NCBI RefSeq assembly: GCF_026151205.1
Contig: NC_087072.1
Span: 22,213,603 to 22,277,602 of the forward strand
DNA: 64,000 nucleotides
Direction of reading: 5' to 3'
Source: Bolinopsis microptera
Taxonomy: Eukaryota > Ctenophora > Tentaculata > Lobata > Bolinopsidae
The notes below the pieces were generated by a model. The model saw only the letters and a program-made list of their open reading frames with translations, did no database searches and was not told the DNA's origin. The first letter of the stretch is position 1, and the number at the start of each line of letters is the position of its first letter. The position numbers and the translations under genes are program-made. Of this stretch, positions 1-64,000 are shown one piece after another.

Positions 1-1228
1 CCAGAAAAATGGGATGCAGATGAACAGAGATGGAAGACGTGAAACAATACCATGTGGGTAAATCACGTGATGTAGTCACGTGTTAAAGATGCCACCAGTG
101 GCAAAATATGGATAACCTAGATGTGTACAAATAATTATCTCTGCACTGCTGTACCGAGTGAACGTACCGTTTAATCCGAGACAAAGTACTGCTCAGTATC
201 GTAATTTAATATAACTATAGCTGAGAACATGTCTCAACATAGTATGGTATGTGGTATGTGGTACTCTACAATCTAGAGCTATAAAACGGAGTAAGAGTTA
301 CCAAGTTATGCGTTAGTATTTTATCTCTCCGCTAAGTCTACAATTCTGCTAACTAACATATTGAGTATGACGTCAATTAAATGTTCATAGATCATAGATA
401 TTGATTATAGAGATCACATTCACACAATTGAACAGCATGAGACAAGTGGGAAACAAACAAACGAATAGATGTCAAGCTCGTAAAGGGTCGTTGTTCGAGA
501 TCGGAAATTTCAAAACTCTAGTTCGACAGTCGAAGTTCTCTTGTCGAACTTTAGTGCGTGTCGAACTTGAGTCCAGCTAGAGCACTACGTGTACCGAATT
601 AACAGTGGTAAAATTAAAAACATCTTCACACCGTGAAGCGGCACCCGACTACTACTACTATACCATGAGCCTTACGGCAAAAACAAAATATTGGCCGGTG
701 TATTGTCGACACTACGTAAAATATGGCCGAACATTCTCCATCTCATCTACTCGCTCTCAGAGGGGACTCTACTCACATCTCTTAAAAAGCTCAGGGTCTC
801 ACATATTTTTGTTTGCCCTGGTTCCACTATAATCAGCTCAGATCCGGTCCAGTCCCCGTTCAGGAATTTCAGGACGGCGGCAGTTTTTTACCTGGGGACC
901 CCAGGCTATTATATTTATATTTATGTTCATGATCATAATATAGAATAGAGATTAGGCGGAATGACAGGCTGATCGCCGCCTAGTAGTAGTAAGCAGTTTC
1001 CTCTTCCCACGGCTACACTCCTAAAAATACAAAATAGTCACGTGATAAATCATTTGATCCTCGATTGGTGATCGGCTATTGAAGAGATTTAAGGCACTGT
1101 GGTCACTAAGACAGTGGATAAAGATTTTAAATATGGTAATCGTCTCACATAAGAAAAGTTTGAGGTCGAAGAAAACTTTAGTTGCAGTTCAAAAAGAATA
1201 TCATCTTACTATATTAATATATAATATT
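1..1228. other. No gene recognised
   Basis: No reading frame here looks coding: the open frames are short, use non-ATG starts and show no family motif. Positions 480-580 hold several interleaved GTTCGAC/GTCGAAC words that could form small stem-loops. Around 885-935 lies a fragment shared, in inverted orientation, with about 5375-5405 (a CCTGGGGACC core next to AGGCTATTAT), so this end contains part of a dispersed repeat. Confidence 0.5.
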
Positions 1229-1331
1229 GTATCACGTTGCGACCCCACGGTCGTTTCACTATGGTGTATCGTCCTGACGATACAGGGGGGAGCCGCGCAC
1301 TTCGTGCGCGGCGTGTCATACAACATATGAC
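1229..1331. repeat. Dispersed ~90-100 bp repeat with a GC-rich hairpin
   Basis: This segment is nearly the same as 41325-41412. Both begin GTATCACGT, contain the CCCCACGGTCGT block and the CGATACAGGGGG block, and end in TCATACAAC(A/G)TATGACAA. Both contain a perfect hairpin with 9-bp arms (GCCGCGCAC / GTGCGCGGC) around a TTC loop. It is not coding. The two copies lie in different contexts, so this is a dispersed repeat or part of a non-autonomous element. Confidence 0.75.
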
Positions 1332-1580
1332 AAATATAATATAAAGCGAGACGATATATATATGGATGGATCCGTACCATTTTACTGACACCACGGCATC
1401 AACTTTAACGCGACCGTAAAATATATACAACTGAAACGTTTTTGACTGGGTCAAATGCTTTATTGGCCTCCAAATCACTATCAGCATGAAAGAATAAAAA
1501 ATTGGCAAAGAAATAGGAGTTCTAGAGCCCAAAATTTGGACCCCCAATTGGTGTCAAAAACGCGAATTAAATAGGCAATA

Positions 1581-1909
1581 ATTTGACCAAAACCCATAAT
1601 CATGGGTAGAGTGTACCGCTGCCAGTGTCTCTCTTTTCGAAACAAAAGGAAATGATATTAATTTGAGGAACCGTCCGCTAATGCAAATTGATACCGAGAA
1701 TGAAATCGGTCGCTCGCTTTTCCCATTCATTCACGGCTTACGAATTGTAATAAAGCTTATTAAATGGGAAAAGCGAGCGACCGATTTCATTCTCGGTATC
1801 AATTTGCATTAGCGGACGGTTCCTCAAATTAATATCATTTCCTTTTGTTTCGAAAAGAGAGACACTGGCAGCGGTACACTCTACCCATGATTATGGGTTT
1901 TGGTCAAAT
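1581..1909. repeat. Perfect long palindrome, copy 1 (147-bp arms, 35-bp loop)
   Basis: The arms 1581-1727 and 1763-1909 are exact reverse complements over 147 bases, separated by a 35-base loop. Transcription across it would give a long perfect hairpin RNA. As DNA it could extrude a cruciform. A foldback transposon or hairpin-RNA locus are both possible; nothing in it is protein-coding. Confidence 0.9.
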
Positions 1910-2736
1910 ATCATCTCTTTTTGATTATAATGTCAGGATAATTTACACAGTCGAAACTTCATTAACAAGGAGGTAATTTCGACGATTTCGAAATTCTGCC
2001 TTTGAAAACGTTTCCTTGTGTTTAGGTAGGTATATCTGTCGATAGCCGACTGAATATGGCACTTTTTACTCATTCAAGTTGGCATTAAATTCATATATAA
2101 TGCCATTTAAATATCGTGGAAAGCAGAATATATTCGAAATCACGAATGAGCAAAATTCTCACCTTTCGCACGTGCAAACTTTGAGCGGACGTTGCGTGCG
2201 CATATAATATTGAATCACCGTAAATTTTTGCATAGTGGTATTTAATATATAAATTTGATAAGCATGCAAAGTTTCAGAAGATTTCAAAAAGAACTTGGAT
2301 CACAACGGGACTCCAAAGTTGATAAAAATCGTGAAAATCAAAATTTTTAGTGATTTTAGCTATTTTAAATCAATTTGGGCGTGTCCCAACGTGTGCAACT
2401 TTTCGATTTTCAACTTTAAAACTAGCCTATAACACAATTTACACCTTTAAGAAGCAAAATTGAGCTCCACAACCCAAGGGATGGCCCAACACCAGAGAAT
2501 ACTAATTCACAACTTTTGTGTTTTTATAAAATTATTCTTCAAAAAAGCACTAACTTCAATAGCAAATATCTTTATGAAGGAGCAAGGTAGGAAACTTTTC
2601 CGGTAGATTTTCGGAATGCTTGAACAATTATCTAAGATGATAATTTCCTCAGATTTTGAATAAAATTACTCCTTAATGGTGTAAAATCGATTTGGACCCC
2701 CAATTGGTGTCAAAAACGCGAATTAAATAGGCAATA

Positions 2737-3065
2737 ATTTGACCAAAACCCATAATCATGGGTAGAGTGTACCGCTGCCAGTGTCTCTCTTTTCGAAACA
2801 AAAGGAAATGATATTAATTTGAGGAACCGTCCGCTAATGCAAATTGATACCGAGAATGAAATCGGTCGCTCGCTTTTCCCATTCATTCACGGCTTACGAA
2901 TTGTAATAAAGCTTATTAAATGGGAAAAGCGAGCGACCGATTTCATTCTCGGTATCAATTTGCATTAGCGGACGGTTCCTCAAATTAATATCATTTCCTT
3001 TTGTTTCGAAAAGAGAGACACTGGCAGCGGTACACTCTACCCATGATTATGGGTTTTGGTCAAAT
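2737..3065. repeat. Perfect long palindrome, copy 2
   Basis: Second copy of the palindrome, exactly 1156 bases downstream, with arms 2737-2883 and 2919-3065. All four arms in the tandem pair read the same. Confidence 0.9.
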
Positions 3066-3850
3066 ATCATCTCTTTTTGATTATAATGTCAGGATAATTT
3101 ACACAGTCGAAACTTCATTAACAAGGAGGTAATTTCGACGATTTCGAAATTCTGCCTTTGAAAACGTTTCCTTGTGTTTAGGTAGGTATATCTGTCGATA
3201 GCCGACTGAATATGGCACTTTTTACTCATTCAAGTTGGCATTAAATTCATATATAATGCCATTTAAATATCGTGGAAAGCAGAATATATTCGAAATCACG
3301 AATGAGCAAAATTCTCACCTTTCGCACGTGCAAACTTTGAGCGGACGTTGCGTGCGCATACAATATTGAATCACCGTAAATTTTTGCATAGTGGTATTTA
3401 ATATATAAATTTGATAAGCATGCAAAGTTTCAGAAGATTTCAAAAAGAACTTGGATCACAACGGGACTCCAAAGTTGATAAAAATCGTGAAAATCAAAAT
3501 TTTTAGTGATTTTAGCTATTTTAAATCAATTTGGGCGTGTCCCAACGTGTGCAACTTTTCGATTTTCAACTTTAAAACTAGCCTATAACACAATTTACAC
3601 CTTTAAGAAGCAAAATTGAGCTCCACAACCCAAGGGATGGCCCAACACCAGAGAATACTAATTCACAACTTTTGTGTTTTTATAAAATTATTCTTCAAAA
3701 AAGCACTAACTTCAATAGCAAATATCTTTATGAAGGAGCAAGGTAGGAAACTTTTCCGGTAGATTTTCGGAATGCTTGAACAATTATCTAAGATGATAAT
3801 TTCCTCAGATTTTGAATAAAATTACTCCTTAATGGTGTAAAATCGATTTG

Positions 3851-4672
3851 AAAAGTTGTTACTTTGTCAAAAATCAAGTTTTAAAAAGACTTAATTTGAT
3901 GACGTCATCAAGTGATGATGATGACGTTAAATTATTTTTCAATACAATGTAAACTAAAGCTTAAACGATTACCTTTAAAACCTGTGGTTCGAGATGACTG
4001 TATCGTTTATACTTTCGAATCTACGGACACTTAAATGTAGGCTACAATTGACTGCCAAAGCGTCTATACATACATACATATATATATATACTTCACGACA
4101 ATCTGTTGTAAAACAGGGGTTCCAGAAACCCACTTCCCGATACTCCTGAAACATGAAATTTTGTTTACAGTCGATTTGGACAAGGTCTAGACGCCCTGCA
4201 AAGTTTTAGATCTCTAACTCAATTTTATCATGGTTTTTAAGGCACCTGAATATGGCGATTTTGGGTTTTTAACCTAATTTCGTATAACATGCTGGCGCGT
4301 ATTTTGCGCAAATTTCTTAAAAACCTCCATATAACTATTTTTTATTTCTGCCATCTTTAACATTGAATTAGAATGTTTTGAACTTAAATATACCTGCTGA
4401 ACTACTTTCGATGAGTCTTAATGCCTGGAAAACAATAAAGGGGATACAATAGTATAGGGGGTAAATAGTATTGTGAATATAAGGGCGACGGTAATGCTTG
4501 CCAGCATTGTGATTATTTTAGTCTTTTGAGTCTTGACACCATTTTAGGGTTATACACTTATATACGGGTTCCTGCTAGTAATTATAATTCGAAAGATTCT
4601 TTTTTATGCCTGTACGACCGCCCACTACACGTGCAAATTAAGTAAAAAGCAAAAGATTTGATTTCTTAATTA
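3851..4672. other. Noncoding AT-rich sequence
   Basis: No coding frame recognised. It includes a short TGATGATGATGACG simple run near 3915 and an (AT/CATA) run near 4065-4090. Confidence 0.5.
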
Positions 4673-4675
4673 TTA

Positions 4676-5576
4676 CAGTGGAGTTCCCACCTACGAGTGA
4701 AAACTGAGAGGTGGCTTACTGGGCCGCGCTCAGCCTCTATTCTCTATTATTCTCTATTATATATATATATATATTAGGGGGTGCACCATAAAAATAAACT
4801 TGCTCGGATTTTAAAATTTTTTGTACCATTGTTTTCTAGAGACTGTGAGAATTTTCACAATACTAAATTTGTCATACCTTTTTTGGAAAGATCAGTGAGT
4901 TTCGCCTAGGTGCCATATTTGATGGTGCGCGGCTTTTGGAGCAAAATTAGCTGTAAAACTCGCGAAATTTGACCAAATTCGTTGATTTTTGTCGTATTAT
5001 TTGGATATATCTTCAGTTCCTTGAATGAGATCATTCTGAAAATTGGCGAAGACCTTCCAATAGGGCTTTCACAACTGTCCGAAAAATTTGGTGGATATCG
5101 GAGTTGATATAGTGATCAAAATGGAGCAAAATACGCTGCTTTTAGCTGTAACATAATGTCTGATGGTTGGATATGCTTTAAACTTTTCGGACACTTTCCT
5201 TGTAAGTCTATGAGTAAGCTTACCAATTTTTGTTGCAATCGGAGGTCGGGAAGGATACTTAATATCTATTTATTTGAAGAAAATTGTGCTGGCCGAAATT
5301 AGCGCTAAAAAACCATCCTACAGTCGGCACGCGCGGCTCACTGTCGATGGCGCACTACCTATCTCTATATGTTAATGAACATAATAGCCTGAGGTCCCCA
5401 GGTAAAGAGGTGGCGCGCCTGATGATTGATGATAAGGTATGATAATGTCAGCCTTGCGGCGCGGCTGACATTAGCTTTTCATTAGCTTTCATTACGTTTG
5501 AATTATCGCATATAATACTCTGCATACACCGCGCCACCTCTCAGTTTTCACTCGAAGGTGGGAATGAACTCCGCTG
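4676..5576. mobile_element. Non-autonomous DNA transposon with TTA target duplication
   Basis: The ends form terminal inverted repeats of about 35-40 bp: the left begins CAGTGGAGTTCCCACC and the right, read inward, begins CAGCGGAGTTCATTCCCACC; both continue into a shared GAGTGAAAACTGAGAGGTGGC. TTA flanks it on both sides (4673-4675 and 5577-5579), as expected for a 3-bp target duplication. No transposase frame is present in the 901 bp. A 3-bp TTA duplication suggests the PIF/Harbinger group, but the termini alone do not prove it. An internal hairpin lies at about 5449-5474 (GTCAGCC / GGCTGAC). Confidence 0.7.
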
Positions 5577-5769
5577 TTACACTAGTGTACATCGTAATTT
5601 TAACACAATAGCTACGTGTAAGACTGATTACGGAGGGAAAGGTCAAAGGAGTTGTAAAAATTGGCCTACAAGTGATTACGTAATAATATGCGAATTTCAA
5701 TTACTATTACTTAGAAACCTTGCTCAGTTTCAACCGATCGCTAAGCTACTATTTAAAATTAGGACATAG

Positions 5770-6273
5770 GTGCGTGTTAGTGGGGAGGCAATGGTGCGTG
5801 TTAGTGGGGAGGCAATGGTGCGTGTTAGTGGGGAGGCAATGGTGCGTGTTAGTGGGGAGGTAATGGTGCGTGTTAGTGGGGAGGTAATGGTGCGTGTTAG
5901 TGGGGAGGCAATGGTGCGTGTTAGTGGGGAGGCAATGGTGCGTGTTAGTGGGGAGGCAATGGTGCGTGTTAGTGGGGAGGTAATGGTGCGTGTTAGTGGG
6001 GAGGTAATGGTGCGTGTTAGTGGGGAGGTAATGGTGCGTGTTAGTGGGGAGGCAATGGTGCGTGTTAGTGGGGAGGTAATGGTGCGTGTTAGTGGGGAGG
6101 TAATGGTGCGTGTTAGTGGGGAGGTAATGGTGCGTGTTAGTGGGGAGGTAATGGTGCGTGTTAGTGGGGAGGCAATGGTGCGGGTTAGTGGGGAGGTAAT
6201 GGTGCGTGTTAGTGGGGAGGCAATGGTGCGTGTTAGTGGGGAGGCAATGGTGCGTGTTAGTGGGGAGGCAATG
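5770..6273. repeat. 24-bp minisatellite, 21 copies
   Basis: Twenty-one perfect-length 24-bp units. In the open frame a unit reads MVRVSGE followed by A or V, because one position alternates GCA/GTA between units. One unit has GTGCGGG in place of GTGCGTG (about 6178). The open frame is only a by-product of a repeat length divisible by three: it starts with GTG, has no upstream gene and ends soon after the array. Confidence 0.95.
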
Positions 6274-6303
6274 GGTTATGCTTTTGTAATCCTCTCCTCT
6301 TGA

Positions 6304-7663
6304 CGATGATGAAATTCTGAAATGTTCGTAAACGTTCGCATGATCTTAAGTTATCCCTTAATTTAGTTCACAATGTGCTGTCATATGATATTCAGCAGCG
6401 TAGTGATGCCCCGACAAGACGTTAGAACACACTTTTCATCATGTAACAATATTTCATTTTAACAATACACATATAAAATACTTATGATTATCAATGCACT
6501 CAAAAAAGTTCCCAATTGTTATTTATCTGGATCCAGGGATCTGAAACAACTTATCTTGAAGCATAAAATCGTAGTTTTCCTTGCTCAGATGATCGGTAGA
6601 TCTTTCAAACTATCCCAGTGACACTGGTGAGGAAAATAAGAAAACTCTTGCATGTCTAAAACTGTAGTCCTCCTTTTAAAACGTCCAGGTTAATATTTAC
6701 AAATAAAACGGTACACTATTTAGGGATATTACTGAATGATTCATTTTGATTGACAGTGTAACTAACAAAAATGTAAACAGACATTGTGCACATAACTCGT
6801 ATGGCGTAGTGGGAATCGCAGTGGCTTGTCAAAGTTGACTGTTCACATAAATGAACAATTTCAAACACTTTTTAAAAGGCAGTTCAAATTCAATGAAATA
6901 ATTGGCCACATGTCCGATCTCTACAGGGACAACGTTAACATAATATTAACTAAGACCATAAAACATATCAATAACCTCGAAAATGAAGATATTTAGATTC
7001 CCATTTTAACTGTTAAAGCACACTCTAAGACAGCTACAGCAACACCGTTACATTACATTGGAAATAACATTAAATATTCAAGACATAACACAACAGCCAG
7101 ACCTTTCGGTTGAGATTTCTTTAACAAATAAATTTATATAGGAATAATAGGACCTAATCACTATAATCATGGTTATTAGCCCAATTTTACTTGTATCAAT
7201 CAGTTACGATCTAAAATGGAATGCAATGTAATGTAAGGATGCTTTTAAAGCGGGATTTAAAAAATCAAGACGCGGAGATAGTTTCAAGGGGCCTGTCTCA
7301 TAGTTTCGACTTTCGAGTGTAAAAATTAGTAAAAACCATGAAATAATGACAGTCACAGCAACAAGGAACAATAGAATTTATACAGCTAAAATCAATATCA
7401 TACTATGACACCTTAACAAAACCACTTGCACAGGAAATATGACTGATGTATTGGAAAGTGTCCAGTACTCCACACACGCACACACGCACTGACAATCAGG
7501 CATCATTCCCTTTATCTCTGTTATTTGTACACTATTGTGACACAGCACAAGAGGGCACACCGTGACTGGATACGGCAAAGCGTAACCAAGACACGTTCCG
7601 TCATAACTCATAATACCGTAATATACACGGCAATACTTGAACAGCACTTCGCGACGGTTATCG
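6304..7663. other. Noncoding flank downstream of CDC27
   Basis: No coding frame recognised on either strand. The stretch contains the expected 3' untranslated and flanking sequence of the minus-strand CDC27 gene ending at 7664. Short open frames near 7378-7647 and 7525-7722 have no family features and overlap the CDC27 terminal exon antisense. Confidence 0.5.
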
Positions 7664-23874
<16,211 letters not shown>

Positions 23875-26711
23875 CACGGTCGTGATATGAAGCGGTACCT
23901 TAGCTAACTGTTCTCTTTCAATTACACCAATGATACTTGGGATCCAACAAACAGATAGCAAGCTTTGTTAGAAGTTTCGGAGTAAACGATATATATGTGA
24001 GATTCAACTTTTCTGAGCCACTTGTCTGCTTCCCGATGAAAGTCTCTTTTACATAAAATGTACCTAGCTAACATAATTTGGTAAAGCTATTCATTACTTG
24101 AAAAAACAATTGGTGAGATATAAATTGATCAACAGCTTAATGATGCAAAAAAATACAAAATCGTCAAGTACATTTGAATAATTCATTAACATTATTAAAA
24201 TCTTAATTAGAAAAACAAGAATTTCGCCGCGGTTACACCACGCACGATTAATTTTCCCTGCTTAAACCGTTAATATTTGCAACGAAAAGTTAATTTTAAC
24301 GATTAATAAAAATTAGATATTGGATTATTTTGTTGTTAAAAAGTTGCAATATTTTCATCGTAATTTGTTATTGCGCCCGTGCAGGATTGCGTGTAATCGA
24401 ATATTTAGTACGCAGCGCACAAATTTTGGGCTAATTTGATTTGAACGGCATCGTTTGACAATTGAAATTCGCGTTGGATAATGCAATTAACTAACACATG
24501 CCGAGCGTCGCGCGCAGCATAACATAATTATAGGGGAGTGGTCTATATTGCGAAGGAGCAGACTTTTGTCATCATCGCAGGTCCATCGGGATAGCTCATA
24601 TATCCAAACCCGATTACTTATTCCCTACGATCTTTTTGCCTTCGGCAAGAGCAGGGAAAAAAATTGCAAAGCTTTGTGTTTTAATTGTGTGATTGTGACC
24701 GTATTATAGTCAGTCATTTTGATTGCAAGATGTTTGTTTAGTTGGGTACTAGTGATGAAGTGAAAAATTGTGGTATCTCTGAGGAGTGGGTGAGCGCATG
24801 CCCTGCAGGCCTCAAAATAACGTGACGTGGTAGACTGTGAAGTTCAAGTGCATTGCAGCTCTAATTGAACAAGAAATGCGGCCGCTTTTCTTTTGTGGAT
24901 GGCCGCTCAATTTCCCGATCCGTGATGGAGTATTTGATCATATTCCATACCACCTGGGGACCCCAGTCTTTACTGTTTATAAGCATGCAGATATGGCAGA
25001 GTGACATGCCGAGCGCCGCCCAGTTGATATAATTCCATATTGAATTTGAAAATCGTGTATATTTCTATGTAACCATATGTTTATTGTTTATGCAACCTGA
25101 CATGGATCTGTGCAAAATAGTAATACTAACTCAAAATAATAATAATATGCTATCAATTAGTCCCTAGCGGGATGCGTATATGGTGAAATTAACAATGTAC
25201 TTGAACATTTCAGCACCGCGCGCCAACAATTGTTTAATTCAGATTTTCGCGCAAAATAACTTTGCGCAGGCAGACACGTGGGCGACACGTACGCAGGCAC
25301 GCACGGTGGTCGGTCGCACGGTCGCAAAGCTACCATATCCCAAAAAAACCTTGATCGCTAACCCTTGTCCTTGACTCTTTTGTGCCTTCGGCACTTTGAG
25401 TCATGGATCGGGAAAAAATAATCCGTGGCTGACAGCTATCAATGGGCTGTGTCCAAGATTTCAAGCATCAGGATACACTGAGACAGTCACTGTCACTCGA
25501 AAGGCCTCACAGCTCCTACATGTACACACAACCGGATCGGGAGCCCATGAAGGGGTAAAAGCAACCACAATCTTTCCATCACATCCAGCACAGATTCAAA
25601 GCTGGAGAGAGGAGAAGAAGGTGATTATTATTATTATTAAATCTTAAATAGCTAATAATTCAATTAATTATTAACAGGCCCCTTAACGTGGGCAATAACA
25701 TACGCTTTATAAATTATATAAACAAATTCAAGTCTATATTCCGATTTTGCTAACTGTTTCTTTAGATCTGTTTCGGTCTTTTGTTGGAGTTCCCACATTT
25801 GCTGGTTGAGAATGCTCAACATAACATACATGATGCTTGACTGCTTTATTGACCCGGGCAGGCCCCGGGGGCAGACATCCCAACACCAGTGCGTTGGGAC
25901 ATAGTGTTGGTCTGTTTCAGGATGTGTTAGATCCCAGAGACGCCGCCATCTCCTCTACTGCTTTAGCTCAGCGGCAGCATGAGCCCTGGTTTCATGCCAC
26001 ATTGGTACCTCTGAAAGTACAGAAAGGTGGTGGATTTTGGGGTCCAGGATCCTCCCTCTTTATTCTTTAAGGTGTTATCATTTCTCTGAGATGTTTGCAG
26101 AGTCTTTGTTTTATAGTCTTTCTAGTTAGCTAAGTCCTAGAGAGATTCGTTTTGTTCCCAAAGAAATTCTACTCTCCTAATGAATGCTTTTGAAGAAGAA
26201 AAAGGAAACTAAAACAGGTGAAGAAGAAAAAGGAAACATAAAACAGAGAAGGGAAACTAGTTCTCTTCTTTCAGACTGTCTTTGAAGTTTAGGGTTAGTC
26301 TGTAAATCTTGTTTATGGTGCTAGTTACTTGTATTTTTAAGTATTATATATTTTATCATATATCTACCCCTTTCATTTCTAAAATTTGAAAAAAATTTTA
26401 AATTTTTAAAAAAAAAGAAAAGGGGGGGACCCCCAACCCATGTAGCTGAGACACGTCACAGCAAGTAGATTAAAGTGGCTCATTTCTAAGATGGTGAGAA
26501 CTGGACTCAATCTGTATAGTTGCCCAGAATGACCTAGCATTGTTTAGATAGGGCTCACAAGCAAATTTTTAAAAACCTCACTATATAATGATAGCTTTCT
26601 AGAATCATTTACAGGAGGTCCCAATTCCCAAGGGATCACGGAATCGATTTTGCAAGTATAATTTAGAAAATACAGCTCTACATTGCAATTGGTATCATCA
26701 CACTATATAAT
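23875..26711. other. CDC27 upstream region, no gene recognised
   Basis: Sequence upstream of the CDC27 start on its strand; its promoter should be near 23900-24600, but no core element is clear. TTCG-looped hairpins occur at about 24647-24658 (TTGCC TTCG GCAA region) and 25382-25394 (GTGCC TTC GGCAC). A CCTGGGGACC repeat fragment lies near 24953. Open frames at 25396-25647 and 25837-26070 lack ATG starts or family motifs. A short GAAGAAGAAAAAGGAAAC duplication lies at about 26190-26245. Confidence 0.45.
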
Positions 26712-27205
26712 AAGATAAGATAAGATAAGATAAGATTTAAAATTATGCCTCTCTAGGCATCTCATACAAATATAATTACTTCAAAACTGTACAATTTACG
26801 TTTAATAAACTATTAAAATATAAAAATTAAAAGAAGTTAACTGAAAACTTCTTGGCTGATAACTGCCTAAATAAGGCCATTTAAATTGACCTTCTTCCTC
26901 TTAGCTATTATTGGATTATCTTTTATATAATTCACATAATTACTCCTATGAGCTACAGTAACATCAATTCTATCAAATATATCATGTGAAAGTTCCCAGT
27001 GATGACCAAGCTTATTAGCTCGATATCCACTAAGCCGAAAGGCATCTAATCTACTTTTAAAGCCTGTGACTGATTCACTAGCTTTAACAAGCGGAGGCAG
27101 GCTATTCCAGTAGCGTAGTACTCTTTGGGCAAAGAAATCAGTCTCATTTGTGGTGAATCTATGAGTCTTTGATCTAGCAGCAACGGTCCTATCTACATGA
27201 AAACA
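26712..27205 (-). pseudogene. LINE 3' end fragment with pentanucleotide tail
   Basis: The minus strand encodes the last ~110 residues of a CR1/jockey-type reverse transcriptase: FAQRVLRYWNSLPPLVKAS, then FKSRLDAFRLSGYRANKLGH and a stop at 26867-26869. It matches the plus-strand fragment at 59523-59929 over its whole length. A 3' UTR stem-loop (ATGCC / GGCAT) at about 26742-26757 is followed by a (TCTTA)n tail, seen on the plus strand as TAAGA repeats at 26712-26735. The copy is severely 5'-truncated, as is usual for aborted target-primed reverse transcription. Confidence 0.85.
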
Positions 27206-28880
27206 TATAGATATTTCCCAACAAATATTAACAGTTTATCGGATACAATTTTATTAAATATTGTCAAATACTTCCCAGATTTGTAAAGCGCTTCTTAAAT
27301 CAAGTCAAATCAAGAAAACAACAAATTTCAAGAAAACAACAAATTTTTTAATTAAATCAATTATAGCAACAATTTTAAAAACTTTAAAGTTCTTTTATTA
27401 CCATGGAATATACTACGGGTATGGTGACTTGGGCTATTGAGTTGTTAAGTAGATTAAGATTAGTAAACCTGCACTTGCATTGTATTTATAAAAACTAGAA
27501 ATTAGGCTTCACGGTAAAATGGAGAAGCAGGCTGATCTTGGAGAGAGCAGACCGTAAAGTTTACGCACCCACCAGGGCTACCTACCTGCCCCAGTTGTTC
27601 TTTTTGGTTTATCAGCTTGTATTGTTATATTTATGGACCCCAAGTCACCACACTAAGAAGAAGTATGTAAAAAAATAATAAGTTAAGTTAATATCAACAT
27701 ATCAGTTTAAAACAGTAAAAGTTAAGTTGAGGATTGAATTTCCTAGTTAATTTAATGGTTCAAACGTTTGGGAATTATATAATAATGTTGGTATTTGTAT
27801 CTGCTGCAGCAATAATATCGATATGTCATTACATTTGTCTAGAAAATCAAAAATATGGACATAAACATCATCACTACTTTTTAATCTAATTTCTTCATTA
27901 TATAAGAACTGTGAACATTTCACAGCCTTATTTGCTACACAAGGATGAAACAAAAGATAATCACTATGTTTCTTTCTATTTCCACATTTAATTTATTTAC
28001 TTATTATACTTAGTATTTATTTTTGGTGACTGTATCACCCAGTTTTAACATTTGATAATTGTACATTTTATTGACGACACATTGACTGAATGTTATTTTA
28101 TATTCTAATTTATATTCTAGATATTTTATTTATTTTTCAACAGACGACAACTTCCTGTTTTTTCTTCTATATTAGTTACTCATATCTCTTCTACAGACTT
28201 TTTTACAAGGACATTGACAGATGATACTCACATTAGGCATTCATTATTGCATCTAAATTATTTCACTTGCATTAGGTTTAGAAATTTATTCTCTGGTTAA
28301 CGGATTTCCAATGTTTAATTAATTTGTAGTATGACAGTAAGGTATATAAGAAGTTATTTAATTTTGCTTGGGCTATTATATTGACTAGGTATTGAGGTTT
28401 AATGATGATATGGAATTTGAATTCTATATAAATTTACACTATGTGGTTGGGGCATTTTGCATAGTAAATATGGTTACTACTCCTATATATCATATTATTT
28501 GATTGGTATTCGATTTCTGATTATTTCTCTAGGAATATGATTATTATATCTCAATTTGGCTTTAGGTAGGGTGCCCCGCTAAAAGAACTGGATTCTTCCA
28601 GGAAGCATCCCGTGCACAGACCTTGGTCTACATATATATTAAATTATTAACCATTCATTCTGTATGTGCACGAAAATTTATTTCAATCAATTTCCAATGT
28701 GATAGCTCTAGCTCACTTCAGTTCCAAGAATAATTTTTCTTGATACTTCCAAGAAACAATTATTGTTACTCAATGAATTAAAAATACTCCTTTTTTCAAA
28801 CTATTAAGAGATTCAAACAATATACACACAATATAACAATGACCCTAGCCCCACGAAAAACCTCACCGAACCTCCACGCG
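27206..28880. other. AT-rich sequence without recognised genes
   Basis: No coding frame with family features. The segment near 28810-28845 (TTCAAACAATATACACA ... ATGACCCTA) recurs near 40455-40495, so a dispersed repeat reaches the start of the following reverse-transcriptase fragment. Confidence 0.45.
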
Positions 28881-28882
28881 GT

Positions 28883-29629
28883 GTGGGGTGGGTGGCTCGA
28901 ACGGGAGGTGCATGGGTGTTTCTAATCTATGCTAAAACATGGGTGATAGTCAAGCCTGAGCACGAAGAGAAGGCAAGAACCCTATTCCCAGATGTCAATG
29001 TGACAAGCATTGGTCGACGATATCTGGGCAGCTTCATCGGAACAGACCAAGGAAAAGAGGCTTTCATCGAGGAAAAAGTTCAAGAATGGTGTCGTGATCT
29101 TAAACAGTTAAGTGATATAGCATCAAGAGAACCTCAAATAGCATACAGTGCATACATGTATGGGCTTAGTAAAAGATGGAACTATGTGTGCAGAACTACC
29201 CCAGGAGTTGCAGATAGGCTCACTCCTCTAGAACAAGTAACACGTGATGAGTTTATCCCAGCTATCATTAACAGGCTGTTTAGCTGCACTGATGAACTAA
29301 GGAACATAATGGCTCTACCACCAAGATATGGAGGATTGGGTATACCAGTTATGATGGAAATGGCAGACCGAGAGTACAATTTCTCATGTAGAGCCACAAA
29401 ACCCCTTAAAGAAGCTATTCTCAAGCAGATAGACAACTACACAGAGGACTGGAGACACAGTAAAGGAGTGAAAACTGAGATAACGACTGAACGAAATCTC
29501 TTCTATCAACAAAAACAAGCAGAAATACGCCAGGAGCTCAAGTCAACACCACTGGCAAAGTTGATGTTCCAACTAGCGGCTGAGAAAGGGGCAAGTGCTT
29601 GGCTAACAGCACTACCTTTAAAAGAGTAG
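28883..29629 (+). pseudogene. Retroelement reverse-transcriptase C-terminal fragment, interrupted
   Basis: About 248 codons open from 28883, resembling the post-palm region of a reverse transcriptase family frequent in cnidarian and mollusc genomes: KTWVIVKPEHEEKAR, YGLSKRWNYVCRTTPG, ALPPRYGGLGIP and EKGASAWLTALPLKE. It lacks the upstream catalytic part, so the fragment is 5'-truncated. It stops where the pogo-type element begins; the matching C-terminal piece reappears at about 32145-32373, beyond the transposon. Recombinase or nuclease portions expected between them are missing, so the transposon insertion was accompanied by a deletion. The retroelement class (non-LTR versus DIRS-like) cannot be settled. 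Confidence 0.65.
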
Positions 29630-29636
29630 GGTAGGA

Positions 29637-32162
29637 CGGGGTAAAACGGACCACGGGGTAAAACGGACCAGGCCTGGGGTAAAACGGACCATAGCTGGGG
29701 TAAAACGGACCATTTCAATTTGACCTATTTAAAAGACACTATGTCTACTGTAGTGGTTGCCAGTGTATTTTACTTGTGTATTAGAACTAATGAAATGTAT
29801 ATACAGTCCTATTGTTGTGAAAAAGAGAGTTTATTGAATTGGGGTAAAACGGACCAAGTTAGTTTCATCAGCAAAAACTGCTTTGTCCAGCCTTATTTTG
29901 TTTCCTAGTTTGAAACTGTGTAATGGGCAAAGCACTGCAAATATTCTTGTACTGCATTTCATCACTAGGATGTTGAATTTTTGTTCCTAGTACAGTTTTT
30001 GTTGTGTTCAGTTTTTGTTGTTTACAGTTTTTGTTGTGTTCAATGGTTGTGTTGTCTTAAATGTGTCTTGAGCCGAAATGTTTCATGGATTCTACATCAT
30101 TGATTTGAAAGTAATTGTCGCAATCTAGTCTACTTTAACTTGACAAAGTATAGATAACATGAACAACCACAATTTCATTAGGTTAGGTATGCCACGAACA
30201 TATGTTCGTAAGAAGCCAGCTATTGACAAAGACAAGATGGTGGAAGCCTGTGATCAAGTGTTAAAAGGTAAAATGACGATATGTGCTGCTGCTAAACACT
30301 TTGAAGTCTCTAAAACAACCTTGCAAAGATGCCTTAAAGAACCGGGTAAGTTAGTTCAAGGTCGAAACACAGATCTAACTACAGCTGAGGAGGAGTATAT
30401 TGTATTAGCAATCCAATATTGCAGCGATCTTGGCTGGCCTCTGGGAATGGATCAAGTACTGGACCTTGTTGCTGAATATGTTAAATCGACAAACAAAGAG
30501 ACTAGATTCAAGAAAGGCAGGCCTGGGTATGAGTGGTTCACGGCATTCAAAAAACGTCATAAATCTGCTTTATCTATCAGGAAGCCAGAAACAGTAACAG
30601 CAGCACGAGCAAAGGGGCTTAGTCAGAATATTTTGGAAAAATTTTTCAGTATGTTCAAAAATGTGGTGACTACCAATGCAAATGGTCTTTTGAACAGTCC
30701 AACACGCATCTTTAACTTGGATGAGACTGGTCTCTCCACGGACCCTAAGTTGCATAAACTGTTTTTCCGAAAGGGTGTAAGGGACGCCCAAGCGATACTT
30801 CCAAGTGAGGGGAAGGCTATGTACACTGTAATGTTTTGTGTAAGCGCTGCTGGGGAGTATTTACCGCCTTATGTGGTATATAAAGCTAAGAACCTCCATA
30901 CCACCTGGATTACAGGAGGACCCCCCGGGACAGTGTATAATTGCACTAAAAGTGGCTGGATGGAAAGTATTGTCTTTGAATCATGGTTCATTGACCATTT
31001 CACACCGTTTGTGGAGGCAAGAACAAAACCTGTGTTGGTTGTGTTTGATGGTCACAATAGCCATTTGACGTACAACACTGTTAAGACAGCCAGGGATAAC
31101 AGTATTATGATTGTATGTCTACCACCGCACACCAGTGGGGCACTTCAGCCCCTAGATGTTTCTGTCTTCAAGAGTGCTAAAGCAGAATGGAGGAAAATTC
31201 TAACTAAATTCTTCTTCGAGTCACGACACGAAAAGGTAAAGAAGGAACACTTCCCCATATTGCTCAATGAGTTGTTTAAGCACATGGTAGCACACCCAGG
31301 AAATGCTGTTAATGGTTTTTCAAAGAGCGGATTATGTCCACTAGACATGAGTCGAGTTCCCCAATCAAAGATAACTCTTAGTGAGACCATGGAGCCTCCA
31401 GAGCCAGAGCAGACTGAGATTGTATCGTCATCAGTACCTGATCAGAACCCTGGCCCCTCCTCAGCAACAGCCCAGGTTACACCGTCCTCTTCAACCCTGG
31501 ACCAGAGCCCCTCTAGCTCTACCCATACTCTAAAAACCCCACTTACTCCTCGAAGTGCTCTACGAAATGCAATTGTGACGACATTAAAACCAAATCCCAG
31601 TAAGAGCACAATAAAGGCTTTAGAGCAAGGAAGAAAGGGACGTAAAAGGGTCCAAAAGAAAATAGGAGAATGTCTGACAGAGGAGGAATCATTGAAACGA
31701 CTGAAACTTGAAGAGGAGGAAAGGGCTAAGAAATCTGCTGCAAAGAAGATCAAAAACGATGACAGAACACTTGTAGAACCTACACCAAGAATTAAGAAAG
31801 GCAAAAAGCCCAAGGCTGCTCTAAAGAAGAAGATATTACTTGAACTTAGTAGTGACTCTGCAGAAGATAACTGCCCCGTCGTAGATTCTGATGACCTTAG
31901 CACTGGTGATTGTGAGGATGAAGATGTGGTAGTGCCAATTGAAGTGGGGTCTTATTACCTTGTCAAAATTGAGTTTGTCCGATCAAAACCACTTTATGCT
32001 TTAGCCAAGCTGACAGAGATAATAAATGACGCTTTTGTAAAGATGCAATTCTACAAAACAGTCCCTCTTGAAAAGAGATTGAAGTATGTTCCGTGGTCAG
32101 AGCCTGAATCAGGCCTCACCACTGCCACCACCCATGATCTGTTCTGGTGGAATGGGTGGTGA
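29637..32162 (+). mobile_element. Pogo-like (Tc1/mariner) DNA transposon, right end missing
   Basis: Five direct copies of GGGGTAAAACGGACCA (29637, 29655, 29676, 29697, 29841) precede a long transposase gene and look like a terminal plus subterminal repeat block. I find no inverted copy (TGGTCCGTTTTACCCC) to the right: the transposase frame instead runs straight into the tail of the interrupted retroelement. The left boundary falls at about 29628-29637, inside the reverse-transcriptase frame. Confidence 0.7.
30189..32162 (+). CDS. Pogo-family transposase (CENP-B-type HTH, DDE_1)
   Basis: Cut-and-paste transposase of the pogo/Tigger group. The ATG at 30189 (MPRTYVRKKP) resembles the usual start of the family better than the in-frame ATG at 30159. 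An N-terminal Psq/CENP-B-like HTH (about residues 10-55, AAAKHFEVSKTTLQRCLKEP) and a second DNA-binding HTH (about 60-135, GYEWFTAFKKRH) precede the catalytic core. Catalytic acids are NLDETGLS (about 178), VVFDGHNSH (about 288) and LQPLDVSVFKS (about 323), giving a DDD triad. The C-terminal ~270 residues are low-complexity Ser/Pro and Lys-rich. The frame is uninterrupted at 658 residues, so the protein may be functional although the right terminus of the element seems lost. Confidence 0.9.
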   Translation: MPRTYVRKKPAIDKDKMVEACDQVLKGKMTICAAAKHFEVSKTTLQRCLKEPGKLVQGRNTDLTTAEEEYIVLAIQYCSDLGWPLGMDQVLDLVAEYVKSTNKETRFKKGRPGYEWFTAFKKRHKSALSIRKPETVTAARAKGLSQNILEKFFSMFKNVVTTNANGLLNSPTRIFNLDETGLSTDPKLHKLFFRKGVRDAQAILPSEGKAMYTVMFCVSAAGEYLPPYVVYKAKNLHTTWITGGPPGTVYNCTKSGWMESIVFESWFIDHFTPFVEARTKPVLVVFDGHNSHLTYNTVKTARDNSIMIVCLPPHTSGALQPLDVSVFKSAKAEWRKILTKFFFESRHEKVKKEHFPILLNELFKHMVAHPGNAVNGFSKSGLCPLDMSRVPQSKITLSETMEPPEPEQTEIVSSSVPDQNPGPSSATAQVTPSSSTLDQSPSSSTHTLKTPLTPRSALRNAIVTTLKPNPSKSTIKALEQGRKGRKRVQKKIGECLTEEESLKRLKLEEEERAKKSAAKKIKNDDRTLVEPTPRIKKGKKPKAALKKKILLELSSDSAEDNCPVVDSDDLSTGDCEDEDVVVPIEVGSYYLVKIEFVRSKPLYALAKLTEIINDAFVKMQFYKTVPLEKRLKYVPWSEPESGLTTATTHDLFWWNGW

Positions 32163-32373
32163 AGCTGAGAGACTGGTCAAGAAGCTGGCCAGTAAGATGG
32201 AGTACCACACTGGCCAGAGGTACTCAGACGCTGTAGGATACATCAGAAAGCGCCTTCGCTTTGAAATCCTTAGAACAACAGTGATTTCTCTCCGTGGAGA
32301 CAGGGGTGCAAGAAAAAACATTGTTGATATAAACAGTCTAGATCTTAACTTGGAGCCACAAGGCCAAGGGTAA
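32145..32373 (+). pseudogene. C-terminal tail of the interrupted reverse-transcriptase element
   Basis: Reads GGMGGEAERLVKKLASKM, then GQRYSDAVGYIRKRLRFEIL and TTVISLRGDRGARK to a stop, matching the extreme C-terminus of the retroelement family whose upstream part is at 28883-29629. It overlaps the last codons of the pogo transposase in a different frame. Confidence 0.65.
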
Positions 32374-33539
32374 TTTTTGATTGTTAAGGGAATTTTTTGA
32401 ATTCTTTAAGGGTTGATTTTATATAGGGTCATTGCTATATTATGTGTATATTGTTTGAATAATTTTATTATTTAAAATGCAAAGGAAGGGACTAGCCATC
32501 TCTACAACAAAGGAAAGGCTCTAATGAGAAAAGACAATTTTTTTTTTTTTGAGAAAAGACAATTTTATTATTTATCACCAATTCAATACATAATCAATAA
32601 ATATATATCCGAATAAATTTGATTAAAAATTAAATGATACAAGTATGCTAGCAGCTAGCGCGCTTATATTTGATAAATATTCACGCTGTTAAAATGGGTT
32701 TTACCACACCGCCACTCACATTATATTAGCACAGTTGGTGAACGGACCCAGGCGCTGTTAAGCTTTTATGAGCCCTGGTTGACTGCTGAGAGTGGCGAAG
32801 GGGCTGATATTAATTTTATCTTAGTTTAACCTAGATTTCAATAAAATTTTAGTTTTGTGTTATAATTATATGATTTTTATGCGATATTTAAGTTACAGCT
32901 GCTCGCAATACATTATAATTGCTTAAAAATTGTTAAATATGCTCGCTATACGCTTAATTTTAGATACCGTATGTATATATACATATCAGCTCATAATACC
33001 AAATAACGATAATAAATAAATTAAAAGCATTGAAGAGGTCCAAAACCAATTCAAGCATGACACCAAGTTGAATACATTTTCATCGGAAGCTGCAAGCTTA
33101 TTAACGTTTGATTCCGTACGTTCATGATCCGTTATTATGCATTCACCTTCAGGCGGTGTCGACGGATCATGCGAAAAGGGTTTTTGACAGGCTGTGCCCT
33201 TACCATAATTAAACTGAACCATTGCCTGATACGATGTAAACAAGAGTGTTGGATAGGTGAGCCGCGCAAGCGCTCGCGCATTTGTGTCGCTCTGACAAAT
33301 AGCACTTGAATAATTTAGCTACCGAGACGTAAATCGCGCGTTACGTAAAGTATTATTTTTCCCTTCGGATAAAGTGAACGTTACACCCGCGTGTAACCTG
33401 CTTTAATGTTTTGTGTGCATGTGTGGTGGAGTGAGTGTATAATGTAATGATTGAATGAATCTTTTTTCTTTTGTGGTGCATATATGATGTGAGTGACAGG
33501 TGTAAAATCTAAAATATATAAATATAAATGGGGGTCTTT
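32374..33539. other. Noncoding, AT-rich
   Basis: No gene recognised. A GAGAAAAGACAATTTT word is duplicated around a T-run at 32526-32560. The part near 33350-33539 is probably the 3' untranslated region of the minus-strand LINE whose ORF2 stops at 33540; its 3' terminus cannot be placed. Confidence 0.45.
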
Positions 33540-36500
33540 TCATAGGAAAGTGTTGAAGTTTAAGTCCTGCCAGTTAATATTGTCAGGTTGGTGTTGAGCC
33601 TTCATGATAGAAAGCTTCAATCGGGATTTAATTGAACCTAGTGAACCTATTTTACCACGTGCATTTGACTGCTCAAGAAACCTATTCCATAAATTTGCCC
33701 CTTTATATGCGAAATTGTGAGATGAGTGTGGTGTCACAAATCTGTCATCTCTGAGCTCAGACTTCTTAAAGAGAGAATACATGGATATGGGCTGATGACT
33801 CTTCACTATCTTCATTGTTTCAGTAATGCATCTGTATCTATATATGTTATGTACTGTCATTAGTTCCTTAGATTGGAAAATAGGTTTTGTTGATTCTCTA
33901 GAGTGGAATTCTGCCCCAAGTATTTGGCAGCGATGTGGCCTTGCTTGTTTATCACCAGTCTTCCTCAAGCTGATACATATAGAACACGGTTTAATGTGAG
34001 GTATAGTTGATTCATTGGATATATGACCTTTCTTGTTTATACTGCACTGGATTGGCCTGCTACGAGAACAAGTTTTAAACTTGTCGCTAAATGCTTCCGA
34101 GTCCCCAAATAAGATTCGGACACATTTCTTCTGTGCAAGGAATAGTGGTGAAAGCTTATTAATTGATACACCACCCCATACAGTTATACCGTATCCTAGA
34201 TGAGATTCAAAAAGAGTGTGGTATATCTGTTTGTACAGCTGGCTGGGGAGGGAGTTTTTTATTCGATAAATACGGCCACATATGCTGTTTAATTTCTTAG
34301 TTAGTTTCTCGATATGAGGTGTCCAACTCAGTTTGTCATCAATAATTACACCTAGAAATTTCGTTTCAGTAACCTGTTTGATCGGGATCCCATCAATTTC
34401 TAGATTCAAGTCATTTTCAGTATTATCAATGGTCTTACGTTTAGTAGGCGAGAAGTACATGTAACAAGATTTTTTAACATTAATGTGCAGTAGGTTATGG
34501 CGCATATATTGGCACACAGAGTCGAGAATTTCATTCGCTATTTTGTATGCTTGTTCCTTAGTTTCAGCAGCTACAAAGATGTTTGTGTCATCTGCAAATA
34601 GTACAAATTTTCCTAATGTACTACATCTATAGATGTCATTTATATAGATAAGAAAAAGCAAGGGGCCCAAAACGGATCCTTGAGGTACGCCTAGTTTAAC
34701 TGGGAGAGGCTCTGATTCTTCACCAAGTACACTAACATACTGGTATCTATTATTTAGATAGCTGGAGAGCAGCTTTAGTGCGTTTCCTCTAACTCCGTAA
34801 TTACTAAGTTTCTTAAGTAGCATATCAAATGGTAAGGTATCAAATGCTTTAGAGAGATCGATAAATATTCCTAATACGTGGTTTTTATTATTCCGTTTTT
34901 CTTCGACGTGATTTACGGAGTAGTTAAGAGCATGACTTGTCGAGTGGTTTTTTCTAAAGCCGAACTGATTTTCGAATATTATTCCTCGAGATAAGAAAAA
35001 GTTGTATAATCTACTGTAAATAATTTTTTCAAATATTTTACCAAATACTGGTAATGTTGATACTGGCCTGTAATTCTCTAGTAATTCCTCATCTTCTTTT
35101 TTATATATCGGGGTTATCTTACCCGTTTTCAGTTGATCAGGGAAGACACCTTCCTTCATGCAGTTGTTATAAATTCTGGCAAGATGTTCTGATATAGTTT
35201 GACTACACTGCTTCATTACATGTGCCGGTATGTCGCTAGCTTTACCGTTATTAAATTCACTTATAATTTGTATTATTTCAGAGCTTGTACATTCAGCAAG
35301 ATAAATACTTGACGGACAGGACTGTGGCAAGTAGTCAGTGAATGATTTAGCAATTATAGGATCTTCATCAATCCTCCTCTCATAGACCTCGTTCAGATTG
35401 GAGGCGATTGACACAAAGTACTTGTTAAATTCATGAGCAATAACTCGTCGACAAATAACACGCTCATTGTTTATCATGAATGACGGTTTCATTTGCTTAT
35501 TTTGCTTTCCTCGCACTTTATTAATTAACTGCCAGGTTTTTTTACTGTCACCCTGACACTCCTCAATTTTGTTGCACGTGTAGAGGCGTTGAGCTAGTCT
35601 TATTACGTGTTTAACTCTCCTACGTTTGTCAGTAAAATTAGCATGCTTTTCCCTGGCATCATTACAAGGATTGCAGTGACAGGCTTCCTTGATCTCACGA
35701 CAAAGTTTACCTGGATTATGCAAACATTTTTCTCTCTTCGCTTTATGCCAGTGGTCGTGCAGCTCATGTTTTTTATTTATAGACGCGATTAATCCTCCTG
35801 TTATCCACGGATTTGTCATTGGCGTTCTTTTGGAGACTTTAGGTTTACTGAGTTTACATGATTTGTCTAGATTCGTTTTGAATGTGTCGTGAAATTCAAT
35901 AAAGTTTTTTGGTGGGTGCTCAGAGAAATGTTGGTTTAAGGATGAAACAAGGACTCGAACGTTGGATTCACTGTAATCATAATATTGGGTATGTTTAACT
36001 TGAGGTTCAGAGTTAGTTACAGCTAGGTCTTCAAAAATATGAAAAACTGGCAGATGATGCGAGATTCTGTCAGATACTGTACCTGAGGCAACAACCTTGT
36101 TTATATCATTTGTGTAAATGTTGTCAATACACGTTTGATTGCATCCCGGCTTCTCGTGCGTGTGTGTTGATATAAGAGGCGAGAAACCGGCACTAAACAT
36201 TATCTCCTCGAGATTGCTAACTTCTTTACTATTAACATGGAGGTTGACGTTAAAATCTCCCATTATATACGCAGATTTTTTAGGCAATATCTGGAGTATT
36301 CTAGATAGTTCTGTCAGGAAGCTTGCAAAATTACCGCTGGGTGGTCGGTAAATAACCCCAAAAGTTACTTCTTCTGAGTTTTTACGACTAGTTACGAATA
36401 GTGATTCTAAATTCTCGGTAACGTCTGACGCAAGTTCGTTCACAATACTGCTAAGTCTATCTTGAACATATAATGCTACACCAGTTCCTTTGGATTTATT

Positions 36501-37016
36501 ACCTACAGTATTCTGGTAAAAACTATTGTAGTTAGGAATTGAATACACGGTGCTTTCATCAGGACCTATGTTAGTTTCTGATAAACCTATTACGGTGAAG
36601 TTTTGGTTAATGCGGTGCAGTTCAGTTAATAGACTATCAAAATTGCTTTTATTGCCATCAATGTTAAGAAAGTAGGAGCTGGAAAACTTTTTAAGATTTT
36701 CTCCATGCGATGAGTTGATTTCATTAGCAGAATAAGCTTGGCATTTGTCTAAGATTGAGGATATTTTATATGTTTCGTCATGTGCATCTGGTGAGGTTGT
36801 GTCATCTACAAAGTGTTTGAAGGGATTATACTTGTGTACTATTTTATCTTTGCACGAAAAGCAGTAGAAGTTGTCATTAATAATTTGTGCTTTTGATTGC
36901 GAAAAACACTTTGAGTGGGCAATACAATTACATCTACTGCACTCAAACATCGGCTGACCTATGTAAACGTTTTTCAGGCAATGGTTACAGTTTTCTCTCA
37001 AAATTTTGTTGATCAT
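33540..37016 (-). CDS. LINE 1 ORF2: zinc module, APE endonuclease and reverse transcriptase
   Basis: Replication protein of the LINE, 1158 residues from the ATG at 37014-37016. Residues about 9-57 form a Cys/His-rich PHD-like module (CNHC, CSRC, H, C, CFSC). An apurinic-type endonuclease follows at about 115-345 with GLSETN, YRPPSG and GDFNVNL motifs and SDRISHHLP at its end. The reverse transcriptase spans about 600-860: FRKNHSTSHALN, FIDLSKAFDTL, GVPQGSVLGPLLF and the catalytic FADDTN at about 809. A C-terminal region with NLWNRF and a Cys-rich KPCSICISLRKTG segment ends the protein. The frame is unbroken and should be functional. Its start codon overlaps the ORF1 stop. Confidence 0.93.
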   Translation of the reverse strand: MINKILRENCNHCLKNVYIGQPMFECSRCNCIAHSKCFSQSKAQIINDNFYCFSCKDKIVHKYNPFKHFVDDTTSPDAHDETYKISSILDKCQAYSANEINSSHGENLKKFSSSYFLNIDGNKSNFDSLLTELHRINQNFTVIGLSETNIGPDESTVYSIPNYNSFYQNTVGNKSKGTGVALYVQDRLSSIVNELASDVTENLESLFVTSRKNSEEVTFGVIYRPPSGNFASFLTELSRILQILPKKSAYIMGDFNVNLHVNSKEVSNLEEIMFSAGFSPLISTHTHEKPGCNQTCIDNIYTNDINKVVASGTVSDRISHHLPVFHIFEDLAVTNSEPQVKHTQYYDYSESNVRVLVSSLNQHFSEHPPKNFIEFHDTFKTNLDKSCKLSKPKVSKRTPMTNPWITGGLIASINKKHELHDHWHKAKREKCLHNPGKLCREIKEACHCNPCNDAREKHANFTDKRRRVKHVIRLAQRLYTCNKIEECQGDSKKTWQLINKVRGKQNKQMKPSFMINNERVICRRVIAHEFNKYFVSIASNLNEVYERRIDEDPIIAKSFTDYLPQSCPSSIYLAECTSSEIIQIISEFNNGKASDIPAHVMKQCSQTISEHLARIYNNCMKEGVFPDQLKTGKITPIYKKEDEELLENYRPVSTLPVFGKIFEKIIYSRLYNFFLSRGIIFENQFGFRKNHSTSHALNYSVNHVEEKRNNKNHVLGIFIDLSKAFDTLPFDMLLKKLSNYGVRGNALKLLSSYLNNRYQYVSVLGEESEPLPVKLGVPQGSVLGPLLFLIYINDIYRCSTLGKFVLFADDTNIFVAAETKEQAYKIANEILDSVCQYMRHNLLHINVKKSCYMYFSPTKRKTIDNTENDLNLEIDGIPIKQVTETKFLGVIIDDKLSWTPHIEKLTKKLNSICGRIYRIKNSLPSQLYKQIYHTLFESHLGYGITVWGGVSINKLSPLFLAQKKCVRILFGDSEAFSDKFKTCSRSRPIQCSINKKGHISNESTIPHIKPCSICISLRKTGDKQARPHRCQILGAEFHSRESTKPIFQSKELMTVHNIYRYRCITETMKIVKSHQPISMYSLFKKSELRDDRFVTPHSSHNFAYKGANLWNRFLEQSNARGKIGSLGSIKSRLKLSIMKAQHQPDNINWQDLNFNTFL

Positions 37017-38905
37017 ACCTGACGACCATCAGGACTAGGTAAGCTTGCAACTTGCGATGATGTTAGCACGTTCTGTGTTCTGCTAGGGGTTCGGGTCCTC
37101 CTTCTCTTTTCAGCTCCTCTATTTAACCTGTTGAATATAGCTTTCTTAATAATAGCTGCAAATCGTTTAACACCAACCTCATTTAAGTGCAACAAATCAA
37201 GTCTACCGCGGTTATCAAGTTTCTTCGACAGCCTCTCAGACAGCAACATGTTGCGATCTAAGAAGTCATCGAGACCGCGGACATGTGATACACCCAAACC
37301 AGGCTGATCCAAATCACGGAATATACGTGAGTTAAAATACAAAGCTTTCTTATTAAGCTCGTTAGACTTAGTAGGCAGTATAGGAACAATGAAAATATTA
37401 GTACTACTATTGAACTGTCTAATTTCGTTAATTTTCAACTTATACTGCAGGAACAGTCGATCAATGTCCTCCTGACTTCTCACATCATTCTTTTTCAGAT
37501 TGTTGATACCACAAGATACTACGATGTTGTTGTAGCCACAGCACCACTCAGGCTTGATGTCCTCCATTGTAGCGGCCCAGAACCGTTGACCCGGCATCAG
37601 CTCACCAAACGAGTTCAGTTTACCAGTTCCAAAGGCTAGGTGGCCAGTATTAGAGTCGCCAACGATACATGTGGAGTTTCGATTCTTCCAACTGACTGAT
37701 CGAAAGGTCAGGCTGTATCGAACTCCTTTTTTCACAGAACCCTTCTCTATACGATGAGAGAAGAAGTCCTGTGACCGCCGAGTCATTCGGTACATTGATC
37801 TGTGGCTGCAGTCTAACTTGAGACTGTCAGTCTTAGAGCTTTTCTCAGCAAACAAGATCTCACAAGATTCACCCACTGTGATCGTAAAAATTGACGATTC
37901 GGGGTGGATAGTGATCTCATTATCTGAGTGTTCTGGAAGAAAGCTCTCCTGACCAACGTATCGATTGACCAAGCAGGAGTTGATAACTGGTGCTGCTCCT
38001 TTCTTCTTCAGCTCGGGATAGATCTTGTAGAACTCATCAGCCTGCATCTTATTGATCGACTCCACTAAGGGTTGCAAGGCTTCAGGAATGGTGGGCGGAC
38101 TGGTGGTCGCTTTTGACCCTACATAAGAATATGGATGGCCAAACGATTTCACTGAGTGACCATTCTCATCATTAAATTCAGTGGCTGTTAGGAAGTCAAC
38201 GATGGTCTGTGCAGCCTGTTCATTAATAAAATCGTTGATCATTGTTGCCGGGACCATACCGGATGGGACTGCAGGGGGCTCAAACACTAGATGCTCTGGA
38301 CGGGGAGGAGGCGTGGCAACATGTTCTGGTTGTGGGGTGGCCGTGGTTGATATGCTCTCGAGTTTTACTGATAAGGCCTTCAGCGTTGAATTGGTCTTAT
38401 CTTGTTGCAGATTTAAGTGCGTGAGACCTGTGCTTATTTCTGATAAGGCCACCACTCTCTCAGCAATCTGATTGTAGCTGCTACTAATCCTGTCGGTGTC
38501 TGCAATCAGAGAAGTTAGTCTATCCTCGAGAGAGGTTATCTGCTTCGTAAGCAAAGCATTGTCATCTGACAAGTTAGATATTCTCAGAATCAGACTGTCC
38601 GTTTGTGTGTTGTTGCGGGCTTCAACACCCGGTGGACTGAAGCAAAAGGGACACATCCAGTCGATAAGCTGTTCAACAAAAGTATTTGTAATACCCTTTA
38701 GGTTGGAACAGTTGCTGTGCCATTCCTGGGTGCAATTAGTACAAGAAAGAACCCAGGAGTCTGGGTCGTGCTGGCCACATGGACAGTTCTTAGGATTTGC
38801 TGGGGAGGGCTTCTTGGTGTTCTTCTTCTCCTTCTTCTTGTCCTGTACTTTAGATGGAATTCCTCCGAGGCTTGTTCGTTGTTTGTTGATAGCTTTGTTG
38901 GGCAT
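37013..38905 (-). CDS. LINE 1 ORF1: PHD finger, AlkB-like dioxygenase and SGNH hydrolase
   Basis: ORF1 protein of about 630 residues, started at the ATG at 38903-38905 (MPNKAINKQ). A PHD finger lies at about 41-88 (CPCG, CTNC, EWHSNC, CPFC), then a coiled-coil-like stretch at about 110-185. Residues about 216-404 form an AlkB-type 2-oxoglutarate/Fe(II) dioxygenase. It shows PYSYVGSK, NRYVGQ, the iron ligands in LPEHSDNE (His326, Asp328) and SHRI (His384), and RYSLTFR with the Arg pair that binds 2-oxoglutarate. An SGNH/GDSL-type hydrolase follows, with CIVGDSNTG (Ser417), CGINN (Asn468) and DLLHLN (Asp570/His573), then a basic tail. PHD and esterase modules are known in ORF1 of CR1-type LINEs; the AlkB domain is the surprise. 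Expected roles are RNA or chromatin binding plus oxidative demethylation, by inference. Confidence 0.88.
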   Translation of the reverse strand: MPNKAINKQRTSLGGIPSKVQDKKKEKKNTKKPSPANPKNCPCGQHDPDSWVLSCTNCTQEWHSNCSNLKGITNTFVEQLIDWMCPFCFSPPGVEARNNTQTDSLILRISNLSDDNALLTKQITSLEDRLTSLIADTDRISSSYNQIAERVVALSEISTGLTHLNLQQDKTNSTLKALSVKLESISTTATPQPEHVATPPPRPEHLVFEPPAVPSGMVPATMINDFINEQAAQTIVDFLTATEFNDENGHSVKSFGHPYSYVGSKATTSPPTIPEALQPLVESINKMQADEFYKIYPELKKKGAAPVINSCLVNRYVGQESFLPEHSDNEITIHPESSIFTITVGESCEILFAEKSSKTDSLKLDCSHRSMYRMTRRSQDFFSHRIEKGSVKKGVRYSLTFRSVSWKNRNSTCIVGDSNTGHLAFGTGKLNSFGELMPGQRFWAATMEDIKPEWCCGYNNIVVSCGINNLKKNDVRSQEDIDRLFLQYKLKINEIRQFNSSTNIFIVPILPTKSNELNKKALYFNSRIFRDLDQPGLGVSHVRGLDDFLDRNMLLSERLSKKLDNRGRLDLLHLNEVGVKRFAAIIKKAIFNRLNRGAEKRRRTRTPSRTQNVLTSSQVASLPSPDGRQV

Positions 38906-39711
38906 GGCGTAGAAAGGCGATAGGGGCACCAGGCTGACCAGAGGGCACTGTCACGTCCGACCCGCAACCGACCTGAAAATAAGAAGAGCAGAATCGCCAC
39001 ACAAGAGATCTCTGTTGAGAAAAAGTTGAATCAGAATTGTAAGGGAAGAATAATAGTTGTTATTTGAGTAATACAATCACAGGGCTAGTTAATTTACGGA
39101 CGAACACAACAGGACAGTTGTGAAGTAGTGATTGGTAAAGATGATTGTTTGAGTGCCTGATGGGATGTGTTAAAAATTGGAATGTAATCAATTGTCATAA
39201 TTGACATTAATTTAGGTATAAATTGATCAAAAAATACAATTGAATAAAAAGGTTATTATGGTTCAAATTTGTAAGACTATAATTTGTAAAATAAATGTTT
39301 TAAATGTATATATAATGCCCAATGTTGTTAAGACTCAACACTAGTACTAACAATAATCTGAGGGAAAGCAACAACATCAGATGTACCAATGAGTCCCAAG
39401 GAGATGATGTGGTCAGTATGTAAATATGGTGTGGTTGGTGTAGTTACAGAGACAACAGGTGTGGCGGGTACTCAACTCCTTAACAGGGCCGGAAGCAAGT
39501 CTTCTGATTTAGCGCCCTCCGATCCTCCATGGTGCCCCCGATGCCGTAACGTTTTAGTGACTCATTGGTACATCCATATCATTGCACATCCTCAAATTAT
39601 TTGTTATATAGTAGTGTTGAAAGTATTAAAACTAATAATAGCCTTTACTAACCTTAGAACCGCAGCATAACCGCTTTTCCCACAGGCAAATAACACCTTC
39701 CGCAGGAAACT
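38906..39711. other. Upstream region of LINE 1
   Basis: Probably the LINE 5' UTR and flank. The segment at about 39583-39645 (CTCAAATTAT.TGTTATATAG, then TTGAAAGTATTAAAA) recurs upstream of the second LINE at 57530-57575. No gene recognised. Confidence 0.45.
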
Positions 39712-40030
39712 AACACGCTCACAGGCTCCCACATGACGTGTAACCCCAGGATTTGGTTTTGGATCGGACACTTAAAACAACGATAGAGGAACGGTCTACA
39801 CGCTCACAGACTACCACGTCTTGTGTAACCCCAAGATTTAACACGCTCACAGGCTACCACGTCTCGTGTAACCCTAGGATTTAACACGCTCACAGGCTAC
39901 CACGTCTCGTGTAACCCTAGGACTCTAACACTTAACAGACTCTAACACGCTCACAGGCTTCCACGTCTCGTGTACCCTAGGATTTGGTTTTGGATCTGAC
40001 ACTCAAAACAACGATAGAGGAGCGGTCTAC
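39712..40030. repeat. ~43-bp degenerate tandem repeat
   Basis: Five units beginning ACACGCTCACAGGCT and containing CCACGTCTCGTGTAACCC, three of them nearly contiguous and the first and last followed by a shared GGATTTGGTTTTGGATC extension and CAACGATAGAGGA(A/G)CGGTCTAC. Noncoding. Confidence 0.85.
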
Positions 40031-40709
40031 AGTGACAGAGTGACGTTACAGGAACATTGCATACTCCTACGAGTTGCACGTAGCAGGCCATGACCTCCCC
40101 TGGAAGTCCCTGTCTCTCCGTCGTTAACCCGGCGGGGTTGCACCAGGGCGGTGGTAACAGAACTTCAAGACTCTCGGAGTCTGTTGTCGATATCTATGTT
40201 TAATATATTTATGGTATATAATTTGGGAGTCTCTCTCTCCGGCAGCAGGAGTTGGAGAATTGGGACACGTTGTAAAAGCCACCGTAAGGAAGGCTTACTG
40301 TCGACGCCGACCAATCAAAAGAAGAACAATGACCCTGCATAAAAATTCAATATACAAATTCAATAAAAATCTTAGTAAATTTTATAAAAACCCTTTAAGC
40401 AGTATAAGTAGCCAATTCAGTTTATTTGCTCTAAATTTTTTGCGATAGGGAAAATATTCAAACAATATACACATAATATAGCAATTAAATGACCCTATAT
40501 AAAAATTCTGTAAAAATTGTACAAATTTAAAAACTGAGGTAAAAATAAAACCCTTTGTAATAATATATATAAAATCCACTAAATTGGCTCTAAATTTATA
40601 TCTAAATATGATATTCTAAGTGCACTACCACTTATTATCCCTCTTTCTCCTCTAAGAGCAATAATTGTTGTTCTAAATAAGTCAAATCTTATTCCTTTTC
40701 CTCCTTTTC
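40031..40709. other. Noncoding repeats and flank
   Basis: No gene recognised. 40335-40400 and 40490-40570 resemble each other (GACCCT.TATAAAAATTC ... AACCCTTT), and 40455-40495 resembles 28810-28845. Confidence 0.45.
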
Positions 40710-40846
40710 TTTTGATTCACGATGTCAATCCTTCCTAGCTCGACGAGGCCAAGTGGTGCATCTCGCTAATCTACGCTGGTTGAGAGAATATGCGCGGCGC
40801 GGCCCAGTTAGTAGTGCATCGCGCTACAACCTTTTCTTAAACTCTC

Positions 40847-40955
40847 CTTAACGGGTGATACTTGTAAAATATTTGTTTTAAATATTATCAAGACCGTCGA
40901 CGAGTCCAACTCGGGCGCGTCTTGGTAGGTTATAAACCTATAAAAACTTTCCCAT
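40847..40955. repeat. ~105-bp dispersed repeat, copy 1
   Basis: Shares CTTAACGGGTGATAC.CGTAAAATATTTGTTT.AAATATTA, then GACGAGTCC, GCGCGTCTTGGTAGG and TTATAAACCTA with the segment at 45073-45180. It is inside the inverted-repeat element. Confidence 0.8.
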
Positions 40956-41324
40956 ATTAATTTTAAAGCTCGAAACGCATTAAGAATTTTTGACCTCAGA
41001 AGGGAGTAAGTTTCAGTAAGGAATAACTTGACGAATGTCAACCCTTCCAAATCGTTGTCTTGCTTCGATGCGAACCAAGAATGCTAGTTTGCGCGGCGCG
41101 TCGAAGCGGCGAAGTCCTCCAAGGAATAACTTGCTCCAGAAGCAGTGGCGCAACGTTACCTATATTGTATATACTGGCGCCCCCACCAAAAATTTGCTTC
41201 CCTTTTGGCGCCCCTCCCTAAAATTGAACGAATTAGATTATTTCAGAGGATACGCCTCACGCCTGCAAAATCTCTAAAAAAGTGTGTAATTTCTAGATCA
41301 AAACGCACAGTTTTGCTAATACCT

Positions 41325-41412
41325 TGTATCACGTGGTGACCCCCACGGTCGTCTTCGACGATACAGGGGGAGCCGCGCACTTCGTGCGCGGCGGGTCATA
41401 CAACGTATGACA
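41325..41412. repeat. Dispersed ~90-bp hairpin repeat, second copy
   Basis: Close match to 1229-1331, with the same perfect 9-bp hairpin arms around a TTC loop. A related stem (GCGCGC TTC GCGCGC) lies at about 41760-41774 near another CAACGTATG.CAA end. Confidence 0.75.
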
Positions 41413-42235
41413 ACTAATACCGTAGTTACGTTTTTCAAAATTGTCCCACATTAAAATTTTGGCGCGAGCGTGCTAAATCACTTAACAGTCGATTTTCAAG
41501 ATTGTTCGAGAAGGGCCCCCGACTGTTGAAACCAGCTTGAATCGATGTATTTTCGGACGCTGATTACGAATCAGCCCCATGACATAGGGTTACAATACTC
41601 CCCTGGCGAGATATTGGCGAAAACCTGTCTCAATCACGTAATATGACCGTATAAGGAAGTGTGTATAATTTCTCGTTATGGTTAGAGTTTCAGCATATGT
41701 TTTTGTTAGGGATTGTGTTAGTGGTTGATACATGTTTCGTATCCCACCCTTCGGCGGTGCGCGCTTCGCGCGCGAAAAGTGGCATGCAACGTATGTCAAG
41801 TTAGTGGTTAGGGTTAAGGTTGGGATCAGATTAAAGGGTTAAGATTTCGAATAGTCGTTCAGGGCCAGCTTGTAGCGCGATGCACTACTGGGTCGCGCGC
41901 GCATCAAATAATGCTTCTCGCAACCACAGATCGTATGCAGATCGGCGAGATGCGAAGGATTGACATCGTGAATCAAAATGTATAGTAGAGTAATTCATCA
42001 TCATCCGATTTGGCGCCCCCTAAAATGCGTATATTTCGAAAAGAAAGCGGCGCGTGCGCTAGTAAAATTAAATGGATATTATACCCGTCAAATAACGGTG
42101 TGACACAATTTTAAAATTTTTGAAATGAACTGCAACCATGCGCTGGCTACTATTCGGAAAAAAGCGCGCCGCAGTGCTACTTCGAAAAATGTCGACGCTT
42201 ATCATCCGACAAACATGAATACGCGATGTACTACT

Positions 42236-44998
42236 GGTAAAATACTTGAGAAAATTATATTCTCCAGGCTTTACAGTTTCTTCCAGTCGCAAGGATTATT
42301 ATATGAAAATCAATATGGCTTCAGAAAAAATCATTCGACAAGCCATGCACTTAACTTCTCTGTCGACTACATTGAAAAATCACTAAGAGATAAAAATCAT
42401 GTACTAGGCATCTTCATTGATTTAAGTAAAGCTTTTGATACAATCTGTCATGATAAACTGCTTAAAAAACTGAATGATTATGGAATTCGAGGGACTGCAA
42501 ATAAATTAATAGCCAGTTACCTCTCTAATAGGCAGCAATATGTTTCAGTACTTGGAGAAGAATCCGAAAAACTGTCTGTAATATTTGGTGTGCCTCAGGG
42601 GTCAGTATTAGGTCCCTTGCTTTTCATTATCTACATCAATGAAATATATAGAGTATCAGACCTAGGTAAGTTTATACTTTTTGCCGATGACACCAACATA
42701 TTTGTTGTAGATAAATGTATAAAAACACTTTACTGCAAAGCTAACAAAATTCTTAAACTTGTTCATCAATATATGAAGAGTAACTTGCTGCATATCAACA
42801 CAAAGAAATGTTGTTATATCCACTTTAAGCCGAACTGTAGAAATGAACCAGATTCAAACACTAATGAATTAGAACTGACACTGAATAATATAATAATTAA
42901 AAAGGTAGAGGAAACTAAGTTTCTTGGAGTCATTATTGACCAAAAACTGAACTGGGATGCTCACTTGAGAGCGTTAAATCGTAAATTGAAATGTGAGATT
43001 GGTAGACTATGTGGAATCAGACGCTGTGTACCTAAAACACTCTATAAGGACCTGTACCACACCCTTTTTGAATCACACCTATGTTATGGAATATCTGTTT
43101 GGGGAGGTGTATCAAATAATAAACTAGAAGCCATATTTAAAACACAAAAGAAATGCATAAGAATTCTCTTTGGTGATAATGATGAGTACTTCAATAAGTT
43201 CAAAACATGTGCCAGAGTAAGGCCTATCACTAGGGATAAGACCGGTAAAGTTATCAAGCAGATGTTAGGCAAAGATTTCTTTGAACTAGAACACAGTAAA
43301 CCAATCTGTAACGAGTATAACTTCCTGACTGTCCACAATCTTCATAATATAAGTTGCACTGTTTACTGGAAATGTTTAAAATTAATAAGTTCCAATCACC
43401 AGTCTCAATGTTCTCTTTATTCAACAGGTCACCAAGACGAGACAACTACTTCATCCCACCCACTCCGTCCTCACTATTCATCTACCAATCAACCAGTATT
43501 TGGAATCACTGCCGTAAGTCAACGAGTGAAATAGACTTCTCCACTCCTATCAGTATATTCAAGAATAATCTTAAGAAAGCTTTGTTAGAACTACAATCTA
43601 AATATGACAGACAACTATGGTGCAGTTACAACTTTGATGCAAATGAATTATCATTGAAATAGGTTAATTAACTAAACTTAATCATATGAGTAAACCACGG
43701 TGTTATTGCAAAGAACCATGACAAGGGTATCAGACCTATATATTAATCTAAGAGACGAAACAAAACGAATCATCATACAACAAATTTTAAAATCCTGCGG
43801 CACAGGATCCTGTTGTTTTCCTACTCTGCCTCTCCCAAACCCCTCTCCTTCCCCTTTCTTCAGGTTTATTCTTCAATTTTTTAAATTAGATAGCAGATAT
43901 ATTTTCTTTCGAATTAGTAATGGCATTATACATTATTTGGTATCGTATGTATGTTGTGTTTAGTGTTTGCTAACTAGGTATGTGCTGTATATTTTGAAGA
44001 ATTTTGAGGCTCACGACGTCTCGTCCCATGGGTTGAGTTGTAAGCTGAGTATATGTTCAAATCGCCTTACTTCGTATGGTGAAACATCGACAGGTTTGCC
44101 TTGACCTTTCGGACGAGTGTTTGCCCACCGGGGATCAAAAAATATGATCACCATGAACATTACTTTGACACGTGAACTTATCAAACGACTGTAATGATTC
44201 CATTAAATTTTCTTAGTATATTTAGCTAGTTTATAGTAGATACACACGATCACAGAATAGAAGAGCACAATTGGGCTCTTTGTTCTGCGACCGTGTTTCC
44301 TCGGTGGGCCGACAGGTTTTTGTTGTGTAGTAGTGCTGGGGAAAAAACACGCTTTAAATATCAATGAATGTAAATATTGTTAATTGACATTAGTGCCACA
44401 GTTTATGTGGTAAAAACAAATTTATGGTCAAACATTATATATCGTAGAAGGGCATGATTTACCCACATCACTAAGCATCTGGATGGATAATTAGCACACA
44501 AGGATAAACTGACCTTTAAACATGACCACCAGCTATACCACGTAATCATAGCTCCAAAATAAATAAATTGCTCTACATAGAAACATCTGGCCTGATCTTA
44601 TCACATTGTGGTCCCCTGGGGTTCGGTAAAGCCCTTACAGGCAACTGGGTCCTTTTACCAGCCACAATAAAACTAGTCATGCCAGTACTGTCATAAACTG
44701 TAACCAACTATTTAAAAATAAGATATCTTTTGCTAGAATTTTACATTTTAAGCCATAGAGCAATCTTCTCAATTTTAAAATTTAAAAATAACATTTTACC
44801 CTAACTATGATGTGGTGGCATTTCATACTTAACTAAAATTCAACTTTGAAAGTCAATAGATTATTAGTCACAATGAAATTATAGTTTAAGACATCCATTT
44901 TGCATTGTGTTTCCAATATTAGAATTTATGATATGTATTGATTGAATAATTGGTAATAAATTTAACTTTTGTTTTATTAAAAACTTTTGTTTTATTAC
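42236..44998 (+). pseudogene. 5'-truncated LINE 2 copy, inverted relative to the full element
   Basis: Plus-strand copy of the second LINE starting abruptly within the reverse transcriptase (GGTAAAATACTTGA at 42236). It runs through the catalytic FADDTN (about 42680), the stop near 43662 and the whole 3' UTR to two copies of an AACTTTTGTTTTATTA tail (44963-44997). Relative to the minus-strand copy, an extra AATAT at about 43345 breaks the frame after LTVHNLH, and the C-terminus continues in another frame (from about 43370 to 43662). Protein identity with the full element is very high, so the copy is recent. It is dead because of truncation and the frameshift. Confidence 0.92.
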
Positions 44999-45072
44999 TG
45001 AATCATGAATTGGCAAGCCTTATTAATAAATCAACATCAAACATGAACATGCAAAAATTAAATAAACTCACT

Positions 45073-45180
45073 TAACGGGTGATACTCGTAAAATATTTGT
45101 TTCAAATATTAGACTGTCGACGAATCCTACTTGATGCTGGATGCGCGTCTTGGTAGGTTATAAACCTACAAAAACTTACC
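45073..45180. repeat. ~105-bp dispersed repeat, copy 2, in the LINE spacer
   Basis: Second copy of the 40847-40955 repeat. It occupies about half of the ~220-bp spacer between the two tail-to-tail LINE copies. Confidence 0.8.
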
Positions 45181-46551
45181 ATATACATTCACTGTTGTGA
45201 AAGCAATCATGTTTGTTTATTAATAAAACAAAAGTTTAATAAAACAAAAGTTAAATTTATTACCAATTATTCAATCAATACATATCATAAATTCTAATAT
45301 TGGAAACACAATGCAGAATGGATGTCTTAAACTATAATTTTGTTGTCACTAATAATCTATTTACTTTCAAAGTTGAAATTTAGTTAAGTATGAAATGCCA
45401 CCACATCATAGTTAGGGTAAAATATAATTCTTAAAAATTTTTAAATTGAGAAGATTGCTCTATGACTTAAAATTTAAAATTTAGCAAAAGATATCTAATT
45501 TTTAAATAGTTGGTTACAGTTTATGACAGTACTGGCATGATCAATTTTATTGTGGCTGGTAAAAGGACCCAGTTGCCTGTAAGGGCTTTACCGAACCCCT
45601 GGGGACCACAATGTGATAGGATCAGGCCAGATGTTTCTATGTAGAGCAATTTATTTATTTCTGAGCTATGGTTACGTGGTATAGCTGGTGGTCATGTTTA
45701 AAGGTCAGTTTATCTTTGTGTGCTAATTATCCATCCAGATGCTTAGTGATGTGAGTAAATCATGCCCTTCTACAATATATAACGTTTAACTATAAATTTG
45801 TTTTTACCACAGAAACTGTGGCACTAAGGTCAAGAATTAAAAATTTGTACTCTCATTGATAGTTAAAGCGTTTTTTTCCCCAGCACTACTACACAACAAA
45901 AACCTGTCGGCCCACCGAGGAAACACAGTCGCAGAACAAGGAACCCAATTGTGCTCCTCTATTCTGCGATCGTGTGTATTTACTATAAACTAGCTAAATG
46001 CAGTTAGTAAAATTTTCTGGAATCATTAAAGTCGTTTGATTAGTTTATGTGTCAAAGTAATGTCCATGATAATCATATATTTGGATCCCCGGTGGGCAAA
46101 CACTCGTCCCAAAGGCTAAGGCAAACCTTTCAATGTTTCACCATACGAAGTAAGGAGATTTGAACACATACTCAGCCTACAACTCCACCCATGGGACGAG
46201 ACGTCGTGAGCCTCAAAATATATAGCATATACCCAGTCAGCAAACACTATACACAACATACATACGATAACAAACAATGTATAATGCCATTACTTCATTT
46301 AAAAGAAAATATATCTGCTATCTAATTTTTTTTTAAATTGAACAATAAACCTGAAGAGAGGAGAAGGAGAGAGGGGTTTGGGAGAGGTAGAGTAGGAAAA
46401 CAACAGGATCCTGTGCCGCAGGATTTTAAAATTTGTTGTATGATGATTCGTTTTGTGTCGTCTCTTAGATTAATATAGGTCTGATACCCTTGTCATGGTT
46501 TTTTGCAATAACACCGTGGTTTACTCATATGATTATGTTTACTAAATCAAC

Positions 46552-49100
46552 CTATTTCAATGATAATTCATTTGCATCAAAGTTGTAACTGCACCAAAGT
46601 TGTCGGTCATATTTAGATTGTAGTTCTAACAAAGATTTCTTAAGATTATTCTTGAATATACTGATGGGAGTGGAGAAGTCTATTTCACTTGTTGACTTAC
46701 GGCAGTGATTCCAAATACTAGTTGATTGATAGATGAATAGTGAGGATGGAGTGGGTGGGATGAAGTAGTTGTCTCGTCTTGGTGACCTGTTGAATAAAGA
46801 GAACATTGAGACTGGTGATTGGAACTTATTAATTTTAAACATTTCCAGTAAACAGTGCAACTTATGAAGATTGTGGACAGTCAGGAAGTTATACTCGTTA
46901 CAGATTGGTTTACTGTGTTCTAGTTCAAAAAAATCTTTGCCTAACATCTGCTTGATAACTTTACCGGTCTTATCCCTAGTGATAGGCCTTACTCTGGCAC
47001 ATGTTTTGAACTTATTGAAGTATGCATCATTATCACCAAAGAGAATTCTTATGCATTTCTTTTGTGTTTTAAATATGGCTTCTAGTTTATTATTTGATAC
47101 ACCTCCCCAAACAGATATTCCATAACATAGGTGTGATTCAAAAAGGGTGTGGTACAGGTCCTTATATAGTTTTTTAGGTACACAGCGTCTAATTCCACAT
47201 AGTCTACCTATCTCACATTTCAATTTACGGTTTAACGCTCTTAAGTGAGCATCCCAGTTCAGTTTTTGGTCAATAATGACTCCAAGAAACTTAGTTTCCT
47301 CCACCTTTTTAATTACTATATTATTTAGTGTCAGTTCTAATTCATTGGTGTTTGAATCTGGTTCATTTCTACAGTTCGGCTTAAAGTGGATATAACAACA
47401 TTTCTTTATGTTGATATGCAGCAAGTTACTCTTCATATACTGATGAACAAGTTTAAGAATTTTATTAGCTTTGCAGTAAAGTGTTTTTATACATTTATCT
47501 ACAACAAATATGTTGGTGTCATCGGCAAAAAGTATAAACTTACCTAGGTCTGATACTCTGTATATTTCATTGATGTAGATAATGAAAAGCAAGGGACCTA
47601 ATACTGACCCCTGAGGAACACCAAATATTACAGACAGTTTTTCGGATTCTTCTCCAAGTACTGAAACATATTGCTGTCTATTAGAAAGGTAACTGGCTAT
47701 CAATTTATTTGCAGTCCCTCGAATTCCATAATCATTCAGTTTTTTAAGCAGTTTATCATGACAGATTGTGTCAAAAGCTTTACTTAAATCAATGAAGATG
47801 CCTAGTACGTGATTTTTATCTCTTAAAGATTTTTCAATGTAGTCGACAGAGAAGTTGAGTGCATGGCTTGTCGAGTGATTTTTTCTAAAGCCATATTGAT
47901 TTTCATATAATAATCCTTGCGACTGAAAGAAACTGTAAAGCCTGGAGAATATGATTTTTTCAAGTATTTTACCGAATATCGCTAAGGTTGAGATAGGCCT
48001 GTAATTTTCAAGAAGCTCAGCATTTTCTTTCTTATATATTGGACTTATTTTACCTACTTTTAGGTCGTCTGGAAAAAATCCCTGTTGCATACATTCGTTG
48101 TACAATACCGATAGTAGTGGGCTAATTTTGCCTGATACTGCCTTTACTATATGTACTGGTATGTCGCTAGCCTTGCCATTCTTAAGTTCCGATATGATCT
48201 TAGCCACCTCCTCAGGTGAGCAGTCATGTAGATATATATTAGCTGTATTCGATTTAGGTAAGAAGTCACAGAAACTTGGAAGCTGATTTATTTGTATCTC
48301 TCCTAGTTCTGTGTAGGCTGCATTAAGGTTAGATGCTAGGGATACAAAATACTTATTGAATTCATTAGCTATAACTCTGCGATCAGTTATCTTTTCATTG
48401 TCTATGGTAAATATAGGTCTGATATCACGTTTCTGTTTGCCACGAATTTTATTTATCAGTTCCCAGGTTTTCTTGGAATTTCCCTGAGTTTCAAGAAACT
48501 TGTCAGAATAATATTCAGATACAGCTTTTTTACGAACCTTTTTTAGAGCCTTTCTATATTCTTTGTAGTCATCATAACGGTTTCTTTTATTACAGCAGAT
48601 AGAACACAGGCATGTGCCCCCTTTTGTGTCAGTTTCGCCTTGTTTACACTTAACTTTCCTGACTTTCGCCCAGTCATCATACAGCCCATGGCAGTGGTTT
48701 ACTGAGGCTATAATCCCGCCAGTAATCCATGGGTTGTTCTGGATAGTGCGCTTAGTGGTTTTGGGTACAGCTAGTTTGCAGGTTTCGTCAATGCTGTTTT
48801 TAAAGATATCATGAAAGTTAGTAAAATCTATAATTGGTTCATTGTCTAGTTTGTTACCCAAGACTTCAGCAAATTTATCAGTGTTTGATTTACAATAGTC
48901 ATAATATTGAGTGTGCTTGTGAATATTTTTGGTCTTGCTAATTTCCCAGTCAAATATTGTAAATATAGGGAGGTGATGAGATATGTGATCAGTTATGACT
49001 CCAGAGGCAGTAACAGAGTCTAGGTCATTTGTAATGATGTTGTCGATGCACGAGGCATTACATCCAGGCTTTTCATGAGTTGCTAATGATATCAATGGAA
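46552..49100 (-). CDS. LINE 2 ORF2, 3' portion: end of endonuclease and reverse transcriptase
   Basis: Continues ORF2 from the LTR-element insertion point to the stop at 46552. It begins inside the endonuclease (THEKPGCN, CIDNIITND, DHISHHLP with the SDH-type active-site His) and holds a Cys-rich linker (about 48600, CLCSICC). The full reverse transcriptase has FIDLSKAFDT, GVPQGSVLGPLLF and FADDTN near 47527. The C-terminal region has SIWNHC. There is no stop or frameshift. It has no start codon of its own, so it is non-functional while separated from the 54507-55336 part. Confidence 0.9.
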
Positions 49101-49105
49101 AGAAG

Positions 49106-49238
49106 TTTTAATTCAATAAAGTGAGACAGTAACACTAGTGGATGATAGAAACATAAACTTCAAACGAGGAATACAAATCAAGTCAGACAAAGCCTCCTGG
49201 AGTTTCTGCCATCCTGTAAATGGTATATAAGATTAACA
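49106..49238 (-). repeat. Copia element 3' LTR
   Basis: 133 bp, identical by eye to the 5' LTR. An AATAAAG word (49115-49121 on the plus strand) is present in both. Confidence 0.93.
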
Positions 49239-49794
49239 TCAGTCCTCTTTTAGTTTTTCTTTCTGTTTCTTCACGGTATCCGGCTTTATTAGGCGATCTT
49301 CACGGATACCAGAACATGTAGCAGGAGAACTTATTCGTTAGGCGTTGGCAGCTGTTTAGAAATGCTTCTTCTGTAGATCTTTATAAATCTTCTTTCTTCT
49401 GTGTATAAATGGCCATATGTGAATGATGATTAAATGAGATGGGTGTGATATGAGGATAGATTATGCAATCCTCTCAACTAACTTAAAAGCCAGTGGTAAT
49501 GAACCAAAACAAACAAATCAATACCAGCTCCACAAAGAGTTATGCAGGCTAAAAGGCTGCCTCATAAAGGAGGACTTCAGAGGGAGGTTAAACAGGTGTC
49601 TCAACTGACTAATATTTATCCCCTTTTCTTTTTTTTTTTTTTTTTTCTTTTTTTTTCTTTTTTTTTTCAGTTATCCTAAACACAGTTCAGGTTACTGACC
49701 GGGACTTCGGATTTTTATATTATCATTTTACAACAACCCAGGGGAACCAGGCTATTGGCCGGGACTTCGGTCTTTAAATTATTATTATTATTAT

Positions 49795-49836
<42 letters not shown>

Positions 49837-50062
49837 TAAACATTTTTATAAACATAGCAAAACTAGTCAAATAACTTAGTTTGCACTTTAAAAATCCCAT
49901 GAAACTCACACGCACTGATTTTAAAAACTAATCTGCAAAAGTAAAAAATAAAGATTCTGACTCAAAACAAAAATGACATAAAAATGTATGAAAAAGCTAA
50001 AAATATAAATGATAAATCCATTTAAAATAAAAAATAAATTCGATGTTCACTCTTTAAAAATA
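49239..50062. other. Copia 3' noncoding region with poly-T and TTA repeats
   Basis: About 820 bp between the gag-pol stop and the 3' LTR. It contains T-rich runs at 49626-49668, a GGGACTTCGG word twice (about 49699 and 49759) and a (TTA)n/poly-T tract at 49782-49833. No coding frame. Confidence 0.7.
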
Positions 50063-53000
50063 CTAGTCCCTCTCAAAACACATACGCAGACTTTGAGAAC
50101 TAGGCCCTCTCTTAGTCAAAACATCAGCAGGCATCGTCCTTGAGGGCATAAAGTTAACAGTTATTTCACCCTTCTCGACCATTTCCCTTAGTGATGCCAT
50201 GGTAACTATCAGTCTTTTTTCAATGGGGTCCTTTGTCTTCTGTACAAGCTCTAGAAGTCCTTTATTGTCAATAAAACAGTCTATGGTCACATTTAAAGAA
50301 TCTCCCAGTATTTGTTGTAGTGTTTGCTGAATAAAAATGGTGTGATCAGCCGCTTTCAGGAGTGCAAGGCTTTCAGCGGCTAAAGTACTGTAACAGACTC
50401 TGTCCAACTTTACAGATTTCCAACAGACAGGGTTTTTGACTCTACCATCTTTATCCGAAATAAGTATCAGATACCCACACTGACTACCATTGTTACTAAG
50501 ATTTCCAAACGATGCATCACTGTATGTAAGTAGTCTTACTCCATTCTTTATGTTAGGCAGTTCTCTGAAGGTCAGTGGGGCATCTTCATCAGTTTTAAGC
50601 TTTTTGACTATCTTGTTGTGAAGCATTATGTCTGAGACGTTGGGATCTTTCAGATTATTGCTCAACTGACAAGCATCAAACGAAATATCTGGTCTGGTTT
50701 GGACAGATAACCAGATAAGTTGTCCAACACCTGATCTGTACTGTACATACTCTTCGTGAGTCAGAGCATGTGTTTTCTGGCTTCTTCTGTTACTTGATAG
50801 TCCTATGGTCTTTAAAGCACTGATATAATCTGACTGTCCAACAGTGATTTCATATGAGATTGGATCTTGTTCCACCTCAAGTCCAAGATATGTGAATCGC
50901 GATGCTTCCTGTGACTTAATCTCAAATCCATGCAGCACATCTTTGTGAATATTAGACTCAAAACCTTTGGTCCCTGCATAGATGAAGTCATCTACATGTA
51001 CAGTCATTATTCCTGCAAGATCTTCTTTGTCAACTCTTGAAAAGAACAGAGCATCATCATATAAACATTTCCTTAAACCAGCTTGTTCACTGTGGTCTTT
51101 TACATTTCTGTACCACATCTTTGCAGCATCTGACAGTCCATAAACACATTTGTTCAGCTTCCACAGTATTCCTGGTTTATAGCATTCCTTTGGAGGGGTA
51201 AGATAAACTAGTCGCTCAATTGGTTTACCTTGTAGAAATGCTGAGGTTATATCAAGAGAATGAATAGGCCACTTCATTGATGCTGCTACTGTGAATAGAA
51301 GTCTTAGAGATTCTTTTCGACAAGTAGGACTGACTCTTTCGGTACTATCAAGAGGAATTTCCTCAAAACCTCGAGCTACCAAACGGGCCTTTTTCTTATG
51401 ACCATTGTCATTTGTGACCCACCTTGTCGAAATGGGGACAAACTGATCATCTACTTCGTGAGCCTCAACCTCTTCATACACATTGTTTTGCTTCCATTTT
51501 TCGATTTCGTCAGTCTTCTGTGACTTATAGGGGTCAGTGTTTAACACTTCGATACTGACCTTCTTCTTCTCATACTTTGACTTAGCTTTGCAGAACTTCT
51601 GCTCCTTTGTAGACATTGATTCCTCTACATTAGTTTCGTTGCTTTGTGGTATATTATCTGTGCTTACAGTATTATTATCATCCTCTTCAGCAGGAGCAAT
51701 ATCGAAAGCGTTCAACAGAACATCATTTTTCAGCATTTGAGTTGCATTGTAAAATTCTTCAACAGTGGGATTAGGCTCATCTGGTGGATCGGTCCCACTT
51801 ACTTCGGAAACATCTTTTGAGTACAGTTCATTTACATTGACAACATGAATCCGGTGGCATCGAACAATATACCCACCATGTCTTACAACTACAACTTTCT
51901 TGTCCACACCTATAACTGTTCCTGGTCCTCGCCATCGCTTATCATCATTTCTTTTGTAGTATACCATATCACCCGACTGTATCTCATCAGTGTACACTTC
52001 TCTAGTTTTTGATCTAATGGCTCGTCTGATCATCTCACTAGCTTCGCTTTCCATCATTCTTTTTCGAGCACTGTAGATGGCAGAGATGTTCTTGGCAACA
52101 GTTTCACTTGGACTCTCATCTTCAACAATCGTTGGACTAGCATAGGGATCATCAATAGAAGTGAGAGATGGATTTTTGCCAAAGATTAACTGATATGGCG
52201 AGAAACCATTCACATTTGCCAAAGTGTTCTTGGCATGACAGGCCCATGCTAAAGCAACTTCAACTGAGCATTTAGTATCTTCCATGATCTTTATCATACT
52301 GTTAGACAAAAGGGCATGGTGCCGTTCTACAAGGGCATTGCTCCAAGGTGCTTCAGCTCCAGTAGTGATGATATGAACGTTGAATTTCTCACAGAGGTCA
52401 ACAAAACTTTTGTTAACATATTCCCCTCCATTGTCACTCATGAACTTCTTCGGTGGTCCAAAAGTGTTGATCCAGTGTGTAAAAACACTTTCCACAATGG
52501 TTTCCTTGTCTTTTGACCTGATAACTTTTGCAGCAGAGAATCTGGTTTTATGGTCAATCATGTGCTGGATGTAAATGTTTTTATTCTTGTCGTACACCTT
52601 AATATCCATGGCAACGGTATCATTGAAGTCTTTGGCTAAAGGCATACAGACTACTGGACGATTATTCGGTCGCTTGTATCTCTTGCACACATCACAGTTA
52701 GACGATACTGTGTCAATCTCTCGAGCAATTTCCTTGGTAAGCTGTCCTGCTGTTCTTAAGAGTGACTTTAACTTTTCAGGTGGGGGATGGGCGAATTGCT
52801 TATGTAGCTTAATCACTATCTTTCTTTTGTCAGTACTTTCCATGGTCAGGTTTACAATTTCCTCTCCTGATTTACATAAGCAGACTTGTTGATGGATAGT
52901 ATTCTTGCTCAGAGGGATGCTACAGTGTCCTGATTCATTGAAGATGATTTTCTGCTTTACACCAAAAGCCTTCACTGTGTCATCTCCAAAGTCCAATACC

Positions 53001-54355
53001 ATTCTAGCATCTTTCATTGACTGTTTGCTAATCAGTAATGGAATCTGATCATCAACAACTTGTGCCACAATGTTCACCTGTTTGTCACATACAACGGCTG
53101 GGAATGTGCAGCATGTCCTTGACTTTGATGGTGCATTATCTCCAAATTTAAACGATACATGTTTCTCTTCATAGCACACCTTAATGAAATCTTCTGGAGA
53201 CAGCGACTGAAGATAGACTTTCAACCATTCCTTTCCACAAACCGTTTTGTTGCATCCACTGTCAAGAACTGCTAACCCAAAGTTGTCACTGGTAAATTGG
53301 TCCATAACATTTGAGTTCTCTTCTTGGGCAGGAGCATTCATAAAGAGATTTACATTCTCACTCATTACCTGATTTCCACTTTTGTTTATTCTGCGGCGTT
53401 CTGGACAATCTCTAGAAAAGTGGTAAATCGACTTGCAAACATTACAAGTAAAATGCCGCCCATATTTGTCTGTTGGGTTCATTTTTCTGTCACTTCTGAC
53501 ACCCGCAGCTACCTGATGTTGACTTTCCTGCTGTTGATTCTGTTGTCGGTATCCTCTGGCTCCTCTACCATTTCCTCTTCTAAAGCCATATCCCCGGTAT
53601 CCTCTTCCCGAATAGCCACTTCTTCCTTGGCTGTAATATGCATGCTGCTCCATTTCCTGAGCATTCAGTACTTCATTTTCATTTTCGTATTCATCATACA
53701 TATTAAACTGATTTTCAATACAGGAGTTACCAGTATAAAATGTAGAGTCTTCTTTAACTACACCAATCATTCTCTGGTGTGAACTTTCTGGATCTTTCAT
53801 AGTTGTGATCTTCTTTATCGTTTCTTTCATGTTAGTGTATGTTAAGTCGCCACACATAGTAATGGCAACAGAATACTTGTAATCACTAACATTACAACTT
53901 CTAAGTAATTCATACGCTAGAACAGGTTGTGGAAGCTTAATATCATGCTCTTCCATTCGTTTTACAACTTTTTCGAATGACGAAATAAACTCCTTGACAT
54001 CTTGGCTTCCTTCCCGACTTAACTTTCTGAACATGTCATAAGTCTTGAACTTTTCCTTAGCCAAATCTTCAAGATAAATTCCATCAAGGACCTCCAGGAG
54101 GCAGTCTAATCCCGATGTCTTTACTTCAGCACCTTCTACTGTGTCTGTTCTGCCATTTTGTAATACTTCAAGTGGAACTTCCACTGCCTCAGACTTAGCC
54201 TTCTGAGGTAACATAAAAACAATACATCCTGCTTGACGCTTTTCTTCGATCAATGTGGTTGCCGACCACAATTTCACTTCTTTCTTGAACAAAAGATAAG
54301 AATCTCCTAACTTAGGGATAGGTGGTCCACTACTGTTCACTTGATTTTCCGACAT
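50063..54355 (-). CDS. Copia-type gag-pol polyprotein
   Basis: Single 1430-residue polyprotein from the ATG at 54353-54355. The gag region (KLGDSYLLFKKEVKLW at the N-terminus, RGG-like Gly/Arg-rich at about 245-270) ends in a CCHC knuckle (CNVCKSIYHFSRDC, about 305). The aspartic protease has LDSGCN (about 365), a variant of the usual DSGA/T. The integrase has an HHCC finger (about 520-560) and the acids in AMDIKV, SDNGGEY and NALVERHH. The reverse transcriptase carries DITSAFLQG and VHVDDFIYAG (about 1120). RNase H has SDASFGN and IDNKGLLE. The order PR-IN-RT-RH defines Ty1/copia; GalEa-type animal copia is the likely group, from general resemblance. Intact. Confidence 0.95.
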   Translation of the reverse strand: MSENQVNSSGPPIPKLGDSYLLFKKEVKLWSATTLIEEKRQAGCIVFMLPQKAKSEAVEVPLEVLQNGRTDTVEGAEVKTSGLDCLLEVLDGIYLEDLAKEKFKTYDMFRKLSREGSQDVKEFISSFEKVVKRMEEHDIKLPQPVLAYELLRSCNVSDYKYSVAITMCGDLTYTNMKETIKKITTMKDPESSHQRMIGVVKEDSTFYTGNSCIENQFNMYDEYENENEVLNAQEMEQHAYYSQGRSGYSGRGYRGYGFRRGNGRGARGYRQQNQQQESQHQVAAGVRSDRKMNPTDKYGRHFTCNVCKSIYHFSRDCPERRRINKSGNQVMSENVNLFMNAPAQEENSNVMDQFTSDNFGLAVLDSGCNKTVCGKEWLKVYLQSLSPEDFIKVCYEEKHVSFKFGDNAPSKSRTCCTFPAVVCDKQVNIVAQVVDDQIPLLISKQSMKDARMVLDFGDDTVKAFGVKQKIIFNESGHCSIPLSKNTIHQQVCLCKSGEEIVNLTMESTDKRKIVIKLHKQFAHPPPEKLKSLLRTAGQLTKEIAREIDTVSSNCDVCKRYKRPNNRPVVCMPLAKDFNDTVAMDIKVYDKNKNIYIQHMIDHKTRFSAAKVIRSKDKETIVESVFTHWINTFGPPKKFMSDNGGEYVNKSFVDLCEKFNVHIITTGAEAPWSNALVERHHALLSNSMIKIMEDTKCSVEVALAWACHAKNTLANVNGFSPYQLIFGKNPSLTSIDDPYASPTIVEDESPSETVAKNISAIYSARKRMMESEASEMIRRAIRSKTREVYTDEIQSGDMVYYKRNDDKRWRGPGTVIGVDKKVVVVRHGGYIVRCHRIHVVNVNELYSKDVSEVSGTDPPDEPNPTVEEFYNATQMLKNDVLLNAFDIAPAEEDDNNTVSTDNIPQSNETNVEESMSTKEQKFCKAKSKYEKKKVSIEVLNTDPYKSQKTDEIEKWKQNNVYEEVEAHEVDDQFVPISTRWVTNDNGHKKKARLVARGFEEIPLDSTERVSPTCRKESLRLLFTVAASMKWPIHSLDITSAFLQGKPIERLVYLTPPKECYKPGILWKLNKCVYGLSDAAKMWYRNVKDHSEQAGLRKCLYDDALFFSRVDKEDLAGIMTVHVDDFIYAGTKGFESNIHKDVLHGFEIKSQEASRFTYLGLEVEQDPISYEITVGQSDYISALKTIGLSSNRRSQKTHALTHEEYVQYRSGVGQLIWLSVQTRPDISFDACQLSNNLKDPNVSDIMLHNKIVKKLKTDEDAPLTFRELPNIKNGVRLLTYSDASFGNLSNNGSQCGYLILISDKDGRVKNPVCWKSVKLDRVCYSTLAAESLALLKAADHTIFIQQTLQQILGDSLNVTIDCFIDNKGLLELVQKTKDPIEKRLIVTMASLREMVEKGEITVNFMPSRTMPADVLTKRGPSSQSLRMCFERD

Positions 54356-54368
54356 TTCCTGCTATCAC
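54356..54368 (-). other. Copia leader with probable primer-binding site
   Basis: Only 13 bases separate the 5' LTR from the gag ATG (GTGATAGCAGGAA). TGATAGCAG resembles the complement of an initiator tRNA-Met 3' end (TGGTAGCAG) with one mismatch; this comparison is from memory of the tRNA. The primer site thus directly abuts the start codon. Confidence 0.5.
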
Positions 54369-54501
54369 TTTTAATTCAATAAAGTGAGACAGTAACACTA
54401 GTGGATGATAGAAACATAAACTTCAAACGAGGAATACAAATCAAGTCAGACAAAGCCTCCTGGAGTTTCTGCCATCCTGTAAATGGTATATAAGATTAAC
54501 A
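54369..54501 (-). repeat. Copia element 5' LTR
   Basis: 133 bp, identical by eye to the 3' LTR, followed on the plus-strand right side by the AGAAG target duplication. Confidence 0.93.
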
Positions 54502-54506
54502 AGAAG

Positions 54507-55336
54507 CCTCTACTAAATAGGACATCTTCATACTGTGCAATAATGCTACTGTGGTTACTATGGAGATTAATGTTAAAATCACCTGCAATGTGTGTATGTT
54601 TTGGTGCTTTATCAAGTATTGACGACAGTTCTTGGAGAGCTTGCTCAGCATTGCCACTTGGAGGGCGGTATATTACTCCTATAGAAGTAGAATTTCCTAG
54701 ACTACCTATAGTTACAAAGAGGGTTTCTAGATTTTCTGTTACTTGTGAAAGGTTGTTATTTTTGACAGCATTGAAGGAGTTCAGGACATATAGAGCTACT
54801 CCTGAGCCTTTTACTTTCGAGTCGAAGGTATCTTGATAGAAGCTCTCATAGCCTGTGAGTTCGTACAAGTTTTTCATTTCAGGGCCTACATTCGTTTCAG
54901 CAAGACCAATTACAGAGAATTTGTTAGTAAACCTAGCTATTTCAATTGCCAGCGAGTCAAAGTTTGATTTGTTGCCATCAAGATTTTGAAATATTAGTGA
55001 GTTTTGCACTTGTAATTCGTTAGCAAAGGTGCGGTTTATGTCTTTTACAGAATATGAGTCACAGCTTTCAAGTACCTCAGAGATTTTACGTATTACATCA
55101 TCTGCATCAGTGTTGTCATCATTGTCATCATTCAGAAGCTTAAATGGGTTATAACGGTTTACTGCTAGGTGGATACAATTATTGCAGTACAAGTCAACTT
55201 TTTTATTTTGTTTGTCACTGGTGTTAAAACATCTAGAGTGAATGGGACAATTACAGTGGTAGCATTCAATTATAGATTGACCTAAGTAAATACTTTTTAA
55301 ACAGTGGGCACAGACCTCTTTTTTAAGAACATTCAT
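54507..55336 (-). CDS. LINE 2 ORF2, 5' portion: Cys/His module and start of APE endonuclease
   Basis: Starts at the ATG at 55334-55336, overlapping the ORF1 stop. A Cys/His-rich PHD-like module (CAHC, CYHC, H, C, CNNC, residues about 9-55) is followed by the endonuclease with NLDGNKSNF, GLAETN, GVALYV, YRPPSG and GDFNINL. The frame then runs into the copia LTR, adding a short foreign tail before a stop at 54446. Equivalent to residues 1 to about 276 of ORF2. Confidence 0.9.
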
Positions 55337-57414
55337 GCTGGAGGCTGATAGCCTTCAACATGAGGCTGTCCTCCGGCGGCATGAGAATAAAGTGTTGAAC
55401 CAACCTTACCGTCCCTCCTCCCCCTCTTCCTCCTATCAGTCCCTCCATGCATCCTAACAAGGACAGTATTACGGATTAAAGTAGCAAGTTTGGCCACTCC
55501 CTTCCAATTAAGGTGCAGGTAATCCGTTCGGCCATATCTGTCAAACTCCCTGGACAAGGTTAGGCAAAGTAAGCCAGTGTTATTGTCAAGGAAGTCATCA
55601 AAGCCATCAACGAACTGGACACCAAAGTTTTTGGGGAGTAGCTCACGACGAATAAGTTCTATAAAGTAAAGAACTTTCCTATTTAAATCAGCATTTCGAG
55701 TTGGTAAAAGAGGACAAAGAAATACTTGGGCAGTTGGATTGGCCTCTTGAATTTGCTCAATCTTGAATTCTAGATGACTAAATATAGCAAAAATTTCACG
55801 CTGAGATTTAACAGATGGTCTTCTAACATCATTTATACCACACATAATAACAATGTTCTTGTATCCACATGCAAGATATGGGTTAATGTCATCTATTGTA
55901 GGAGTCCAAACATTCCGACCAGGCAGCCACTTACCAAAGCTCCTTTTGTGATCCTCTCCAAATTTCATACCTGCTCCATTTGAATCAGAGAAGATACAAG
56001 TACTGGCACGATTCTTTCCATCTATTGATCTGAAGGTGAAACTATATCGTACTGCACCAGTGACTGACCCCTTCTGGATAGAGTGCTTGTAGTGAGCCTG
56101 ACTCCTTCTGGTCATCCTGTAAACTGATCTTGGAGTACACTTGTGCGTGTGAACTGGGTTGTTCATTTCAGTGAAGAGGACTTTGCATTCACCTCCAATG
56201 GAAAGAGTCAATATGCTAGACTCTGGATGTATCACCGGTTCATTGTCTGAATGTTCAGGCAGATAACCCTCGCCTTCTTCATAGCGGTTGATCAACACGC
56301 TATTCATTACAGGGTTTCCTTCTGCACAGAACTCCTCATTGATTTTCAGGACAAGTGCAGCAATTTTATCAGGGATCTCCACGGTTTTCTTATTCTCATC
56401 TCTGGATCCGCTATACTTGTACTTCTCTCCAAAAGAACATACTGAATGCCCATTCTCCTGACTGAACTGAAGAGATTCGCAGTATTGGAGAAGGTCTGAT
56501 TCAGCATCACTGTCGATGAATTCTTCCACGGTGTCTACCACAGGTTTTTCCTCATGTTTAAAGGTGGTCTTTGATAGAAGGTGCTTATCATTTAATGCAG
56601 AACCAGATGATGGCTGATCATGAGGAATTGTCGTCTGTTGGGAAGATAGTTGGTCTAGAGACTGCTTGATTCCCTTCAGTTCAAGAGAAATATGCGGTTC
56701 CTGCCGAGTATGTTCATCAAGCTGGTCTATGATATCATGTATCAATTTCTCAGTGTCAAGCTTGGGAGCAGTAGATGAGACAAGACCTTTGGTGGAAAGA
56801 TCTGTGATTTGTTTCTGAAGGTCTTTAATAGCCTTTTTGACACCACTTACATCTTCACTTAGTTCTCCTTTACAATGGTCTTCTATGTTTTTGACTCGGT
56901 TTTGATGGTCTTTCAAACCATGTTCATTGGTTAGCAGGTGTTGCATGTGAAGGTCGAGGTTTTGGATCACCTGGATCGACTCTTTCATTTTATCAACATC
57001 AATTGTTGACAGTGATTTCGTCAAGGTTTCTATGTCCTTGAGATTCTGACAGGCAGAGTGCACCTCATAATCACTATTGGACTGTTGTAGACTCAAGGTG
57101 TTCCGACATTTGTAGCAGAAGTTGTCGTATGAGATATCTTTGATGGTGGTTGGTACGGGTGCAACGTAGCAAAATGGACATAACCACTTTTCCAGCTTCA
57201 TTATTGACGGCTTCGTGATACCCTTAAGTCCCAGACAATCTGCATGCCAGTTCTGTTTGCATCCTGTGCATATTAGCTTGAAGCTTCCAGCATTCGATTG
57301 GCTGCATGGGCATTTATCAACATTATGATGCTCTTTTTTAGCGGTTGGCCCTGTTCCTGTCACAGAGCCTCGTCTATTTCCGGTAGATGGTGTTTTTATA
57401 CCTGTACCTGACAT
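55333..57414 (-). CDS. LINE 2 ORF1: PHD finger, AlkB-like dioxygenase and SGNH hydrolase
   Basis: About 693 residues from the ATG at 57412-57414 (MSGTGIKTPS). PHD finger at about 35-82 (CPCS, CTGC, NWHADC, CPFC) with an extra CYKC pair at about 100; coiled-coil-like region about 125-260. The AlkB-type dioxygenase at about 293-464 has YKYSGSR, NRYEEG, LPEHSDNE (His388, Asp390), YKHSIQ (His444) and RYSFTFR (Arg456, Arg462). SGNH hydrolase: CIFSDSNG (Ser478), CGINDV (Asn528), DYLHLN. A basic tail (RRKRGRRDG) follows. Outside the active-site blocks it differs a great deal from LINE 1 ORF1, yet every expected catalytic residue is kept. That suggests the domain is maintained by selection in the lineage. 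Uninterrupted. Confidence 0.88.
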   Translation of the reverse strand: MSGTGIKTPSTGNRRGSVTGTGPTAKKEHHNVDKCPCSQSNAGSFKLICTGCKQNWHADCLGLKGITKPSIMKLEKWLCPFCYVAPVPTTIKDISYDNFCYKCRNTLSLQQSNSDYEVHSACQNLKDIETLTKSLSTIDVDKMKESIQVIQNLDLHMQHLLTNEHGLKDHQNRVKNIEDHCKGELSEDVSGVKKAIKDLQKQITDLSTKGLVSSTAPKLDTEKLIHDIIDQLDEHTRQEPHISLELKGIKQSLDQLSSQQTTIPHDQPSSGSALNDKHLLSKTTFKHEEKPVVDTVEEFIDSDAESDLLQYCESLQFSQENGHSVCSFGEKYKYSGSRDENKKTVEIPDKIAALVLKINEEFCAEGNPVMNSVLINRYEEGEGYLPEHSDNEPVIHPESSILTLSIGGECKVLFTEMNNPVHTHKCTPRSVYRMTRRSQAHYKHSIQKGSVTGAVRYSFTFRSIDGKNRASTCIFSDSNGAGMKFGEDHKRSFGKWLPGRNVWTPTIDDINPYLACGYKNIVIMCGINDVRRPSVKSQREIFAIFSHLEFKIEQIQEANPTAQVFLCPLLPTRNADLNRKVLYFIELIRRELLPKNFGVQFVDGFDDFLDNNTGLLCLTLSREFDRYGRTDYLHLNWKGVAKLATLIRNTVLVRMHGGTDRRKRGRRDGKVGSTLYSHAAGGQPHVEGYQPPA

Positions 57415-57432
57415 CGCACAGCCAAGCAACAC

Positions 57433-58474
57433 ACAGCTAATAAAGACAGCACAGCAAACAAATCAAGCAACAAATAACTCACGTCTCCCCTTTGGGGGTA
57501 CTAGTACATGCTATCCCTGAACTCAAATTATCCGTTATATAGCAGCGCTGAAAGTATTAAAAGTATTTACGCGCGGCGTGTCGAAGCTATACACTATGAA
57601 TGAGTAAACTAGCAAATTGTATATAATAATTTAAAATATAATTTTAAAAATATTCAATCATTTCACATTGTAATCAACTTGGTGGTTCTTCAAAATAATT
57701 CAATGTGTGTTAATTTGTTAAATGGTTAGCTTATATAAACATAGGTTTTCTTGGACAAAATTCTGTTGGGGCTTTTATCTACAAAGAAAAACAAAATTTA
57801 GAAAAACAAAAATTTTATTTACCACTAAACAATCAATACATATTATCAATTATGTAATATTCATAAATAACTTCAAATTTGAAATTCAATCATATGCACA
57901 GCCCGCCACGCACACAGTCACACATTGTTGAGAAATTTTTAGTTTTTATCACATAACTGATACACGATAACTTAACAAAAATGTATCTAAGGAGCTGAAT
58001 TCATATTTGAGGTACATAAAAATGCTACGATTCTTTTATAGTTATAACCATCCCTCGTGTACTCTGCGTTGTAGGGTCAAGTCGATGTATTACAAACAAA
58101 AGTTTTTTTTATTATCTGACACGAGTTCTTCTATTTGGCTGCATTCACACAGTGGACTCATAATCGAGGGTCAAATGATCATGCAATGTGCAACCGTAAG
58201 AGTGTAAGATCATTCTTCAGTGTCTATTATTAAGAGTGATTTTCGTGAGTTTCAAACTATGTGAACTTGCTTCTTCATCTACCATTCCCTTACTTACTCG
58301 TTAATAATAATACTCGTCAAAACGTGATTAAGTGTTTTTATTTGAAAATTGAATTATTATATATAAATCAAGCGTTACATTTCAGCCATGCAAAATTACA
58401 ATGAGATATTTTGATACATTAATTGATAAATGGTACTGCAATTTAAGTTGCTTAATGTTTTGCCGTATGACAAC
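57433..58474. other. Flank upstream of LINE 2, no gene recognised
   Basis: 57530-57575 resembles 39588-39640 upstream of LINE 1 and may be LINE 5' UTR. The rest is AT-rich with no convincing frame. Confidence 0.45.
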
Positions 58475-58834
58475 TTTTTTTTTTTTTATCTAGACACTTA
58501 TTTTACTTCGGTGTATTCCAACAGCCACAATGTTACACAAGTGCAACCAGCCAATTACAGGAAGCCGAAGGATCTTTTTGGCCAGTGACGGTTAAGGTAG
58601 TGTGTACCATACTTTCTTCGTCCGAGACTTTGCTGCAATGTGCAGCTCCTCATTTAACCCTCACACCCGATTTCTCGAGTATTCGGCTGAGTAGACCGGG
58701 GGGCTGCATAGACCACTCATGATCCTTAGCTGAACGTCGACGACGCTCACCCCACGACCAGGCAGTCAGTGGGTATCGAACTCGCAACCTAACGATTGTA
58801 AGACAGGCGTTCTAACCAACTGCGCTACCTGGCC
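58475..58834 (-). mobile_element. tRNA-derived SINE
   Basis: The minus strand begins with a tRNA-like head at 58834-58756: GGCCAGG pairs with CCTGGTC as an acceptor stem, TAGCGCAGTTGG fits an A box and GAGTTCGATACCC a B box. The anticodon and T stems have several mismatches, so it is not a working tRNA. The body (58755-58488) is followed by an A-run, seen as 13 T at 58475-58487. A target duplication is not clear. Pol III transcription and LINE-dependent retroposition are inferred from this structure. Confidence 0.75.
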
Positions 58835-59522
58835 GCAGTTGGTTACCTTGGACAGCGACAGTTCTAGATTCTTTGGCCTAACATCTATCTTTTGCTTTAA
58901 AATTTTCTACCGCTTAGAATCTTCCCATTTATTTTTAATGTTTCTCAGAGTTTTATGTATTAATTTGGACATTTACCAGGTCACTATGTAACAAAGTTTT
59001 TGTTCCGCCTTGAAGAAGCCATGGGGGCGAAACGTCGGCAATAACGTGTGTTATTTGTATTCAATTCAGAGGAGATTAGCCAATTTCAATCTAAACTCAT
59101 AATAATTAATTCTGCTGAACCAACACAAAGCAAGAGCCACATTAACGTTGGGGCCGTCTGTTAATTGAAACACGATTGCACTGCCAACTGCTTAACTGTA
59201 ATTCGAATTGATCCATCAACCTTGATGAAGGGTTTTGCTGTTTGTGTCAGACACGTTAGACATCATACATATCAATTTTCAGTTTCTCTGGCGGTTTTAA
59301 TTTAGGTCAACTATTAGATTGCCTGTAAAGTTTTCGTACTTGTTCATCATTTTATTAATTGTTAATTTAATGTTTATCTGGAACTAAATGAGGGCTAGTT
59401 CGAGCTTGTGGTCTAAATACCTTCGCATTGAGTCCTTTAAGGTGCGAACACTTAAATTTACCTTACATGACATTTTTGAAGATGGGTCAATGTAAGTTTT
59501 TCAAAGAATATACTGCTTTAAC
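58835..59522. other. Repeat-like flank without genes
   Basis: A GAAGAAGCC ... GGGCGAAACGTCGG block at about 59011-59040 resembles the conserved GAAACGT-type blocks seen in many dispersed animal repeats, including Penelope-like elements. No frame supports a specific element. Confidence 0.4.
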
Positions 59523-60045
59523 GCAGGGTTCGTGGAGATCTCATTGAGATGTTCAAGCTCCAGGAAGGCTTTGTGGGTTATGGTTCCGATTTATTTTGTC
59601 GTTCTGGAAGGACCGTTGCTGCTAGATCAAAGATTCATAGATTCACCACAAATGAGACTGATTTCTTTGCCCAAAGGGTCTTGCGCTATTGGAACAGTCT
59701 ACCACCACTTGTGAAAGCTAGTGAGTCGGTTACTGGTTTCAAGAGGGGATTAGATGCCTTTCGGCTTCATGGTTATCGAGCTAATAAGCTTGGTCATCAC
59801 TGGGAACTTTCATATGACATCTTTGATAGGATAGATGTGTCTGTGTCTAATAGGAATAGTTATGTAAGTTATATGAAAGAGAATCCATTGGTAGCTAAGA
59901 GGAAGAAGGTTAATATCAAAGGTATTTAGTTAAATTTTTTAAAAGTTTGTAATTATATGGTTTCAAACGTAAAGTGTTCATTTTCTATGAATTTCTTTTT
60001 GAGATGCCCAGAGAGGCATTATTTATAATGTTATGTTACGATTCC
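59523..60045 (+). pseudogene. LINE 3' fragment (reverse transcriptase C-terminus and 3' UTR)
   Basis: The plus strand reads RRVRGDLIEMFKL, then FAQRVLRYWNSLPPLVKAS and FKRGLDAFRLHGYRANKLGH to a stop at 59929: the C-terminus of a CR1/jockey-like reverse transcriptase. It is homologous to the minus-strand fragment at 26712-27205 and keeps the 3' UTR stem-loop (ATGCC ... GGCAT, about 60004-60019). It lacks the catalytic core (5'-truncated) and has no repeat tail. It lies 45-130 bp upstream of the C9orf78-like gene and could contribute to its promoter region. Confidence 0.85.
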
Positions 60046-60089
60046 ATAAAATAGAAAACTAGATAATTAAACTGTTTCTTATCCTGGCT

Positions 60090-61888
60090 ATGAGTAGTAG
60101 ATCCTATCGGAAAAGAAAGAAGTCATCCAGCAGCACACATGATTCTGATGAGGAAATACCTACTAAAGTATCCGAAATCAAAGAAGTTCAGAAATTCCGC
60201 AACAAACGGGGAGGAATAAATGCAGTGTCGTTGGCAGTTGGACGGATTGTGACTGCAGAAGAGACCTTAACTGGAAACGTTTTTATCAAATCTTCGGCTT
60301 CCAAGCCGTCAGACAGTCAACAGGACAAATATGGTTTGCAAGTAGGCAGTGTTTTCTCAGCAGAGTCTAATCACAGAGAAGAAGATCAGCTCATGAATCA
60401 CTACATAAAAGAAGAGCTTGCTAAAAGAAGAGGTAAATTTTAATTCAATATATTATCGTTCATGTCAAGTAAAAGTAAAGTAAAGTAAAATTTATGACAT
60501 CACATCATCACACATGTCTACAAAATATCATCGCACTATGTCGAAAAATATATAATTAATATTTCCCACCAACATTAATTATTTATCTAATACAATATTT
60601 TAAAAAAAATGTATCAAAACATTAAATTTGGTAAATTGTAATTTAACAGATATCTACGATCATCTGCATCCAGAAGTTGGTCTTGCATATATGATTTGAT
60701 TTAGATGTTCAATTTCGATTTTGAATCTGGTATGATAACTTTAACGACATAAATGGCAGGTGTAAGAACTGTGTCGGAGGTAGAAGACCAATATCAGCAA
60801 AGGATAAACGAACTGTTTACCGTTCCAGAGCACCTTCAAACAAAGAATGTTTCTATGACCGAAGACATGATGAGTGACCAAGTCTTAACAGGTACTTTTC
60901 AGCAGTGTAAAATAAATTAACAGATTTAACTGTGTGACCATGGAGCACCACATCATTGGTGCAGCCTGTGGCCTTACTTGTCATATTCAGTAATTTTAAT
61001 TGTTCAGATCGATCAAAATTACCATAGATAACCCTGGCTATTAAAATGTCCTTGGGCCACTTAGGTGCAAAATAGTCATGATGGGAAATGGGGAAAATTT
61101 TATTTTGACTTATTCTCACGTCATTGCAATTTCCTTTTTAAAGCATATTCTTCTGCATTTTCATTTTCAAGCAGCAAGATCTGATCAAGGATCTGATCAA
61201 GGACCTAAGAGTCCGTTAACCGAAGAGCCGGATAAACCACATTTAATCAAAAAGGGTGAAATTTTTAGTGTTGCTAAGACTGCGATATGAGCTAACTTAT
61301 GTACTTGGTGTGTAGACTCGATATGTTTGAATTTTGTCAGTATTTGATTGTGTGGGAGTTGAGTTTATGTATAAGTTTCCAAGCACTTTTTGTTCGTATA
61401 CAGGACTGGTTTGTCCTCAATTGTCGACATGTCAGTGTGCAGTGCCCTATTTTGGGGGATTATTGTGTAATTATACTGGTGTGTAGGATGTCAGATAGTA
61501 AGACAGGTATTTGATTACATACAAATTTTTGATTTCCTCTGACTGAAACAAAACGTCCAAGTTCCAAAAAAAGTCTGACAGATAACAGATTTCCTTATCT
61601 TATGATATTTTATAAATATTTAGATACAACCTTTACATAGTTATCATCTACACTAATATTTGCTCAGGTATTCCTGAAGTGGACTTAGGTCTATCTACAA
61701 AGATTGAAAACATAGAGAAGACTGATCAGGCGATCAACAGCATTTCAAAGATGGTTGACGGTCCATCACGTCAGGATGATGATGATGACGAGCTACCTCG
61801 TAATTACACTCATGATTATGCTCGCCTTGATAAGATCAATAACACCAAAACTACGCTAAACATTCTAAAAGATGACCGTTATGTATGA
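60090..61888 (+). CDS. C9orf78: C9orf78/TLS1-like spliceosome-associated protein
   Basis: Homologue of human C9orf78 (hepatocellular carcinoma-associated antigen 59; fission yeast Tls1), a nuclear protein linked to the spliceosome and to telomere silencing in yeast. Three exons with matched phase: 60090-60432 (ATG at 60090; basic-Ser N-terminus MSSRSYRKRKK, then EVQKFRNKRGGINAVSLAVG), 60760-60891 (MTEDMMSDQVLTG) and 61668-61888 (GIPEVDLGLSTKIENIE, stop TGA). The central blocks VFSAESNHREED, YIKEELAKRRG and GIPEVDLG match the family closely. Product about 231 residues, shorter than the human protein and ending soon after the conserved part, so the usual C-terminal YHYEKFKK-type segment is absent or in an unseen exon. 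ADAR starts 370 bp downstream on the same strand. Confidence 0.88.
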
Positions 61889-62092
61889 AAATATGATTAT
61901 TATATGAGGTCTCAAATATGGGACCTCAAATATTAATTAAGATTGTATTTAAGGTATGTATTATATGTGACAAATGTGTTAGAGACACTAATCATAAAAC
62001 TCATCAATTTGCTTCCATATTTAATCTTGTTGCTCTAATCCATGTTTAACTTTCATTGAAATTTGTTCCTATGATAACTTCAATTTTCAGAG

Positions 62093-62257
62093 TTTGATCT
62101 TTATGTTTGAATGACTTAATATTCACTTTCGATAGCCACAAAAGTGTAATAAATTAGTGAAGGAGTGATATGATCAAGTCATGGAACATTGCTCTAAATT
62201 ATTACAAATTTGTGACTATCGAAGGTAAATGTTTTATCATTTAAGCATAAAGACCAA
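62093..62257 (+). promoter_or_regulatory. Imperfect palindrome abutting the ADAR start codon
   Basis: 62093-62156 (TTTGATCTTTATG ... TTTCGATAGCCACAAA) and the reverse complement of about 62194-62257 match at roughly four bases in five over 64 nt, with many G-U-compatible differences; the loop is about 40 nt. The right arm ends directly before the ATG at 62258. TTTTCAG at 62084-62090 looks like a splice acceptor, so the whole palindrome would be in the mature 5' leader. It may be a MITE, a translational control hairpin or an editing substrate. Confidence 0.7.
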
Positions 62258-64000
62258 ATGGCTAAAAAGAGAAGAGTAAAGCAGTATTCAGACGATGATT
62301 CAGAGAATGATGACTCTTCATCGCCTACCAATAACAAATACAAGATTCCTAAAATTAGACATGACATAAAGGAAACTTTAGAAAGCCATACTGCTTCTAT
62401 TGAAGATGAGCAAGTTAATCCTATTGTTATACCACCTCCTGTTGAAAAGCCAATTGTTTCATTAAAAGACGAGAAAGTGAAGTTTTGGACGGAAAGGACT
62501 GGTGCTAGAGTCCAGGGATTAGTTCATAAGAACCCAGTGTCAATTGTAAATGAAAAATACCCCTGTGCAGAATGGAATGAAGGCAAGGTAGCTGAAAAGG
62601 GGGCTAACCTAAAATTCGCCGTATCACTTCGAGTGAATGATGAGTATTTTTATGGAACCGCTACCAACAAGAAGGAAGCCAAGAGACTGGCTGCAGCTTC
62701 TTGCATATCTAAACGATTAGGTCTAACATCCGACTTCGGCAAGGCTTCACAAGATCAAAATGAAGCTCCTGCTGATAAAATTAGTGCTCCTCCTGAGGCA
62801 AGTCAGCCTCCGCCTGAAAAACAAGCCACTCCCAAGAAGGCGATGCCAAAGAAAAAGGCTCATACTCCACAAAGCCCTATCTCTCTTGGTGACGGACAGA
62901 GTGCTGTTATGCTTTTAAATGAAATCTATGGGCCAACAAATTGTCACTTTGAGTTTGTTGAATGTCCTCATCCTGGAAAAGGACAGCACACATTTAGTGC
63001 AAAACTTACATTCTTTGGAAATGTTATCGAAGGAGTCAGTACAAACAAGAAGAAAGCAAAACAAGTGTGTGCTATGAAAGCTCTTGCTACGATGGGGTAC
63101 GATGTAGCTATGGATGAAACGGTTGAGCATATCACACCCCAAACACCAGCAAATGATGCTCCTGCTATTGAGTCTCATCTTCAACAGTTCGCAGACAAAG
63201 TGGCATCTCAAGCTCAAGCTAAGTTTACAGAGTTGAGTGAGCATGTAGAGGAACACCAAAAAAAGAAGAAAGTTCTTGCTGCAGCAATTTTGTACAATAA
63301 CGTCAATGAGAACTCATTCAGAGCTGATGGAGATATGGAAGTGATTGCTCTGACCACTGGTACGAAAGTATTAGGAGGAGAGTATCTCAGTGCAGATGGA
63401 AAAGCAGTTAACGACAGTCATGCAGAAATACAGATAAGAAGGTGTGTCATTCGGTTCCTTTACGGTCAGCTCAAAGCCTTCCGTGACAAGAGGTGCTCTG
63501 TTCTGGAGTTAAAAGATGGAAAATACAAACTGAAAAACGAGTTTACCCTCCATCTTTACATCAACACAGCACCATGTGGTGATGCCAGGATCTTCAGCCC
63601 TAAACAAGAAGGGGACCAGGCTCAGGTCATTGACGGTGATAACCACCCCAACAGAATAAACAGAGGTCAGCTGAGGACTAAAATAGAGAGTGGTGAAGGG
63701 ACAATCCCGATACTTAGTCCAAATGAGGCTCTGTTGACATGGGACGGGATACTAGCAGGTCAGAGACTGAGGACGATGTCGTGTAGTGATAAGTTGTGCA
63801 GGAGCAATGTGCTGGGAGTACAAGGCACACTCCTTTCACACTTCATGACTCCAGTGTACTACTCCTCTATTATTGTAGGACGTCTTTTCAGTCACTCTCA
63901 CTTATCCAGGGCCATTTACAGAAGACTACAAGTTGAGGGAGTGGAATCTCAACTGCCACATGGCTATAAAGTTAATGTTCCTCTCTTGTTGCCTGTTTCG
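62258..64000 (+). CDS. ADAR: ADAR, dsRNA-specific adenosine deaminase (3' end beyond the window)
   Basis: Converts adenosine to inosine in double-stranded RNA, in the nucleus. ATG at 62258 ([16 protein letters not shown], a likely nuclear localisation signal). The first dsRBD is at about residues 92-155 ([25 protein letters not shown]) and the second at about 213-282 ([25 protein letters not shown]). The deaminase domain starts near 338: [10 protein letters not shown] gives the zinc His388 and proton-shuttling Glu390, [11 protein letters not shown] gives Cys440, and [14 protein letters not shown] gives Cys509; [13 protein letters not shown] follows. No Z-alpha domain is seen, so the layout is that of ADAR2-like or basal ADARs. 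The 580 codons visible are uninterrupted by introns and the frame is open at the window end; about 120 more residues are expected. Confidence 0.95.

Follow-up and report, generated by a model that had tools for sequence, protein, structure and literature searches.

The esterase-type ORF1 of CR1/L2 LINEs was reportedly first described by Kapitonov and Jurka in 2003. A survey of 448 Jockey-superfamily elements distinguishes RRM, CCHC, PHD, Tnp22, CC, zf/lz and esterase types of ORF1, with no AlkB type among those it tabulates; in that survey the esterase types are confined to two vertebrate groups (PMC4120745), and transposon esterases have elsewhere been reported from many animal phyla (PMC3905857). 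According to the latter report, the esterase-containing ORF1s in RepBase lack an RRM as well as any other RNA-binding domain of a structural kind. Outside LINEs, orchid Ty3/Gypsy retrotransposons of one lineage in Phalaenopsis carry a captured AlkB with intact cofactor residues (paALKBH5-like), placed as a separate ALKBH5-type ORF in an LTR element and reported to have m6A activity in vitro (PMC9289625). Plant positive-strand RNA viruses, which replicate without reverse transcription, are described as encoding AlkB domains with all essential residues, and protection of RNA has been proposed as their role (PMC544882).

We describe here a ctenophore LINE whose ORF1 contains an AlkB domain, found in a window of 64,000 nucleotides from Bolinopsis microptera (coordinates below refer to this whole stretch). 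The two-ORF element, LINE copy 1, lies on the minus strand at ∼33540–38905 with both reading frames open. ORF1 (37013–38905, minus strand) is 630 aa long from an ATG that we picked by comparison with the close relative P0001. Its stop overlaps the start of ORF2 in a shared ATGA (37013–37016, minus strand), an overlap also present in the second copy described below. ORF2 (1158 aa, 33540–37016, minus strand) encodes an N-terminal Cys/His finger, an APE-type endonuclease (residues 118–306; 36099–36665, minus strand) and a reverse transcriptase (residues 639–892; 34341–35102, minus strand). The reverse transcriptase contains the FADD motif and matches PF00078 (RVT_1) at 5.5e-37, and the endonuclease matches PF03372 (Exo_endo_phos) with an E-value of 4e-5 and 23.9 bits, slightly below the cut-off of 24.5; RNase H is absent from the Pfam matches of copy 1 ORF2 at E ≤ 0.1. 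Both enzymes expected of a LINE with APE endonuclease were thus found in ORF2, the endonuclease just under its Pfam cut-off. The ORF2 finger (36852–36989, minus strand; in copy 2, from 55336 downward) is PHD-like in a Cys/His pattern common to both copies, has no PHD match in Pfam, and recalls the PHD finger noted at the probable ORF2 start of L2 subgroup 5 (PMC4120745). At its 3′ end (37000–37045, minus strand) copy 1 ORF1 reads CAGGT-ATGA; the CAGGT part is missing from copy 2, while a -GCQV C-terminus occurs in 32 of 250 relatives, though the tail before it varies. This could reflect a nucleotide signal (for reinitiation, or a splice-donor-like CAG/GTATGA) or a C-terminal peptide motif. Upstream of ORF1 are a 43-bp tandem repeat of 3.1 copies (39798–39931) and an inverted-repeat pair ∼285 bp across with 78% identity (39335–39620), which may represent repeats of the 5′ UTR and a small inverted-repeat element.

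An earlier note, made from the sequence by eye, had placed a complete AlkB signature (HxD, distal His and Arg pair) inside this ORF1, between a PHD finger and an SGNH hydrolase. That reading stands, with the domain order confirmed as PHD, predicted coiled coil, AlkB and SGNH (Pfam, AlphaFold2) and an endonuclease/reverse transcriptase ORF2 adjoining. The C4HC3 PHD finger (residues 41–88; 38642–38785, minus strand) falls below the Pfam cut-off and is identified by a profile match to the BPTF PHD (5e-4). It is followed by a long predicted helix, probably a coiled coil (residues 106–188; 38342–38590, minus strand), seen in the AlphaFold2 secondary structure with modest pLDDT (38–83 in 10-residue blocks) and weakly matching coiled-coil families; NCBIfam coiled-coil-family matches of copy 1, and many weak PDB rows, were set aside as composition matches. 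Between this helix and the esterase sits the AlkB 2-oxoglutarate/Fe(II) dioxygenase domain (residues 215–407; 37685–38263, minus strand). The segment pointed out in the earlier note (residues 216–404, minus strand) is this domain, which PF13532 matches with an E-value of 4.8e-13 and 50.2 bits against a curated cut-off of 31.2. AlphaFold2 predicts the double-stranded beta-helix fold of AlkB for this region, and VIA-align matches the model to the ALKBH family.

The active-site residues can be placed by sequence alignment, including that with ALKBH2, and by their position on predicted strands, rather than by superposed coordinates: the HxD iron ligands H326 and D328 (37922–37930, minus strand), the distal iron ligand H384 (37754–37756, minus strand) and the RxxxxxR motif with R396 and R402 (37700–37720, minus strand). 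E330 (37916–37918, minus strand) occupies the position of base-contacting D135 in E. coli AlkB, judged by H-x-D-x-D/E spacing. Downstream, the SGNH/GDSL hydrolase (residues 410–595; 37121–37678, minus strand) was recognized by VIA-align and alignment columns and contains S418, N468, D570 and H573; copy 1 thus has the SGNH hydrolase with catalytic S, N and H that characterizes the esterase-type (Type IV) ORF1. Neither outcome that by the earlier note would refute its reading (lack of a significant match to the AlkB fold, or HxD/H/R residues away from the iron and co-substrate site) was observed, the residues being judged by alignment and predicted strands. We regard the identity of the AlkB domain, and its setting in a LINE ORF1, as very nearly certain.

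The window contains further copies. Copy 2 ORF1 (693 aa, 55333–57414, minus strand) has the same architecture and is 37% identical to copy 1 over residues 112–629 of the latter (tblastn), with Pfam matches to PF13532 (1e-14, 55.6 bits), PF00628 PHD (1.1e-5) and PF13472 GDSL hydrolase (9.5e-6, under its cut-off). Its ORF2 is interrupted within the endonuclease by a Copia element, leaving an N-terminal part at 54446–55336 (minus strand) and the rest, with reverse transcriptase, at 46552–49095 (minus strand). The Copia-type LTR element (50063–54355, minus strand) has a single open frame of 1430 aa (RVT_2, rve) and identical terminal-like repeats of 133 bp at 49106–49238 and 54369–54501, which would fit a recent event. 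A third copy (42125–43534, plus strand) retains only reverse transcriptase sequence and is 94% identical to copy 2 in DNA over 2,774 aligned bases. The window also holds an open 667-aa DDE_1 transposase frame with a Psq-type HTH (30159–32162, plus strand), which we name pogo/Tigger-like, and a reading frame for a transporter of the MATE family that may be a host gene (9141–10610, plus strand).

Protein searches returned 210, 52 and 122 matches, with at least 250 distinct proteins among the matches listed, some of which automatic annotation already calls ‘AlkB’. Mnemiopsis leidyi is the sole animal named among the listed rows (120 of 210, 52 of 52 and 120 of 122); P0116 (Saccharospirillaceae) and P0147 (Moritella) bear bacterial MAG names, and we take them to be contaminating contigs. 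Scans of viral contigs, for which the queries were both ORFs and the alignment of ORF1, found no relative, and neither did a scan of genome contigs with that alignment. The relatives range from one that is ∼97% identical to copy 1 (20 differences, none at catalytic residues) down to about one third identity. Since they were collected for their similarity to queries that contain AlkB, the presence of AlkB is partly a matter of ascertainment; the identity of its residues is not. Two alignments were hand-picked. A1 comprises copy 1, copy 2 minus its first Met and 60 of the 120 listed first-search proteins, but not P0001, which is near-identical, nor any fragments or fused gene models; A2 comprises five divergent proteins. 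Regular expressions missed divergent members, and PHD fingers were counted by family profile and HxDxE by alignment columns.

Conservation was assessed over 252 rows (250 relatives and both window copies), with gapped rows excluded at each site. The AlkB residues are nearly invariant: H326 is kept in 246/247 rows, D328 in 247/247, E330 in 246/247, H384 in 247/248, R396 in 246/248 and R402 in 246/247. An altered iron ligand or R402 occurs in P0243, P0234 and P0181. All six residues belong to the 19 of 192 AlkB columns conserved at 98.5% or above. The hydrolase residues are similarly retained (S418 246/246, N468 244/244, D570 236/241 and H573 241/242). Mean pairwise identity is 0.54 for the PHD finger, 0.29 for the coiled coil, 0.51 for AlkB and 0.51 for SGNH (over the 92 of 139 rows that span every domain). 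Between copies 1 and 2, differences affect 41% of first, 36% of second and 69% of third codon positions in AlkB, and 60%, 56% and 71%, respectively, in the coiled coil. Purifying selection leaves such a pattern, and synonymous sites are saturated between the two copies; we quote codon positions rather than dN/dS because third positions are saturated and the window copies are the sole DNA. By the alignments and the fold model, then, selection has held an AlkB active site, within a fold predicted to be that of AlkB, in an ORF1 that adjoins an open endonuclease/reverse transcriptase ORF2.

Across 222 rows, distances in AlkB track those in SGNH (Pearson 0.85, for this one domain pair without a control pair for comparison), as expected for domains inherited as one unit. 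The PHD finger is present in 169 of the 198 rows having at least 120 residues before AlkB and absent from 29, some of which are possibly truncated or mis-started. The 20 clearest of these PHD-less rows, hand-picked, fall in three places in the tree (FastTree, midpoint root), so that its loss or gain has probably happened repeatedly. AlkB and SGNH together form the stable core of ORF1.

Subfamily comparisons lean toward the ALKBH2/3 type (m1A, m3C) over the m6A type, because the best profile matches among the 60 best of 126 PDB matches are ALKBH2 and then ALKBH3, and because E330, an acidic residue at the second position past the iron-binding Asp, is kept in 246/247 rows and aligned with E in ALKBH2. 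ALKBH3 also has an acidic residue at the equivalent position. In E. coli AlkB the corresponding D135, two after D133, is reported to lie close to N6 in m1A, and a D135I change to confer activity on m6A (PMC7968990). None of six residue terms sought in a review (PMC11431407) occurs there. E330 alone would be compatible with other substrates, and a substrate read from sequence is given without certainty. With copy 2 alone, ALKBH2 is again best (2.9e-4), followed weakly by ALKBH8 (0.023) and ALKBH6 (0.028), with ALKBH3 missing from the 30 matches at E ≤ 10. The VIA-align ranking of the predicted fold has ALKBH2, 3 and 6 tied within 1 Z unit; ALKBH1, ALKBH4, ALKBH7, ALKBH8 and FTO are not among its best 50 rows, an absence that excludes nothing. 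The E. coli-type AlkB equivalog TIGR00568 (cut-off 231.05 bits) gives 14.2 bits with copy 2 and is unlisted for copy 1 at E ≤ 1.

Methylation of the type handled by such enzymes (m1A, m3C) blocks reverse transcription. So can m1G in a template, a block that AlkB is reported to relieve (PMC7968990). It may well be, and we hold the odds to be even, that the AlkB-bearing ORF1p strips m1A/m3C-type methylation from element RNA or cDNA and so aids reverse transcription. Repair or demethylation of the element's own RNA or cDNA was also the function put forward in the earlier note, as an alternative to erasure of a host m6A/m1A mark. ORF1p would coat the element RNA as an oligomer; its AlkB domain, using Fe(II), 2-oxoglutarate and O2, would remove methyls from the Watson–Crick face of bases in that RNA or in new cDNA; and on the methyl-free template reverse transcription by ORF2p would proceed unhalted and the cDNA be finished. 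Since the RepBase esterase ORF1s are reported without a structural RNA-binding domain, the AlkB domain may in addition serve as a structured point of contact with nucleic acid. Rather more tentatively, we suggest the fuller reading of a diverse, probably old animal LINE lineage with its own ALKBH2/3-type template-repair enzyme, which would clear RT-blocking methylation before or during copying.

Three other functions each seem improbable to us. As proposed for the orchid Ty3/Gypsy AlkB, the domain could remove m6A from element or host RNA and so evade host RNA control, a role that we think unlikely: the profile favors ALKBH2/3, with ALKBH5 not among the 60 best of 126 PDB matches, and the acid at the D135 position is retained. 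This idea is further weakened because m6A is reported to favor retrotransposition of human L1, which ALKBH5 suppresses (PMC7873242). Equally doubtful is that the fold serves chiefly, within the ORF1p particle, to bind RNA or cDNA in place of an RRM, with catalysis secondary. Such a role would suit the lack of structural RNA-binding domains reported for RepBase esterase ORF1s (PMC3905857) and the reported binding of RNA by the orchid element AlkB (PMC9289625), yet iron ligands and 2OG arginines kept in >99% of rows are unexpected for binding alone. The enzyme might instead act on target DNA or cDNA (for example on 3mC or 1mA), or the PHD finger might direct it to a chromatin protein where the element inserts. 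We give this little more than an outside chance, even though the top match ALKBH2 is described as repairing double-stranded DNA (PMC9921365) and the PHD profile matches the PHDs of BPTF, DIDO1 and PHF2/PHF8, for the finger is missing from the 29 of 198 long-N-terminus rows in which AlkB–SGNH remains. That the domain is a mere passenger, a piece of a host gene that was captured and does nothing for the element, is hardly credible despite reports of foreign ORFs captured by retroelements (PMC5408684), given the codon pattern of purifying selection and the retention of AlkB with intact active site in two divergent window copies and nearly all of the 250 listed relatives.

With a conserved demethylase inside its ORF1, this LINE would be, to our knowledge, the first such case among animal retrotransposons. 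It would allow one to ask by direct genetic means whether reverse transcription in living animals is limited by methylated bases in retrotransposon RNA or cDNA, and would provide a structured nucleic-acid contact in an ORF1 class for which none was reported. The open-access literature matches listed contain no description of an AlkB or other 2OG oxygenase in LINEs (Repbase and subscription papers lie outside this scope); krill, tubeworm and cnidarian papers were set aside as precedents, their subject, in the parts available, being the host gene ALKBH2. The earlier note had likewise known of no AlkB module in LINEs, which agrees with these matches and with the ORF1 types tabulated in PMC4120745, and it was right that PHD and esterase modules are known in CR1-type ORF1s, both appearing in that survey. 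This LINE ORF1 has captured a domain of the demethylase type and kept it for long; the domain is visible in databases yet, as far as could be found, undescribed.

Compared with Type IV (esterase) CR1/L2 ORF1s as reported (PMC4120745; PMC3905857), the present element shares an SGNH esterase in the ORF that precedes an APE-EN/RT ORF2; a coiled coil is usual in those ORF1s and predicted here, and PHD fingers are common among CR1/L2 ORF1s (PMC4120745); unlike the Type IV ORF1s tabulated in that survey, it has AlkB ahead of the esterase, and PHD and esterase in one ORF1. With human ALKBH2/ALKBH3, its best profile matches and among its best fold matches, it shares H-x-D-x-E, the distal H and RxxxxxR (aligned with ALKBH2); those are stand-alone host enzymes, and identity is ∼21% over ∼171 residues. 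Like the plant RNA viruses, it is an RNA-replicating carrier of AlkB, though one that replicates by reverse transcription. Like the orchid Ty3/Gypsy elements, it is a retrotransposon with a captured AlkB, but it is a non-LTR element with an ALKBH2/3-like domain fused inside ORF1, and its relatives are diverse. A conserved demethylase in this ORF1 would also make AlkB capture a recurrent event among unrelated RNA-replicating elements: plant viruses, orchid Gypsy elements and LINEs.
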